64,000 bases of DNA. It comes from Streptococcus sanguinis. GTDB lineage: Bacteria > Bacillota > Bacilli > Lactobacillales > Streptococcaceae. The stretch spans positions 1,922,001 through 1,986,000 of the forward strand of contig NZ_LS483364.1 of the NCBI RefSeq assembly GCF_900475275.1. Reading direction: 5' to 3'. This document shows positions 1 through 64,000 of this stretch, in pieces; position 1 is the first letter of the stretch; each line of letters begins with the position of its first letter. Under the pieces are notes generated by a model that was not told the origin of the DNA, did not search any database, and worked only from the letters and a program-made list of their open reading frames with translations. The position numbers and the translations under genes are program-made.

Positions 1-1536
1 GTCATAAACACCCAAGACATAGCGGTGAAAAATCTCTCCTTGCTGATCGGCTGGCCAGGCAGCTGAGAAGACATCCGTCAGAGGGCGATTCATATCCCAT
101 TTGATATAATCCAGCTGCGCTTCCTCGATAACCGCTGATAGACGCTCAAAAATCTCATCCACTACTTCCGGCCGAGAATAGTCCAAAACAAACTGGTTCC
201 GACCATGGTGGGGCTGTCTATCTGGCACTGCCAGCAGCCAGTCAGGATGAGTTCGGTAGAGTTGGCTGTCCTTATTGACCATTTCCGGCTCAAACCAAAG
301 ACCAAACTGCATGCCCAAACCGTGAATACGCTCTGCTAGCGAGCCCAGCCCCTTCGGCAGCCTTTCTGGATTGACAAACCAATCCCCCAGCCCAGCGCGA
401 TCGTTAGTCCGCTGGCCAAACCATCCGTCATCTAGCACAAAGAGCTCCACTCCTACATCTTGAGCCTTTTCAGCAAGCTCCAGCAGCTGATTCTCACTAA
501 AGTCAAAATAGGTAGCTTCCCAGTTATTGATGAGAACAGGACGCGCTCGCTCGCGCCAGTAGCCCCTAGCTAGGCGTCGACGAAATAGCTGATGAAAGAC
601 TTGACTCATGCCGTTGAGGCCCCGCTCAGAATATACTAGCAGAGCTTCTGGACTGGTAAAGGACTGGCCTGCAGCCAGCTTCCACTCAAAACCAAAAGGA
701 TTGATGGCTAGCTGCAACCGGGTCACATCATAGGTATCCACCTCAGCCTGAATGAGAAAATTACCTGAATACACCAAGGCCGTTCCTAGTACTGGACCTG
801 AAAATTCAGTCGTTTCCGGTCGCTTAAGAGCCACAAAAGGATTGTGGTGGGGACTGGAAATGCCGCGGGTTGACTCAATAGACTGAATCCCCTGCTGAAG
901 CGGGCGCTCCTTGATATGGCGTTCCCGGGCCCATGCCCCTGATAACTGCAGCCAGTCATAATCAGCATCTGGCAGATCAAGCGACAGACTAGCTAGGGAT
1001 TCCAAGTAGCAAGTTTCCCTGCCTTGATTAATCACTTTGCTGGAGCGAGTGATAACCGGCCAATCAGCAAAAATCGTATAAAACAGCTGAACTTCTACTT
1101 CTGTCACCTCATCTCGTAGGGTTAGAATAAGAGTCTTAGCCTCCGTTTGAGTCTCTGTATAAGTAGCGGGCAGCCCCTCTAAAGCAGGCTTACCATCTAC
1201 TATCTGATGACTGACATAGACAAAATCAGTAATACGCAAGCCATTTTCCTGCCGCAGACAGATAGCGGGATGACGAAAATCTGTCGTGCCGTATTCTGGA
1301 AATTCCTGCCGCACATGCTCCAAAGAATAGCGTAAATCTCCTTCTTTCCGATAGGTCGTCATGGGCCGATGCTGCAGCTCCACCAAATAAGAATAATCCC
1401 GCTCTGGTACCACCACTCCGTAGTAAAGCTGCAAGAGTTTACCATCCTCATAAACCCGAAAGATATAAGAAATCTCGCCATTAGTCAGATGAAATTGCCG
1501 GCATTCTTCCTTAAACAAAATATTCGCCTTATTCAT
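1..1536 (-). CDS. aga: Alpha-galactosidase, GH36 (3' part beyond window edge)
   Basis: Hydrolyses terminal alpha-1,6-galactosides such as melibiose and raffinose in the cytoplasm. The first 512 residues are visible and the C-terminal third lies outside the window. A GH36 signature LDDGWFG is followed by a substrate-site stretch EPEMVN and by YIKWDMNR, whose Asp is the family nucleophile; the acid/base SGGG..D region would fall just past the edge. The ATG at 1536 has a good AAAGGAG ribosome site 8 nt upstream. It lies downstream of an AraC-type regulator on the same strand, the arrangement of msmR-aga in the multiple-sugar-metabolism locus of streptococci. A tiny ORF (1533-1565) overlaps its start by ATGA. 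Family assignment is firm; substrate preference is from family knowledge. Confidence 0.93.
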   Translation of the reverse strand, partial: MNKANILFKEECRQFHLTNGEISYIFRVYEDGKLLQLYYGVVVPERDYSYLVELQHRPMTTYRKEGDLRYSLEHVRQEFPEYGTTDFRHPAICLRQENGLRITDFVYVSHQIVDGKPALEGLPATYTETQTEAKTLILTLRDEVTEVEVQLFYTIFADWPVITRSSKVINQGRETCYLESLASLSLDLPDADYDWLQLSGAWARERHIKERPLQQGIQSIESTRGISSPHHNPFVALKRPETTEFSGPVLGTALVYSGNFLIQAEVDTYDVTRLQLAINPFGFEWKLAAGQSFTSPEALLVYSERGLNGMSQVFHQLFRRRLARGYWRERARPVLINNWEATYFDFSENQLLELAEKAQDVGVELFVLDDGWFGQRTNDRAGLGDWFVNPERLPKGLGSLAERIHGLGMQFGLWFEPEMVNKDSQLYRTHPDWLLAVPDRQPHHGRNQFVLDYSRPEVVDEIFERLSAVIEEAQLDYIKWDMNRPLTDVFSAAWPADQQGEIFHRYVLGVYD

Positions 1537-1565
1537 GACCTTCTCCTTTCGCTGTCTCTAATCAT
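1533..1565 (-). CDS. Possible 10-codon leader ORF overlapping aga start
   Basis: Reads MIRDSERRRS and stops with TGA inside the ATGA that starts aga. It has its own AAAGGAGAAG site, nearly identical to the aga site, so the two ribosome sites look duplicated. It could couple translation to aga. A TATAAT at 1578-1583 may place the transcription start too close for this ORF to be used, so the call is weak. Confidence 0.25.
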   Translation of the reverse strand: MIRDSERRRS

Positions 1566-1582
1566 ACTTCTCCTTTCATTAT

Positions 1583-1615
1583 AAAAAAGGCCACCCCTTT
1601 TGGTAAGCCTTTCTT
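1583..1615 (-). terminator. Rho-independent terminator after AraC-type regulator
   Basis: On the minus strand AAAGGCTTACC pairs with GGTGGCCTTT around an AAAAGG loop and is followed by a run of T. It separates the regulator from aga and may give partial read-through, since both genes run the same way. Confidence 0.6.
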
Positions 1616-1644
1616 TCTAGTATTATTTATCCAAATGTGACTTT

Positions 1645-2493
1645 TTACAGCTCCTGCCCCAGATGAGAGCTAGCCTTGCGAAAATTCAAAGGCGACTGGC
1701 CACGCGCCTTCTTGAAGGCTTTTGAAAAGCTCTGTATTCCGGCAAAACCTGTCTTACTGGCAATCTCTTCCACCGAAAGCTGACTGCTCGTCAGTAGATC
1801 AGCGGCCATATTGAGTCGCAAGTCATTGCTGTACTCCTTAATCCCCTTGCCTACTTCATCCTTGAAAAGCCGAGATAGGTAGGAAGGGTGCAGAGCCAAT
1901 TTCTGCGCCAACGCCTGCACAGATAAATTTTCTGGCAGATGACTGCTCAGCAGTTCCAAAACCTGCTGGACATAAGGATTGACCCGACGGCTTTCCGTGA
2001 TTAAGGATGTCTGCTTAAGACGTTGGGACAAGAGTTCTAAGAAGCGATAAACTTGCCTTTGCAGAGCTAGTTCAGCTGTTATTCCGCTGCCCTCATAGGC
2101 CAGACTTTCAAAGACCAAGGCCTTAAATTCCTGCAAAGAAGTCAGTTCAAAAGACCACTGGCCCGACTGTAAGCCCAGAGCCTGCAGATAAGGAGGCAAG
2201 AGGCGCCCCCCCAGTCCCATCCAGACATAAGACCAAGGTTCTTCTCCATCAGCCTGATAAAAGACCGACTGACCCGGCGGCACCACAAAGCCCTGCCCTT
2301 CCTGCAAATCATAGCGTTGATTGCCAACTGAGTAAGTCCCCCGCCCCTCCAGTACGATATGAATGACATGAACATCCCGAACAGCCGGCCCAAAGCTATG
2401 ATGGGCTTCCGTTTTTGAATAACCGCAGAAGGCAAAAAAACAATCTTCTTGCCCAAACTGCATAGACTTAACCAAGGTCAGCGAATGCTCCAT
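1645..2493 (-). CDS. msmR: AraC/XylS-family sugar operon regulator (MsmR/RafR-like)
   Basis: Transcription factor of 282 residues: an N-terminal cupin-like sugar-binding domain (about residues 15-150) and a C-terminal pair of AraC helix-turn-helix motifs (about 180-275; SVQALAQKLALHPSYLSRLF and SVEEIASKTGFAGIQSFSKAF). The start at 2493 is preferred over longer frames because AAGGAGGAG lies 5-6 nt before it and homology to the family begins here; the longer frame would read through the metF terminator. It sits directly upstream of aga on the same strand, so it most likely activates alpha-galactoside genes. The gene symbol is by context. Confidence 0.8.
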   Translation of the reverse strand: MEHSLTLVKSMQFGQEDCFFAFCGYSKTEAHHSFGPAVRDVHVIHIVLEGRGTYSVGNQRYDLQEGQGFVVPPGQSVFYQADGEEPWSYVWMGLGGRLLPPYLQALGLQSGQWSFELTSLQEFKALVFESLAYEGSGITAELALQRQVYRFLELLSQRLKQTSLITESRRVNPYVQQVLELLSSHLPENLSVQALAQKLALHPSYLSRLFKDEVGKGIKEYSNDLRLNMAADLLTSSQLSVEEIASKTGFAGIQSFSKAFKKARGQSPLNFRKASSHLGQEL

Positions 2494-2536
2494 CAGCTCC
2501 TCCTTAGATTTGGATAATTTTTTTATCCTTATTATA

Positions 2537-2579
2537 AAAAAAAAACCACTAAACAGCAACTGAATCTGATTAGTGGTTT
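2537..2579 (-). terminator. metF terminator
   Basis: A 10-bp stem (AAACCACTAA / TTAGTGGTTT) with a 17-nt loop is followed on the minus strand by about nine T residues. It ends the metE-metF transcript just before the AraC-type regulator. Confidence 0.85.
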
Positions 2580-2590
2580 CTTCATTCATC

Positions 2591-3469
2591 TTAAAAAGAT
2601 TGAACGGATGGGTTATGATTAAAGAGAGCATGGGTAGCCTTATAGATATGGTAGGCTGTTGCAGCGTTATTCATAGTATAAAGGTGTATGCCCGCCACAT
2701 CCTGAGTCACCAAGTCAACAATTTGATCCACAGCATAAGCCAAACCTGCTGCTCTCAGAGACTCTGGGTCATGTTCGTACTTATCCAGAATAGCCCGGAA
2801 TTTTCTCGGAAGCTTGATATTCTCGCAGGTCTTGAGCAGGCGCAGAGCCTGATTGCGATTGAGAATCGGCATAATCCCAGCATGGATAGGCACTTCAATA
2901 CCCGCTAAAATACACTTGTCCTGAAAATCATAAAAGCGCTCATTGTCAAAGAAAAGCTGGGTCACCAGGCTAGAACAGCCAGCATCCACCTTTTTCTTCA
3001 GATTTTGAATATCCGAAATCTGATTTGGCGAATCTGGATGGCCCTCCGGATAGCAGGCTCCGATGATGTCAAAATGCGGTGCTTCTGTCTTGATGTATTC
3101 GATCAAGTCAGTCGCATAGGTAAAATCATCCTTAGGGGCTACATCTGGAAAAATATCCCCTCGCAAAGCTAAAATCTGATGGACACCAACCCGATCTAGA
3201 GACTGCAAAATGTTGGACACCATGTCCTTGGTCAGATAAACCGCGGGTAAGTGAGCAATCGTCGGAATCTTGAGGTCGTTGGCGATGAACTCAGTCAAAC
3301 GAACCGTCGTCTCCTCAATGTCAAACTTATTATTGCTGGCTGTCACACTAATAAAGTGAGGGGCCAGATCTTGCATCTCTCTCAACGCCTGAAAAATCTT
3401 ATCATTGCCTACTGCCGGATTGGGAGGAAATACTTCAAATGAGAGACTAGGTGTATGACGACGAACCAT
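2591..3469 (-). CDS. metF: 5,10-methylenetetrahydrofolate reductase
   Basis: FAD enzyme that reduces methylene-THF to 5-methyl-THF, the methyl donor used by the MetE encoded upstream. The 292 residues form one MTHFR barrel: SFEVFPPNP near the N-terminus, ALRGD near residue 110, the GACYPEGHP motif, and FFDNERFYDF. The ATG at 3469 is chosen because AAAGGA lies about 12 nt upstream; a TTG at 3490 would put the ribosome site inside the gene. It is second in the metE-metF operon, separated from metE by 137 nt that contain a hairpin. Expression should follow the MET-box promoter upstream of metE. Confidence 0.93.
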   Translation of the reverse strand: MVRRHTPSLSFEVFPPNPAVGNDKIFQALREMQDLAPHFISVTASNNKFDIEETTVRLTEFIANDLKIPTIAHLPAVYLTKDMVSNILQSLDRVGVHQILALRGDIFPDVAPKDDFTYATDLIEYIKTEAPHFDIIGACYPEGHPDSPNQISDIQNLKKKVDAGCSSLVTQLFFDNERFYDFQDKCILAGIEVPIHAGIMPILNRNQALRLLKTCENIKLPRKFRAILDKYEHDPESLRAAGLAYAVDQIVDLVTQDVAGIHLYTMNNAATAYHIYKATHALFNHNPSVQSF

Positions 3470-3510
3470 ATAACAAAAAGTTCCTTTCAATGATGGTAGT
3501 GATAGCTGAG

Positions 3511-3545
3511 GACAATCCTAGAAGAACAACTTCTGCAGGATTGTC
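3511..3545 (-). other. Hairpin in metE-metF spacer
   Basis: GACAATCCT and AGGATTGTC form a perfect 9-bp outer stem with an inner GAAG/CTTC stem around an AACAA loop. There is no T-run on either side, so it is not a typical terminator. A role in mRNA processing or stability between metE and metF is inference. Confidence 0.6.
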
Positions 3546-3606
3546 AGCTCTGCTTCAATTTTAGTATGTTCCTCCATCAAGATCAATTTTTGAGGTTCGA
3601 GGAGGA

Positions 3607-5859
3607 TTATTTCAGGTGTTGTCTAGCTGCTTTGGCTGCTTCTACTAAGCGCACCAAGCTAGCCTTGGTTTCTGGGATACCACGAGTTTTAAGACCACAG
3701 TCAGGGTTGATCCAGACCTTGCTGCTTGGCACCTTAGCCAAGATAGCCTCAATCGTATGGTCAATTTCTCCTTCATTTGGCACGCGCGGTGAGTGGATAT
3801 CGTAAACTCCAGGCCCCACTTCTGTCTGGAAGTTCTTAGCCTTAAGCTCATCCAGTATTTCCAAGTTAGAGCGACTAGCTTCAAAGGAAATCACGTCCGC
3901 ATCCATGTTGTCAATAGCTGGGATGATATCGGTAAATTCTGAGTAACACATGTGAGTGTGGATTTGTGTATCTGGCGCTACTGTAGAGTGTACCAAGCGG
4001 AAGGCTGGAATTGCCCAGTCAAGGTAGTCTTCGTACCAGTCGCTGCGACGGAGTGGCAATTTCTCACGAAGAGCAGCCTCGTCAATTTGAATAATCTTCA
4101 CACCAGCAGCTTCAAGGTCAAGTACTTCATCTTTGATAGCAAGAGCGATTTGAAGAGTTGAATCCTTGATAGAGATGTCTTCACGCGGGAATGACCAGTT
4201 GAGGATGGTAACAGGTCCAGTCAGCATACCCTTAACAGGTTTGTCAGTACGGCTTTGCGCATAGCTAGACCATTTGACAGTGATTGGGTTGAGACGAGTA
4301 ACATCACCCCAGATGATTGGTGGTTTCACCCCACGCATACCGTATGATTGTACCCAACCGTTCTTAGAGAAGAGGTAACCTGACAGGTTTTGACCGAAGT
4401 ACTCAACCATGTCATTACGCTCGAACTCACCGTGCACCAGCACGTCAAAGCCGACTTCTTCTTGCCACTTGATCCAGTCATCGATTTGCTCAGCCAAGAA
4501 CTTGTCATAGTCTTCTGCTGACAATTCGCCCTTGCGGAAGGCCAATCGTTTGGCACGGACTTCCTTGGTTTGAGGGAAGGAGCCAATTGTCGTAGTTGGT
4601 AACGGTGGCAGATTGAGTGTCTTGTGCTGAATTTCCTCACGCTCTGCAAAGGCTGGCAAACGAGTGTAGTCAGCATCTGTCAAGCCAGCGATACGCGCAC
4701 GAAGTTCGGCATTTTCACCAACACGTTCAGTCGCAAAGAGTTCTTTGTTGGCAGCAAGTGCTTCTGCACCGCCGCCATTGCGGATAGCATCCAAGTCACG
4801 GATTTCATCCAATTTTTCCACCGCAAAGGCAAAGTGGTTCAAGATTGCTGGTTCAAATTCTTCGTTAGCCGTTGTAAATGGCACATGGAGCAGTGAACAT
4901 GAGCTTGTCAACACAATATTTTCAGCCGGGATTTGCTCAAGCACTGCCAAGCTCTTTTCGTAGTTGTTGCGCCAGATGTTTTTACCGTTGACGATACCCG
5001 CATAAAGAGTCTTGTCAGCTGGGAAACCACCTTTGACAAGTTCAAGTGTTTTCTTGCCTTCGACAAAGTCCAAACCAATCGCATCTACTGGCAAGTCTAC
5101 AAGGTCTGTATAGATGTCACGAACATCACCAAAGTAGGTTTGAACCAAGACTTCAAGACCTTTCTTGTCTGCCAGAAGCTTCTTATAAAGGTCCAAGAAG
5201 AGAGCTTTTTCTTCTGCTGACAGATCCTTGACCAGACTTGGCTCATCCAGCTGGATACGCTCTGCGCCCAGCTCTGCTAATTTTGCAAAAACTTCTTGAT
5301 AAGCTGCAGCTAGTGCATCTACAAAGTCAGCCGGAGCCACACCGTCTTCAAAGTCAGATACTTGCAGGAGAGTGAATGGACCAACCACAACTGGACGGGT
5401 TACCAAGCCCAACTCTTTAGCTTCTGCAAATTCATCAAAAATCTTATGACCTGCAAGCTTGACTTGGGTTTCTTTTTCAAATTTAGGAACAATATAGTGG
5501 TAGTTGGTGTTGAACCATTTCTTCATCGGAAGAGCGCGGACATCTCCTTTTTCGCCCTGATAACCACGAGCCAAGGCAAAATACTGCTCCAAGTCAGTCA
5601 ACTCCAAGCCTTGCACAGATGACGGTACCACGTTAAAGAGAAAGGCCGCATCCAGTACATTGTCATAGTGAGAAAAATCATTTGACGGAATCTCTGAAAT
5701 TCCTTTTTCCTTAACAATATTCCAGTGCTTAGCTCGTAGCTCTTTGGCCGCAGCCAGAAGCTCTTCTGCTGAGATTTCATGTCTAAAGTATTTTTCAGTT
5801 GTAAATTTCAATTCGCGGAATTCGCCCAAACGTGGGAAACCAATGATAGTCGTTGACAT
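3607..5859 (-). CDS. metE: Cobalamin-independent methionine synthase
   Basis: Transfers the methyl group of 5-methyl-THF-(polyglutamate) to homocysteine, the last step of methionine synthesis. The 750 residues match the usual length of MetE. The N-terminal barrel is present ([13 protein letters not shown] at the start) and the C-terminal barrel carries the zinc ligands: His and Cys in HTHMCYSEF near residue 635 and Cys in [10 protein letters not shown] near residue 720, with FEASRS between. GGAGG lies 6 nt before the ATG. It leads the operon with metF and follows a promoter with a MET box at 5940-5956. No substitutions at key residues were noticed. Confidence 0.97.
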
Positions 5860-5919
5860 AAACGTCCTCCAAAATTTTTCTTGATTTTATCTTATCAGAA
5901 AATCTCCCCTCTGTATAAT

Positions 5920-5956
5920 TGGAATTTCCCAGAGTTTGATATAGCCTAAAACTATA
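5920..5956 (-). promoter_or_regulatory. metE promoter with MET box
   Basis: Seventeen bases at 5940-5956 read TATAGCCTAAAACTATA, which matches the streptococcal MET box TATAGTTTSAAACTATA bound by the LysR-type MtaR/MetR at all but two positions. On the minus strand a weak -35 region and a -10 TTATAC (within AATTATAC, near 5912-5919) follow immediately, the usual layout for LysR activation. Confidence 0.65.
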
Positions 5957-6043
5957 ACCAACCTCATCAACCAATCCAAAATCCCCATTCTAGCAATACT
6001 ATTGACTAAAATTATTGTTTGCTATAGGTAGAAATTATGACCC

Positions 6044-6084
6044 TGGAAAAAGAAAAACCAGCGAGAATAAAATCTCGTTGGTTT
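6044..6084 (-). terminator. Terminator of exported-protein gene
   Basis: A 12-bp stem (AAACCAACGAGA against TCTCGCTGGTTT, with one G-T pair) followed by a T-rich stretch on the minus strand, 20 nt beyond the stop codon at 6104. Confidence 0.85.
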
Positions 6085-6103
6085 CTATAATATCTTGTAT
6101 TAC

Positions 6104-7087
6104 TTACTCTGTTTCATGATACAGCTTTTTAGCCTTTTCAATATCATAGTATCTGTCAAACTCTTCTTTAGAGTTGACGATATGCTCCTGACTGTCGACA
6201 GACACCTCTTGAGGAATGGTCACAGCTTCATATACATTCACAGTATCCGGCATAAGTAGACTGTAGACAGCTGCCTCCCTACTAAAACCTTCTGCACTGT
6301 TCTGCGAGTGTAATAAATACACTGTTGTTCCTTTTTTTTCTAGAAGCTTGTAAGCCTTCGAACTACTATCAAATTGAGTCTGGCCTAAAACGGATTTATC
6401 TACCCAAACTTCTCCACCAGGAGTAGTGGTATAAATCCCACTTGATTTTTGGTCCCAATTAGTCGCTTTCTTTATGAAAGGTTTTCTCACGTAGTCTTGA
6501 GCTAAGATCTCATTTTCTTCCATTTTTCGATTCTTTAAATTGAGGAAAAGCGGCCTTGTTTCCTGAGGATTCTCTAAATCTCGTATTTCTATCCATAAAT
6601 AGTCTTGACCTTGCCAAGTGTAAATTCCTCCTAGTTCTGCTGGTAAATAATTAGAATTGTAATTCTCTACAACTTTGTAGAGATCTATCTCCTTTTCTTC
6701 TTTAAGTTTTTTGTCATTGATATGATAGACACTAAGAGTCCAATAGGCACCGTCAGATGGTCTTTCCATCAAACGAAAGGGGAGCTCTTTCAGTTTAACA
6801 TTCTGCCGCAGAATATAGCGAGAACTGTTTTGGTCAATTTTGTAAGAAGCATAACTACCGAACTCAGCCATCTTTTTGTCTTCTTCTGGGGTTGTTGAAA
6901 CCCAATGGACAATAGCGCCCGCACCATCCGCAATCATTTCATAATCATCAATCTTTGCTTTACCCGTATACTTATGAAATTGTCCGTAATATTGTTTATT
7001 GCAGTAGAGATAGAGAGTCCAAGCCAGTAAAGATGATAGTAATACTACTCCCAAGGTAATAACTGTTTGTGTTTTAGTCCATTTCAT
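6104..7087 (-). CDS. Putative membrane-anchored exported protein, unknown function
   Basis: I do not recognise a family for these 327 residues. One hydrophobic helix at residues 8-28 follows a short positive stretch (MKWTKTQ) and has no signal-peptidase or lipobox motif, so the protein is probably N-terminally anchored with the remainder outside. The outer part is charged and beta-rich (TWQGQDYLWIEIRDLE, YTTTPGGEVWVDKS). AGGAG lies 7 nt before the ATG and a terminator follows, and the AI-2E-type transporter gene ends 39 nt upstream on the same strand, so they may share a transcript. Function is open. Confidence 0.7.
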   Translation of the reverse strand: MKWTKTQTVITLGVVLLSSLLAWTLYLYCNKQYYGQFHKYTGKAKIDDYEMIADGAGAIVHWVSTTPEEDKKMAEFGSYASYKIDQNSSRYILRQNVKLKELPFRLMERPSDGAYWTLSVYHINDKKLKEEKEIDLYKVVENYNSNYLPAELGGIYTWQGQDYLWIEIRDLENPQETRPLFLNLKNRKMEENEILAQDYVRKPFIKKATNWDQKSSGIYTTTPGGEVWVDKSVLGQTQFDSSSKAYKLLEKKGTTVYLLHSQNSAEGFSREAAVYSLLMPDTVNVYEAVTIPQEVSVDSQEHIVNSKEEFDRYYDIEKAKKLYHETE

Positions 7088-7126
7088 AATTAAGCTCCTA
7101 TTTTTGCAAATTTATCGTCTAAGTAA

Positions 7127-8224
7127 TTAGGCAACTTCTCCATTCTCATTTCTCTCCTCCTTCTCCACAACAAACTCTCTAACCAAGCGGTAGATAACTG
7201 CAAAGATAGGCGTGAAGAAAATCATGCCGACCAAGCCAAAGAGGTTCCCCCCAATCAGGGCGGCGGCTAGGGTAAAGAGAGTTGGGAGACCAACGGATTG
7301 GCCGACCACGCGCGGATAGATGACATTGCCCTCAATCAGCTGCACTCCCTGAAAGACTGCAATTGAAAGGAGGGCTTTCCAAGGGCTGTCGGTAAAGATA
7401 AAGATAGCTCCCAAAGCACAGGCTGAGAATGGCCCAATGTAGGGAATGAAAGAGAGCACTCCAGCTAAAACCCCAGTCAGGGCAGCATAAGGCAGGCCTG
7501 TCAGAGAGTAGGCTATAAAGACTAAAATCCCAACAATGACGGCCTCTATCATCTGCCCCATCAGAAACTTATCATAGGTCTCAACAATGACAGAACCGAC
7601 ATAGGATAGGCGTTTCACAGCCTTCCCAGGAAGCAGGACTTGCAAGAGACGGCTAGTGATTGTCTGCAAATGCTCCTTGCTGCTCAAGAAAGCAAACATA
7701 AGAAAGATAGACATGATGACAGAGAAGAAGTTGCCAAAGATGGCAGAGATATTGCCTGTCAGACTGCCCAGAAGAGAGATGGCTCGGTTGACAATGTCGC
7801 TGTTTTGCAGCTGCTTGGTCAAATCTTTCAGCTGGCTAGAGGAAAGCAAGCCAGACTGCTGCAGCCACTTGGCTACCTGAGGCGCTACCTTACCGATTGT
7901 TGCGCTCAGCTGATTGACCGCTGTGGTCAGAGTTGGCACGACGATAGAAACAATTCCTGTCATAATGAGAACTAAAATCAGCACCTCTAAAACTAAGGCC
8001 AAACCGCGCTGCAACTTCTGAGGGACTCGGCATTTGTCCAAGAGGTCTTCCAGCTTTTTCATCGGGACATTAAAGATGAAGGCTAGGACTCCACCCAATA
8101 TAATGGGTGAAAAAACCGAAGTCAGACTCTGCAGACCAGACCAGATGTTCCCGATATAGAGAACCAGAGCCAGAGCAAGCGCCGCAAAGACGATTAGTTT
8201 ATAAGATTCATTTATTTTTTTCAT
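7127..8224 (-). CDS. AI-2E family transporter (PerM-like permease)
   Basis: Integral membrane protein of 365 residues with about eight predicted membrane segments and the family hallmarks: FIFNVPMKKLE near residue 50, a long central soluble stretch (about 130-165), and FIPYIGPFSACALGAI followed by EGNVIYPRVVGQSVGLPTLFTL. Members export small molecules or ions; some were linked to autoinducer-2 export or Na+/H+ exchange, so the substrate cannot be told from sequence. AAAGGA precedes the ATG. It lies between two uncharacterised membrane or exported proteins on the same strand. Confidence 0.88.
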   Translation of the reverse strand: MKKINESYKLIVFAALALALVLYIGNIWSGLQSLTSVFSPIILGGVLAFIFNVPMKKLEDLLDKCRVPQKLQRGLALVLEVLILVLIMTGIVSIVVPTLTTAVNQLSATIGKVAPQVAKWLQQSGLLSSSQLKDLTKQLQNSDIVNRAISLLGSLTGNISAIFGNFFSVIMSIFLMFAFLSSKEHLQTITSRLLQVLLPGKAVKRLSYVGSVIVETYDKFLMGQMIEAVIVGILVFIAYSLTGLPYAALTGVLAGVLSFIPYIGPFSACALGAIFIFTDSPWKALLSIAVFQGVQLIEGNVIYPRVVGQSVGLPTLFTLAAALIGGNLFGLVGMIFFTPIFAVIYRLVREFVVEKEERNENGEVA

Positions 8225-8302
8225 AAGGCTTCCTTTTAAGGTTTTGTCATTTCCTTATTTTATCATAATTTTCGAGGGCTTTCGAGCAGGAGGAAGCATG
8301 GG

Positions 8303-8674
8303 TTAGTCAGCTTTGTCATCGCTCTTGAATTTGGGTACATCTTGAAGATAAAAAATCCCCGATATGATAGCTAGAACGCCAGCCAAGTTCCCCAAAAATG
8401 GAATGATTCCTGCAAGAAAGGCGAAAAAGAGAAGCTTATGGCTCATCTTATTGACTCTTGGCTCTTCACTATAATGAGCCATTCCAGCTAGGGAAAGGCA
8501 AAGAAACAGCAAGCTGATCAGTATGATCAGGACGCCCCAGTCAGACTTTTCGACCATCTTGGGAATTAAAGCAACTATTTCCCAGTGCCATCTCTGAGAA
8601 GAAGCGTAAAGGATGATGAGGCCTCCTAAAATTCCAGTAATTCCATTTACTAATAACAATTTATTTGATTTCAT
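8303..8674 (-). CDS. Small four-helix membrane protein (DUF4064-like)
   Basis: A 123-residue protein with hydrophobic segments at about 7-24, 46-65, 83-100 and 95-112, a short charged loop (HYSEEPRVNKM) and a charged tail ending in KSDDKAD. The pattern, including GILGGLIILYAS and GVLAIISGIFYL, resembles DUF4064-type small membrane proteins found widely in Firmicutes, with no known activity. It is 79 nt upstream of the AI-2E transporter on the same strand. The first ribosome site is weak (GAAAGAATGAG). Confidence 0.6.
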   Translation of the reverse strand: MKSNKLLLVNGITGILGGLIILYASSQRWHWEIVALIPKMVEKSDWGVLIILISLLFLCLSLAGMAHYSEEPRVNKMSHKLLFFAFLAGIIPFLGNLAGVLAIISGIFYLQDVPKFKSDDKAD

Positions 8675-8806
8675 AGCAATCTCATTCTTTCTTTTTTAAA
8701 CATAGTATACCTAGCTACTTTCTAATCTGTCAACCATTATAAAAGAATGACTGTTTCATCCGATAAATCCGTTTTCATTCAAATTATCTTATGATAAAAT
8801 AACTTT

Positions 8807-10537
8807 ATGCACAAGAAAACGATTATTGATTTTAAGCAGTTGGGTCAACGCCTGATTTTTACGAATCCCATCAAGGAGCTAAAGACTCGCCGTCTTGATC
8901 AAGTGGAGGAACTTTTGACAGAGATTGAGGGCTGGCAGGAGAAAGGATACTATGCTGTCGGCTATGTCAGCTATGAAGCAGCTCCAGCCTTCGAGGAAAA
9001 GTTCCAAGTTCATTCGGCTCCGCTCCAGAAAGAATACCTCCTCTACTTTACTATCCACGATAAGGCTGAGGAGGCTTCCATTCCCTTGACCTATGAGGAA
9101 GTGGAAATGCCAGCAGTTTGGCAGGAGCTGACTTCTGAGCAAGAGTACCAGAAGGCTATCGAGACTATCCATAATCATATCCGCCAGGGCGACACTTATC
9201 AGGTTAACTACACGGTGCAGCTGTGCGCGGAGCTCAATCCTGAGGATAGCTTGGCTATTTACAACAGGCTGGTCGTTGAGCAAAATGCGGCCTACAATGC
9301 TTATGTAGAGCATGACGAGACCGCCATCTTGTCCATAAGCCCTGAGCTCTTTTTCGAGGAGCACCGAGGCCAACTGATCACTCGTCCGATGAAAGGGACC
9401 ACTAATCGGGGACTGACCTTAGAGCAGGATAGAGAGCAGGCTGCATGGCTGGCCCAGGATGCCAAAAACCGAGCAGAAAATATGATGATTGTCGATCTGC
9501 TGCGTAATGACATGAACCGCATTTCTCAGACGGGCAGTGAGCGAGTTGAGCGTCTCTGCAGTGTCGAGCAATACTCTACGGTCTGGCAGATGACCTCTAC
9601 TATCAAAAGCCAGCTGCAGGAGAGAGTCGGGCTGGCAGAGATTTTCAAGGCGCTCTTTCCTTGCGGATCCATCACAGGCGCGCCTAAGATTTCGACCATG
9701 GCTATCATCAAGGCGACAGAAAAAGCTGCCCGCGGGGTCTACTGCGGTACAGTCGGCATCTGCCTACCAGACCAGAGACGGATTTTCAACGTCGCCATCC
9801 GCACTATTCAGCTAGAGGGAAGGAAAGCCATCTATGGCGTTGGCGGCGGCATCACTTGGGACAGCACATGGAAATCCGAATACACCGAAACCCAGCAAAA
9901 ATCTGCCGTCCTCTATCGGAAAAATCCGCGATTCGACCTGATTTCTACTGGAAAAGTAACGGACGGACAGCTGACCTTGCAAGACCAACACCTGCAAAGA
10001 CTGACAGAAGCAGCCGGCTACTTCGCCTATCCTTTTGACCAAGACAAACTGAAGCAAGAGCTAGAAGAAACCTGCACTCAGCTAGACAAAGAAAAAGATT
10101 ATAGGCTACGTATAGCTCTAAAAAAAGACGGCAGGATTGAACTAGAAACGACTCCTCTACTACCATTAACAGAGACTTTCAGAAAGGCAAAACTGGTCGA
10201 GCAAACAGCCAATCTAGCCCAGCCTTTTACCTATTTCAAAACCAGCCATCGGCCACATCTGACCTTGGAGCAGCAAGAACAGATTTACTACAATGCTCAA
10301 GGCCAGCTGTTGGAAACTTCTATCGGCAATCTGCTGCTGGAGCTAGACGGCAAACTCTACACCCCGCCAGCTGAACTAGGCTTGCTCAAGGGTATCTACC
10401 GCCTGCAGTTACTGGATAAGGGACAGGCTACTGAGAAAGTTTTAACGCTAGCTGATCTGGCTCAAGCAGAGAAAATCTACGCCTGCAATGCAGTCAGAGG
10501 ACTGTACGAGCTGGAGATTAATAAAGGAGAGCTCTGA
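8807..10537 (+). CDS. pabB: Aminodeoxychorismate synthase component I fused to aminodeoxychorismate lyase
   Basis: Bifunctional folate enzyme of 576 residues. Residues 1-375 are the PabB/chorismate-binding domain: GDTYQVNYT, RPMKGTTNRG, NRAENMMIVDLLRNDMNRIS and CGSITGAPK, which form the chorismate and Mg2+ site. Residues 385-576 are a PLP fold-type IV (PabC) domain with ETSIGNLLLEL and CNAVRGLYEL. Together they convert chorismate plus ammonia to p-aminobenzoate. No separate PabA glutaminase is in the window. A bidirectional 130-nt spacer separates it from the small membrane gene; GATAAAAT at about 8793 is a likely -10. Its end overlaps the next ORF. Confidence 0.93.
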   Translation: MHKKTIIDFKQLGQRLIFTNPIKELKTRRLDQVEELLTEIEGWQEKGYYAVGYVSYEAAPAFEEKFQVHSAPLQKEYLLYFTIHDKAEEASIPLTYEEVEMPAVWQELTSEQEYQKAIETIHNHIRQGDTYQVNYTVQLCAELNPEDSLAIYNRLVVEQNAAYNAYVEHDETAILSISPELFFEEHRGQLITRPMKGTTNRGLTLEQDREQAAWLAQDAKNRAENMMIVDLLRNDMNRISQTGSERVERLCSVEQYSTVWQMTSTIKSQLQERVGLAEIFKALFPCGSITGAPKISTMAIIKATEKAARGVYCGTVGICLPDQRRIFNVAIRTIQLEGRKAIYGVGGGITWDSTWKSEYTETQQKSAVLYRKNPRFDLISTGKVTDGQLTLQDQHLQRLTEAAGYFAYPFDQDKLKQELEETCTQLDKEKDYRLRIALKKDGRIELETTPLLPLTETFRKAKLVEQTANLAQPFTYFKTSHRPHLTLEQQEQIYYNAQGQLLETSIGNLLLELDGKLYTPPAELGLLKGIYRLQLLDKGQATEKVLTLADLAQAEKIYACNAVRGLYELEINKGEL

Positions 10538-11153
10538 TATTAAAGTTATCTTTCTGCACGGACTGGGGCAAGATGAGTATTCTTGGAAAGAAGTTCAAGA
10601 AGCCCTTGCTGATATCCCAACGGAGTCGCTGGCTCTTTTTCCAAGGGGCAATGAAAGCTACCAAGACATTCGACAAGCAACCCTGCAGCACCTTCAGGCC
10701 CAAAATCAACCTTTCATCTTAGTCGGTTTATCACTCGGTGGCCTGCTGGCGCTGGACCTGGCTGACCAAGCCCTTCCTCATCTAAAGGGCTTGATTTTAT
10801 CCGGAACTCAATACAATTTAGCAGATAATTTTCTCTACAGACTGCAGATTCTCGTCTTTAAACTGATGCCTAAAAGCATCTTCACCAAGCAAGGAGCCGA
10901 TAAAAGCCAGATGATACGGATTTTGACCGAGCTACGTAAGGTAAATCTCACTGATAAAGTAAAGAAAATCAAGCTTCCCAGCCTGCTTGTTTACGGCAGC
11001 AAAGACAAACCCAATCTAAAAGATGCCTATGAGCTTAACAAGCTGCTGAAAGATTCTCAGCTTTGCATTATAGAAAATGGCGGCCATACTCTAAATATCC
11101 AAATGCCAGAAACATTTGCTCAAATAATAGAGAAGTTCCTACATGAGTTCTGA
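10488..11153 (+). CDS. Alpha/beta hydrolase (carboxylesterase-like), unusual start
   Basis: A soluble alpha/beta hydrolase of about 200 residues: oxyanion region VIFLHGLGQDEYSW, nucleophile elbow GLSLGG with catalytic Ser, an Asp in VYGSKDKPN, and a catalytic His in ENGGHTLN. The only ATG in frame is at 10488, which overlaps pabB by 50 nt and has no ribosome site. A clear AAAGGAG (10523-10529) sits 9 nt before an ATT at 10539, just after the pabB stop, and the fold begins right there (IKVIFLHGL). So an ATT start is plausible, as in infC. Substrate is unknown; it is likely cotranscribed with pabB. Confidence 0.8.
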   Translation: MQSEDCTSWRLIKESSDIKVIFLHGLGQDEYSWKEVQEALADIPTESLALFPRGNESYQDIRQATLQHLQAQNQPFILVGLSLGGLLALDLADQALPHLKGLILSGTQYNLADNFLYRLQILVFKLMPKSIFTKQGADKSQMIRILTELRKVNLTDKVKKIKLPSLLVYGSKDKPNLKDAYELNKLLKDSQLCIIENGGHTLNIQMPETFAQIIEKFLHEF

Positions 11154-11178
11154 CCCTTTTACAAGACAAACCAAAAAC

Positions 11179-11232
11179 TTTAGAAATATTTGAGAAATTC
11201 TTTATAAATATTTGAAGGTTTGGCGCTATACT
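11179..11232 (+). promoter_or_regulatory. Operator-promoter copy A (11-bp triple repeat), ABC cassette 1
   Basis: Three head-to-tail 11-mers, TTTAGAAATAT (11179), TTGAGAAATTC (11190) and TTTATAAATAT (11201), are followed by TTGA at 11212 and, exactly 15 nt after that T, by the -10 TATACT (11227). The -35 position falls inside the third repeat, as in PhoB/OmpR-type activated promoters. The layout recurs at 13760, 15518 and 22026. Confidence 0.8.
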
Positions 11233-11286
11233 AATTAATAAGAAGAGGAGTTTTCTCTCCTAACATCATGAAAAGGAGACTTGATC

Positions 11287-12195
11287 ATGGAAAATGTTTT
11301 GGTTTTACAGCAAGTCAGCAAGAAATTCGGCCGGCAGTACGCTCTGACCGATGTGAGTCTGACGATAAAAAAAGGAGATATTTACGGTTTGATTGGCAAG
11401 AACGGGGCCGGAAAGACCACTCTGATCAAGGTCATCACCCAACTCTTGGAAGCAAGCAGTGGCAATGTCTCCCTCTTTGGCTCTCAGAACTATCAAGAAT
11501 GGACGCAGAGCCTCAAACGGGTCGGATCAGTTATCGAAACTCCGGTTGCTCACAACCACCTGACAGCCTATGAAAATCTCAGCTACTACTGCAAGCTCCG
11601 CCATATTCCCCATGCGGACAAAGTCATCCGTGAAACCTTGGAATACGTGGACTTGACGGATACCGGCAAGAAAAAATTCCGCGACTTCTCACTCGGGATG
11701 AAACAACGGCTGGGTCTGGCTATCGCGCTTCTTACCAGACCTGACCTGATGATACTAGACGAGCCTATCAATGGCCTGGATCCGGTCGGCATCAAGGAAT
11801 TCCGCCAGCTGGTGCAGCGACTAAACGAAGAGTTGGGCATGACCTTTATCATCTCCAGCCATATCCTGTCTGAACTCTACTTGGTGGGTAACCGGTTCGG
11901 CATTATCGAGGAAGGACGACTGATTCGCGAGATTTCCAAGGCGGAGTTTGAAGAACAGAGCGAAGACTATATCGTGCTTAAAACGTCGCAGTTGGAAGAA
12001 GCCAGCCGGCTGATTCACGACCAGCTCATGCATCGTATCAAGGTGGTCAATGCCTCTGACGAGATTCATATCTTTACCCATTCGCATGAGATTAGCAAGA
12101 TTGTCAAGGAACTTGCGGTCGCAGATATACCGGTGCAGGAGATTTACTATGCACGACAAAACCTAGAAAACTTCTTTACAGACTTGGTCAAATGA
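11287..12195 (+). CDS. ABC transporter ATPase 1 (BcrA/LanF type)
   Basis: ATP-binding subunit of an ABC-2 type exporter, 302 residues. Walker A GKNGAGKTTL near residue 38, signature FSLGMKQRLGLA near 132, Walker B LMILDEPINGLDP near 152, and a C-terminal extension ending ARQNLENFFTDLV that is common to the three paralogues here. The ATG at 11287 is preferred to the TTG at 11281 because AAGGAG lies 8 nt before it and it matches paralogue 2. Proteins of this type (BcrA, lantibiotic LanF) give immunity to bacitracin or lantibiotics. Followed by two permease genes; promoter copy A lies upstream. Confidence 0.9.
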   Translation: MENVLVLQQVSKKFGRQYALTDVSLTIKKGDIYGLIGKNGAGKTTLIKVITQLLEASSGNVSLFGSQNYQEWTQSLKRVGSVIETPVAHNHLTAYENLSYYCKLRHIPHADKVIRETLEYVDLTDTGKKKFRDFSLGMKQRLGLAIALLTRPDLMILDEPINGLDPVGIKEFRQLVQRLNEELGMTFIISSHILSELYLVGNRFGIIEEGRLIREISKAEFEEQSEDYIVLKTSQLEEASRLIHDQLMHRIKVVNASDEIHIFTHSHEISKIVKELAVADIPVQEIYYARQNLENFFTDLVK

Positions 12196-12211
12196 AAAAG
12201 GGAGGCTTATC

Positions 12212-12970
12212 ATGATGGATTTCATTCGAGCCGATTTATACCGGCTCATGCGCTCAAAAGGCTTTTGGATTACTGAGTTTTTATTATTCTGTGCGATTAT
12301 CTCAACAACCTTCTTCCATGCAAATATTCATTTTGGAGCAAATATCTCCAGCAATGCGGCTGCTAGTCAATCTCTAGGAAAACTAACCGGCCTTCAAGCT
12401 CTGGACTATTTTGCAGGCAATACAGACAGTCTACTCTTTTTCACCATCATTGGTCTCAGTATGGTCCTTGGAGTAGATCTGTCTCGGAAACTGTATAAAA
12501 ACTGCCTGAGCTACGGCATCTCTAAGCTCAGCTATTATTTTTCTAAGTTCTTTGTTTGTGTTAGCATCGCAGCCTTTCACTTCCTGCTGATTTTATCTAT
12601 CTCCTTTGTGACTGCTAGTCTGTCCAACGGAATTGGAAGTGCCCCCAGCTCTTTTTTGCCTCAGTTGGGAGCTGCTCTCTTCATTCAATTTCTCAGCACG
12701 GTTGCATGGATTGCCATCATTTCTTTTATACTCTATGCCAGCCACTCGATTGTATCTAGCTTTCTGACCTATTTCCTTGGCGGTACCTTACTGACTATTC
12801 CCCTCATCTTTTACCCTGACAATGAATGGCTGCTCTATCTGACCATGCGTTTTAACACAGATATGGCAGCAGATAGCGGAGCTGTTATCAAAGCTATCCT
12901 GACAGTGGTAACGGTCACCTTGCTCTTTATGGGTGGCGGGCTGATGGTTTTCAAAAAGAAAAATTTATAA
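12212..12970 (+). CDS. ABC-2 type permease 1a
   Basis: Membrane subunit of 252 residues with about six hydrophobic segments. It shares with the other three permeases of this locus an N-terminal motif (FIRADLYRLMRSKGFW) and a second motif after helix 2 (LSRKLYKNCLSYGISKLSYYFSKF), which mark them as paralogues. It starts 16 nt after ATPase 1; GGGAGG precedes two adjacent ATG codons (12212, 12215). With permease 1b it probably forms a heterodimer around ATPase 1, as in LanFEG immunity exporters. The transported compound is not known. Confidence 0.85.
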   Translation: MMDFIRADLYRLMRSKGFWITEFLLFCAIISTTFFHANIHFGANISSNAAASQSLGKLTGLQALDYFAGNTDSLLFFTIIGLSMVLGVDLSRKLYKNCLSYGISKLSYYFSKFFVCVSIAAFHFLLILSISFVTASLSNGIGSAPSSFLPQLGAALFIQFLSTVAWIAIISFILYASHSIVSSFLTYFLGGTLLTIPLIFYPDNEWLLYLTMRFNTDMAADSGAVIKAILTVVTVTLLFMGGGLMVFKKKNL

Positions 12971-13007
12971 AAAGTAGGAACAATCTTAATCATTCAGAGG
13001 AGATTTC

Positions 13008-13700
13008 ATGTTACATAGCATTCAGGCGGAGCTATACCAGCTTGTCCGCTCCAAACCTTTTTGGCTAATAGAAGGGCTGCTCTTTTTTCTCATTTTCATC
13101 AGCTCTCTTGGTGAAAGAAACTTTAATTTTTATATCTCTACATCTTCTGATCCAGAAGAAATAGTCATCCAAGGTTGGACAGGATTTGAAGCTCTCGGGG
13201 AGCTTGCTAAAGATTTCCTGCCCTTTGTCATGATTACTGTCCTTGTGCTCGTTATCTTTCTGTTAGGTCGTGACCTGACTAGAAAATTATACAACAATAT
13301 ATTAACCAGCGGGGTTTCTCGGAAAGAATTTTACTTATCCAAAATAGCTGTTCTTGTCACAATTATCATCTTTCAACTAGTAACAGCCTTTGCTGTAGTC
13401 TTTATCTTTGGAAGCCTCTTCCACGGACTTGGAACTATGCCAAAGAACTTTTTCTGGAGATTTTCCTTGTCTTTCTTTCGCTCCTTTCTCTTTATTATGA
13501 CCTGCAGTTCTGTAGTTACCTGTCTCCTCTACCTGACCCGCTCCACCCTAGCCAGCTATCTCGTCTTTTTCGCCCTGATTATGCTTCAGTCTAGCCTCGT
13601 CATCGTTTTCCCTCAGATAAATTCTGAACTATTCTTATTCCTTATTCTAGCTGGTTCTCTCTTAGGTGGTTACCAAGCCTTCCAGCACAGGGACTTATAA
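13008..13700 (+). CDS. ABC-2 type permease 1b
   Basis: Second membrane subunit of cassette 1, 230 residues, six predicted helices, with the locus motifs IQAELYQLVRSKPFW at the N-terminus and LTRKLYNNILTSGVSRKEFYLSK near residue 88. It follows permease 1a by 37 nt with AGAGGAG before the ATG. Only cassette 1 has two permeases; cassettes 2 and 3 have one each, so this gene looks like an extra copy that either pairs with 1a or came from an ancestral two-permease unit. A terminator follows at 13705. Confidence 0.85.
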   Translation: MLHSIQAELYQLVRSKPFWLIEGLLFFLIFISSLGERNFNFYISTSSDPEEIVIQGWTGFEALGELAKDFLPFVMITVLVLVIFLLGRDLTRKLYNNILTSGVSRKEFYLSKIAVLVTIIIFQLVTAFAVVFIFGSLFHGLGTMPKNFFWRFSLSFFRSFLFIMTCSSVVTCLLYLTRSTLASYLVFFALIMLQSSLVIVFPQINSELFLFLILAGSLLGGYQAFQHRDL

Positions 13701-13704
13701 ATTT

Positions 13705-13735
13705 AAGCAGTCAGCCCTTTGGCTGCTTTTTTATT
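13705..13735 (+). terminator. Terminator after ABC cassette 1
   Basis: AAGCAGTCAGCC pairs with GGCTGCTT (one bulged T) around a CTTT loop and runs into TTTTTT. It ends cassette 1 before promoter copy B. Confidence 0.75.
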
Positions 13736-13759
13736 GCTTTTGGATTGGTTCTGCATTTC

Positions 13760-13813
13760 TTTAGAAATATTTTAGAATTTCTTGAGAAATATTTGAAATC
13801 TAGCTTGTATACT
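13760..13813 (+). promoter_or_regulatory. Operator-promoter copy B (11-bp triple repeat), ABC cassette 2
   Basis: TTTAGAAATAT (13760), TTTAGAATTTC (13771) and TTGAGAAATAT (13782), then TTGA at 13793 and the -10 TATACT at 13808, again 15 nt on. It is nearly identical to copy C over the whole block. The leader of cassette 2 starts directly downstream. Confidence 0.85.
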
Positions 13814-13844
13814 AAAATCAAACCTAAGAAAGCGAGAATATACC

Positions 13845-14753
13845 ATGCAAACTGTTTTAGAAGTAAAGCAAGTTACCAAACAATATGGCCAGCAATATGC
13901 CCTTGACCATGTGAGTCTTTCAATCCAGAAGGGCGAAATTTACGGTTTAATCGGCAAGAATGGGGCTGGCAAAACCACTCTTCTCAAGACCATTAGCCGG
14001 CTCATTCATGCTAACAGCGGAACCGTGTCTGTCTTTGGTTCGCAGAACTCTAAGGAATGGAATGAAACCCTGCGCAAGATAGGAACCGTCATCGAAACAC
14101 CAGTTGCTTACAATCAAATGACTGCTTATCAAAACCTCAACTACTACTGCAAGGTCCACCAGATTGCCCAACCCGACCAACTCATCAAGGAAACCTTGGC
14201 CTATGTCGGATTGAGCAATACTGGTAAAAAGAAATTCCGCAACTTTTCGCTAGGAATGAAGCAGCGTCTAGGAATCGCTATTGCACTTATCAGTAAGCCT
14301 GAACTCATGATTTTAGACGAGCCCATCAACGGCCTAGATCCTCTTGGCATCAAGGAATTTCGACTGATGATTCAGCGACTCAATCAAGAATTGGGAATCA
14401 CTTTTATCATTTCCAGCCACATCTTGTCCGAGCTTTATCTGGTAGCCACCAAGTTTGGAGTGATTGACCAAGGACGGCTTGTCGCAGAATTCACCAAAGA
14501 CGATTTTGACCGAGCCAGCGAAGATTATATCGTCCTCAAGACTAGCGATAAAGAACAGGCTGCCAATCTCATCCAAGGCAAGCTCCACTATCAGCTCAAG
14601 GACGCTGATAAATCTGACGAACTGCACATTGTCGCCCAAGAGCAGGAACTAAATGACATCAACAGGGAGTTGGTCCTATCCAACATTCATGTCAATGGTA
14701 TCTATGCAGCTCACAAAGATTTAGAAAAATACTTTACAGATTTAGTCCAGTAA
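13845..14753 (+). CDS. ABC transporter ATPase 2 (BcrA/LanF type)
   Basis: Paralogue of ATPase 1, also 302 residues: Walker A GKNGAGKTTLLK, signature FSLGMKQRLGIA, Walker B LMILDEPINGLDPLG, a conserved SSHILSELYLVATKFG (switch His) and a C-terminus AHKDLEKYFTDLVQ. It has its own promoter (copy B) rather than being read only from cassette 1. It is followed 12 nt later by a single permease, so the complex is probably a homodimer of each subunit. By family, an exporter for cell-envelope antibiotics or a peptide; the substrate is inferred, not seen. Confidence 0.9.
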   Translation: MQTVLEVKQVTKQYGQQYALDHVSLSIQKGEIYGLIGKNGAGKTTLLKTISRLIHANSGTVSVFGSQNSKEWNETLRKIGTVIETPVAYNQMTAYQNLNYYCKVHQIAQPDQLIKETLAYVGLSNTGKKKFRNFSLGMKQRLGIAIALISKPELMILDEPINGLDPLGIKEFRLMIQRLNQELGITFIISSHILSELYLVATKFGVIDQGRLVAEFTKDDFDRASEDYIVLKTSDKEQAANLIQGKLHYQLKDADKSDELHIVAQEQELNDINRELVLSNIHVNGIYAAHKDLEKYFTDLVQ

Positions 14754-14765
14754 GGAGAAAAAACC

Positions 14766-15461
14766 ATGTTACATACTTTTCAAGCAGATTTTTACCGCTT
14801 CTTTCGTTCCAAGGCTGTTTGGATTACCGAATTCATCTTTCTACTGACGACCTTGAGCGCAGTCTTTGGCAAATTAAATGCCGTCCAGCTTATACAAGCG
14901 GTGTCCAACGCTATCGGTAATAATACATTTATCATCATTATCCTCTCTATGGTCGTCATCGGGACAGATCTGAACAAGCAGCTTTACAAGAATACTTTAA
15001 CCAGCGGCGTTTCCCGTACCAGTTTCTTCGTCTCTAAAGCCCTAGTCATGGTCTGCGTAACGTTCCTGCAGTTGGCTCTCTATTATAGCATCAACTTTAT
15101 CCTAGCAGCCATCCTAAACGGTATTGGTGATTTATCCGCCACCTTCCTGCTTCAGTTTATTCTTCTATTCTTTGTGCAGTGCCTGACTGTTATTGCTTGG
15201 ACAGCCGTTATTTCCTTTATTCTTTATCTGAGTAAATCTATGATTGCTGCTCTGGGAGGTTACCTTTTCTGCGCATCCTTAACCGGAGCTCTGGCTCAAT
15301 TTTATCCCAAATCATTATGGTTGCAGCATTTCACCATGAGCTTTGATTTTGAGACGCTTCAAAGCAACGGTGTAACCTTAAGAATTGTTCTAATCGCCTT
15401 ATTTTTAGGAACAGTCTTTACTGCAGCAAGTCTTTATACTTTCCACAAAAAGGATTTATAG
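14766..15461 (+). CDS. ABC-2 type permease 2
   Basis: Membrane subunit of cassette 2, 231 residues with about six helices. The shared motifs are FQADFYRFFRSKAVWITEF at the N-terminus and LNKQLYKNTLTSGVSRTSFFVSK near residue 70. It is closest in motif to permease 1b (LTSGVSR in both). AAGGAG precedes the ATG, and a stem-loop terminator (15467-15500) ends the unit. No accessory permease is present. Confidence 0.86.
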   Translation: MLHTFQADFYRFFRSKAVWITEFIFLLTTLSAVFGKLNAVQLIQAVSNAIGNNTFIIIILSMVVIGTDLNKQLYKNTLTSGVSRTSFFVSKALVMVCVTFLQLALYYSINFILAAILNGIGDLSATFLLQFILLFFVQCLTVIAWTAVISFILYLSKSMIAALGGYLFCASLTGALAQFYPKSLWLQHFTMSFDFETLQSNGVTLRIVLIALFLGTVFTAASLYTFHKKDL

Positions 15462-15466
15462 TAGAG

Positions 15467-15500
15467 AATGAGCTAGTCAAAAACTGGCTCATTTTAATCT
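15467..15500 (+). terminator. Terminator after ABC cassette 2
   Basis: AATGAGCTAGT pairs with ACTGGCTCATT (one G-T pair) around a CAAAA loop, followed by TTAATCTTTT. It separates cassette 2 from promoter copy C. Confidence 0.75.
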
Positions 15501-15517
15501 TTTCAATTTTAAATTTC

Positions 15518-15571
15518 TTTAGAAATATTTTAGAATTTCTTGAGAAATATTTGATAATTAGTTTGTATACT
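15518..15571 (+). promoter_or_regulatory. Operator-promoter copy C (11-bp triple repeat), ABC cassette 3
   Basis: TTTAGAAATAT (15518), TTTAGAATTTC (15529), TTGAGAAATAT (15540), then TTGA at 15551 and the -10 TATACT at 15566. All spacings equal those of copies A and B. Confidence 0.85.
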
Positions 15572-15606
15572 AAAAGTATAAACAAAGTAATTAAAGGAGA
15601 AACATC

Positions 15607-16539
15607 ATGCAAAATGTTTTAGAAGTGAAAGGACTCACTAAAAAATACGGTGATCAATATGCTCTGAAAGACGTCAGTCTTTCCATCAAGAAAGGAGAGA
15701 TCTACGGTCTCATCGGAAAAAACGGTGCTGGTAAGACCACACTGATCAAAATCATCACTCAAGTCATCTATCCTAGCGGAGGGTCCGTGTCTGTCCTGGG
15801 CTCTCAGAACCAACAAGAATGGACCAAGGCCCTCAGCCATACTGGATCTGTTATCGAGACCCCTGTAGCTCATGCCCACATGTCGGCCTATGAAAATCTG
15901 CGCTACTACTGTACCGACCGGGGCATTCCAAATGCTGACAAAGTCATCAAAGAAACCCTGCAATATGTCGGCCTGACCGATACTGGAAAGAAAAAATTCC
16001 GCAATTTCTCTCTAGGGATGAAACAGCGGTTGGGCATTGCCATTGCCATTTTGGGGCGTCCCGACTTGCTCATTCTGGACGAGCCCATCAATGGTTTAGA
16101 CCCCGTTGGGATTCAGGAATTTAGAGAAATGGTCAAGCGCCTCAATCAAGAATTAGGCATCACCATCATCATTTCCAGCCATATCCTGTCCGAGCTTTAT
16201 CTAGTCGCAACTCGCTTTGGCTTTATCAATCAAGGGCATTTCATCAAGGAGCTGTCTAAGGAAGAATTTGACCGAGAAAGCGGCGACTATATCATCCTCA
16301 AAACGGATAATATCAAGCAAGCTGCTCATTTAGTGCAAGACAAGCTAGGCTACCAGCTCAGACCAACCAACAAGGAAGATGAGCTGCATATTTCCGGCCA
16401 AGTACAAGAAATTCGCAAGATTGCCAAGGAACTAGTCCTAGCCGACATCCCAATCGGGGAAATCTACTACGCCCACAAAGACTTAGAAAAATACTTTACA
16501 GACTTAATCAACCAACAAGGAGGAAACACTCATGTTTAA
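15607..16539 (+). CDS. ABC transporter ATPase 3 (BcrA/LanF type)
   Basis: Third paralogue, 310 residues: Walker A GKNGAGKTTLIK, signature FSLGMKQRLGIA, Walker B LLILDEPINGLDPVG and a C-terminus AHKDLEKYFTDL extended by INQQGGNTHV because the gene runs 8 nt into the next permease. Translational coupling to permease 3 is therefore likely. AAAGGAG precedes the ATG. Conservation between the three ATPases is high along the whole length, so the cassettes probably arose by tandem duplication with promoter included. Confidence 0.9.
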   Translation: MQNVLEVKGLTKKYGDQYALKDVSLSIKKGEIYGLIGKNGAGKTTLIKIITQVIYPSGGSVSVLGSQNQQEWTKALSHTGSVIETPVAHAHMSAYENLRYYCTDRGIPNADKVIKETLQYVGLTDTGKKKFRNFSLGMKQRLGIAIAILGRPDLLILDEPINGLDPVGIQEFREMVKRLNQELGITIIISSHILSELYLVATRFGFINQGHFIKELSKEEFDRESGDYIILKTDNIKQAAHLVQDKLGYQLRPTNKEDELHISGQVQEIRKIAKELVLADIPIGEIYYAHKDLEKYFTDLINQQGGNTHV

Positions 16540-17254
16540 TAGTATCAAGGCGGATTACTACCGTCTCTTCCGCTCCGTAGGATTCTGGGGAGTGCAGGCT
16601 TTCTGCATCTTTGGAATTCTCCTCGGCATTTTCACTTCCAAAGTTGTCAGTTCCGACAACGGTATCTTTTTTGCCATAGATGTCGTCTCCTACAACAGCG
16701 GCATGCTCTTTATTGCCTGCAATGTCATGACTAGCTTGCTTCTCGGTGTTGATCTCAATGACAAACTTTATCACAATAACCTGACTACAGGCAAGACTCG
16801 GACCCAGTATTACTTCTCTAAATCACTGACTATCGCTAGCTTACTTCCTATGCAGTTCATACTACTCTACATTTTTGGTATTGTCATCGAATTTGTCCGA
16901 ACCGGTGGTAATATGGGAACCCTGCCAGCTAATTTCTGGGGACAATTCGCAATACTCTTTGTCATGCAGGTCATCTGTACCTATGCTTGGTACTGCATTA
17001 CCAGCTTTGTCCTCTACTTGACTCGAAACTATAGTGTCGTCTTTATCACCTATATCATGACCTACATCTTACTCGGCCTCCCTAGTCAAATGGTTGATGC
17101 CAATAATGAATGGTTCAAGGCTATCAAGATGGAGTTCGTCTACGGAGACGCTTCAATACCAGGTGTCATCATCAAAACAGCTATCTTTGCTCTCAGTCTG
17201 ATCACGGTCTTTACAATAGCAGGACTGGCTACACTGAAAAAGAGAGATTTGTAA
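16532..17254 (+). CDS. ABC-2 type permease 3
   Basis: Membrane subunit of cassette 3, 240 residues, about six helices. The motifs are IKADYYRLFRSVGFW at the N-terminus and LNDKLYHNNLTTGKTRTQYYFSK near residue 78; it departs most from the other permeases (TGKTR in place of SGVSR), so its substrate may differ. It overlaps ATPase 3 by 8 nt and ends just before a strong terminator. Confidence 0.86.
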   Translation: MFNSIKADYYRLFRSVGFWGVQAFCIFGILLGIFTSKVVSSDNGIFFAIDVVSYNSGMLFIACNVMTSLLLGVDLNDKLYHNNLTTGKTRTQYYFSKSLTIASLLPMQFILLYIFGIVIEFVRTGGNMGTLPANFWGQFAILFVMQVICTYAWYCITSFVLYLTRNYSVVFITYIMTYILLGLPSQMVDANNEWFKAIKMEFVYGDASIPGVIIKTAIFALSLITVFTIAGLATLKKRDL

Positions 17255-17257
17255 AAT

Positions 17258-17295
17258 AAAAACTCAGCTAATCACTAAATTAGCTGAGTTTTTTT
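17258..17295 (+). terminator. Terminator after ABC cassette 3
   Basis: A 12-bp perfect stem (AACTCAGCTAAT / ATTAGCTGAGTT) with a short loop is followed by a long T-run. A related stem-loop occurs at 19281-19314, and both are followed by GAGCGGATTT repeats. Confidence 0.9.
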
Positions 17296-17328
17296 GAGCG
17301 GATTTTGATTGGATTATGAGCGGATTTC
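17296..17328 (+). repeat. Short tandem 11-bp repeat (GAGCGGATTTT type), left copy
   Basis: Three 11-mers in a row: GAGCGGATTTT, GATTGGATTAT and GAGCGGATTTC. The same unit is repeated four times at 19317-19359. Together with the related terminators the two arrays bound the XRE-CPBP segment as direct repeats. Confidence 0.7.
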
Positions 17329-17364
17329 ACCCTTTCTGGTCTAGCCCTCTTTATCGGCTTTCTT

Positions 17365-17982
17365 TCACTGCTTCCAATCTTGCTTTTTCAAGAACAGACT
17401 GATGCAGACTCCTAGGATAAGGTAGAAAGTGACAAAGGTAAGACTGGCTGCCAGACTGGTCGGATATGGAAAGATCTTGCCCAGAGGAAAAAGAACATTA
17501 GATAGAAATCCGAGGGGAACAAAGAGCAAGAATAAAATCAAGGCTAGCTTAACCTGAAAAGAAGGTCTTACCTCGGATAGATTGCGGCCCATTCCCCACA
17601 CCAGCAGCCCTACTCCCTGAACGATCAGCACCGGCGTTAGCAAGATACTGATCTTGAGAAAATCAGCTAGGATAATGGAGAGGATGATGCCCAGACCGAT
17701 AAAGCCAAGAGAGAGCTGATAGCAAATATTGCTGGCTATTCTCCTGTGCTTGATTGACTGCTCTTCCTCTTTCTGTACTACAGGCTCAATTCCCTTGAGC
17801 AGATAGTCTGTGGTCACCTCAAAATAGTCACTCATGGAAATGATCTTATCCAAATCAGGCATACTCTGCTCACTCTCCCACTTGGAAACGGCCTGTCTAG
17901 ACACACCGAGTTGGTCGGCTAGCCCCTCCTGAGAAATGCCCCGCGCTTTCCGCAGGTACTGGATTCTGTCTGATAGATTCAT
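17365..17982 (-). CDS. XRE-family regulator with membrane C-terminus
   Basis: Residues 1-60 are a Cro/CI-type helix-turn-helix (RIQYLRKARGISQEGLADQL, GVSRQAVSKWE), followed by a conserved dimer stretch (MSDYFEVTTDYLLKGIEP) and then four hydrophobic segments (about 85-105, 110-128, 145-162 and 175-195). This membrane-tethered form of 205 residues is common in Firmicutes next to ABC exporters or CAAX proteases, where it senses envelope state. It lies beside a CPBP protease on the same strand, 109 nt downstream of it. Target genes are unknown. Confidence 0.85.
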   Translation of the reverse strand: MNLSDRIQYLRKARGISQEGLADQLGVSRQAVSKWESEQSMPDLDKIISMSDYFEVTTDYLLKGIEPVVQKEEEQSIKHRRIASNICYQLSLGFIGLGIILSIILADFLKISILLTPVLIVQGVGLLVWGMGRNLSEVRPSFQVKLALILFLLFVPLGFLSNVLFPLGKIFPYPTSLAASLTFVTFYLILGVCISLFLKKQDWKQ

Positions 17983-18091
17983 GGATTGTTTTACCTATTC
18001 TTTCTTATTTTTTATACTTTCTTTCATTGAAACTTATTATAGCACAAGGCGGATAGACTACAAAGTCTGATTGTCATCTCTTCATACAATG

Positions 18092-18925
18092 CTAGATTTC
18101 TTCTTTAGATGGAAGTGCTTTTTCCTCCCTATCCGTCCGATACCAGAGATAGATACTATAAAGTGTCAGGAGAATCACACCTCCAAAGTAAAAGAAGGGA
18201 TTGACTTGAGAGAAATCCAATTGATTGTTAGCTTGAGCTATGCCAACAAAAGTCGGGATAAGGGTGTTGGAGAGCGCATGAAAGATGTTACAAGCAAGAA
18301 CAGACTGGGTCTTCTTATAAAGTGCAGCAAGCCAGAAAGAGAGAAGGATACTGAAAATGATAAAAACTGAGAAAAGATCATGGCTTCGATCATAAAAGCG
18401 ATCGTAAAACCAGAGAGGAATATGCCAGATGGCCCAAATAATACCGGTCATCAAGGTAGAGACAAAGAAAGAAAACTTTTTCTCTAAGGCCGGCTGTAGG
18501 AAGCCACGCCAGCCGAATTCTTCAATCCCGCCCGATAGGACAATACAATAGATAAAAAACCAAGGAAATCTTACTAAAGCGCCGTCTACCAGCTTGCCGC
18601 CAGAAGCTAGGGCATAGAAGGTGGTCAGACCGCCACCATAGATTAGCAAGTAGAGCCAGGTCTCTTTCTTGCCTGAAAAGAGATAGGAGCAAATGGCCTT
18701 GAAGCCTTTCTTTTTCAGTACGATCAGGCTGGCCAGCATAGGCCCAAACATAGCAATACCATTTAGAATAGCTTCAAGAGCAAGATAGGCTGTAGGTGGG
18801 CTGTCTGGCCAAAGGTTTTTGAGGATAATGTCCAGCAGCCAGAATCCCCATGTCCAGCCGAAGTTCCAAGCTAGGAACGGCAAAATTAGTTTTGGTTGTG
18901 GTTTGATAGTTGTTTCTGTATTCAT
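18092..18925 (-). CDS. CPBP-family intramembrane glutamic protease
   Basis: A 277-residue membrane protein (seven or eight helices) of the CAAX protease and bacteriocin-processing (Abi/CPBP) family. All family motifs are visible: EEFGWRGFL near residue 140 (EExxxR), WHIPLWF near 175 and FHALSN near 225. In lactic acid bacteria such proteins are often bacteriocin self-immunity factors. The ATG at 18925 has AAGGAGG 7 nt upstream. It lies upstream of the XRE regulator in the segment bounded by direct repeats, and next to the ABC cassettes. Its substrate is not known. Confidence 0.88.
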   Translation of the reverse strand: MNTETTIKPQPKLILPFLAWNFGWTWGFWLLDIILKNLWPDSPPTAYLALEAILNGIAMFGPMLASLIVLKKKGFKAICSYLFSGKKETWLYLLIYGGGLTTFYALASGGKLVDGALVRFPWFFIYCIVLSGGIEEFGWRGFLQPALEKKFSFFVSTLMTGIIWAIWHIPLWFYDRFYDRSHDLFSVFIIFSILLSFWLAALYKKTQSVLACNIFHALSNTLIPTFVGIAQANNQLDFSQVNPFFYFGGVILLTLYSIYLWYRTDREEKALPSKEEI

Positions 18926-19358
18926 GAGAATACCTCCTTATAATATAATTAAACTCAAGTTTTTAATCCAAATCTTCAAAGACAGCGACTCGTTCATTCC
19001 GAAATCAAAAACTTGGCTTCTGCTTTCAGATTAACAAAAAAGCCAGTTGCCTTTCTAGCGACTGGACTTGGAATAAAGAAAAAATCTAGTTGCTTTTTGG
19101 GTGATTGAACTTGGAATCATTGTCAACTGTCAGTTGCAAGTCAGTTATATCAAGGGTTTAGAGTAGTTGGCTGATTTTTCACTTTGGCCGGAAAAATGAC
19201 CTCGTTGATATGACTTGCTTTTAAAATCACAAAACAAAAAGGCATCTTTATCATGCCTTTCTTCGACTTAATCTAAAAATAAACCTCAGCCAATTCGAAA
19301 ATTAACTGAGGTTTATGAGCGGATTTTGAGCGGATTTGAGCGGATTTTGAGCGGATTT
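18926..19358. other. Intergenic 433 bp: promoter region, inverted repeats, terminators
   Basis: No convincing ORF. It contains the CPBP promoter side (18930-18965, A/T-rich), a CCAGT...ACTGG hairpin at about 19043-19065, an imperfect direct repeat of about 35 nt (AGTTGC..., near 19045 and 19089) that ends in ACTTGGAAT twice, a spaced inverted repeat GCAAGTCA...TGACTTGC (about 19135 and 19211), and two stem-loops at 19241-19264 and 19281-19314. The former has its T-run on the minus strand and may terminate the Fic gene. Confidence 0.5.
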
Positions 19359-19359
19359 T
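19281..19359. repeat. Stem-loop plus four GAGCGGATTT units, right copy
   Basis: AACCTCAGCCAA and TTAACTGAGGTT form a hairpin like the cassette 3 terminator. It is followed by four GAGCGGATTT(T) units at 19317, 19328, 19338 and 19349. The last unit runs into the Fic stop codon. Same order and orientation as 17258-17328. Confidence 0.7.
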
Positions 19360-20339
19360 TAAGCTAACTGATAGACCCGATCCCGCGTTGTTCCACTTGT
19401 TTTCAGAAGACCGAATTCTACAAATATATTCAAATATCTACGGGTTGTAGCCTCGCTTAATCCTGTAATCTCTTGTACTTTTGCATTAGCTATTTGTGAA
19501 TGTTCCTCCAAGTAAGCTTTTATCAGCTGATAAATTTCTAACTCTCTTGGCTTTAATGTCTTGTGAAGTATCCTGTCTGCATCTTCATCTGCTTTTTCTT
19601 GGTATTCTTCTAGTGTTTCTAGTATGGCCTGCAACATAAACTCGGTAAATACTGTAGAGTCATTGGTATCATTGCTGATGGTCAAGGCATCATAATAACC
19701 CTGCTGATGAGCATAAATAACTGATTCTACTGGTAGCCATTCAAAAATTGGATTCCATTGACTGAGAATCAGACTCTGCCATAGACGTCCCATTCGCCCA
19801 TTACCATCTTCAAAAGGGTGAATAATCTCTAACTCAAAGTGAACGATACAGGACTTGACAATGGCCGAGACCTCGCTTTGCTCTGCCCATTTGAATAAAT
19901 CCTTGACCAAATTGGGGACAAACTGTGGTCTAGCCCCAACATGAACTACTCTCCCCTCGCCATCATAGACTCCAACATCCCCTAGCCGAAACTGTCCCGA
20001 CCGCTTGACTAAATCCTTAGTCAGCAAGCCATGTGCCAGGAGAAAATCATCTAGACTATAAGGGTTGAGCCTGAACACTCGCTCATAGGCTTCATAGGCA
20101 TTTTGCACCTCATGAATATCTTTTAACGGACCAAGTACACGCCTGCCTTCAATGATGTCCGTTACCTGTTCTAGTGATAAGCTATTATTCTCAATAGCAA
20201 GTGATGATTGAATAGATCGGATTCGGTTTTCCTTACGCAAATACAGCTTACGTTTTTCAATCGAAAGTTGAGTCGTCAGTTCAGAAATTCTCTGAACTAG
20301 GTTTAATATCTTCTCTGTAATACGATAATTCGGTTGCAT
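19359..20339 (-). CDS. Fic-domain protein with inhibitory helix and C-terminal winged helix
   Basis: Probable AMP-transferase (Fic) of 326 residues. The catalytic loop IHPFEDGNGRMGRLW (near 175-190) fits HPFxxGNGRxxR with the catalytic His and the anion-binding Gly-Asn-Gly. Upstream SLAIEN (residues 46-51) fits the (S/T)xxxE(G/N) inhibitory motif, so this is a class II, auto-inhibited Fic. Residues 260-326 form a winged-helix domain (NAKVQEITGLSEATTRRYLNIF). Such proteins can modify their own target or act as regulators or toxins; no separate antitoxin gene is next to it, in line with class II. The target is unknown. Confidence 0.92.
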   Translation of the reverse strand: MQPNYRITEKILNLVQRISELTTQLSIEKRKLYLRKENRIRSIQSSLAIENNSLSLEQVTDIIEGRRVLGPLKDIHEVQNAYEAYERVFRLNPYSLDDFLLAHGLLTKDLVKRSGQFRLGDVGVYDGEGRVVHVGARPQFVPNLVKDLFKWAEQSEVSAIVKSCIVHFELEIIHPFEDGNGRMGRLWQSLILSQWNPIFEWLPVESVIYAHQQGYYDALTISNDTNDSTVFTEFMLQAILETLEEYQEKADEDADRILHKTLKPRELEIYQLIKAYLEEHSQIANAKVQEITGLSEATTRRYLNIFVEFGLLKTSGTTRDRVYQLA

Positions 20340-20383
20340 TTTACTCCTTTAAAAAAACATTTTCCCTTATCATACACTATCCT

Positions 20384-21259
20384 CTACAAAGTCACAACCA
20401 GTTCAAACCAGTCGTCCTCGGCTTTCATTGTCAAGTCCCCGCCTAGGATTTCGACTAACTGCTGAGTGATGTAGAGCCCTAGCCCTGAAGACTCCTCACT
20501 GCTGGATAGATTTTCTGAGTAAAAGCGATTAGTCAGCTTATCCAGATATTGGATAGGCTGCTGGACGATATTTTTGACGGTAAAGATACAATGCTCGCCC
20601 TCTTTTTTCAGAGAAATGCTGGCGGCCTTACGGCCGTGCTTGAGGACATTGCTTATCATATTTTGGACAATGCGCTCTAAAATTTCTGGGTCTGTCTCTA
20701 GCTCGAGACCTTCAGCTAACTCTACCTGCAGGTCAATCTGGGCTTTCTGAAAAGCATCATAATAAGTAAAAAGCTGCTGGGTTACTAGCTGGGATATATC
20801 TGTCGGCTGGACATTGGCCCGTATAGCTCCCTCCATCAGCCGGCGGTACTCCATCAAGGCTTCCAGCCGTTTGGACACCATTCCCAGACTATCTGCAATT
20901 TTGATTAGCTGCTGACTTTCCTGACTATCATCCTTCAGCAGCTGCTGCGTATAGCCACTGGCAATGGTCAGAGGGGTGCGGATATCATGGGCGATATTAC
21001 TGATAGCCATATCCAGCGTCTTTTTTTCCTGCTGGACTACAAAGGTCGTCTTGTCTAGCTCCCCAAAGAGTAGCTCTGCTTCCTCTGTCAGCTCCAAAAT
21101 ACTGGGGGCATGAGCAGCAGGAGCCAGACGATTCTGGCTCCCTGTCTGCCGCTTCCGACGAATCTGCTGAGCCACATCCTTGACCGCCAAATGATAGCGT
21201 ATTAAACCAATGGCCAGAAACAGACTGATAAGGGCAAATAAAATGACTAACACCAACAT
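20384..21259 (-). CDS. Sensor histidine kinase
   Basis: A 291-residue kinase with one N-terminal hydrophobic stretch (about 2-20) and almost no extracellular part, so it likely senses within the membrane or through a partner such as an ABC exporter. The H box AISNIAHDIRTPLT holds the phospho-His; the N box NMISNVLKHG and G box SSGLGLYITQQLVE complete the ATP site. The ATG at 21259 lies 1 nt after the response-regulator stop with AAGGAGG 6 nt before it; the longer frame from 21283 has no site. It is cotranscribed with the response regulator and lies 0.7 kb from promoter copy D. Confidence 0.92.
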   Translation of the reverse strand: MLVLVILFALISLFLAIGLIRYHLAVKDVAQQIRRKRQTGSQNRLAPAAHAPSILELTEEAELLFGELDKTTFVVQQEKKTLDMAISNIAHDIRTPLTIASGYTQQLLKDDSQESQQLIKIADSLGMVSKRLEALMEYRRLMEGAIRANVQPTDISQLVTQQLFTYYDAFQKAQIDLQVELAEGLELETDPEILERIVQNMISNVLKHGRKAASISLKKEGEHCIFTVKNIVQQPIQYLDKLTNRFYSENLSSSEESSGLGLYITQQLVEILGGDLTMKAEDDWFELVVTL

Positions 21260-21260
21260 A

Positions 21261-21941
21261 TCAGTCCTCCTTGAGCCGGACACCTAGTCCCCAAACAGTC
21301 TCTATGTATTCCTCTGTTGGATCCAACTGAGCCAGTTTCTTACGTAGATTGCTGAGGTGAGTATTCAGGGTATTATCCCCAGGCAGATAGCTCTCTTCCC
21401 AGACCTGCTCAAAGAGCTCTTCCTTAGTGTAGATCTTCTTGGGATGACGGAGCAAGAGCTGGAGGATATGATATTCTTTCTTGCTCAAACGGACGCTTTT
21501 CTCACCGCAGACCGCCTCAAAGGTAGCCTTGAGCAGACGGATATTTTTAAAGGACTGGCCTTCTTCATCGCCAGTCAAAGCCTGCTGGCTGCGCAGCTGC
21601 ACGGTGATACGGGCAAAAACTTCATCCAGATTGAAGGGTTTGACGATATAATCATTAGCACCATTCAGCAGGTACTGGCTAACCAGCGCTTTCTCCCCAA
21701 GAGCCGTCAGCATAACCACTGGCACCGTAGCATTGCTGCTGCGAATTTCCTTCAACACTTCATCGCCATTCTTACCCGGCAGCATGATGTCCAGAAGGAC
21801 CAAATCAATCTCCTCCCGCTCAAACAGCGAAATGCCCTCTGTCCCCGAATAGGCGGAATAAACCGTGTGTTCCTTCTGAAAAAGATCTTTTAGAATTTCA
21901 TGAATATCACTGTTGTCTTCGATGAGTAAAATATGAGCCAT
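21261..21941 (-). CDS. OmpR/PhoB-family response regulator
   Basis: A 226-residue regulator: receiver domain (residues 1-115) with phospho-Asp in LVLLDIMLPG, the conserved Thr in MLTALG and Lys in YIVKPF; C-terminal winged helix (130-226) with LSKKEYHILQLLLRHPKKIYTKEELFEQVW and LRKKL. MAHILLIED at 21941 follows GGAGG by 9 nt and is the standard start. OmpR-type regulators bind head-to-tail repeats about one helical turn (10-11 bp) apart, which is just the architecture found at four promoters in this locus, one of them 85 nt upstream of this gene. That it binds them is inference. Confidence 0.93.
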   Translation of the reverse strand: MAHILLIEDNSDIHEILKDLFQKEHTVYSAYSGTEGISLFEREEIDLVLLDIMLPGKNGDEVLKEIRSSNATVPVVMLTALGEKALVSQYLLNGANDYIVKPFNLDEVFARITVQLRSQQALTGDEEGQSFKNIRLLKATFEAVCGEKSVRLSKKEYHILQLLLRHPKKIYTKEELFEQVWEESYLPGDNTLNTHLSNLRKKLAQLDPTEEYIETVWGLGVRLKED

Positions 21942-22025
21942 AAACACTCGCCTCCAGAAATTTCCTATCACTAGTGTAGCAAGGATAAGAGGCTAAGTCA
22001 ATAAAAGATGGACTATTCGAAAAAC

Positions 22026-22079
22026 TTTAGAAATATTTTAGAATTACTTGAAGGATATTTGAGAATTGAACTTTAAAAT
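22026..22079 (+). promoter_or_regulatory. Operator-promoter copy D (11-bp triple repeat), serine hydrolase operon
   Basis: TTTAGAAATAT (22026), TTTAGAATTAC (22037), TTGAAGGATAT (22048), TTGA at 22059 and a -10 TAAAAT at 22074, with spacings equal to copies A-C. It lies in the divergent region between the two-component genes and the hydrolase genes, so it may also autoregulate the former. Confidence 0.82.
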
Positions 22080-22123
22080 AGAAAGAAATAAGAAATGTAT
22101 GTGCTATAAAAAGGAGACTCAGA

Positions 22124-22183
22124 ATGTTTAAAATTTTTTGCAAAATCGTTTTTAGAAGTATTACTTTCGCCCTTGAGGGCTAA
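22124..22183 (+). CDS. Putative 19-residue peptide in the leader of the serine hydrolase operon
   Basis: MFKIFCKIVFRSITFALEG, with AAAAAGGAGACTC 4-5 nt before its ATG. The same ribosome-site sequence recurs before the hydrolase start (22188-22198), so the ORF is bracketed by two copies. The peptide is hydrophobic with lysine and arginine at intervals and one Cys, which would suit an amphipathic membrane-active, signalling or leader peptide. It lies 45 nt after the -10 of copy D, so it is the first reading frame of that transcript. No family is recognised. Confidence 0.45.
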   Translation: MFKIFCKIVFRSITFALEG

Positions 22184-22201
22184 GGAAAAAAGGAGACTCG
22201 C

Positions 22202-23983
22202 ATGAAGAAATCATTTATTCTAACGCTTCTAACGATTATAACTCTGGGGCTCTTCCAGCCAGCTACTGCGCTGGCTGAGGTGGCTCAAAAGCTACCATCT
22301 GGTATAGAACGGGACCAGATCGGCCAAAAAATCCAAGACTATGTCAAGGAACATGAAAAAACAACAGCCGGCATGGCAACGGCAGTCTTTGACAAGGACG
22401 GTACCATTTATCAAGGCAACTTTGGATACATGGATAAGGAAAAAGACATCAAGGCCGATGATGATAGCGTCTTTGAATGGGGCTCTGTAACCAAGCTGAC
22501 CGTCTGGCTCTCTGTTATGCAGCTCTGGGAGCAAGGTAAGATTAGCCTAGAAGAAGACATTCGCACCTATCTGCCAGAGGGCTTCCTCAAAAATCTCCGC
22601 TATGACAAACCTATCACCATGCTGGATCTCATGAATCATCAGGCAGGATTTGACGAGACTACCTTCTACATGCGAAGTGACAAAAGTATCGAAGAAATCC
22701 TTAAAGAACAACAACCTATCCAGTCTTTTGAACCCGGTACAGTCACAGCTTATTCAAATTACGGTGCCGGCTTAGCTGCTCTGATTGTCGAGCGGATCTC
22801 CGGTCAGACCTTTGCCAACTATGCCCATGAGCATATTTTCCAACCACTGGGCATGGATAAAACGGCTATTTTGCCGGACCTATCAGACAATTCCTACGTT
22901 CAGAAAAAGCGTCAAGAAACCAAGGGTTACGACACTAAAGGAAACTTGCTGAGCAAGGACCATTTCATCACTAGCATCTATCCTACCGGAGCGGCTACTG
23001 GCACCTTTAAAGACTTGGAGAAGTTCGCCCAAGCCCTGCTGGCTCGCAAAACGCTCTTTGAGCGCCCAGAGACTTGGAACACCCTCTATACTGTCAGTTC
23101 CACCTACCCTGACACGGATATCATCCGCAATGCTCACGGTTTCTGGGCCAACGAATACGGTACTACTGTGTTGGGCCACGGCGGAAATACAGCTGGCTCT
23201 ACTTCACGGATAATATTGGACTTGGAGCACGGTATCGGCTATGTCGTCATGACCAATCAAGGTACAGAGCAAAATTATAATTTCCAAATGCCAGAGCTCG
23301 TCTTTGGGCCACGTAAAACAGCCAGCAAGGAAACCCAAGAGCAATTCAGTCCTGGCTATTATCGCACTCTGCGCAACTTTAATCAAGGCCCTCTAGCTAT
23401 CTTTAAAATGATTCCAGCCTCCGCAGACTACTTGCAGGAACCATCTGACGATCAGCGATTGCCAAACAACTTCTGGACCATTTATCAGAGCCAAGGCAAG
23501 ACCCATATCGCAGTAGCTGTTGCAGACTATGAGAAAGTCTCTGACTTTGATTTCTTTAAAGACTATGTTGTTCTAGGCTTGGCCGGACTTGGTATCATCT
23601 ACGCCCTCGGCCTGCTCCTCATCAGCCCTCTTCTAGGAGTCTATCGGCTTATCTTTCGCAAGAAACAAGACCAGCCAGACCGCACTTGGAAGGTCTGGAA
23701 CCTTCTAACAGCTGTTGGTATTTTGGCTGTCCCAATCAATCTCTTTCTGCTATTCATGTCAGCAACTTCGGGAGATTTCAGCGAAATCGCTCAGTGGCGC
23801 TACATGCTCTTTGCTGCCTTGGGACGCCTGCTAACCGTATCCGCTCTGTTACCTCTCTTCAGAAAGTTCAGAGAAAAGCTCAGTAAAGGACGCCGCTTCC
23901 TAACAGCCGTGACCAGCCTATCTGCTTTAGCAGTGGCCGCTAATATCCTCTATTGGTCCCTCTATCAGTGGTGGGTATTCTAA
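22202..23983 (+). CDS. Membrane-anchored beta-lactamase-family serine hydrolase 1
   Basis: A 593-residue protein with a signal peptide (residues 1-25, cleavage near ALAEV), an extracellular class C beta-lactamase/PBP-like domain (about 30-390) and four C-terminal membrane helices (about 455-480, 498-522, 528-550 and 565-590). The catalytic motifs are complete: SVTK (SxxK), YSN (YxN) and HGG in place of KTG. Relatives are D-aminopeptidases, esterases or PBP-like proteins (FmtA, EstB). AAAGGAG precedes the ATG. It is the first large gene after promoter copy D and has a tandem paralogue downstream. A role in envelope modification or hydrolysis of an antibiotic is inferred. Confidence 0.88.
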   Translation: MKKSFILTLLTIITLGLFQPATALAEVAQKLPSGIERDQIGQKIQDYVKEHEKTTAGMATAVFDKDGTIYQGNFGYMDKEKDIKADDDSVFEWGSVTKLTVWLSVMQLWEQGKISLEEDIRTYLPEGFLKNLRYDKPITMLDLMNHQAGFDETTFYMRSDKSIEEILKEQQPIQSFEPGTVTAYSNYGAGLAALIVERISGQTFANYAHEHIFQPLGMDKTAILPDLSDNSYVQKKRQETKGYDTKGNLLSKDHFITSIYPTGAATGTFKDLEKFAQALLARKTLFERPETWNTLYTVSSTYPDTDIIRNAHGFWANEYGTTVLGHGGNTAGSTSRIILDLEHGIGYVVMTNQGTEQNYNFQMPELVFGPRKTASKETQEQFSPGYYRTLRNFNQGPLAIFKMIPASADYLQEPSDDQRLPNNFWTIYQSQGKTHIAVAVADYEKVSDFDFFKDYVVLGLAGLGIIYALGLLLISPLLGVYRLIFRKKQDQPDRTWKVWNLLTAVGILAVPINLFLLFMSATSGDFSEIAQWRYMLFAALGRLLTVSALLPLFRKFREKLSKGRRFLTAVTSLSALAVAANILYWSLYQWWVF

Positions 23984-24000
23984 CATGAAAGGAGCCAGCT

Positions 24001-25779
24001 ATGAAAAAAACATTTCCCCTAATCCTTTTAACTCTGTTGACTATAGGACTCTTTCGACCAATTACCGCACTGGCTGAAGAACAGAAACTCCCATCTGGTA
24101 TCGAACGGAACCAGATCGGCCAGAAAATCGAAGACTATGTCAAGGAGCATGAAAAGACGACTGCCGCTATGGAAACAGCAGTCTTTGACAAGGATAGCAC
24201 CATTTACCAAGGCAACTTCGGTTATATGGATAAAGAAAAAGGCATCAAAGCTGACAACAGCAGCGTCTTTGATTGGGGCTCTGTGACCAAGCTAACCGTC
24301 TGGATAGCTGTCATGCAACTCTGGGAACAAGGAAAGATTGACCTAGAGGAAGATATCAAGACCTACCTGCCAGAGAATTTTCTTAAAAATCTGCACTTCG
24401 ACAAAGCTATCACGATGCTGGATCTCATGAATCATCAGACAGGATTTGATGAATCTCTGTCTTACACAAAAGGTGATAAAAATATAGAGGAAAATCTACG
24501 CATGCTCCAGCCTGTCCAGTCCTTTGAACCTGGAACAGTAACCTCTTATTCCAACTATGGTGCTGGGCTCGCTTCTCTGATTGTCGAGCGGATTTCCGGC
24601 CAGACCTTTGCTGACTATACCCACGAGCATATCTTCCAGCCGCTTGGTATGGACAAGACAGCTCTCCTACCGGACTTATCTGATAATCCCTATGTTCAGA
24701 AAAAACGGCAAGAATCTAAGGCCTATGATACAAAGGGAAATTCACTAGGGACAGCTTTTTATGAATATGGTCTCTACTCAATTGGCCAAGCAGCCGGTAC
24801 CTTGGAGGATTTACAGAAATTTGCTCAGGCTCTGCTGGGGCGCAAGACTCTCTTTGACCGTCCAGAAACTTGGAATACTCTCTACAATCCCACTTCGACC
24901 TATCCAGGTACAGACATCGCCCGCAATGCCCACGGTTTCTGGATTAATGAATACGGAGTCAGCATCATTGGCCACGGCGGCAATACTGATGGTTTCAGCT
25001 CCCGGCTTATGCTAGACTTGGAAAGTGGCATCGGCTACATAGTCATGACCAATCAAAGCATGGAAGAGAATTACAACTACCAAATGCCTGAACTGGTTTT
25101 CGGAAAACGTAAAACAGCTGACGAAGATACCCAAAAGCAGTTTACACCAGGCTACTACCGTTCTCCGCGCACCTATCTCCATGGTCCCTTATCCTTTCTT
25201 AGACTCATGATGCCCTCAATAGAGAAGATTGACAATCCTGCTCAGAACCGAATCTTGAGTACCAATTTTTGGACCATCTATAAGAGCAAGGGAAAGATTA
25301 CAATTCCCGTCGCTGTGGTAGACTATGAGAAAATCTCTGCTTTTGACTTCTATAAGGACTATATCATCTTAGGATTAGGCATCCTTGGAATTGTCTACAG
25401 TTTTGGAACGCTCATCATCAGCCTTTTATTAGGAGCTTATCGCTTGATTTCCCGAAAAACGGTTGAGCACTCAGACCGCACTTGGAAGGTCTGGAATCTA
25501 CTGACTTCTCTTGGTATTCTGGCTGTTCTCCTAAACCTACTAATGATTATGATACCTTTGATGTCAGATGACCTAGATTCTCTAGCTCCCTGGCGCTACA
25601 TGCTCTTTGCTGCCTTGGGACTCCTGCTAACCACTGCTGCTCTGCTGCCGCTCTTCAGAAAATCCAGAGAAAAGTTCAGCAAAGGTCGCCTCTTCCTGAC
25701 GGCAATGACCAGTCTATCTGCTTTGGCAGTGGTCGCTAACATCCTTTACTGGTCTCTTTACCAGTGGTGGGTGCTTTGA
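24001..25779 (+). CDS. Membrane-anchored beta-lactamase-family serine hydrolase 2
   Basis: Tandem paralogue of the previous gene (592 residues) with the same design: signal peptide ending near LAEEQ, SVTK, YSN and HGG motifs, and four C-terminal helices ending LYWSLYQWWVL. Similarity runs from end to end (both contain LPSGIER, KTTA, SYTKG/MRSDKS variations), so a recent duplication is likely. It starts 17 nt after the first with AAAGGAG. Keeping two copies with different loops suggests different substrates or dosage. No inactivating changes were noticed. Confidence 0.87.
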   Translation: MKKTFPLILLTLLTIGLFRPITALAEEQKLPSGIERNQIGQKIEDYVKEHEKTTAAMETAVFDKDSTIYQGNFGYMDKEKGIKADNSSVFDWGSVTKLTVWIAVMQLWEQGKIDLEEDIKTYLPENFLKNLHFDKAITMLDLMNHQTGFDESLSYTKGDKNIEENLRMLQPVQSFEPGTVTSYSNYGAGLASLIVERISGQTFADYTHEHIFQPLGMDKTALLPDLSDNPYVQKKRQESKAYDTKGNSLGTAFYEYGLYSIGQAAGTLEDLQKFAQALLGRKTLFDRPETWNTLYNPTSTYPGTDIARNAHGFWINEYGVSIIGHGGNTDGFSSRLMLDLESGIGYIVMTNQSMEENYNYQMPELVFGKRKTADEDTQKQFTPGYYRSPRTYLHGPLSFLRLMMPSIEKIDNPAQNRILSTNFWTIYKSKGKITIPVAVVDYEKISAFDFYKDYIILGLGILGIVYSFGTLIISLLLGAYRLISRKTVEHSDRTWKVWNLLTSLGILAVLLNLLMIMIPLMSDDLDSLAPWRYMLFAALGLLLTTAALLPLFRKSREKFSKGRLFLTAMTSLSALAVVANILYWSLYQWWVL

Positions 25780-25795
25780 TAAATGAGGTATTCTT

Positions 25796-26461
25796 ATGTT
25801 CAAACTGATTTCTGCTTGGTTAAAAATCTGGATTCCCATTCTCTTTGCTATGGGAATCGGTATTCTCTTATATCTTATCACACATTGGACTACACTAGAT
25901 GCTGGAAGCAGATTTGTCGCTATAATCTATGTCATGCTCCCTTTGCACTGTCTAGAAGAATGGAGATTTCCTGGCGGTTTTCATTATAACTACAACATGC
26001 TTCGGCGCTCTCAACAGCCCGATCGCTATCCTATGAATCAATTTTCTGATATGCTGACTATTATGTTAGCTGAATTAATTGGTATTGTCTGTCTTTTCTA
26101 CGGTGTCAATCAGATCATTGTCATCTGGAATCTTATCTTTTGCTTTTTTGAAATGATTGGCCACCTGATTTTTGGGTTCAGTATGTACCGACGTTTTCGT
26201 ACAGTAGGAAAAAGAACCATTTATAACCCAGGTTTTGCGACAGCGGTTGTCTTTACGCTTCATGCTCTCTACTATGTTCTGAACCAGTATCCTAAAAATC
26301 TCCCCGGTTTGCCAATAATCATTTTAGCCATTATCAGTGGAACAGTTCTTGTAAGCAGTGTCGTTCTTATCCCTGAGCAACTGTTCAAATCAAAAGAGAC
26401 CCCTTATCCTTTTGATAGCAATCGTTATTATGAAAAATATATTGCAAGAGAAAAAAACTGA
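25796..26461 (+). CDS. HXXEE-domain membrane protein
   Basis: A 221-residue protein with about six membrane helices. The motif HCLEEWRFPGGF near residue 43 fits the His-x-x-Glu-Glu signature of the HXXEE family, and ETPYPFDSNRYYEKY lies in the C-terminal tail. Family members are uncharacterised membrane proteins in Firmicutes. It begins 16 nt after serine hydrolase 2 and belongs to the same operon, so it is part of the copy D transcript. A metal-dependent or transport role is possible from the His/Glu motif but not shown. Confidence 0.8.
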   Translation: MFKLISAWLKIWIPILFAMGIGILLYLITHWTTLDAGSRFVAIIYVMLPLHCLEEWRFPGGFHYNYNMLRRSQQPDRYPMNQFSDMLTIMLAELIGIVCLFYGVNQIIVIWNLIFCFFEMIGHLIFGFSMYRRFRTVGKRTIYNPGFATAVVFTLHALYYVLNQYPKNLPGLPIIILAIISGTVLVSSVVLIPEQLFKSKETPYPFDSNRYYEKYIAREKN

Positions 26462-26852
26462 ATTCCCTTCCCTATTTCATAATCTTCTTCAAAAATTCTA
26501 TGAGAAGTCAAAGGCATAACTAATCGACTAATACTCACCGAAAATCAAAAAGTGACCTAGTTTTATTCTGCTATTTTAAGTTTGGCCTTGCGACTCAATC
26601 AGACATATCTAATAATTGTTAGAGAACTACTGAAAGATTGCAGGGTTCAAGCATTAACTGGTACTTCTATGGTGGGGTTGCATTCTTCTTATTAGTTACA
26701 GTAAATTGCCAATCAGTATGACAGCTCTTTTATCACTTTACCTGATTAAACTTCTATTCGCTTTTAGTGTAAATCACGATATGACCGCTTGAAGTAAAGA
26801 TTATCAATAAAAGTATGCGAGTCTAAAATATGATGAACAGAAAGGAATCCCT
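26462..26852. other. Intergenic 391 bp with possible ORF remnant
   Basis: No intact gene. A frame near 26654-26719 reads NWYFYGGVAFFLLVTVN and a second one, 26718-26792, reads MTALLSLYLIKLLFAFSV before a stop; they overlap by ATGA and together resemble a broken small membrane protein. There is no ribosome site. The last 40 nt hold the AAAGGA site of the next gene. Decay product or chance, I cannot tell. Confidence 0.3.
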
Positions 26853-27800
26853 ATGTTGAAAAGAATCTTTATATTTGTCCTTAAAACAATCACTTGGCTG
26901 GTAGGACTCTTAGCTCTGGCCTTATTGGCTATCTTTCTCTATCACCGCTTTCAAATAGCTCAGGAAAGCAAACTCATTGAGAAGCCGATTGGTCAGCTAG
27001 TCGAGGTAGAGGGTAAGAAGCTTAATGTCTACACTGCCGGCAAGGGCAAGAAGACTTTGGTTTTCCTAGCGGGACTGGGCACCAATGCTCCGGTGCTGGA
27101 TTTCAAGGCTCTTTATTCCAAGCTAGAGGAGGATTATCGCATCGTCGTGGTAGAACGTCTAGGCTATGGTTACAGCGATGATGGAAACGATGAACGCTCA
27201 TTGGATAGACAAGTGGAGCAGACACGTAAGGCCCTCAAAGCTGCTAAGATATCCGGTCCTTATGTTTTGGTTCCGCATTCGATTGCCGGTTTAGAAACGA
27301 TTCACTGGGCCAATCATTACCCAGAAGAAGTAGAAGCTATTATCGGGCTGGATATGACCATGCCTCATACAGAGGTGGCCGACCAGCAGAAATTTTATGG
27401 TTCTTATCAGACTATCCAGCTGGGGAGAATGCTAGGCTTGGCTCGCCTGCCGATTTTCTTTGATGAAAATAGTAGCCCAGCCATAAAGTCTGGGGCTCTC
27501 AATGATCAGGAAAAAGCTGTCTTTAAAGCCTTGTTCCACCAGCGATCAATCACCCAGGCGGTCATGAACGAAGTCAAGAATCGGAAGAAAAATGTTGAAA
27601 CGATTAACAAAGAACCCGTGCCGCAGATTCCGACTCTTATCTTTGCGGCTGTCCAGAAAGGCGGAGAAGCTCCCAAGCTAGAGGAAGAGTTTGTCGCGCA
27701 GAATGCCCAAGCCAAACTTGTAACATTAGAAGGCTCCCACTATATCCATGACGAAAAGCCAAAGGAAATCGCCCAGCAAATAAAGGAATTCTTGAAATAA
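26853..27800 (+). CDS. Alpha/beta hydrolase with N-terminal membrane anchor
   Basis: A 315-residue protein with a hydrophobic helix at about residues 10-30 and an alpha/beta hydrolase domain outside: VFLAGLGTNAPV (oxyanion region), ERLGYGYSD, VLVPHSIAGLETIHW (nucleophile Ser in HSIAG), an Asp around GLDMTMP, and a catalytic His in EGSHYIHDE. AAAGGA precedes the ATG. Function is unknown; relatives include esterases and haloperoxidase-type hydrolases. It is separated from the envelope-stress region by a 391-nt spacer and is probably its own unit, ending at the 27863 stem-loop. Confidence 0.83.
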   Translation: MLKRIFIFVLKTITWLVGLLALALLAIFLYHRFQIAQESKLIEKPIGQLVEVEGKKLNVYTAGKGKKTLVFLAGLGTNAPVLDFKALYSKLEEDYRIVVVERLGYGYSDDGNDERSLDRQVEQTRKALKAAKISGPYVLVPHSIAGLETIHWANHYPEEVEAIIGLDMTMPHTEVADQQKFYGSYQTIQLGRMLGLARLPIFFDENSSPAIKSGALNDQEKAVFKALFHQRSITQAVMNEVKNRKKNVETINKEPVPQIPTLIFAAVQKGGEAPKLEEEFVAQNAQAKLVTLEGSHYIHDEKPKEIAQQIKEFLK

Positions 27801-27862
27801 TGAATCTTGAAAAGAATTTAAAATTCAGTTAGACTAAAATTCCTATAAAACATACATACTTG

Positions 27863-27896
27863 AAAAAGGCTGAGACATTCATATCTCAGCCTTTTT
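27863..27896. terminator. Bidirectional terminator
   Basis: AAAAAGGCTGAGA pairs perfectly with TCTCAGCCTTTTT around an 8-nt loop. It serves the hydrolase on the plus strand and the phospho-beta-glucosidase on the minus strand. Confidence 0.92.
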
Positions 27897-27897
27897 C

Positions 27898-29349
<1,452 letters not shown>

Positions 29350-29516
29350 TTAGTAAGATAAAAGATTTTCTATACTTTATAGTATAACAAAGTAAAATCT
29401 AAAAAACTTATAACATAATGTCGAATAATAATATTATTCTATGACCGATTGATTTCACAGCTGAAATAACAAACCCCCAACCTAGCATTTCTCTTCAGAC
29501 CAGTGATAGATTTTCC

Positions 29517-29566
29517 TTATCAGTGCGATAAAAAATACATATTACTAAAGGTCTGTTATCTATGCT
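29517..29566 (+). promoter_or_regulatory. Palindromic box and promoter of amino acid ABC operon
   Basis: TTATCAGTGCGATAAA at 29517-29532 is an imperfect inverted repeat (TTATC-N5-GATAA), followed by A/T-rich DNA and a -10 TATGCT at 29561. A matching box, TTATCACGGCGATAAA, lies upstream of metQ in the same orientation relative to the gene. A LysR-type sulfur regulator is the likely binder (inference). Confidence 0.6.
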
Positions 29567-29602
29567 AAACTAGGAACATCAAGTGTTTAAGGAGTGAGAG
29601 CC

Positions 29603-30283
29603 GTGAACTGGGACGTCGTCAGTGATTACTATCCCCTCTATCAAGAGGCCTTTCTTTTAACCATGTTCATAGCCTTTTGGGGAATTTTGGGATCAATTGC
29701 TGTCGGATTCTTAGTCAGTCTGATTCGCTTTTACAAGATTCCAATTTTGAAGTCGCTAGCAACCGCCTATATCGAGTTTTCCCGCAATACGCCGCTGTTG
29801 CTGCAGCTTTTCTTTCTCTACTTCGGCCTGCCTCGTGTTGGACTCGTTCTGTCCTCTGAGGCTTGTGCGACGATTGGGCTAATCTTTCTGGGTGGTTCCT
29901 ATATGGCTGAGTCTTTCCGAAGCGGCCTTGAAGCAGTCAGCCAAACGCAGAGGGAGGTCGGACTCTCTATCGGCCTGCGACCAGTACAAGTCTTCTACTA
30001 TGTCATCCTGCCTCAGGCTGCAGCTATTGCCCTGCCTTCCTTTAGTGCCAATGTCATCTTTTTAATCAAGGAAACCTCAGTATTTTCAGCTGTTGCCTTG
30101 GCAGACCTAATGTTTGTAGCTAAGGACTTGATTGGCCTTTACTACGAGACAGATACGGCTCTGCTCATGTTGGTCATCGCTTATCTGATTATTTTGCTGC
30201 CAATTTCACTTGGCTTTAGCTGGATAGAAAGGAGGCTGCGGCGTGCAGGATTCGGGCATTCAAGTTCTCTTTCAGGGGAATAA
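29603..30283 (+). CDS. Polar amino acid ABC transporter permease A
   Basis: HisM/GlnP-type membrane subunit, 226 residues from the GTG at 29603 (AAGGAG 8 nt upstream; a GTG at 29594 is too close to the site). Five helices, with the substrate-pathway motif FSRNTPLLLQLFFLYFGLPR near residue 60 and the EAA-loop SGLEAVSQTQREVGLSIGLRP near 110. First gene of a permease-permease-ATPase-binding protein operon. It overlaps permease B by 41 nt. The box it shares with metQ makes a sulfur amino acid (cystine) a likely substrate, but this is inference. Confidence 0.9.
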   Translation: MNWDVVSDYYPLYQEAFLLTMFIAFWGILGSIAVGFLVSLIRFYKIPILKSLATAYIEFSRNTPLLLQLFFLYFGLPRVGLVLSSEACATIGLIFLGGSYMAESFRSGLEAVSQTQREVGLSIGLRPVQVFYYVILPQAAAIALPSFSANVIFLIKETSVFSAVALADLMFVAKDLIGLYYETDTALLMLVIAYLIILLPISLGFSWIERRLRRAGFGHSSSLSGE

Positions 30284-30920
30284 TTTCTTACGTATCTTAC
30301 AGGGGTTGGGCGTTACCATTGGTATTTCCATCCTCTCGGTCATCATCTCCCTTATCTTAGGGACTATTTTTGGCATCATCATGACCTCGCAGTCAAAAGT
30401 CGTGCGCTTTCTGTCCAGAGCCTATCTAGAGTTTATCCGCGTCATGCCCCAGCTGGTTCTGCTCTTTCTGGTTTACTTTGGCTTAGCCAGAAATTTCGAC
30501 ATCAATATCTCTGGTGAGCTTTCAGCCATTATAGTCTTCTCTCTTTGGGGAACGGCGGAGATGGGTGACTTGGTACGGGGGGCCATCACTTCCCTGCCCA
30601 AGCATCAGTTTGAGAGCGGTCAGGCACTGGGACTGTCGCAGCGCCAGCTCTATGTCTACATTATCATCCCACAGGTACTGCGACGGCTTTTGCCGCAGGC
30701 GATTAATCTAATCACGCGGATGATTAAGACAACCTCACTCATCGTCCTTATCGGAGTCATCGAGGTCGTCAAGGTCGGCCAGCAGATCATTGACAGCAAT
30801 CGTCTGTCTATCCCTTCTGCTGCTTTTTGGATTTATGGCTGCATTCTGCTGCTTTACTTCGCAGTCTGCTTTCCCATTTCTAAACTATCCTCTTATTTGG
30901 AAACCATCTGGAAGGAGTAA
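30243..30920 (+). CDS. Polar amino acid ABC transporter permease B
   Basis: Second membrane subunit, 225 residues, with FIRVMPQLVLLFLVYFGLAR and the EAA loop GAITSLPKHQFESGQALGLSQRQ. It starts with GTG at 30243 inside the end of permease A, with AGGAGG 6 nt upstream, so the two are translationally coupled. Together the two permeases form the membrane pore of a heterodimeric importer, energised by the ATPase encoded 8 nt downstream. Confidence 0.9.
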   Translation: MQDSGIQVLFQGNNFLRILQGLGVTIGISILSVIISLILGTIFGIIMTSQSKVVRFLSRAYLEFIRVMPQLVLLFLVYFGLARNFDINISGELSAIIVFSLWGTAEMGDLVRGAITSLPKHQFESGQALGLSQRQLYVYIIIPQVLRRLLPQAINLITRMIKTTSLIVLIGVIEVVKVGQQIIDSNRLSIPSAAFWIYGCILLLYFAVCFPISKLSSYLETIWKE

Positions 30921-30928
30921 CGGACATC

Positions 30929-31678
30929 ATGTCGGAAATCATTTTAGAATTACGGGACATTCGCAAGTCTTTCGGCAGTAATGCCATCCTTAAAGGCCTG
31001 TCTCTCTCTGTCCAAAAAGGAGAGGTCGTGGTCATCCTAGGATCATCTGGCTGCGGCAAGTCGACCCTGCTTCGCTGCATCAACGGCCTTGAAAGCATCC
31101 AGTCTGGCGATATTTTGCTAGACGGCCAATCCATCCTCAGTCAAAAAAAGGACTTCCATCTCGTTCGTCAGAAGATTGGCATGGTCTTTCAAAGCTATGA
31201 GCTCTTCCCCCATCTGGATGTCCTGCAAAATCTAATTCTTGGTCCCATAAAAGCTCAAGGGCGCAAGAAGGACGAGGTCATCAAGGAAGCTGAAAGCCTG
31301 CTAGAGCGGGTCGGCCTGGCTGATAAAAAGCACAGCTTTGCTCGCCAACTGTCTGGCGGCCAAAAGCAACGGGTAGCAATCGTCCGTTCGCTCCTCATGC
31401 ACCCAGAAATCATCCTTTTTGATGAGGTGACTGCTTCGCTGGATCCCGAGATGGTCCGCGAAGTGCTAGAGCTCATTAATGACCTGGCTGAGGAAGGCCG
31501 GACCATGTTGATTGTGACCCACGAAATGCAGTTCGCCCGTGCCATTGCCGATCGGATCATCTTCATGGACCAAGGTGGTATCCTCGAGGAAAATACCGCC
31601 CAGCAGTTCTTCACCCAACCCAAAACCCAGCGAGCCCAGGAATTTCTCAATGTCTTTGACTTCAGCCATCTAGGCTGA
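30929..31678 (+). CDS. Polar amino acid ABC transporter ATPase (GlnQ-like)
   Basis: Importer ATPase of 249 residues: Walker A GSSGCGKSTLLRCINGLE near residue 38, Q-loop VFQSYELFPH, signature LSGGQKQRVAI near 140, Walker B ILFDEVTASLDPE near 162 and the switch His in VTHEMQFARA. This sequence pattern (GxSGCGKSTLLRCIN...VFQxxELFPHLxVLQN) is typical of the polar amino acid uptake family. It lies between the permease genes and the binding-protein gene, 88 nt upstream of the latter. Confidence 0.94.
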   Translation: MSEIILELRDIRKSFGSNAILKGLSLSVQKGEVVVILGSSGCGKSTLLRCINGLESIQSGDILLDGQSILSQKKDFHLVRQKIGMVFQSYELFPHLDVLQNLILGPIKAQGRKKDEVIKEAESLLERVGLADKKHSFARQLSGGQKQRVAIVRSLLMHPEIILFDEVTASLDPEMVREVLELINDLAEEGRTMLIVTHEMQFARAIADRIIFMDQGGILEENTAQQFFTQPKTQRAQEFLNVFDFSHLG

Positions 31679-31766
31679 CAGTTATGCCTACCCCACCACT
31701 GATGTGGCTGCTCTTTGGTAGCTCTGTGTTTTCTTCCCATTCCCATATCTTATAAAGGAGTCTCCT

Positions 31767-32642
31767 ATGAAATTATCTAAAACAATCTTTGCTTTAACAA
31801 CCCTTACTCTGGCTTTCTTCCTTGTCGCTTGCGGCAGTTCCAGCAAGAAAGATGCTGGTAACAAAGACGCAGCTTCCAGCAAAACGGTCAAGGCCCGCAG
31901 CCTAGAGGAAATTAAAAAGAGTGGTAAGCTCCGCATTGCGGTTTTCAGCGACAAGAAACCGTTCGGCTATGTAGATAACAACGGCAAATATCAAGGCTAT
32001 GACATTTATCTGGGCGACCAACTAGCCAAAGATTTAGGGGTTAAGCCAGAGTATGTGCCTGTAGATGCTGCCAACCGGGCCGAATACTTAATCTCCAACA
32101 AGGTCGATATTACCCTAGCCAACTTCACTGTCACAGACGAGCGGAAAAAACAAGTTGACTTCGCCCTGCCCTATATGAAAGTATCTCTCGGAGTCGTATC
32201 ACCAAAGGGCTCAGTTATCACCAAGCCTGAGCAGTTGGAAGGCAAGACCCTGATCATCACCAAGGGAACCACAGCTGAAACCTACTTTGAAAAGAACTAT
32301 CCAAATATCAAGCTGCAAAAGTATGATCAGTACAGCGATGCTTACCAAGCCCTGCTGGACGGCCGCGGCGACGCCTTTTCTACAGACAATACTGAAGTCC
32401 TAGCCTGGGCGCTGGAAAACAAAGGCTTTGAAGTCGGCATCACTTCGCTAGGTGATCCAGATACCATTGCCCCAGCTGTGCAGAAAGGCAATACCGAGCT
32501 ACTCAACTATATCAACGACGAAATCAATAAACTCGGCAAAGAAAACTTCTTCCACAAGGCCTATGAAGAAACTCTCCATCCAACATACGGCGAAGCTGCT
32601 AAGGCTGACGACCTAGTTGTTGAAGGCGGGGAAGTTAAATAA
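31767..32642 (+). CDS. Amino acid ABC transporter substrate-binding lipoprotein
   Basis: A 291-residue lipoprotein: signal peptide ending in the lipobox LVACGSS (modified Cys near residue 22), then a periplasmic-binding-protein type 2 domain (SLEEIKKSGKLRIAVFSDKKPFGYVD, DIYLGDQLAKDLGVKPEYVPVDAANR, VDITLANFTVTDERKKQVDFALPY). Arg in NRAEY and Asp in STDNTEVLAW are at positions that contact amino acid ligands in the family. AAAGGAG precedes the ATG. Ligand is unknown; the operator shared with metQ points to sulfur amino acids, perhaps cystine. Confidence 0.92.
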   Translation: MKLSKTIFALTTLTLAFFLVACGSSSKKDAGNKDAASSKTVKARSLEEIKKSGKLRIAVFSDKKPFGYVDNNGKYQGYDIYLGDQLAKDLGVKPEYVPVDAANRAEYLISNKVDITLANFTVTDERKKQVDFALPYMKVSLGVVSPKGSVITKPEQLEGKTLIITKGTTAETYFEKNYPNIKLQKYDQYSDAYQALLDGRGDAFSTDNTEVLAWALENKGFEVGITSLGDPDTIAPAVQKGNTELLNYINDEINKLGKENFFHKAYEETLHPTYGEAAKADDLVVEGGEVK

Positions 32643-32710
32643 ACCTGCTGATATAGAGCAAGAAGTTGGAAAAACTCAATTTCTATCCGAAATATAAGAA
32701 CAGTTCACAT

Positions 32711-32762
32711 AAAAACGCATAAAATCAACACTTTTGTAATCAGTTGATTTTATGCGTTTTTT
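32711..32762. terminator. Bidirectional terminator
   Basis: A perfect 19-bp stem (AAAAACGCATAAAATCAAC) with a 13-nt loop and T-runs on both strands lies between the binding-protein gene and the VOC gene. One of the strongest stems in the window. Confidence 0.93.
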
Positions 32763-32776
32763 CTATTTTAACAGAC

Positions 32777-33124
32777 CTATTTCATTCGATAAAAATCAAT
32801 TACTAGACCAGCAGGACCTTTAACTAGCAGAGATTCCGTGCCCCAATCAGTTACAACTGGGCCGTGTAAAATCTCGGCACCAAGCTCTTTCAACCGTTGG
32901 TAGTTCTGCTCTACATCCTCAACCTCGACATGAAGAATGATTCCTGACTGGAAATTTTCCAAAGGAATCAAATGATTTTGGGACAACATGAGACAATGAC
33001 TGCCAATCGTGAACTGAGCAAAACTGTCGTCAACATAGTCTGCCTTTTTATCCAAAATACGCTCCAAGTCAGCACAGACTTGGGGAACATCTGAAACGAT
33101 AATATCTAATTGATTTAAATTCAT
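32777..33124 (-). CDS. VOC/glyoxalase-like protein
   Basis: A 115-residue single-domain protein of the vicinal oxygen chelate superfamily: two beta-alpha-beta modules with LDIIVSDVPQVCADL at the N-terminus, HVEVEDVEQNYQRLKELGAEI in the middle and GTESLLVKGPAGLVIDFYRMK at the end. The metal His/Glu pairs of true glyoxalases are only partly present, so it may bind small molecules, as bleomycin-resistance-type relatives do. It lies downstream of spxB on the same strand, after a terminator (33139). Function is unknown. Confidence 0.78.
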   Translation of the reverse strand: MNLNQLDIIVSDVPQVCADLERILDKKADYVDDSFAQFTIGSHCLMLSQNHLIPLENFQSGIILHVEVEDVEQNYQRLKELGAEILHGPVVTDWGTESLLVKGPAGLVIDFYRMK

Positions 33125-33138
33125 TTGTTATCCTCCAC

Positions 33139-33164
33139 AAAAGACCGGATTGCTCCGATCTTTT
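33139..33164 (-). terminator. Terminator of spxB
   Basis: AAAAGATCGGA pairs with TCCGGTCTTTT (one G-T) on the minus strand with a short loop. It lies between spxB and the VOC gene. Confidence 0.65.
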
Positions 33165-33233
33165 CAAGTTCTGCTCTCAGAAAATCATAGAACAAAGTCT
33201 ACAAAATTTACATTTGATTTTCGGCGAGAGGAA

Positions 33234-35009
33234 TTATTTAATTGCGCGTGATTGCAACCCTTCTTCTTCCAAGAAGAGACGGAATGGTACGAGTTCTTCT
33301 GCTTCGTATTTTTCCTTAAAGGCTTTAATAGCCTCTTCTGAGTGAATTTTTGGATCGAGTTCAAGTACTTCTACTGGAAGTGGACGGTGTTGAGTGATGC
33401 GGGCATCGATAACAACTGTCTTGCCTTCTTTGTTGAGCTTCACAGCTTCAGCAACAACTGCATCGATGTCTTCGATACGGTCTACTGTAAATCCAACTGC
33501 ACCTTGAGCTTCTGCGATTTTAGCATAGTCAGCGTTTGTGAAGTCAACACCAAACAAGTGTTTGTTTGTATCTTCGTATTTGTTCTTGATGAAGCCGTAC
33601 TCAGCATTTGAGAAGACAAGGTTGATAACTGGAAGGTCGTATTGAACGTTTGTGATCACGTCTGGATAGCACATGTTGAATGCACCATCACCCATGATGT
33701 TCCATACTTGGCGATCTGGATTGTCTTTCTTAGCAGCGATACCACCAGGAAGGGCAATACCCATTGTCGCAAAAAGTGGAGATGTACGCCACATGTTCTT
33801 AGGTGTCATGTGAAGGTGACGAGTCGACGTTTGAGTAGTGTTACCTACGTCGATTGAGTAGATAGCGTCCTGATCAGCATGTTTGTTAATGGCATTGTAA
33901 ACTTGGTACAATTGCAATTCACCCTCAGTTTTACCTTCGAGTTTGTTCATGTAATCACGCCAGTTTTGGTTGTTCTTCACATTTGCACGCCACCATGGAG
34001 TAGACTCAACTGGGTTTACTTTGTCAAGGATTGCTTTCGCCGCTTGACCTGCATCACCAAGGATAGAAGCGTCAAGGGCATGGCGTTTACCAAGTTTGTA
34101 AGGGTCGATATCTACTTGGATGAATTTTTCAGTGTTCTTGAATGCTTCGTAAACTTCAGCAAATGGGAAGTTTGAACCAAGGAAAAGAACGGTGTCTGCT
34201 TCAAAGACCACTTCGTTGGCTGGTTTCCAACCAACACGGTAAGCAGAACCTGTCAAACCTTCGTAGTTCCATTCAAAGGCTTCAAAGTTTTTACCAGTTG
34301 TGATGATTGGGGCTTTGATTTTACGTGACAATTCAGTGATCACTTCACCAGCTTTAACACCACCAAATCCAGCATAGATAACCGGGCGCTCAGCCTTGTT
34401 CAAGATTTCAACCGCTTTGTCGATTTCAGTTTCGTTCAAGGCAGGAGCGATGAATGAACGCTCATATGAACCTGATCCATAGTATGAGTTTTCGTCGATT
34501 TCTTGGAAACCGAAGTTTACTGGGATTTCAACAACAGCTGGACCTTTTTTAGAAACAGCAGCACGGCAAGCTTCGTCAATCACTTTTGGCAATTGCTCAG
34601 CGTAAGCTACACGTTTGTTGTATACAGCGATACCGTTGTACATTGGGTTTTGGTTAAGCTCTTGGAAGGCATCCATGTTGAGTTCGTTAACTGGACGTGA
34701 TCCAAGGATAGCAAGGAATGGAGTGTTGTCCATAGCTGCATCGTAAACACCGTTAATCAAGTGAGTCGCACCTGGACCACCTGAACCAACTGCAACCCCG
34801 ATTGAGCCGCCGAATTTAGCTTGCATCACCGCTGCAAGAGCACCTGTTTCTTCGTGGCGAACTTGCAAGAAGCGGATATCTTTGTCTTCAGCCAAAGCAT
34901 CCATGAGTGAGCTGAGTGTTCCTGATGGGATACCGTAGATGGTGTCTACGCCCCATGTCTTCAATACGTTGAGCATTGCTGCAGATGCAGTAATTTTTCC
35001 TTGAGTCAT
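33234..35009 (-). CDS. spxB: Pyruvate oxidase
   Basis: Converts pyruvate, phosphate and O2 to acetyl phosphate, CO2 and H2O2, using ThDP and FAD; the H2O2 lets oral streptococci inhibit competitors. The 591 residues show the ThDP catalytic Glu region ([13 protein letters not shown]), the central FAD-binding domain with [13 protein letters not shown], and the ThDP/Mg motif [36 protein letters not shown] lies 5 nt before the ATG. A cre-like site lies at 35068-35081 in the leader, fitting CcpA control of spxB known in this group. It is monocistronic, with a terminator at 33139. Confidence 0.97.
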
Positions 35010-35067
35010 AATAACTCCCCTTCAATAAAATAAATTTTCAGTTGTTGAAAATATTTCCATTTGTGAA

Positions 35068-35081
35068 TGAAAACGCTTCAA
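35068..35081 (-). promoter_or_regulatory. cre-like site (CcpA) in spxB leader
   Basis: TGAAAACGCTTCAA agrees with the cre consensus TGNAANCGNTNNCA at nine of ten fixed positions. It lies about 60-70 nt before the spxB start codon. Confidence 0.6.
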
Positions 35082-35269
35082 GAAACTTTACTCTACCAAT
35101 TTATCATGTTTTTTCGCTCTTGTATAAGAATATGCTCATAGATGATATAGAACTATTACATAACACAATGCTCTTTTTTTGAGAAAATTTCACAAACTAT
35201 ATTAGAATAGGATATTTTATTATAATTTGCATGCACCTCTAAGACTTGTAGCTGTAGGAAATCGAACAA

Positions 35270-35453
35270 AAAGAGACTGGGACAAAAGTCCTAGCCTCTT
35301 AATTGTTTTTGGATTGTTGAGCAAGACGCAGTGGTTGAGTGGGCTCTACTACATTGATTTCATTAGCTTTTACAGCCCTACTCAACTGTGCGGAGGTGAG
35401 ACGACGAAATCGAATTCTAACGAATTACCGATTTCTGCCCCACTCTCTTTTTA
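35270..35453. repeat. MITE-like streptococcal intergenic repeat with terminal inverted repeats
   Basis: The element starts with AGAGACTGGGACA and ends with TGCCCCACTCTCT, whose reverse complement differs at two of 13 positions. Inside, ACAAAAGTCCTAGCCTCT and other short inverted segments (GTTGAGTGGG...CTACTCAAC) allow a long fold. Blocks of this type (TGGGACAAAAGTCC..., GAGTGGGGCAGAAATCGG) recur between genes of several streptococcal genomes; that is from memory. No ORF of note. Confidence 0.6.
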
Positions 35454-35459
35454 TTTCAT

Positions 35460-37682
35460 TTAATCAATTTTCGCAACATTGAGAAGCAGCGAGCTAGTCA
35501 AAACAGACACAGAACTTAAGGCCATGGCAAGACCTGCTAGTTCTGGATTGAGGGTCAATCCCAGTCCTGCAAAGACTCCAGCAGCAATTGGAATCCCAAG
35601 GATATTGTAGATAGAGGCCCAGAAGAGATTGAGTAAGATCCTGCGGAAGGTCTTTTGACTCATGTCAAAGGCGCGCACAACGCCAAGTAAATCATTTTGC
35701 GTGAGCACGATGCCACCGGACTCGATCGCAATATCCGTTCCAGATCCCATAGCGATCCCCACATCCGCGATCGAGAGAGCTGGAGCATCATTGATCCCAT
35801 CTCCAACAAAGGCGACCTTGCTAGCTTCTTGCAGTTTTTGGATGGCGCTAGCTTTTTCTTGAGGAAGGACATCAGCAATGACGGTGTCAATTCCCACTTG
35901 CTTAGCAATAGCTTGGGCCACCCGTTCATTATCCCCCGTTAACATGACCGTTTTCAAGCCCCGTTCTTTGAGCTTTTTGATCGCTTCTTTTGAGCTGGCC
36001 TTCGGAGCATCTTGAATGGCAATCAAGCCAATCACTTGCCCATCCACAGACAAACTGATCACTGTTTTGGCCTGCTCTTGCAACTCTACCATCCGTTTTT
36101 CAAGCTCCGGATCCATCGCTGTCCCGTCATGAAGTTTGCCATTTCCCAAGGTCACCAACTGCTGGTCGATCTGACCTTGGACCCCTTTTCCTTCAATCGC
36201 TTGGAAGTTTTCCACAGGGGATAACACCAAACCTTTTTCTTCTGCTTGGGATAACACCGCTTGGGCTAGTGGATGTTCTGAAAAAGTTTCAAGACTAGCA
36301 GCCAGTGTCAAGACACGCGCTTCATCTCCTACAACATCGGTTACAAGTGGTTGGCCAATGGTAATAGTCCCTGTCTTATCAAACACAACGGTTTGAATCT
36401 TTTGCACTTCTTGAAGAACTGTTCCATTTTTAATCAGAACGCCCATCTTGGCACTACGGCCGGTTCCGACCATCAGGGCTGTTGGGGTTGCTAAACCAAG
36501 GGCACAAGGACAGGCAATAATGAGGACAGAGACTGCATAGAGCATGGCCTCTTGAAGCGACGCGCCCAAAAGCACGGACCAAACCCAGAAAGTCGCAATG
36601 GCCAAAATCGTCACCACTGGAACAAAGATACCTGAAATCTTATCCGTCAAATCTTGAATAGGAGCACGACTGGATTGGGCCATTTTGACAAAGTCCACAA
36701 TTTGAGATAAGAGGGTCTCACTACCGACTTTTTCAGCCTTAAAGAGAATGGTCCCATTGCTGTTGATAGTGGAGCCGATAACTGCATCACCAACTGATTT
36801 TTCCACAGGCAAGCTTTCACCTGTCACCATCGACTCATCAATGGTCGTACTTCCTTCTACAATCGTCCCATCAACCGCGATCTTTTCCCCAGGACGGACC
36901 CGAATCAAGTCATCAATTTGGATATCTTCTGCCGCCACCTCGACATAGTTCCCATCACGGAGAACTTGAGCCGTTTTTGCCTGCAAATCCAACAACTTTT
37001 CCACAGCCTCGGAGGCATTGTTACGCATCCGTTCTTCAAAGATTTGCCCTAAGAGGACAAAGAAGATGATAAAACCCGCAGCCTCAAAGTATACTGGCTG
37101 ACCAGTAAAAAGGGCAAATACACTATAGACATAGGCTACCAGGGTTCCAAGAGCTACCAAGGTATCCATATTGGAATGGTGCTTCTTAAATGAGGCCCAG
37201 GCACTCTTGATAAAAGGAACTCCTGCTACCAACATGATCGGCGTTGTCGCTAGAAAAGTCCCCCAGCGACTGACTGGATGGGATACAAATCCTGCCATCA
37301 TCCCGATCATCAAGATCAATAAGGGAAGAGTAAAGATACTAGTAATCCAAAAGCGACCCCGTAAACTTAAGACACGACGGCGTTTTTCCACAACCGTGTA
37401 GGAACCCTTTTGCATCTTCATTCCACATGAAAACTCGAAGTCCCCTGTTTCTGTCGGAGTAAAGGATATCACCTTATCCACACCGACTTCCAAAGGCTCT
37501 AAAATCCCCTGATCTTCAAACAAAATTTCCTTGTAACAGCCGGAAGGATTGACCCGATGGAAGGTGATTTCAGCAGGGATCCCTTTTTGAAGTTGAAATT
37601 CCTTTGGACTATAGCCTTTTTCTGCTGTAATACGGATCTTTTGCACTCCGTTTTCCACAACTGCTTTTTGTTTTTCTACCAT
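35460..37682 (-). CDS. copA: Copper-exporting P1B-type ATPase with N-terminal cupredoxin-like domain
   Basis: Pumps Cu+ out of the cell. The 740 residues begin with a cupredoxin-like domain (about 5-100; [12 protein letters not shown] and [10 protein letters not shown], with Cys and Met ligands) in place of the usual CxxC heavy-metal domain. The core shows the Cu site CPC in [11 protein letters not shown], the phosphorylation motif DKTGTI, TGDN, the hinge [10 protein letters not shown] and the HP motif in SEHPLAQA. The ATG at 37682 (MVEKQKAV) follows AAAGGAG; an earlier ATG at 37703 sits before that site. Last gene of copY-cupA-copA, all in one direction. Confidence 0.94.
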
Positions 37683-37692
37683 ACCTACTCCT

Positions 37693-38064
37693 TTATTCCA
37701 CAATCATGTGACCATGCATCATGTTCATTCCACATGAATACCCATATTCGCCCGCTTTTTCTGGCGTAATTTCAATGACATGTTTTTCACCTAAAGGCAA
37801 ATCTTCATGAACGCCAAAATCTGGAAAGATCACTTGAGCCAGACATGAAGATGGATCCTTGCGATTAAAGATGATCCGGGCTGGAACATTCTTTTTCAGG
37901 ACAATGGTTTCAGGCGAATAGCCCCCCATGACTTCGACTTCAATTTCTTGATAACCTGATTTCTGACGAGCGTGGTCGCTTACCTTTTCATGCTCTGCAA
38001 AGAACCACCAAGCAATAAAAGCAACCACAAGTAAACAAACAATACTAATCAACAATCCAAACAT
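37693..38064 (-). CDS. cupA: Membrane-anchored copper chaperone (cupredoxin domain)
   Basis: A 123-residue protein with an N-terminal membrane helix (residues 2-20) and a cupredoxin domain that resembles the CopA N-terminus: [31 protein letters not shown] and [10 protein letters not shown], whose Cys and Met residues bind Cu+. In streptococci CupA hands Cu+ to CopA. It lies between copY and copA, its stop 11 nt upstream of the copA start, so cotranscription is likely. Assignment rests on the domain and the operon. Confidence 0.9.
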
Positions 38065-38082
38065 GGAATTTCCTTCTTTCTA

Positions 38083-38478
38083 TTACATACAATTGCAAGG
38101 GACTGTTTCGACAGCCTCTGCTTTCTTTTCTTCCAGGACCTGCTGCAGCTGATTAAGATCTGCAAGCGTAAAGTCACTCGCCTGAATCAAGTTTTCAAGC
38201 ACCTGGACAATCCTTTTGGAGCAAACCTTGTCTTTCACATCCTCAACGACCAAGTCTAAACTCTGGTCCTGCTTCAACAAAGCCGAGTAAACAAAGGCTT
38301 TGCCTGATTTTTCTCTAGTCAAACATCCTTTCTCCACCAAGCGGGTCAAGAGAGTCTTGACCGTCGACTTCGACCAGTCAAAGCGCTCGGACAAGACGGC
38401 GATCAAATCCGTGCTGGTCTGCTTGCCTTCCATCCAGATAATCTTCATGATGCGCCATTCCGCATTGGAAATTTGCAT
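38083..38478 (-). CDS. copY: Copper-responsive repressor CopY, shortened metal-binding tail
   Basis: A 131-residue BlaI/CopY-type winged-helix repressor (residues 1-75: MQISNAEWRIMKIIWMEGKQTSTDLI, WSKSTVKTLLTRLVEKG), followed by a dimer region. In characterised CopY proteins the tail is CxCxxxxCxC; here only the first CxC (PCNCM) is present and the next codon is a stop. No second CxC is encoded downstream in frame. It should bind the two cop boxes upstream of its own gene, with metal response perhaps altered. First gene of the cop operon. Confidence 0.92.
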   Translation of the reverse strand: MQISNAEWRIMKIIWMEGKQTSTDLIAVLSERFDWSKSTVKTLLTRLVEKGCLTREKSGKAFVYSALLKQDQSLDLVVEDVKDKVCSKRIVQVLENLIQASDFTLADLNQLQQVLEEKKAEAVETVPCNCM

Positions 38479-38497
38479 GACCTCTCCTTTCTAAATC

Positions 38498-38550
38498 TAC
38501 ATTTGTAAATCTTATAATCCTATTTTACCTCTAAGATTTACATTTGTCAA
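38498..38550 (-). promoter_or_regulatory. cop operon promoter with two cop boxes
   Basis: On the minus strand, TTGACA (38545-38550), a 17-nt spacer and TAAAAT (38522-38527) form a near-consensus promoter. Two CopY boxes (TACANNTGTA) flank it: TACATTTGTA at 38498-38507, downstream, is exact; TACATTTGTC at 38539-38548 overlaps the -35 and has one mismatch. Confidence 0.85.
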
Positions 38551-38564
38551 CCAAAAGTTTTTAA

Positions 38565-38590
38565 AAAAAATCTTCCTTTGAAGATTTGTC
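38565..38590 (-). terminator. Terminator of SGNH hydrolase/HAD operon
   Basis: AAATCTTC pairs with GAAGATTT around CTTT, followed on the minus strand by eight T residues. It also isolates the cop promoter from the upstream operon. Confidence 0.75.
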
Positions 38591-38623
38591 TGGTTGGGCT
38601 TTTTTCGCTCCCTATTTTTATCT

Positions 38624-39256
38624 CTATAACGTCTCCTGCAAAGCCTTGGACAGGGCTGCATAGCCAGCAATGGTCAGATGGAGGCCGTCCCTTGTGTAGT
38701 CTGGGCGCAGCTGGCCTCCCTCGTCCAGAAAAGCATCGTAGAGATCAATAAACTGGACATTCATGTAGGCGCTAGCCAGCTGGCGATAGGCTTGATTAAG
38801 GGCCTGAATCTTTTCATTGCTGCGGACATAGACCGTGCTCTTGTAGGCTGGAGTTTCATTGACGGGAAGGACAGACAGCAACTGGATCTGAGCCAGAGGA
38901 TAATCACGAGAAATCTCCTGAATAATGGCTTCTAAATTGGCCAGCGTTTCTGTCTGAGGCATCTCCTTGCCAATATCGTTGGTACCTATCAGGATAAAGA
39001 CCTTATCCAAAGCCTGACCAAAGAGATGGGCATCTAGGTTTTCTAAAAGCAAATCAGTCTTATAGCCCCGAATGCCGCGGTTGAGCAGCCTTTTATCCGT
39101 CTGCAGGAGTTCATAGAGAGGATAGTATTCCACAATGGAGTCTCCGATAAAGATGATGTCTGGCTCCTTGACGGAGAGTTGATTGAGCTCTCTGTAGTTT
39201 TGCTGCAATTTTGCCTGCTCATTGAGAAGCCATTCTTCTAATAATTGTACTGCCAT
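38624..39256 (-). CDS. SGNH/GDSL-family esterase or lipase
   Basis: A 210-residue soluble hydrolase. Block I FIGDSIVEYYP holds the nucleophile Ser, block II has GIRGY, block III has GTNDIGKE and block V DGLHLTIAGY holds the Asp and His, so the SGNH set is complete. The family includes platelet-activating factor acetylhydrolase-like and lysophospholipase-type esterases; the substrate is unknown. There is no signal peptide, so it is cytoplasmic. It overlaps the upstream HAD phosphatase gene by one base, so both belong to one operon. Confidence 0.88.
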   Translation of the reverse strand: MAVQLLEEWLLNEQAKLQQNYRELNQLSVKEPDIIFIGDSIVEYYPLYELLQTDKRLLNRGIRGYKTDLLLENLDAHLFGQALDKVFILIGTNDIGKEMPQTETLANLEAIIQEISRDYPLAQIQLLSVLPVNETPAYKSTVYVRSNEKIQALNQAYRQLASAYMNVQFIDLYDAFLDEGGQLRPDYTRDGLHLTIAGYAALSKALQETL

Positions 39257-40113
39257 TATCCCTTTTCCTCTTCTAAGTATTGCTCAATCACTTGTAGAAC
39301 ACCGGCTTCTGTATTGGCCGGCGCTAGGTAATCTGCTACCTTTTTGACTCGCTCATCGCCATTTTCCATAGCGTAAGAAATACCAGCTAATTCAAGCATT
39401 TCTATATCATTTTCACTATCCCCAAAAGCCATGATTTCCGAGCTTTGAATCTGCCACTTAGCCATCAGCTGCTGCAAGCCCCAAGCCTTGTGCATCCCAT
39501 CTTGGAGAATGTCAATGGCTCCATAACCACTAGCAACCGCGCTCAATCGGCCTGCAAAATGCTGATTAATCAGACGAGCATGCTCTGCTGCTGCAGCCTC
39601 TTCTACCATCATACTCATTTTCAAGACCTTGTCAAGGGGATAATCCTGAAGGCTTGGCACAAAGTTCATCCGCTTATGGAAAAGCTGGGCCATTTCCTTG
39701 GTCATGACTTTTTCAATCAAGGGAAACTCTGTCCCCTCTTGGACAAAGCCGCCTCTTTCAGAGGTCACAACCAGCTGAAGCTCCCTTTCACGCCCAGCAA
39801 AGTAAGCCAGCGCATCCCTAATCAATCCAGGTTCCCAGAAACTGCTCATGCTTAGCTGGTTCTTTTCAAAAATCCTCGCTCCGTTGGCGACTACCAAGGT
39901 CATGCGTTCTACCAAATCTCCCAATAGCAGTCGCATCCGTGGAATTTCATTGCCAGTAGCCACCACAAAGCGAATGTCTCTCTTCTCCAGCTCATCTAAA
40001 ATAGTAGTCAGACGAGGCAAATCCAGCTGTCCCTGTCCATCCAGCAAGGTTCCATCCATGTCTGTCGCTATCATCTTTACAGTCATCTTTTTATCCATTT
40101 CTATCTTTATCAT
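39256..40113 (-). CDS. Cof-type HAD hydrolase
   Basis: A 285-residue HAD-superfamily phosphatase of the Cof/IIB type, acting on sugar phosphates or cofactor phosphates. Motif I IATDMDGTLLDG supplies the nucleophile Asp, motif II is in FVVATGNE, motif III the Lys in AWGLQQLMAKW, and motif IV GDSENDIEMLELAG. A capping domain lies between residues about 85 and 190. Start is uncertain: ATG at 40113 has a weak site; an inner ATG 27 nt in (MTVKMIATDMDG) is also possible. Cotranscribed with the SGNH hydrolase. Confidence 0.88.
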   Translation of the reverse strand: MIKIEMDKKMTVKMIATDMDGTLLDGQGQLDLPRLTTILDELEKRDIRFVVATGNEIPRMRLLLGDLVERMTLVVANGARIFEKNQLSMSSFWEPGLIRDALAYFAGRERELQLVVTSERGGFVQEGTEFPLIEKVMTKEMAQLFHKRMNFVPSLQDYPLDKVLKMSMMVEEAAAAEHARLINQHFAGRLSAVASGYGAIDILQDGMHKAWGLQQLMAKWQIQSSEIMAFGDSENDIEMLELAGISYAMENGDERVKKVADYLAPANTEAGVLQVIEQYLEEEKG

Positions 40114-40297
40114 CTGGTTTTTACTGTTCCTTTTCCAGAAGACCTCTAACTTTTAGACATATTATACTACTTAAAAAAGTAAAAAGAAAGGCGAGAAGAG
40201 GCGAATAAGACAGTCGATTTTACGAAGGACACTTTTCAATCTTCCAGTTTTATATTATAATCATAGCTATATTCCTGTCGTAAAATTGGAGGTCCTC

Positions 40298-40939
40298 ATG
40301 AGCAAAAAAGAAGTCGCATTCCCACGCTACCAGCAGATTGCCGTCGCCATTGCCGAGCGAATTGTTGATGGCAAATATCCCATCGGCAGCAAAATCTATG
40401 CCCGCTCTACCCTAGCTAGTAACTTCAATGTCTCCCCTGAGACAGCCCGCAAGGCTATCAATGTGCTGGTAGATCTGGAAATCATGGAAGTCCGTCACGG
40501 TAGTGGAGCTTTCATCTCCTCCAAGGAAAAAGCTCAGCAGTTTCTTGAGACCTATAAAGATGTCAACTCTCTGCAGGACCTCAAAAGCAAGCTCCACCAG
40601 AGCATCCAACGCCAAGAGGAAGAATTTGCCAACTTTTCCCAGCTGCTCAATCAGCTTCTCAGTCGGACCAAAGATGTCCAGCAGCGCTTCCCTTTTAATC
40701 CCTACGAGCTCCAGCTCTCAGCAGACGCCATCAACCTAGGAAAATCTATCAATGAGCTCAATATCTGGCACTCGACTGGCGCTACCATTGTCGCAGTCCA
40801 GCAGGGAGACCAACTCCTAATCTCGCCTGGTCCTTATACCAAGCTGGAAGCCGGCAATACCATCTACTTTGTTGGCAACGAATTATCGGTCGGTTTGATG
40901 CATAATTTATTTTTTAATGAAATTGAAACAAACAAGTGA
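40298..40939 (+). CDS. busR: c-di-AMP-responsive GntR/RCK_C repressor of the busA operon
   Basis: A 213-residue regulator with an N-terminal GntR winged helix (residues 5-70; YQQIAVAIAERIVDGKYPIGSKIYARSTLASNFNVSPETARKA would be the full motif, key residues Arg, Ser-Pro-Glu-Thr-Ala-Arg), a coiled coil (about 85-130, QRQEEEFANFSQLLNQLL) and a C-terminal RCK_C domain (140-210) that binds c-di-AMP in homologues. GGAGG lies 6 nt before the ATG at 40298. The next genes are the BusA betaine importer and the spacer holds two bipartite sites. A terminator overlaps the stop codon. Confidence 0.93.
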   Translation: MSKKEVAFPRYQQIAVAIAERIVDGKYPIGSKIYARSTLASNFNVSPETARKAINVLVDLEIMEVRHGSGAFISSKEKAQQFLETYKDVNSLQDLKSKLHQSIQRQEEEFANFSQLLNQLLSRTKDVQQRFPFNPYELQLSADAINLGKSINELNIWHSTGATIVAVQQGDQLLISPGPYTKLEAGNTIYFVGNELSVGLMHNLFFNEIETNK

Positions 40940-40957
40940 AACAGCGCTTGTTTTTTC
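40930..40957 (+). terminator. busR terminator
   Basis: A 9-bp stem (AAACAAGTG / CGCTTGTTT, one G-T pair) with a T-run, overlapping the busR TGA. It separates busR from the busA promoter. Confidence 0.75.
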
Positions 40958-41090
40958 TTTATCAAAAAAACAGAATAGACAGGCGAATCAGCGGTCTGAC
41001 AAGGTTTTTGTGACTTTCAGAAATATTCCAGAAAATCACTCTCCCTATTTTATAATAGCCGAAAAAGGCCGGTCTGACAGTCTTTTGGGT

Positions 41091-41168
41091 TTGACAAAGT
41101 GACCACACGATGTTATACTGTGATGGTCTTTTAAGTGACAACTTTATAAAACAAACATGTAGTCACTT
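41091..41168 (+). promoter_or_regulatory. busA promoter with two bipartite BusR sites
   Basis: TTGACA (41091), a 17-nt spacer and TATACT (41114) give a near-consensus promoter. AAGTGAC at 41133-41139 and GTCACTT at 41162-41168 form a perfect inverted repeat with 22 nt between. A second pair, AAGTGAC (41097) and GTCTTTT (41126), has the same 22-nt gap and ends where the first begins. BusR is known to bind such bipartite sites with a fixed spacing. Confidence 0.8.
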
Positions 41169-41187
41169 CTGCAAAAGGAGAAATACG

Positions 41188-42378
41188 TTGAATAAACTAG
41201 AAGTAAAACATTTGACTAAAATTTTCGGCAAAAGGCAAAAGCAGGCACTGGAAATGGTGCAGCAAGCCAAAAGCAAAACGGAAATTTTAGAAAAAACCGG
41301 TGCTACTGTCGGAGTTTACGATGTAAACTTTGAGGTCCAGACGGGAGAAATTTTTGTCATCATGGGACTGTCCGGTAGTGGGAAGTCTACCCTTATCCGC
41401 CTGCTCAACCGATTGATTGACCCGACATCAGGCGACATTTACATCGACGGTCAGGATGTGGCTAAGATGAACGAAGAAGAGCTGCGTGACGTTCGCCGCC
41501 ATAAGCTCAATATGGTCTTCCAAAACTTTGGACTCTTCCCGCATCGGACCATTCTGGAAAATACTGAGTTCGGTCTGGAAGTCCGAGGTGTTGATAAGGA
41601 GGAGCGCACGCACCTAGCTGAACAAGCTCTGGACAATGCCGGTCTCCTGTCCTTCAAGGACCAATACCCCGATCAGCTCTCCGGTGGGATGCAGCAGCGG
41701 GTCGGTCTGGCTCGAGCTTTGGCCAACAATCCTGATATTCTGCTCATGGACGAAGCCTTCTCAGCTTTAGACCCCCTCATCCGCCGAGAAATGCAGGATG
41801 AGTTACTAGATCTGCAGGCAGAGCATGAGCGTACCATTATTTTTATCACCCACGATCTCAATGAAGCCCTGCGTATTGGTGACCGCATTGCCATCATGGC
41901 TGACGGTCAGATTATGCAGATTGGCACCGGTGAGGAAATCCTGACCAATCCAGCCAACGACTTCGTTCGAGAGTTCGTTGAAGATGTGGACCGCTCCAAG
42001 GTCTTGACTGCCCAGAATATCATGACAACGCCACTGACTACTAACATTGACATTGACGGACCAACCGTGGCTCTTAATCGGATGAAAAAAGAAGAGGTCA
42101 GTATGCTGCTGGCTGTGGATAGGAAGCGGCATCTCAAGGGCAGTCTGACTGCCGAAGCTGCCCGCGATGCCCGTAAGCAACATCAAGCACTGGCTGAAGT
42201 GATTGATAAGAACGTCCGCAAGGTCACTCAGGAAACCCTGATTACTGATATTTTCCCGCTGATTTACGATTCACCAGCGCCTCTGGCCGTTGTAGATGAT
42301 AAGGACAAGTTAGTCGGCGTTATTATCAAAGGTCGAGTCATTGAAGCCTTGGCCAATACTACTGAATCTGAAGAATAA
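41188..42378 (+). CDS. busAA: Glycine betaine ABC transporter ATPase BusAA
   Basis: ATPase of an osmolyte importer, 396 residues from the TTG at 41188, which has AAAGGAG 7 nt upstream; a longer frame from 41110 starts at the -10 element and cannot be translated from this promoter. Walker [16 protein letters not shown], signature [12 protein letters not shown], Walker [13 protein letters not shown] and the helical [10 protein letters not shown] are present. Residues 270-396 hold two CBS domains ([11 protein letters not shown]..., [18 protein letters not shown]) that bind c-di-AMP in OpuA/BusA relatives and gate transport by ionic strength. Next gene is the permease-binding protein. Confidence 0.93.
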
Positions 42379-42392
42379 GGGAGGTTCGCATT

Positions 42393-44117
42393 TTGAATAT
42401 TTTACAACAGCCAATCCCCGTTTCTCAATGGGTTGAGTCCTTTACTAACTGGGTAACAGATACCTTCTCCGGGCTTTTCTCGGTCCTTCAGGCTATCGGA
42501 AATGCCATCATGAATGGGATGACAGACACCCTGCTTTTCATTCCGCCCCTGCTCTTTATCGCAGTCATTACTATCTTTACCTATTTGATTTCCAAGCGTA
42601 AGCTGGGACTGCCCCTGCTCACCTTCCTAGGCCTGCTCTTTGTTTACAACCAAGGCCTCTGGGAAAATCTCATGAACACTGTGACCTTGGTCATCGTCTC
42701 CAGTGCCATTTCCATTATCATCGGTATTCCACTGGGGATTTGGATGGCTAAGAGCAATCGTGTCGAAGCAATTATCAAGCCCTTGCTGGACTTTATGCAG
42801 ACCATGCCAGCCTTTGTCTACCTGATACCGGCCGTAGCCTTCTTTGGTATCGGTATGGTGCCTGGGGTCTTTGCCTCTGTCATCTTTGCCCTGCCACCGA
42901 CTGTCCGCTTTACTAATCTAGCCATTCGTCAGATTCCGACCGAGCTGATTGAAGCGTCAGACTCCTTCGGGGGCACTGGCAAGCAGAAACTCTTCAAAGT
43001 CGAGCTGCCCCTGGCTAAAAATACCATCCTAGCTGGGGTTAATCAGACCATCATGCTGGCTCTTTCAATGGTCGTTACCGCCTCTATGATTGGGGCGCCA
43101 GGACTGGGCCGCGGCGTTCTCTCTGCCCTGCAGCATGCCGACATCGGTTCTGGATTTGTCAATGGGGTATCTCTGGTTATCTTGGCCATTATCATTGACC
43201 GCCTGACCCAGAAGCTCAACCAGCCTCTGGCTAAAAAATCACCGGTCACTGCCAAGGAAAAACGCAACAAGATTATGCTCTGGTCTGCTCTGGCTGCTGT
43301 CATCCTGACAGCCTTTGTCGGAAATCAAGTAACCAAGCTTCAGCAAAGCAAAAAAGAAAAGGTCAACCTTGCCTATGTTGAATGGGACTCCGAAGTTGCC
43401 TCAACCAATGTCATAGCGGAAGCTCTCAAGGAAATGGGCTACGATGTCACCATCACACCGCTGGACAATGCCGTTATGTGGAAGTCCGTTGCTAATGGCG
43501 AAGCCGATGCCATGGTTTCCGCCTGGTTGCCGACCACCCATGCTGCTCTCTATGAGGAGTACAAGGACAAGCTAGTGGACTTGGGGCCAAACCTTGAGGG
43601 CGTTAAGACAGGGCTAGTCGTACCAAGCTATATGGATGCTGACTCTATCGAAGACCTGTCAGACCAAGCCAAGAAAACTATCACAGGTATTGAGCCCGGC
43701 GCTGGTATCATGACCGCGACTGAGAAGACTATGCAAGAATACAGCAATCTCAATGGCTGGAATCTTTCTTCTTCCTCAACAGGAGCCATGACCACTGCTC
43801 TGGATCAGGCTATTAAGAATAAAGAAGATATCATCGTAACCGGCTGGTCACCTCACTGGATGTTCTCCAAATATGACCTCAAGTACCTCAAGGATCCTAA
43901 AGGAACCATGGGTGGTAAGGAAGCTATCCACACTATGACTCGGAAAAATCTAGACAAGGACTTACCAGAAGTCAATAAGGTCCTGGATAACTTCAACTGG
44001 ACTCAAAAGGATATGGAAGAAGTCATGCTTAAGATTAACGAAGGCAGCTCACCAGAAGCTGCAGCCAAAGAGTGGATCAAAAACCACCAGAAAGAAGTCG
44101 AAAGCTGGAAGAAATAA
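42393..44117 (+). CDS. busAB: Glycine betaine ABC transporter permease fused to binding protein BusAB
   Basis: A 574-residue fusion. Residues 1-290 form the OpuAB-type permease (about 7 helices, with MPAFVYLIPAVAFFGIGMVPG and the EAA loop LIEASDSFGGTGKQKLFKVELP). Residues 300-574 form the OpuAC-type betaine-binding domain (VNLAYVEWDSEVASTNVIAEALKEMGYDV, WKSVANGEADAMVSAWLP, ELK..NWTQKDMEE...), with Trp residues that make the aromatic cage. It starts 14 nt after busAA, with GGGAGG 8 nt before a TTG codon as start. Ends at a terminator at 44126. Confidence 0.93.
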   Translation: MNILQQPIPVSQWVESFTNWVTDTFSGLFSVLQAIGNAIMNGMTDTLLFIPPLLFIAVITIFTYLISKRKLGLPLLTFLGLLFVYNQGLWENLMNTVTLVIVSSAISIIIGIPLGIWMAKSNRVEAIIKPLLDFMQTMPAFVYLIPAVAFFGIGMVPGVFASVIFALPPTVRFTNLAIRQIPTELIEASDSFGGTGKQKLFKVELPLAKNTILAGVNQTIMLALSMVVTASMIGAPGLGRGVLSALQHADIGSGFVNGVSLVILAIIIDRLTQKLNQPLAKKSPVTAKEKRNKIMLWSALAAVILTAFVGNQVTKLQQSKKEKVNLAYVEWDSEVASTNVIAEALKEMGYDVTITPLDNAVMWKSVANGEADAMVSAWLPTTHAALYEEYKDKLVDLGPNLEGVKTGLVVPSYMDADSIEDLSDQAKKTITGIEPGAGIMTATEKTMQEYSNLNGWNLSSSSTGAMTTALDQAIKNKEDIIVTGWSPHWMFSKYDLKYLKDPKGTMGGKEAIHTMTRKNLDKDLPEVNKVLDNFNWTQKDMEEVMLKINEGSSPEAAAKEWIKNHQKEVESWKK

Positions 44118-44125
44118 AAGCATAG

Positions 44126-44165
44126 AAAACCCCTGAGATACTGTTATCCCAGGGGTTTTGATTGG
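44126..44165 (+). terminator. Terminator of busA operon
   Basis: AAAACCCCTG pairs with CAGGGGTTTT, with an inner GATA/TATC stem, followed by TTTTG. Confidence 0.85.
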
Positions 44166-44223
44166 CTTCTTCCTTGCCTTACAAGGCTTAGGCATCTTTT
44201 AAAGATTGCTTCTATTTGGATCA

Positions 44224-46353
44224 TCATTCTTTAATAGCATCTTCGTATCTGTCAAAGGCATAGTGGCTCTGTGCGTAGAGTGGATTATCCATGGCCAATA
44301 GCAAGTATTCATTTTCTTTTTTAGCGCTATCTCCATCAGAGTCATTCCAGGTAACATCTAAAGCCAGCCACTGACCATCTACTTTTGCGAAGTTCCAAGC
44401 ATGCGGGTCAAAATCATCTGTATTTCCACTCACATACATGGTTTCGAGACCAGCTTCCTGAGCGAGGGCCTGGAAGGTTACAGCATAAGCCTGACAGACT
44501 CCCTTACCCTCAAATAGCGGACCAGTAATATCAAAACTAGATTCATACTTGCGAATACCGTCTTGCATATCTTTAAACGCTTTTGAAATAGCCTCTTCTG
44601 ATTCTTTATTCTCAATAGATGTTTTGTAATTCAAAAAGCCTTGGTAAGCAGCCTTATCATAGCTAATATGCTCAATCATATACTGATTAATTGCCTCAAT
44701 CTTTTCTCGGTCGCTCATCTGGTCTTTGATGATGTCTTTGACAATCTCTTTGACTTTTTTTCGGGCCTTCTTATATTTGGCAGTTTCATCAGCATCGTAT
44801 TTAAAACTTACCACATGTTGCTTAGCATCAATGGCAGGAACCACTCCCTGCTGAATGACTGGATTCTGCTCTAAAACATCGTGAAGCAATTCACTGACAT
44901 CTCCTTCACTCAGCTCTGGAAACTCACTGTAATCAACATATTCAGCATCTGACAGAAGAGCCTTGGCAAAATATTCCTGCGCTGCACTTCTGGCTGCCAC
45001 TCTTTCCTCAATATCACTAACATCATGAACGACTGTTTTACCCTTGAGATCCAAGTCAGCCTGCTCTACGCTGATATATTTCTCTGAAACACCCGACTTG
45101 CTTTCCTCTTTATTGACCTTTTCATTATGTCTATCTACAACAGGCTGCACTTCTTCAACACTGGCCTGTTCAATGAAAAAGTCCGTTTTGACAGTAGGCA
45201 TGCCCTTGATAGAGACCAGACATCTGACATCCCGGCCTTCTTTTTCAATTTTTTCATAGACGATTGGAAAGTTCTGAATCTGGCCATCCATCATCTGCAG
45301 CGGTGCTTCTTCAGGAATATTTCCTTTCTGCCGCAGGGCAGAAACCTGGTCAGAAAAAGTCCGAAAATCGATTTGATTCGGCATCAGTTTCGCAAAGCTA
45401 TCAGATGAGATAGGATTGCTGATAGTTCCTAAAGCTTCTTTGTCTTTAAGGGGAACAACAAGGAGTTCATAAGGCTTTTTCTCAACCGTTTTCTTACTGT
45501 AATCCTGGTCGTAAGCCTGCAGCAACCGTTGTCTGGCAAGAATTGGATCATCACCAGAACGGCCGCCGTTGCGGCTATCATAGTGGGTAGGTAAATCTGT
45601 CCGATACACTGTCGAAGTGACCCGATCGACCTCTTTATAGTTATAAAGGCCTGTCTTCGTATCACTGCCAGGCATGGTCACATACTCTCTTTTTATAATG
45701 GAATAAGAGTCCGCTCCCGGTACTTCCGTCCATTCCAGCTGCAAGCGACCATCTCCGAGCAGGCTGCTCTTAGTTTTCAGAGCTAGCTTGTCACGCCCTT
45801 TCTTATCTATCTTAACGATCCAAAGTTTTGGCTTTTTAAGTTTTTTACCTGTGCGCTCATCATCCCGTTGCAGCAAATAGAGCGTATCAAAAACACCCCA
45901 GCTCTCACCTTGCTTGGCTAGACCATATTCCGTATGCTCTCCATTTGCCTCCACTCTAGTCGCAGAGAAATGATAAGCTGGCTCAATCACTATCTGCCGC
46001 TTATCATTCATCTTAAAGTCACCCCCTAAAATAGCTCGTAAGTTGCTGTCCCCATAAATTTCAAAGGAAGAAATCAACTCGGTCTGTCCTTCATGTGGCA
46101 GTGTCTCAAAATCGTTAGGCTTTTGTACCTCTGTCGGAAATGTAATAGGCTCATTTTCCTTGATCTGAATGACCTTTTCTTGGACATCATAAGGAGTATT
46201 TTTGCTGTATTTTTCTCTCAGCTTACGAACACTTTCCGAAAATTGGCTACCTTGCTCTCCCGGACCTCCACCGTTCTTTTGAAAAAGACTGCAGCCCATC
46301 AGAAAACAAATCAACAGAGTAAGCAGAGAAATGAAACGGATTTTCCTACTCAT
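44224..46353 (-). CDS. Lipoprotein with C-terminal transglutaminase-like domain
   Basis: A 709-residue surface protein. MSRKIRFISLLTLLICFLMGC is a lipoprotein signal with lipobox LMGC; GGAGGGG lies 5-6 nt before the ATG at 46353, so the longer frame is rejected. The middle is unrecognised (beta-rich, charged). The C-terminal part (about 550-700) resembles transglutaminase-core proteins: GKGVCQAYAVTF supplies Cys, DPHAWNFAKV the His and WLALDVTWND the Asp. Such domains can act as proteases or protein-crosslinking enzymes; activity here is not shown. It is convergent with the busA operon and probably monocistronic. Confidence 0.8.
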   Translation of the reverse strand: MSRKIRFISLLTLLICFLMGCSLFQKNGGGPGEQGSQFSESVRKLREKYSKNTPYDVQEKVIQIKENEPITFPTEVQKPNDFETLPHEGQTELISSFEIYGDSNLRAILGGDFKMNDKRQIVIEPAYHFSATRVEANGEHTEYGLAKQGESWGVFDTLYLLQRDDERTGKKLKKPKLWIVKIDKKGRDKLALKTKSSLLGDGRLQLEWTEVPGADSYSIIKREYVTMPGSDTKTGLYNYKEVDRVTSTVYRTDLPTHYDSRNGGRSGDDPILARQRLLQAYDQDYSKKTVEKKPYELLVVPLKDKEALGTISNPISSDSFAKLMPNQIDFRTFSDQVSALRQKGNIPEEAPLQMMDGQIQNFPIVYEKIEKEGRDVRCLVSIKGMPTVKTDFFIEQASVEEVQPVVDRHNEKVNKEESKSGVSEKYISVEQADLDLKGKTVVHDVSDIEERVAARSAAQEYFAKALLSDAEYVDYSEFPELSEGDVSELLHDVLEQNPVIQQGVVPAIDAKQHVVSFKYDADETAKYKKARKKVKEIVKDIIKDQMSDREKIEAINQYMIEHISYDKAAYQGFLNYKTSIENKESEEAISKAFKDMQDGIRKYESSFDITGPLFEGKGVCQAYAVTFQALAQEAGLETMYVSGNTDDFDPHAWNFAKVDGQWLALDVTWNDSDGDSAKKENEYLLLAMDNPLYAQSHYAFDRYEDAIKE

Positions 46354-46565
46354 GATTTCCCCTCCTGAAGTAAATATTCTTAATATATTATACCATATTT
46401 TATTTGAGGTGTCTTTGTTTTTTGTAAACGGATTCAAATATCTGCAATTTTGCGAATAAACTCTTAATTTTTTTATAGAGACAGCTTCCCTCAAACTACT
46501 GCATTTTCTCCTCTTGCTTTTAAAATCAAGAGGCTTCAGCCAATTACCTCCTTAAAACATAGAAA

Positions 46566-46591
46566 AAACCAAGCCAGATAGAACTTGGTTT
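46566..46591 (-). terminator. Terminator of second phospho-beta-glucosidase gene
   Basis: AAACCAAG pairs with CTTGGTTT with a 10-nt loop, followed by a T-run on the minus strand. Confidence 0.8.
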
Positions 46592-46627
46592 ATTTTATAA
46601 GGAGCCATTCTATTTTGTTTAAGTCAT

Positions 46628-48103
<1,476 letters not shown>

Positions 48104-48178
48104 TTATAATAGTTGTCAAACATATTTTCTAACACAATTATCTTAATAAATTGTACTATTCTATGAAAGAGTGTCCTC

Positions 48179-49051
48179 ATGATTGATTTAGGCCAACTAC
48201 ATAAAAATACCGTTTTTAAAAACCAAGGAACCCCTTATTCTCTGACCCGCACCATCACTGAAAATGGTCATCCAGATATTCTTTTCCACTGGCATACCGA
48301 TGTTGAAATGATTTATGTCCACGAAGGAAAAGCACAATTTCATATTGACGACGACTACTTTAACAGCGAAAAAGGTGATATTATCCTGATTCGCCCCAAT
48401 GCCCTGCACTCCATCCACCCCATCAACGACGAGCGCCATTATATGGACGCTATTAATTTCCATCTGGATCTGATGGGCTATTCTGCCATGGATCAAGCCA
48501 GCATCAACTATCTGCAGCCCCTCTACAATGGCCAGTTGGACTTGACTCATGTTATCAAGCCTACGGATACAGCCTATGCCGAGATTCGCCAGTGCCTCTT
48601 AGCAGCTATGGAAACAGGCTATTTCCGCAAATCTCACTACGAATTTCAGCTCAAAGCCCAGCTCAACCAGCTCTTCTACCTGCTCTTTGAGAATGGCTAT
48701 GTCATTTCCAAAGACCTGTCACCCGAAGGCTATCGCAAGGAAGAAAAGATTCGCTCCATTATCGACTACATCAATGCCCACTACCAAGAAGACCTGAATA
48801 TTGACCAACTGGCTGGCATCTGTGGCTACAGCTCCACCCATTTCATGAACTTCTTCAAGAAGCATCTGGGCGTTTCCTGCATTGAGTACCTAATCCAATT
48901 TCGCTTGCGCAAAGCAGCCGAACTCCTGCAGCACTCCAATCTCTCTGTACTGGAAATCTCCAGCCAAGCAGGATTTAATAACCTATCCAACTTCAACCGC
49001 CAGTTCAAAAAATACTACCAAATGACACCAAGCCAGTATCGGAAGAAATGA
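48179..49051 (+). CDS. AraC-family regulator of beta-glucoside use (cupin N-terminus)
   Basis: A 290-residue regulator with an N-terminal cupin domain (about 15-130; FHWHTDVEMIYVHEGKAQFHIDDDYF) and two AraC helix-turn-helix motifs (about 190-290; INVDQLAGICGYSSTHFMNFFKKHLGVS and LEISSQAGFNNLSNFNRQFKKYY). It is transcribed away from the phospho-beta-glucosidase at 46628, so it most likely controls that gene in response to a sugar. The name of the sugar cannot be told. Terminator at 49071 follows. Start ATG at 48179 has GAAAGAG upstream. Confidence 0.87.
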   Translation: MIDLGQLHKNTVFKNQGTPYSLTRTITENGHPDILFHWHTDVEMIYVHEGKAQFHIDDDYFNSEKGDIILIRPNALHSIHPINDERHYMDAINFHLDLMGYSAMDQASINYLQPLYNGQLDLTHVIKPTDTAYAEIRQCLLAAMETGYFRKSHYEFQLKAQLNQLFYLLFENGYVISKDLSPEGYRKEEKIRSIIDYINAHYQEDLNIDQLAGICGYSSTHFMNFFKKHLGVSCIEYLIQFRLRKAAELLQHSNLSVLEISSQAGFNNLSNFNRQFKKYYQMTPSQYRKK

Positions 49052-49070
49052 AGCTCTAAAATGGAAAATA

Positions 49071-49119
49071 AAAAAACGAATGCCTGCTGACAAAATATGC
49101 TAGGAGGTATTCGTTTTTT
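49071..49119. terminator. Bidirectional terminator
   Basis: AAAAAACGAATGCCTGCT pairs with AGGAGGTATTCGTTTTTT (three mismatches) and has T-runs on both sides, serving the AraC gene and the membrane-protein gene on the minus strand. Confidence 0.8.
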
Positions 49120-49171
49120 GTAATGCTAATATTATAAGAAGTATAGAAGCAGCAACATGTTTTGTAAGATA

Positions 49172-49843
49172 TTATTCTAGATCTCGGTCCCTGCCTTCTG
49201 AGCCATAGACTCTGTGATAGGCTTTGACATAAAAAGATATGGGTTTATCTGATTCGTTTTGGACAGTGATATCTTGATCACTGTCGCTTACACTAAAAAC
49301 AAACGTTCTATTTTGGGTAAAGTTGACATCAATGCTATAGTTTTCGTTAAACTCAACACCTAAATCGGATAAAGCCTGTTCGTTTGGGATTGTTATCCCC
49401 CCATCCTTTTCATTATAGTAGTGAACAGACTTTTTTTCTGCATCGTAGATATACTCATTTTCATCTATCTGCTCTCTCAAATAAGAATCATAAATTCTAA
49501 TTTTCCCATCTGTTTTATCTTTAAATTTTAAAACACTGACTCCTGAACCCTTTATTAGGTCAAGATAAGGCTTTTTAATCTTTACATAAACAGCTTCGCC
49601 TGGCTTTAATTTGACTAATTGATAGGAGCCGCCATGATCTTCTTCGACAAAATAAACCAGATTCCAAATCAAGGTTCCCAAAAAGAGTAGACTAATCAAT
49701 TTCCCATAAATGCTTTTGTAGAAAGGTTTCTTTATACAGATATAAACTATCCATGAAACGATAAAAACAACAAAGATAAACAAGAGTGGTAAAAAGTGAA
49801 TTAAAAAGTCTATTAAAAGGAAAAGTTGTTCAAAAAAATGCAT
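49172..49843 (-). CDS. Membrane protein with extracellular domain, unknown function
   Basis: A 223-residue protein with two adjacent N-terminal helices (about 7-33 and 45-65) and a charged outer part with VYVKIKKPYLDLIKGSGVSVLKF and PISFYVKAYHRVYGSEGRDRD. No family recognised. The ATG at 49843 (MHFFEQLF) is preferred over the earlier frame because of GAAAGACG upstream. Its N-terminal half resembles the 65-residue protein encoded just upstream (50147-49950), so they appear related by duplication. Both share the strand and may form one operon. Confidence 0.65.
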   Translation of the reverse strand: MHFFEQLFLLIDFLIHFLPLLFIFVVFIVSWIVYICIKKPFYKSIYGKLISLLFLGTLIWNLVYFVEEDHGGSYQLVKLKPGEAVYVKIKKPYLDLIKGSGVSVLKFKDKTDGKIRIYDSYLREQIDENEYIYDAEKKSVHYYNEKDGGITIPNEQALSDLGVEFNENYSIDVNFTQNRTFVFSVSDSDQDITVQNESDKPISFYVKAYHRVYGSEGRDRDLE

Positions 49844-49949
49844 ATTTCGTCTTTCTTTAATTCTCAATCAATATTTAGTTTCAACAAACAAGGATAAAGC
49901 TAGTCCCTATCATTTCATTTGGACTGTTCTCCTTACGAACTCATCATTT

Positions 49950-50147
49950 CTATACTAGCAAGTTCAGCAGAAGATTGAAGAGCCCCAGCCAAAAGATAGC
50001 TAGCAGCAAATTGCGCCCCTGCTTTTCTTTGAAGAAATTTCTCCGCAAAAACAGGCAGAAAACCAGCAAGACCAGAGAGCACACTAGCAACAAAAACAAG
50101 ATAAACATGGGTATAACATACAAAAGTAGCCACAAACCAAATTGCAT
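49950..50147 (-). CDS. Small two-helix membrane protein, short paralogue of the next gene
   Basis: A 65-residue protein of two hydrophobic segments separated by RRNFFKEKQGR. The helix-loop-helix layout (LYVIPMFILFLLLVCSLVLL..., then LLLAIFWLGLFNLLLN) matches that of the first 70 residues of the 223-residue neighbour (IHFLPLLFIFVVFIVSWIVY, LISLLFLGTLIWNLVY), as if a truncated copy. The ATG at 50147 follows GAAAGAAAATG, a weak site. Overlapping frames on the same strand are possible but less membrane-like. Confidence 0.5.
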   Translation of the reverse strand: MQFGLWLLLYVIPMFILFLLLVCSLVLLVFCLFLRRNFFKEKQGRNLLLAIFWLGLFNLLLNLLV

Positions 50148-50268
50148 TTCATTTTCTTTCTAATAAAATAAATCAAAATGATAGATGAGCTCAAAAGCGG
50201 TCAGTTTCATTCATTAACAGCTCTATAAACCTTTTTAATTATAACAAAGTCCTCATTTTTAAAACAGC

Positions 50269-50298
50269 AAAAACCAGATTGGCAAATCCAATCTGGCT
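50269..50298 (-). terminator. Terminator of capA-like gene
   Basis: AGCCAGATTGG pairs with CCAATCTGG around ATTTG and is followed by TTTTTGC on the minus strand, 20 nt beyond the stop of the CapA-like gene. Confidence 0.88.
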
Positions 50299-50317
50299 AA
50301 CAATCATATCAAGCAAT

Positions 50318-51700
50318 TTATTGCCCCGGCCAATTCAGTCCAACATGAGAATTCATTTCCTGATAGGCGGTATCAATCCGTGCTCTGGTTTCTTGATCCA
50401 GTTTGTCTCGATACTTGCCACCTTCGATAAAGTCATCCAAAATCCAGGTCTGATAAGTGTATAAAGGTAGACCGTCTGCCGAAATAGTACCTTTTTCCAC
50501 TCGACTGACCCAGCTCGGATGAGCCTGGGCACTTTTTATCTGTGTGCCCTTTGATGTCTTTTCAATGGTAACATCCATCAGCACTCCGCGTTCGGTCCAA
50601 TGAGCATTTTCAATTTCCTCCATGGTTTCGATGCGCTGATTGGAAATGAAATTCCCCATGGAATACATGATCAGCTTCTTCTGACCATCTTTCTCTAAAA
50701 TCTCTGCCGGCTCAACCACATGCGGATGCCCTCCAAAGACGATATCTGCTCCCCAGTCAACCATTTTATGGTAGAGTGTCATCTGCTCCTCTGTCGGCTC
50801 CAGCTGGTACTCTATCCCCATCTGAGGCATGACGATTGTAATATCTGCTTCCTTTTCTGCCCGCTCAATCTCGGCCCGCATCTTTTCTTCATCCAGATCG
50901 GACAGACGATTATCATAGTCTTCCTGACTGAGCAGCCCCTCCATACCATTGTAACCATAGGAGTAAGCCAGCAGTGCAATCTTAATGCCTTTGACTTCCT
51001 TTATCAAGAGCGGTGCCCGACTGCGGCTTTCATGCGGATAAACACCAATGGGAGTGATTCCCTCTTTTTCAAAAGCCTGAGCTGTAGTGAAAACTCCCTC
51101 CAAGCCAGAGTCTAAAATGTGATTATGAGCCAGGTCCATCACCTGATAGCCAGCATCCTTGATTGCTGGAACTACGGCTTCTGGAGCATTAAAAAGCGGA
51201 TAGCCATTCAAGGGATAGTCCGGCCGAATCGTGCCTTCAAAGTCCCCTAAGACCAAATCTCCCTGCTGAAGCCATTCCTTAGCATATTGGAAATTCTCAG
51301 AAAAATCATAAGTGCCGTCTTCTTTCTGAGCGCTCAGATAAAGGCCATCGTGATAAAGCAAATCCCCAGTTGCCATGATGCGAACCGTCTGATTCTGAGA
51401 GGAATCTGACTGCTGCTCTTTCTTACTAGGAGACAGAAAGGTAAAATCCTGCAAATGTTCTGACAGGAGGATTAAGCTGGCTGACAGCCCTACTACGGTC
51501 AAAAGCACTCCGACAAACTGGCGATTGCTAAGCTGTTTTTGAAAGATTTTGGGACGAGGAAATGGAAGTCCCTTAAACCAGTCCCGCCAAGCATGGTAAG
51601 CATCTGCCAGCAGACTATGCTCCGCAGCAAAATCAGATATCTTCTTCCAAAGTTCCTGAAAAAAAGTCTGAATCTTCTCCCAAAGAAATTTTTTATCCAT
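50318..51700 (-). CDS. CapA/PgsA-family metallophosphatase-like protein
   Basis: A 460-residue protein with a cytoplasmic N-terminus (1-60), one membrane helix (about 66-88) and an outer capsule-synthesis-type (PGA_cap) domain: MATGDLLYHDG, LVLGDFEGTI, VMDLAHNHILDSGL and FGGHPHVVEPAE carry the Asp, Asn and His that form a metallophosphatase-like site. Family members take part in poly-gamma-glutamate or capsule attachment, but many streptococcal copies have no pgs genes around them, as here, and the role is unknown. The ATG at 51700 follows GGAGAG. Confidence 0.85.
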   Translation of the reverse strand: MDKKFLWEKIQTFFQELWKKISDFAAEHSLLADAYHAWRDWFKGLPFPRPKIFQKQLSNRQFVGVLLTVVGLSASLILLSEHLQDFTFLSPSKKEQQSDSSQNQTVRIMATGDLLYHDGLYLSAQKEDGTYDFSENFQYAKEWLQQGDLVLGDFEGTIRPDYPLNGYPLFNAPEAVVPAIKDAGYQVMDLAHNHILDSGLEGVFTTAQAFEKEGITPIGVYPHESRSRAPLLIKEVKGIKIALLAYSYGYNGMEGLLSQEDYDNRLSDLDEEKMRAEIERAEKEADITIVMPQMGIEYQLEPTEEQMTLYHKMVDWGADIVFGGHPHVVEPAEILEKDGQKKLIMYSMGNFISNQRIETMEEIENAHWTERGVLMDVTIEKTSKGTQIKSAQAHPSWVSRVEKGTISADGLPLYTYQTWILDDFIEGGKYRDKLDQETRARIDTAYQEMNSHVGLNWPGQ

Positions 51701-51797
51701 CACATCTCTCCGCTTTTCTTGCTTGATAATAGTGCATCAACATTTACTATATTGTACTATTTTTACTGCCAAAAGAAAAGGAACGGAAAGCAAAAAG

Positions 51798-51865
51798 CAG
51801 GAGCTGGGAGAAGCATGCTACAATCTTCAAATTGTGGCAATCTCTTCCATTCTCCAGCTTCATTT
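51798..51865 (-). terminator. Possible terminator after bglP
   Basis: AGCTGGAGAA pairs with TTCTCCCAGCT (one bulge) across a 40-nt loop with inner pairs, and runs into T-rich DNA (GCTTTTTGCTTT). Weaker than other stems in the window. Confidence 0.45.
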
Positions 51866-51866
51866 T

Positions 51867-53819
<1,953 letters not shown>

Positions 53820-53861
53820 TTAGGTTGGCAGTTTCTTCCTATTCCCGGAAAATAGGGCACG

Positions 53862-53953
53862 AAAAAAACCTAAACACACACCAAATAGAAAGCAAGAAAC
53901 TGCTTTATATCTTGTATTTGCTTAGGTTTTGCCTGCTTGACCAGTAACAATCC
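53862..53953 (-). promoter_or_regulatory. LicT/BglG-type RAT and overlapping terminator in bglP leader
   Basis: At 53925-53953 (minus strand) a 29-nt block begins GGATTGTTACTGGTCAAGCA and ends GGCAAAACC, fitting the ribonucleic antiterminator. Its 3' arm AAAACCTAAG overlaps a terminator that closes with TTTAGGTTTTTTT at 53862-53874, with an inner AAAGCA/TGCTTT stem. Binding of a LicT-type protein would favour read-through into bglP. Confidence 0.92.
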
Positions 53954-53961
53954 ATAAGTCC

Positions 53962-53998
53962 ATTATATCAGAAGTCAGAGAAAATGCAAGCGTTTTCC
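53962..53998 (-). promoter_or_regulatory. bglP promoter with cre site
   Basis: TTGCAT (53984-53989), a 16-nt spacer and TATAAT (53962-53967). The block at 53985-53998 reads GGAAAACGCTTGCA on the minus strand, agreeing with the cre consensus at nine of ten fixed positions and overlapping the -35, so CcpA should repress. Confidence 0.8.
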
Positions 53999-54025
53999 GA
54001 ATAATTTGTCGAATTTTATAAAAAC

Positions 54026-54060
54026 AAATGGAAGCAAGGCTTGTTCCTCACTTCCATTTT
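54026..54060 (-). terminator. Terminator of amidohydrolase gene
   Basis: AAAATGGAAG pairs with CTTCCATTT, followed by TGTTTTTATAA on the minus strand, 13-15 nt beyond the amidohydrolase stop. Confidence 0.8.
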
Positions 54061-54072
54061 AAGCTTTTACAC

Positions 54073-55344
54073 TTACACAAAACTCCCTAGATCAACAGTC
54101 AGCACTTGGCCGTTTCGGACAACCTGCTGCCCTGCAATGTAGACATCCTGAACATCGCTGCCTTTGACTGCATATACTAGGTGCGATAGCATATTTTCCA
54201 AAGGATAGAGATGAAGTCGTCCCTTAGGCTGAATGACAATGAAATCGGCTTGCTTGCCCGCTTCCAGACTGCCGATTTTCTTCTCTAAGCCCAGAGCTTT
54301 GGCTCCTTCAATGGTCAAAGCTTTCAAGGCCTGCTCAATCGTAAACTGGGTCGCATCGCCTGCCCGCATCTTCTGAAGGAGAGCAGCTGTCCGACCTTCT
54401 TCAAACATGTCCAGATTATTATTGGAAGCGACAGAGTCCGTCGCTAAGCCAACGGTCACCCCAGCGGCTAGTAAGTCTGTCACTGGAGCTACACCAGAAG
54501 CCAGCTTGAGGTTACTGATAGGATTGTGGGCGATGCTGACTGGAGAAGCCGTCAAATCTGCAATCTCTGACGGATTTAGTTCAACTCCGTGAGCAAAAAT
54601 GGCTGACTGCTCCAAGTAACCCAAACCCTTCAAGAAAGCCAGTGACCGTTTACCATAGCGCTTCAGGATGATTTTATTTTCATCCTGTGTCTCAGCCACA
54701 TGGATATGAAGCTTCAAATCCAGCTCACGCGCTAGCTCAAGACTGCCCTTGAGCAACTCTTCGTCACAGGCATAAGGCGAATGAGGCGCCACCATAACCT
54801 GAAAATCTTCATCGTCATAGGAGAGGATTTTCTCAATAATGGCCCGAGTACGTGCCAGAGTCTCTTCTGCTGTTTCCGACTCTGAGCTAAAGAGTGTTGG
54901 TGAGAAATAGCATCGCATACCAGACTGATGCACAGCCTGATAAATCCGGTCAATCTCCACTCCCTGAGGATTATACATGTCGTTAAAAGTCGTTGTCCCT
55001 GACAGCAGCATTTCAGCCAGAGCCAGCTGGACAGCCTCGGTCGTTAGATCCGCTGTGAACTGGCTTTCTGCTGGCCAGATATAGTCCTCCAACCACTCAT
55101 GCAGATTGCTGTCATCACGAATCCCGCGCAGCAAAGTCATGGCCGAGTGAGTATGGCAGTTGACCAGTCCTGGCATGATCCAAGCCCCTTCATAATCCAC
55201 TGTTTCACTGCATTTCCCTAGCCAGGCTTGATCATAGGGACCACAGTAGGCAATGCGGTCATCCTCAACCACCAATAGCCCTTCCCGGTAAACATGAAAT
55301 TGGCTGTCACAGGTCACCAGATTGACATTTGTATAAGCTTTCAT
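54073..55344 (-). CDS. Amidohydrolase, MtaD/TrzA type (methylthioadenosine or S-adenosylhomocysteine deaminase)
   Basis: A 423-residue metal-dependent deaminase. The ATG at 55344 (MKAYTNVNLVTCD) has GAGGAT 7 nt upstream; an earlier frame from 55380 lacks a site. Motifs: NCHTHSAMTLLRG (HxH ligands), a His in HIHVAETQDE, His in IFAHGV and the Asp in LATDSVASNNNLDMFEEGR. Family members deaminate 5'-methylthioadenosine, S-adenosylhomocysteine or related nucleosides. Its place next to metNI supports a sulfur-compound role, but substrate is not proven by sequence. It lies between metI and bglP on the same strand, with its own terminator. Confidence 0.82.
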   Translation of the reverse strand: MKAYTNVNLVTCDSQFHVYREGLLVVEDDRIAYCGPYDQAWLGKCSETVDYEGAWIMPGLVNCHTHSAMTLLRGIRDDSNLHEWLEDYIWPAESQFTADLTTEAVQLALAEMLLSGTTTFNDMYNPQGVEIDRIYQAVHQSGMRCYFSPTLFSSESETAEETLARTRAIIEKILSYDDEDFQVMVAPHSPYACDEELLKGSLELARELDLKLHIHVAETQDENKIILKRYGKRSLAFLKGLGYLEQSAIFAHGVELNPSEIADLTASPVSIAHNPISNLKLASGVAPVTDLLAAGVTVGLATDSVASNNNLDMFEEGRTAALLQKMRAGDATQFTIEQALKALTIEGAKALGLEKKIGSLEAGKQADFIVIQPKGRLHLYPLENMLSHLVYAVKGSDVQDVYIAGQQVVRNGQVLTVDLGSFV

Positions 55345-55443
55345 CCGCCATATCCTCACTTTCCCAACACTTGGCTTCAAGAGATTTTAGCTATTATAAC
55401 AAGCCTAATCTAATTGTGCAAGTCTTTTAATACAATTATGGCA

Positions 55444-55469
55444 TAAAAAAGAGCCCCAGCTGAGGCCCT
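55444..55469 (-). terminator. Terminator of metNI
   Basis: AGGGCCTC pairs with GGGGCTCT (including G-T pairs) around AGCT, then TTTTTTATG on the minus strand. Confidence 0.8.
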
Positions 55470-55481
55470 AGTTGTCAATCA

Positions 55482-56174
55482 TTATCTATGACTAATCTTC
55501 CGTGTCAGGAAATCCCCAACAAACTGAATAAAGAAGATAAGCAGCAAAATAAGAATAGTCGCAAGAATGGTCACATCATGGTTGAAACGCTGATAACCAT
55601 AAGTCAGGGCAACATTTCCCAGTCCGCCAGCACCAATCGCCCCTGCCATAGCGGTCTCCCCAACCAGAGAGATGAGCGTAACAGTCGTCACTCGAATCAA
55701 GTCCGGCAGACCTTCCCGCAGGTAAACACCGACAATGTCCCAGAAAGTTGCTCCACTAGCCTGCGCCGCTTCAATCACTCCTCGATCCAGTTCGGATAAG
55801 ACCACCTGAACCTGACGGGCAAAGAAAGGAAAAACAGCCAGTGAAAGAGGCACCAAGGCAGCAGTCGGTCCAATCCCAGTTCCCACAATAATCCGAGTAA
55901 AGGGATTGATAAGGGCTAGGAGAATGATGAAAGGAATCGCTCGGAAGATTGAGGTAACCTTGTCCAAGACGAAAAAGACAAGTCTATTTTCCAAAATACC
56001 TCTCGGCCCTGTCAAGACGAGCAAGAGACCAGCGATAAAGCCTAGAATCCCTCCAATAAAGAAAGGAATGATAGTCATATACAGAGTCAGGTAAATAGCT
56101 GTTCCCCAGCCAGCCTGCCCAGACCAGCCCATTCTATAAACATTGGGCATAAATTGTTGAATCAGCTGTAGCAT
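55482..56174 (-). CDS. metI: Methionine ABC transporter permease
   Basis: Membrane subunit of the D/L-methionine importer, 230 residues with five helices and the MetI signatures SIFRAIPFIILLALINPFTRIIVGTGIGP and GVIEAAQASGATFWDIVGVYLREGLPDLI (EAA loop that contacts MetN), plus LVGETAMAGAIGAGGLGN. It overlaps the metN stop by one base (TAATG), so the two are translationally coupled. A terminator follows. Confidence 0.96.
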   Translation of the reverse strand: MLQLIQQFMPNVYRMGWSGQAGWGTAIYLTLYMTIIPFFIGGILGFIAGLLLVLTGPRGILENRLVFFVLDKVTSIFRAIPFIILLALINPFTRIIVGTGIGPTAALVPLSLAVFPFFARQVQVVLSELDRGVIEAAQASGATFWDIVGVYLREGLPDLIRVTTVTLISLVGETAMAGAIGAGGLGNVALTYGYQRFNHDVTILATILILLLIFFIQFVGDFLTRKISHR

Positions 56175-57241
56175 TAGTTACTCCCTTCTTTCAAAACATG
56201 CAGCTCTACTCCTGCTTCGCGCAGACTTTCCTGCACCGCCGCCAGTTGCTTGGTCTCTCCAGATAAGATAACGACCATTTCTCCGACTGGTACATGGTCT
56301 AAAATCTCAATATTGGCGTGAAGAATATTGGCAGATATGTGATACTGCTTGTAAATATCGTTTATAATGGCTGTGTCCGTCACCACACCTGAGTATTTCA
56401 GGTGGGCCAGAATGGAATTTTCCGGCAGGTTTTGCACAATCTTTTGCTGATTGATTTTGATCATGGCCTCGTTGATACCCGTTGCAGTCGTAATGAAGTC
56501 TTGGGTCAGCTCATTCTTGGGATTAGAGAAAATATCCAGAACTGAACCTTCCTCAATCAGCCGACCATTCTGCATGACTGCTACCCGGTTGGCAATGTCC
56601 TTGACAATCTGCATTTCGTGGGTAATGAGGACAATAGTCAAACCCAATTTTTGATTCAAATCCTGCAATAGAGCCAGAATCTGCTTGGTGGTCTTAGGAT
56701 CCAGAGCGGATGTGGACTCGTCCGAGATTAGGATTTTGGGATCATTGGCTAAGGCCCGTGCAATGGCCACCCGCTGCTTCTGACCGCCAGACAGCTGGGC
56801 AGGATAATTGTCCGCCCGATCTGCTAAGCCTACCAAGTCCAAAAGAGTGTGAACTTTCTTCTCTTTTTCAGCAGCTGATAAAGGTGAATGCTTAAGCGCA
56901 AAAGCAACATTTTCCTTGGCTGTCATCTGAGCCATGAGGTTAAAATGCTGGAAAATCATCCCGATATCCTTACGCTTTTGACGTAGCTGAGCCGCAGTAA
57001 GCTGAACCTGATGATGATCATAGAAAACCGTATCATCCACCGTAATCTTACCGGCAGACGGCACCTGCAGCAAGTTAATGACACGAACCAGAGTAGATTT
57101 TCCGGCACCAGAATAACCTACAATTCCATAAATATCTCCCTGATTAATATGAATGGTCACATCTTCTACGGCCTTAATGTTTTGCTTTTTTTGATTAAAA
57201 ACGACATCAATGTGATCCAATTTGATAATTTCTTTGCCCAT
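56174..57241 (-). CDS. metN: Methionine ABC transporter ATPase
   Basis: A 355-residue ATPase: Walker A GYSGAGKSTLVRVINLL, Q-loop IFQHFNLM, signature LSGGQKQRVAIARALA, Walker B ILISDESTSALDP and switch His in ITHEMQIV. Residues 270-355 are the NIL (ACT-like) domain that binds methionine for trans-inhibition in homologues (HISANILHANIEILDHVPVGEMVVIL). The ATG at 57241 has AAGGAG 13 nt upstream; a longer frame from 57352 runs into unrelated sequence and was rejected. It is followed by metI and preceded by metQ across a 250-nt spacer with a hairpin. Confidence 0.95.
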   Translation of the reverse strand: MGKEIIKLDHIDVVFNQKKQNIKAVEDVTIHINQGDIYGIVGYSGAGKSTLVRVINLLQVPSAGKITVDDTVFYDHHQVQLTAAQLRQKRKDIGMIFQHFNLMAQMTAKENVAFALKHSPLSAAEKEKKVHTLLDLVGLADRADNYPAQLSGGQKQRVAIARALANDPKILISDESTSALDPKTTKQILALLQDLNQKLGLTIVLITHEMQIVKDIANRVAVMQNGRLIEEGSVLDIFSNPKNELTQDFITTATGINEAMIKINQQKIVQNLPENSILAHLKYSGVVTDTAIINDIYKQYHISANILHANIEILDHVPVGEMVVILSGETKQLAAVQESLREAGVELHVLKEGSN

Positions 57242-57412
57242 AATTTCCGATTCACTCCTTGATTTGTCCAATATGTGATGTATCCTCTGTAGCCTTTTAG
57301 TTTGATTTCCGTCTGTAGCTCGACTAGGGAAATGTAAAATCATAAGTTGCAATCTGTACCAACCTAGCTCAAAGCTAGATACTGTTCAAACTAAATGACC
57401 CTAATAGCAGAC

Positions 57413-57442
57413 AAAGGGCTGGAGAAGCTAATCTCCGCCCTT
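57413..57442 (-). other. Hairpin between metQ and metN (possible partial terminator)
   Basis: AAGGGCGGAGA pairs with TCTCCAGCCCTT (mismatch at one G/CA) with a loop TTAGCT, followed by TTGTCTGC on the minus strand, not a clean T-run. It may let metQ be made in excess over metNI. A second small stem CTAGCT/AGCTAG lies at 57364-57378. Confidence 0.55.
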
Positions 57443-57490
57443 CTTAATCATTTCATTTATTCAATACAATGACCTTCTGCCGGTAAAAAA

Positions 57491-58360
57491 TTACCAAACT
57501 GGTTGATCCATGCCATCTGATGATTCTTCGATAACTTTTTTCACTTCATCAGTGTGGTAAGCCTTGATAATTTTTTCAATTGCGTCAGCCTTGTCTGATT
57601 TCTTCCAATCTGGTTTCGCTGCAATCAGGTTATACCATTGTTTTGAGTTTTCATTGGCTTCTTCTTTGAAGAGGGCCTTCTTGTAGTCAATACCTGCTTC
57701 GCGGACGAAAGTATTATTGACAACTGCAGCATCTGCTGAAGTCAGAGAAGCTGGTGTTTGAGAAGCATCCAACTCAGAAATTGTCAGATTCTTCTTGTTT
57801 TCTTTGATGCTGGCAACAGTCGCAAGTTCCTTACCTTTAACATCAAGCTTGATCAAACCAGCTGATTCGAGAAGATAAAGAGCACGACTCTCATTTGTCG
57901 CATCATTTGGAACGGCAATCGTACCATTTTCTGGGATGTCTTTCACATCTGTGTATTTATTTTTGCCGTCCTTTGTACCAGAGTAGAGACGAATAGGTGC
58001 GATATAAGTATCCGCAACAGACACAAGGTCTGCTCCCTTCTCTTTATTCCAGTTTTCAAGGAAGTTGTAATGTTGGAAAGCGTTGATATCCACATCACCG
58101 TCAAGCAGAGCTTGGTTAGGCTGAGAGTAGTCGGTAAACTGTGTATACTCTAATTTAACGCCTGCATTTTCTTTGTCAAGAATCTCTTGAACCTTGTTCC
58201 AGCGCGCTTCTTCTGTATCACTCAGGCTCATTACCCCAACCTTGATGGTTACAGGTCCGTCTGCTGATTTGCTCTCCTTACTAGAAGAACCTCCGCAAGC
58301 TGCCAAACCCAAGGCTGCAAGGCCGACTAAGCCGATTGAAAAGATTTTTTTCAAATTCAT
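57491..58360 (-). CDS. metQ: Methionine-binding lipoprotein
   Basis: NlpA-family binding protein of 289 residues with lipobox LAACGGSS (lipidated Cys near 22), then VTIKVGVMSLSDTEEARWNKVQEILD, FTDYSQPNQALLDGDVDINAFQHYNFLENWNKEKG and the ligand-contact Asn/Arg in NDATNESRALYLLESAGLIKL. AAAGGAG precedes two neighbouring ATG codons (58363 and 58360); the second has the better spacing. It heads the metQ-metN-metI set. The upstream region has a 16-bp box (58459-58474) matching that of the amino acid ABC operon at 29517. Confidence 0.95.
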   Translation of the reverse strand: MNLKKIFSIGLVGLAALGLAACGGSSSKESKSADGPVTIKVGVMSLSDTEEARWNKVQEILDKENAGVKLEYTQFTDYSQPNQALLDGDVDINAFQHYNFLENWNKEKGADLVSVADTYIAPIRLYSGTKDGKNKYTDVKDIPENGTIAVPNDATNESRALYLLESAGLIKLDVKGKELATVASIKENKKNLTISELDASQTPASLTSADAAVVNNTFVREAGIDYKKALFKEEANENSKQWYNLIAAKPDWKKSDKADAIEKIIKAYHTDEVKKVIEESSDGMDQPVW

Positions 58361-58458
58361 CATTTATTCTCCTTTAATGGACAAAATTCTAAATCTTCTA
58401 TTTTATAAGATTACTTCTCATTTTACCATGTTAAAGAGAACTTGGCTTATATAAATAA

Positions 58459-58474
58459 TTTATCGCCGTGATAA
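58459..58474 (-). promoter_or_regulatory. Palindromic box upstream of metQ
   Basis: Read on the minus strand it is TTATCACGGCGATAAA, identical to the box at 29517 at 14 of 16 positions, with the next bases also A/T-rich and ending ATAT. A -10 TAAAAT lies 49 nt after its start (58420-58425). Candidate site of a sulfur regulator such as CmbR or MtaR. Confidence 0.55.
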
Positions 58475-58521
58475 AAAATTTATATGACCGATTGAAGCAT
58501 TTGAGTTGATTTTACGCCCTT

Positions 58522-59457
58522 TTACTGCATGAAGGTAAGCAGATAACCATATCCTTCTGCTTCCATTTTCTCTTTTGGAATAAATCGCAGAGCTGCTGAG
58601 TTGATACAGTAGCGCAAGCCGCCTGCTGCTTCTGGACCGTCAGTGAAGACATGCCCAAGATGGGCGTTTCCAGAACGGCTGCGCACTTCGATACGCTCCA
58701 TGCCATGGCTCTTGTCTTCATAGTGTCTCAGAACTTCTCTGGCAATGGGCCGGCTAAAGCTAGGCCAGCCGCAGCCAGACTCAAACTTATCTCCGGCAAA
58801 AAAGAGGGGCTCACCAGTCGTCACATCAACATAAATCCCTTCTTCAAAAGTGGCATTGTAGGCGTTATGGAAAGGACGCTCTGTCGCACTATGCTGGGTC
58901 ACCTGATACTGCTCTTCCGTCAACTGCTCTTTTAGTTCTACATCCGTAGGCTTCTCGTACTGTCCTGGATCGACCAAGGGCTGATAGGCATCATTGACAT
59001 TGATATGACAGTAGCCACCAGGATTTTTCTTGAGATAATCCTGATGATAGTCCTCAGCTAGGACATAGTGGCGCAAAGGTTCTAGCTCAACAGCAATCTT
59101 TTGTCCCAACTGCTTTTCCTGCTCAGCAAAGACCTGCTCAATGACCGCCTTATCGGCTTGATTGGTATAGTAAACGCCCGTCCGATACTGACGTCCTACA
59201 TCATTTCCCTGCTTATTGACCGACAGAGGATCAATGACTCGGAAAAAATAGAGCAGGATTTCCCGTAGGCTGACCCGCTTTTCGTCATAGACTAGATGAA
59301 CTGTCTCTGCATGATCCGTCTGATGAATCAGCTGGTAGTTAGTTGATTCCACCTGCCCATTGGCGTAGCCCACTGTCGTTTCCGCCACACCCTCAATGCG
59401 AGAAAAGTACTCTTCCAAGCCCCAGAAGCATCCGCCTGCTAAATAAATTTCTGCCAT
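58522..59457 (-). CDS. msrAB: Methionine sulfoxide reductase A/B fusion
   Basis: Repairs oxidised methionine. Residues 1-155 are MsrA ([13 protein letters not shown] with catalytic Cys; [13 protein letters not shown]), and residues 175-311 are MsrB ([39 protein letters not shown], and catalytic Cys in [11 protein letters not shown]). The four-Cys zinc site of zinc-type MsrB is absent. GAGGTG precedes the ATG. An organism that makes H2O2 with SpxB needs this enzyme. There is no signal peptide, so it is the cytoplasmic form. Confidence 0.95.
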
Positions 59458-59549
59458 AAAAACACCTCATTTCTTTGCGTCTATTTTCTCATAAAAGAAG
59501 TTGAAATTATAGCAATTTGATTGGAACTTTCTTCAAATTGATATGAAAA

Positions 59550-59580
59550 GCTGGGTCTTAATGACAATCAACCCAGCCAT
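59550..59580 (-). terminator. Terminator of pyrD
   Basis: GCTGGGT pairs with ACCCAGC across a 14-nt loop and is followed by TTTTCAT on the minus strand. Moderate strength. Confidence 0.6.
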
Positions 59581-59619
59581 GTTCTTCATTTCAAATCACT
59601 ACAACTCTTGTATAGAAGA

Positions 59620-60558
59620 TTACTCCTCAATATACTTCAATTTTCCTCGAAAATCTTCTAAGCTTTCATAGCCTTTTTCTTCCATAATAGTCTTGAGTTC
59701 TGTGGTAATGCGCTCGAAGGCTGCCACTCCTTCTTTATGAAGAGTTGTTCCTACTTGCACCATACTGGCACCACAGAGGATATGCTCAAAGGCATCGCGC
59801 CCCGTCAGGACACCACCAGTTCCAATGATTTGGATTTCTGGTTTAAGGCGTTGGTAAAAAGCATGGACATTGGCCAAAGCTGTCGGCTTGATGTACTGAC
59901 CTCCGATACCTCCAAAACCATTTTTCGGACGAATAACCACTGACTCATCTTCTATATAAAGGCCATTTCCGATAGAGTTTACACAATTGACAAACTTGAT
60001 CGGATATTTGTTAAAAATCGCAGCGGCCTGGTCAAAATGCACGATGTCAAAATAAGGAGGCAGTTTGATGCCTAGGGGCTTGGTGAAATAAGCAAAAACT
60101 TCTGACAAGATTTTTTCCGTCGTTTCAAAGTCATAGGCAATCTGCGGTTTGCCAGGGACATTGGGACAGGAAAGATTGAGCTCAGTAATACCTTTAAAGT
60201 CACTTACCTGCACTTTCTTAAGAATGGTATGGGTTTCTTCTGGCGACATACCGACCAAAGAGAGGAAGAAAGTGCGATTTGGTTCGCTTTCTTGCAGCTC
60301 CAGCAAGTAGTCAAGATAATAATCTAAACCATTATTAGGCAGGCCCATGGAGTTGATAGAGCCCAGTGGGACATCCTGATAGCGAGGCTCTGGATTCCCC
60401 TGACGAAATTCCAGTGTCGCCGTCTTAGTCACAAACGTTCCCGCAGCAGAACCTTTGACTTCCGCCAGTTCCTCTTTTGTCATGCAGGCAACCCCAGCTG
60501 CATTCATCAGGCAGTTGTCAAATGCAAAACCAGCAATCTGTGTAGATGTCGAAACCAT
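59620..60558 (-). CDS. pyrD: Dihydroorotate dehydrogenase, class 1A
   Basis: Oxidises dihydroorotate to orotate with fumarate as electron acceptor in the cytosol (pyrimidine synthesis). The 312 residues carry the FMN barrel motifs [29 protein letters not shown], the catalytic Cys region [14 protein letters not shown] and a C-terminal [27 protein letters not shown]. Length and Cys (rather than Ser) as catalytic base fit class 1A, as in Lactococcus PyrDA. AAGGAG is 9 nt before the ATG. A PyrK partner is not needed by class 1A and none is present here. Confidence 0.94.
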
Positions 60559-62257
<1,699 letters not shown>

Positions 62258-62288
62258 CTAATCGATACATCCTATCGGAGGACAAATC

Positions 62289-62774
62289 ATGAACTTGCGG
62301 CCAATGGAAGTGAGAGACAATCCAGCTGTAGCGCAGCTCATTCGAGCCAGCCTAGAAGAATTCGGGCTTGATAAACCAGGAACTGTCTACTTTGATTCTC
62401 ATCTAGATCATTTGGCCGACTATTATCAACATCAAGAGAGGGCGGCTTACTTTATTCTGGAAGATGAAGGCCATCTCGTTGGCTGTGGTGGCTTTGCACC
62501 TGTGTCTGATAAGATTGCTGAATTACAAAAACTGTATGTCACTAAAAACTGTCGTGGCAAAGGTTATTCCAGTCGGCTGATAAAGCAGATTTTCCAAGAA
62601 GCCCGCCTAGCAGGTTATGAACAGCTTTATCTAGAAACCACTACTGAACTGGCTACGGCCGTGGCCATCTATCAGCACTATGGTTTTACATCACTGCAAC
62701 AACCACTTTCTAACGCTGCCGGACACCCAGCTATGAATATCTGGATGATAAAATCCCTCTTATCAGATGAATAG
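62289..62774 (+). CDS. GNAT-family N-acetyltransferase
   Basis: A 161-residue acetyltransferase: the acetyl-CoA site is in LQKLYVTKNCRGKGYSSRLIKQIFQEA (the Arg/Gln-x-x-Gly-x-Gly/Ala loop), followed by YEQLYLETTTELATAVAIYQHYGFT. The acceptor substrate is unknown. It lies 31 nt after gdhA and has TCGGAGG before its ATG. It is enclosed by gdhA and a decayed copy of the gdhA 3' end, so it probably entered or was rearranged together with that segment. Confidence 0.9.
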   Translation: MNLRPMEVRDNPAVAQLIRASLEEFGLDKPGTVYFDSHLDHLADYYQHQERAAYFILEDEGHLVGCGGFAPVSDKIAELQKLYVTKNCRGKGYSSRLIKQIFQEARLAGYEQLYLETTTELATAVAIYQHYGFTSLQQPLSNAAGHPAMNIWMIKSLLSDE

Positions 62775-62789
62775 ATGTCAGTATACTCT

Positions 62790-62945
62790 GGCTGTCTCAA
62801 GAACATCATGACCAACATCCTCAACACAGCTAAAACTACTGCAGAAGCTGACTGACTTGGCAAAGACTACCTGGCTGGTGCTAATATCGCTGCCTTCGAA
62901 AACGTAGCCAAAGCTATGATTGCCCAAGGTGTGGGTGTGGTATAA
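62790..62945 (+). pseudogene. Decayed duplicate of the gdhA 3' end
   Basis: This stretch follows gdhA 62108-62257 base for base with scattered changes: GCCTCAAAGACATTATGAC-type sequence becomes TCTCAAGAACATCATGAC, and [15 protein letters not shown] is intact. An in-frame TGA replaces a Tyr codon region (GAAGCTGACTGA) so it cannot be expressed, and no start is present. It ends ALIAQGVGVV where gdhA ends AQGIV. Best read as a leftover of a tandem duplication or recombination that placed the GNAT gene between two copies. Confidence 0.85.
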
Positions 62946-62969
62946 GCACTATCAAACTAAAATTCTAAG

Positions 62970-63005
62970 AAATCCGACTGCTTATAAAAGCAGTCGGATT
63001 TTTAT
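62970..63005. terminator. Strong bidirectional terminator
   Basis: A 14-bp perfect stem (AAATCCGACTGCTT / AAGCAGTCGGATTT) with a 4-nt loop and T/A runs on both sides. It closes gdhA-GNAT on the plus strand and overlaps the stop side of the EXLDI gene on the minus strand. Confidence 0.92.
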
Positions 63006-63370
63006 ATATCTAATTTTTCAAAAAATTTTCCTGCTGCCTGCTTTTCTTTTAGCTTCTCTAACAGTTCATTCTCCAGGAAAGAACTTAGTTCGTCAAAATC
63101 TTGGCAAACCTTAAAAACAGTCTCTCTGTCCAACTGGCCATAAGCTAGTTCATAATAATTCTTCTTATGATGCCAGTTCTGGTCATAGTTGACATCTGTC
63201 CGTTGATAGTAAACAATGTTTTGCTTCGGAGTCAGGTAAAGCTTCTGCGTCAGAATGCTTTTCTGATCTTTGGACAGCTTACTGCGGCTGAAAATTTTAA
63301 CACCTTGAAAAATCTTGCGCTCATGGATACCTTGATTTGTGACTTTCAATTCAACTCTTTTATAATGCAT
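63002..63370 (-). CDS. EXLDI-family protein
   Basis: A 122-residue protein ending KFFEKLDI, the E-x-L-D-I C-terminus that names this small Firmicute family. The middle is charged with NIVYYQRTDVNYDQNWHHKKNYYELAYGQL, and helices near the end (DFDELSSFLENELLEKLKEKQ). The ATG at 63370 (MHYKRVELKV) has GGAGG upstream and is favoured over a longer frame from 63391. No function is known; no membrane segment is seen. The adjacent gene upstream is a DUF2268 protease on the same strand. Confidence 0.75.
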   Translation of the reverse strand: MHYKRVELKVTNQGIHERKIFQGVKIFSRSKLSKDQKSILTQKLYLTPKQNIVYYQRTDVNYDQNWHHKKNYYELAYGQLDRETVFKVCQDFDELSSFLENELLEKLKEKQAAGKFFEKLDI

Positions 63371-63434
63371 ACTGATACCTCCAGAAATCACCTACATTAT
63401 ATCAGGTTCTGGTAGATTTTCAAGCAAAAATGTG

Positions 63435-64000
63435 TCATTTCCAAAAGTCTTTAGTTGCTTCTAAAATCTCTTCTGTAGGCGTCACTGTCGCTTCAATAAT
63501 ATTCTTACCCGTCTTTTTTAGATAGGCTTGTATCAGATGATAGCCATAAGCATAGCCCGCAGCATAAGGCATACCGACTGGTATTTGACCTTGAATCTCA
63601 GCGATTTCATCACCGTAGAGATAAGGAGCCATTTCCGCCATCCCCGTTAGCTGAAGCTGACTGGAGATGATAGGCTTAATCTCTTCTAACTGCTCTGGAC
63701 TGGTTGAAGTAACCCAAGGCCCAATGAGATCTTTGCCATAGAGCTCAGCAGCAAAAGACTCTGCCAATCCTTCACTAACTACCCAGTCTGCTAGTGTCGT
63801 CTGCTGGTTCCATTTGATAAATTGGAAGCGGACATTATGGTTGCACTCGTGGGCCAGAGCTGCCTGTACACGTGGTAAAGTATAGTCATTTGGCAGCAGA
63901 CTAAGCATGAGGTAGCCTGGAATTCCTCCATCTCCGCTGTAACCCTTATTGAGCTGTAGCATGGGCTTTTCTGGATTGCCTAACAAAATAGTAAAATAGT
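63435..64000 (-). CDS. DUF2268 putative zinc protease (5' part beyond window)
   Basis: The reading frame is open to the window edge, so the start is missing. The 188 visible residues have AHECNHNVRF, the HExxH-like metal-binding motif of DUF2268 putative Zn-dependent proteases, and a second Glu in VVSEGLAESFAAELYG, plus the YAAGYAYGYHLIQAYLKKTG motif near the end that the family shares. Full members have about 260-290 residues, so roughly one third is missing. It stops 44 nt before the EXLDI start. Confidence 0.85.
   Translation of the reverse strand, partial: YFTILLGNPEKPMLQLNKGYSGDGGIPGYLMLSLLPNDYTLPRVQAALAHECNHNVRFQFIKWNQQTTLADWVVSEGLAESFAAELYGKDLIGPWVTSTSPEQLEEIKPIISSQLQLTGMAEMAPYLYGDEIAEIQGQIPVGMPYAAGYAYGYHLIQAYLKKTGKNIIEATVTPTEEILEATKDFWK

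Follow-up and report, generated by a model that had tools for sequence, protein, structure and literature searches.

A rigid four-half-site operator marks probable BfrAB regulon promoters in Streptococcus sanguinis

Judging from its sequence, a promoter element that occurs four times in the 64,000-nucleotide stretch of Streptococcus sanguinis DNA analyzed here (the window, in whose coordinates positions are given) is almost certainly bound by BfrAB, a sensor-regulator pair previously known from oral streptococci. We hold it very probable that the elements are BfrAB regulon promoters, at which the BfrA of this locus binds four half-sites and activates a serine-hydrolase operon, three cassettes for ABC exporters, the gene of a CPBP protease and possibly a pepO-like gene. 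Computation established where the sites lie and how they are laid out, as well as the composition of the promoters and their co-inheritance with the regulator.

The original prediction placed the element at four positions, and inspection of the sequence found it at each of them:

11179..11215, plus strand: operator copy 1, four TTKA-headed half-sites; -10 TATACT at 11227-11232; E 1.1e-11 (G000:C1:1933179)
13760..13796, plus strand: operator copy 2; -10 TATACT at 13808-13813; E 9.3e-14
15518..15554, plus strand: operator copy 3; -10 TATACT at 15566-15571; E 1.5e-12
22026..22062, plus strand: operator copy 4; -10 TAAAAT at 22074-22079; E 2.6e-11

In every copy TTKA-headed repeats succeed one another at an exact 11-bp pitch and lead into TTGA, and the first base of the -10 lies exactly 15 nt from the start of that TTGA, both as predicted. 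A single 11-mer repeated three times had also been proposed, yet an exact threefold TTKAGAAATAT was found in none of the four copies: repeat 1 is TTKAGAAATAT throughout, repeat 2 reads TTKAGAAWTWC and repeat 3 is variable (TTTATAAATAT, TTGAGAAATAT twice and TTGAAGGATAT). One shared layout does exist, although it is better read as four tandem half-sites than as three repeats plus TTGA. The operators of copies 2 and 3 are identical. Twenty operators could be aligned without gaps, their half-sites forming direct repeats at the 11-bp pitch, with the last two overlying the -35 region; this pitch and the domains of the adjacent regulator support the assignment to OmpR/PhoB-type tandem sites. The pho boxes of PhoB and the sites of OmpR are tandem half-sites of 11-bp pitch that cover the -35 region, keep a constant distance to the -10 and serve class II activation. 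The present operators share pitch, -35 coverage and fixed -10 distance with them, but have another half-site sequence and conserve four half-sites as a block. RR08 and SaeR are OmpR-type regulators too. Their sites, given in the relevant passage of PMC11034029 as [GTTAA]-N6-[GTTAA], are direct repeats at the same pitch, whereas the half-site and the targets differ here.

All four predicted promoters were confirmed, but the set was incomplete. A profile scan of the genome gave six strong operators (E<=5.6e-10), namely the window copies, one 5' of a pepO-like peptidase gene and one 5' of a CPBP/CAAX protease gene, and the next match stood at E=0.0275. The profile covers 54 positions, 150 of 2979 first-look candidates were scored with it, and all six strong sites were in its training set, so that the gap below them is the point. 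The idealised 11-mer triple, which had been suggested for such a scan, recovered copies 1-3 at up to 3 mismatches (100 shuffles gave 0) but missed copy 4; it was dropped, and a looser pattern and the profile were therefore adopted. The looser pattern gave 12 and 2 real matches against 1 forward and 0 reverse in the reversed-pattern control, and separate reversed-pattern controls gave 0 and 0. Eight weak matches in this genome ranged from E 0.0275 to 0.70. Five were inspected (817493, L104, L106, L107 and L108; L109-L111 were left out), and four half-sites in register were found in none of these five; L104, L106 and L107 overlap long open frames or frame ends and L108 is intergenic. Of these, G000:C1:817493, a pattern match, was at first put down to chance, but comparison with relatives suggests a decayed operator. 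The pepO-like gene also possesses a sigma-70-like promoter of its own, TTGACG-N17-TAAAGT, which lies some 165 bp downstream of the operator's -10 and makes control by the operator uncertain. The idea that the pepO leader yields a small RNA was rejected, since its fold did not surpass that of shuffled sequences (z -0.94, with 35 of 200 shuffles doing as well).

The genes that follow the window operators are these:

11287..12195, plus strand: ABC exporter ATPase of cassette 1, bfrC-like (Pfam ABC_tran, 1.2e-31)
12212..12970, plus strand: permease 1a (ABC2_membrane_4, 30.3 bits, cut-off 27)
13008..13700, plus strand: permease 1b (ABC2_membrane_4, 41.1 bits, cut-off 27)
13845..14753, plus strand: ABC ATPase of cassette 2 (best NCBIfam model the lantibiotic-protection ATPase TIGR03740, 238.7 bits, below the cut-off of 309.75)
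14766..15461, plus strand: permease of cassette 2 (ABC2_membrane_4, 26.1 bits, slightly below the 27-bit cut-off)
15607..16539, plus strand: ABC ATPase of cassette 3 (Pfam ABC_tran, 3.5e-31)
16532..17254, plus strand: probable permease of cassette 3 (no Pfam match; 29.6% identity over 186 aa to the permease 1a homologue in locus L144)
22202..23983, plus strand: serine hydrolase 1 (PF00144, beta-lactamase-fold family)
24001..25779, plus strand: serine hydrolase 2 (PF00144)
25796..26461, plus strand: membrane protein of the HXXEE family, closing the presumed operon (PF13787, 31.9 bits, cut-off 25)

The cassettes resemble LanFEG immunity transporters in the best model of the cassette 2 ATPase and in permeases 1a and 1b, which pass ABC2_membrane_4, but the ATPase fails the family cut-off (NCBIfam, cassette 2 ATPase only). 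As paralogues, the ATPases of the three cassettes share about 61-67% identity with one another's S. sanguinis copies. This paralogy and the identical operators of copies 2 and 3 are what one would expect of a promoter merely spread by cassette duplication and devoid of regulatory meaning. We find that explanation scarcely credible, as the element also stands 5' of serine hydrolase, pepO-like and CPBP protease genes with unrelated flanks, and relatives keep the half-sites while the spacer from TTGA to -10 drifts (one search fixed part of the half-site letters).

We looked at the composition of the -35 region, where activation in place of a sigma-70 -35 had been expected. The hexamers 17 bp from the -10 are ATAAAT, AGAAAT, AGAAAT and AAGGAT in the four copies, unlike TTGACA, and TTTATA, TTGAGA or TTGAAG sits at 20 bp, farther from the -10 than sigma-70 allows. 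None of the six strong-operator promoters of the genome has a -35 at 17 bp, nor TGn directly 5' of the -10. Each of 31 distinct sequences has a -10-like hexamer (xAxxxT) at this 15-nt phase, in a search that fixed the half-site letters and left those of the -10 free; counted from the first base of the -10, the start codons of the three cassettes follow at 37, 41 and 60 nt. The lack of a usable -35 points to activation, in line with the expectation. BfrA could conversely act on the same operators as a repressor, blocking polymerase at the -35 region until a signal relieves the block, and the last two half-sites do overlie that region, where repressors bind too. We judge this unlikely, because promoters with neither a -35 nor TGn would have little basal activity left to repress and because a -10 at fixed phase, as in the 31 sequences, is typical of activators.

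A two-component system is encoded beside operator copy 4:

20384..21283, minus strand: histidine kinase, BfrB candidate (Pfam HisKA and HATPase_c)
21261..21941, minus strand: OmpR/PhoB-type response regulator, BfrA candidate (Pfam Response_reg PF00072, 7.3e-26; Trans_reg_C PF00486, 5.6e-23)
21973..22001, minus strand: sigma-70-like promoter serving the regulator gene (TTGACT-N17-TACACT), distinct from operator copy 4

By eye the kinase shows a single hydrophobic stretch, at its N-terminal end, and an extracellular domain is not evident. Among 118 Streptococcus genomes, a strong operator (E<=1.1e-7) was present in 57 of the 57 that bear the regulator and in 1 of the 61 that lack it, counts that, like those of the order below, ignore the kinship of the genomes and come from overlapping genus and order samples. 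This co-occurrence makes the regulator at 21261-21941 the likely owner of the operators, as was originally supposed; the kinase is present in the same 57 genomes. Weak matches in 13 more regulator-lacking Streptococcus genomes (E 6e-4 to 0.01) were left out of the count. Across 295 genomes of the order, scanned with stricter filters, the regulator was found in 32 of 32 operator-bearing genomes (E<=1e-5), and 6 of the 38 regulator-bearing genomes had no operator at this threshold, all of them outside Streptococcus and with regulators 45-56% identical. Among the best 80 named loci, the operator is present in 37 of the 38 with a regulator of 61% identity or more, the exception (L029) ending 990 bases past the regulator, and the 42 with a regulator at most 47% identical gave one weak match (19.4 bits) that lacks repeats and -10. 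The motif LPGDN[TSA]LN[TA][HQ]LSNLR[KR]K around the recognition helix occurs in 15 of 15 operator-linked regulators and 0 of 11 others in a hand-picked subset. No S. gordonii orthologue of the regulator appears by name among the matches listed.

One genome, G009, keeps three strong operators while regulator and kinase are absent at the thresholds used, as might be seen if another response regulator or a global factor bound the element and the neighbouring two-component system were an accidental passenger. The contrast of 57/57 with 1/61 makes this very unlikely, as does the recurrence of this arrangement at one locus in Enterococcus and one in Oceanobacillus. In G009, moreover, the permease of cassette 1 matches in two frames, and so does the hydrolase gene that lies upstream of this cassette, as would be expected had the promoter gone silent, though this is a single genome.

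For BfrAB of S. gordonii and S. sanguinis, Zhang et al. (2009, Microbiology 155:165) reportedly gave the BfrA consensus as TTTCTTTAGAAATATTTTAGAATT. This consensus occurs exactly twice in the window, from 13756 and 15514, and the pepO and CPBP sites match a 21-base core of it without deviation; the full consensus has no exact match at copies 1 and 4. We base the identification on this motif together with a secondary source, PMC5462765, whose relevant passage has BfrABss of S. sanguinis controlling two bfrCD-homologous ABC operons and two CAAX protease genes. Here too an OmpR-type response regulator and a kinase of S. sanguinis are found, and the three ABC cassettes and the CPBP gene with operators are candidate equivalents of those targets. 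Beyond the consensus, the operators show another two half-sites and a constant phase of the -10, and to the passage's target list the present data add the third cassette, the serine-hydrolase operon and the pepO-like gene as candidates. The original prediction had taken the regulon for undescribed, wrongly given this match; its core was already published in 2009, so our finding is largely a rediscovery from raw sequence. Added here are the exact operator layout, the extra likely target genes and the closeness with which operator and regulator travel together between species. The rigid operator/-10 geometry, the serine-hydrolase and pepO sites and the small-RNA-like target of relatives were not found in the open-licence literature searched.

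We infer binding, phosphorylation, activation and a role in peptide defence. BfrB would phosphorylate BfrA, which would bind the four head-to-tail TTKA half-sites, one helical turn (11 bp) apart, probably as two tandem dimers. Since the last half-site (TTGA) overlies the -35 region and its distance to the -10 is constant, bound BfrA could stand in for the missing -35 and recruit RNA polymerase. The targets would be the three LanFEG-like exporter cassettes, the serine-hydrolase operon, the CPBP protease gene and possibly the pepO-like gene, and the likely output defence against, or processing of, extracellular peptides.

A broader proposition, on which we are evenly divided, concerns a rigid module of four half-sites that would be passed on together with its regulator throughout Streptococcus and into other Lactobacillales. 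It would recruit a changing set of genes for the envelope and for peptide handling (serine hydrolases, exporters, proteases of the PepO-like and CPBP types) and, in relatives near S. cristatus, a structured small RNA next to gor; the gor-side transcript of these relatives had no Rfam match. Regulon membership could then be deduced from the sequence by itself. With its geometry known this precisely, the BfrAB regulon becomes computable in any genome and gains serine hydrolases, a pepO-like gene and a small-RNA-like locus as candidate targets, and the close co-inheritance points to the regulator owning the site. The target set suggests a role in peptide defence, which would give a testable signal for a system that published sources link to biofilm formation.

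One common element was located at four promoters of the window, where the original prediction had placed it, and the regulator gene beside the fourth copy was found to have an ordinary promoter of its own, separate from that copy:

11179, operator copy 1, before ABC exporter cassette 1: 11-mers TTTAGAAATAT TTGAGAAATTC TTTATAAATAT, then TTGA
13760 and 15518, operator copies 2 and 3, before cassettes 2 and 3: both TTTAGAAATAT TTTAGAATTTC TTGAGAAATAT, then TTGA
22026, operator copy 4, before the serine-hydrolase operon: 11-mers TTTAGAAATAT TTTAGAATTAC TTGAAGGATAT, then TTGA
22001-21973, minus strand, promoter of the regulator gene: TTGACT-N17-TACACT

The -10 hexamer (TATACT in three copies, TAAAAT in one) starts 15 nt past the start of the last TTGA in all four, exactly the predicted offset. 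The 11-bp pitch of the predicted triple 11-mer also held, but the repeat is only approximate: a search with an idealised triple repeat allowing 3 mismatches recovered three copies and missed the fourth. Since the invariant parts are four TTKA heads at 11-bp pitch, the sequence of the element is read as four putative tandem half-sites.

Pattern searches of the own genome gave two further copies. One, at G000:C1:757389 (3 mismatches), has an in-phase TATACT and is followed by a pepO-like gene of the peptidase M13 family; the other, found near 2091807 on the minus strand with a looser pattern, has an in-phase TATAAT and is followed by a gene for a CPBP/Rce1-like protease. The whole-genome scan originally suggested was made with a 54-position profile derived from sequence alone, with 20 operators and their -10 as input, and scored 150 of 2979 first-look candidates. 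It returned six strong operators (E 9.3e-14 to 5.6e-10), which match by construction; the informative part is the gap to the next match (E 0.0275) and the lack of any other strong one. As predicted, a sigma-70 -35 is absent: none of the six promoters has a TTGACA-like hexamer at 17 bp, where ATAAAT, AGAAAT or AAGGAT is found instead, and the best -35-like hexamer stands at 20-bp spacing in all six. The cassette start codons follow the -10 start by 37, 41 and 60 nt. Such a layout is typical of class II activators of the OmpR/PhoB family, and activation by the operator-bound regulator would be expected. Dependence of the pepO-like gene on its operator is uncertain because a second, sigma-70-like promoter lies ~165 bp farther downstream.

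The predicted targets, three ABC exporter cassettes and the serine-hydrolase operon (two serine hydrolases plus an HXXEE membrane protein), were all found behind operators, but the list was incomplete, as it lacked the CPBP protease and possibly the pepO-like peptidase. The best family of the cassette 2 ATPase is lantibiotic protection, with a score under the family cut-off. Among 29 more loci from the genus scan (L112-L140), ABC cassettes were present in 27 and the pepO-like gene in one (L137), while the short contig L120 matched no protein in the compared set. In sanguinis-like genomes, operators were located ~460 nt upstream of a second CPBP protease gene (G105), of another serine-hydrolase locus (G046, G047) and, in L019 and G047, which are probably one genome, of a fourth ATPase gene. 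The leader of the serine-hydrolase operon holds a 19-codon ORF (22124-22183) with its own Shine-Dalgarno-like sequence: MFKIFCKIVFRSITFALEG. This ORF, a possible leader peptide, is identical in L018 and L023 and carries one substitution in L019 and L167. A second CPBP/Rce1-like gene of the window (18092-18925) lies between the cassettes and the kinase gene, near genes for an XRE-type regulator and a Fic-family protein; the operator searches, including the own-genome profile scan, gave no match before it.

The operator and the regulator were found together across the genus. Among 118 Streptococcus genomes (operator E<=1.1e-7, regulator E<=1e-60, kinase E<=1e-40), 58 carry the operator, and regulator and kinase were detected in one and the same set of 57. 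The operator occurred in 57/57 regulator-bearing versus 1/61 regulator-free genomes; another 13, all without the regulator and with no better than weak matches (best E between 6e-4 and 0.01), were left out of the operator counts. An order scan of 295 genomes gave the operator (E<=1e-5) in 32, every one regulator-bearing, and the regulator in 38; the two samples overlap, the counts ignore kinship, and both scans scored few candidates per genome under stricter filters than the own-genome scan. The six regulator-only genomes of the order are all outside Streptococcus, with regulators 45-56% identical. One in-frame stop was seen in 8 of the 57 kinase matches (G003, G007, G019, G028, G056, G082, G100, G104), which may be due merely to an alignment extending upstream of the true start codon.

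The window belongs to a S. sanguinis genome, and its regulator shares 99% identity with the proteins of three named strains of this species. For the 80 best named loci, three of them from S. sanguinis, the fetched stretch contained the operator in 37 of the 38 with a regulator at least 61% identical, the exception (L029) stopping 990 bases past the regulator; the 42 loci at or below 47% identity gave one weak match, without repeats or -10. In six mapped non-sanguinis loci (L020, L062, L024, L054, and L050 from Enterococcus and L053 from Oceanobacillus) an operator is followed by ABC ATPase and permease genes oriented convergently to those of the regulator and kinase. The recognition-helix motif LPGDN[TSA]LN[TA][HQ]LSNLR[KR]K was present in 15/15 operator-linked regulators versus 0/11 others in a hand-chosen set. 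L062, labelled S. pneumoniae, has the same regulator-kinase-ABC cassette; a passage of PMC11034029 gives 13 pneumococcal systems.

A natural deletion was found in the sanguinis-like genome G009, which gave no regulator match at E<=1e-60 and whose best kinase matches are 23-24% identical. The system-bearing region between cassette 1 and a beta-glucosidase gene is absent, and the locus (L144, G009:C6:50000-60000) has neither cassettes 2-3 nor the serine hydrolases. Three strong operators are kept, at cassette 1, the pepO-like gene and the CPBP gene. Matches in two frames indicate frameshifts in the cassette 1 permease and in the hydrolase gene upstream of cassette 1, which fit a promoter gone silent, although one genome proves little.

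A full operator with an in-phase TAAAAT was also identified in five genomes (G008, G017, G027, G040, G102), ~180 bp past the 3' end of a gene that resembles glutathione reductase, is convergent with the operator and is taken to be gor. The gene on the other side, presumably cyclase-like, is visible only in the matching loci L009 and L146. No open frame of at least 95 codons was found downstream on the operator's strand in the five genomes, and Rfam gave no match to the region:

L158 243-400, with the matching stretches of L159-L162: candidate small RNA region

The aligned region shows 97% mean column identity, and L158, the sole sequence tested, forms a strong hairpin that folds better than 200/200 shuffles (z -4.61). 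The region could encode a BfrA-driven small RNA. The G102 regulator has an identical counterpart in S. cristatus, and all five genomes appear to be near that species. The own-genome site is decayed (L009 ~1501-1526, G000:C1:817493), without the first half-site and the in-phase -10.

The BfrA motif is reported to be TTTCTTTAGAAATATTTTAGAATT in the abstract of Zhang et al. 2009, and the window holds two exact matches to this string, at 13756 and 15514. Because species, target types and this motif agree between the BfrAB regulon and the window system, the latter is taken to be BfrAB, and the regulon, originally thought undescribed, is therefore already known. A passage of PMC5462765, citing Zhang et al. 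2009, reports that two operons homologous to bfrCD, namely bfrCDss and bfrXYss, are under the control of BfrABss in S. sanguinis, as are bfrH1ss and bfrH2ss, both encoding CAAX family proteins; in S. gordonii the BfrAB system promotes biofilm development, according to a passage of PMC7700319. As far as the literature searched shows, what is added to the known BfrAB system is the operator geometry, the sites before the serine-hydrolase operon and the pepO-like gene, and how the operator is distributed. The targets would share a theme of peptide or envelope handling.
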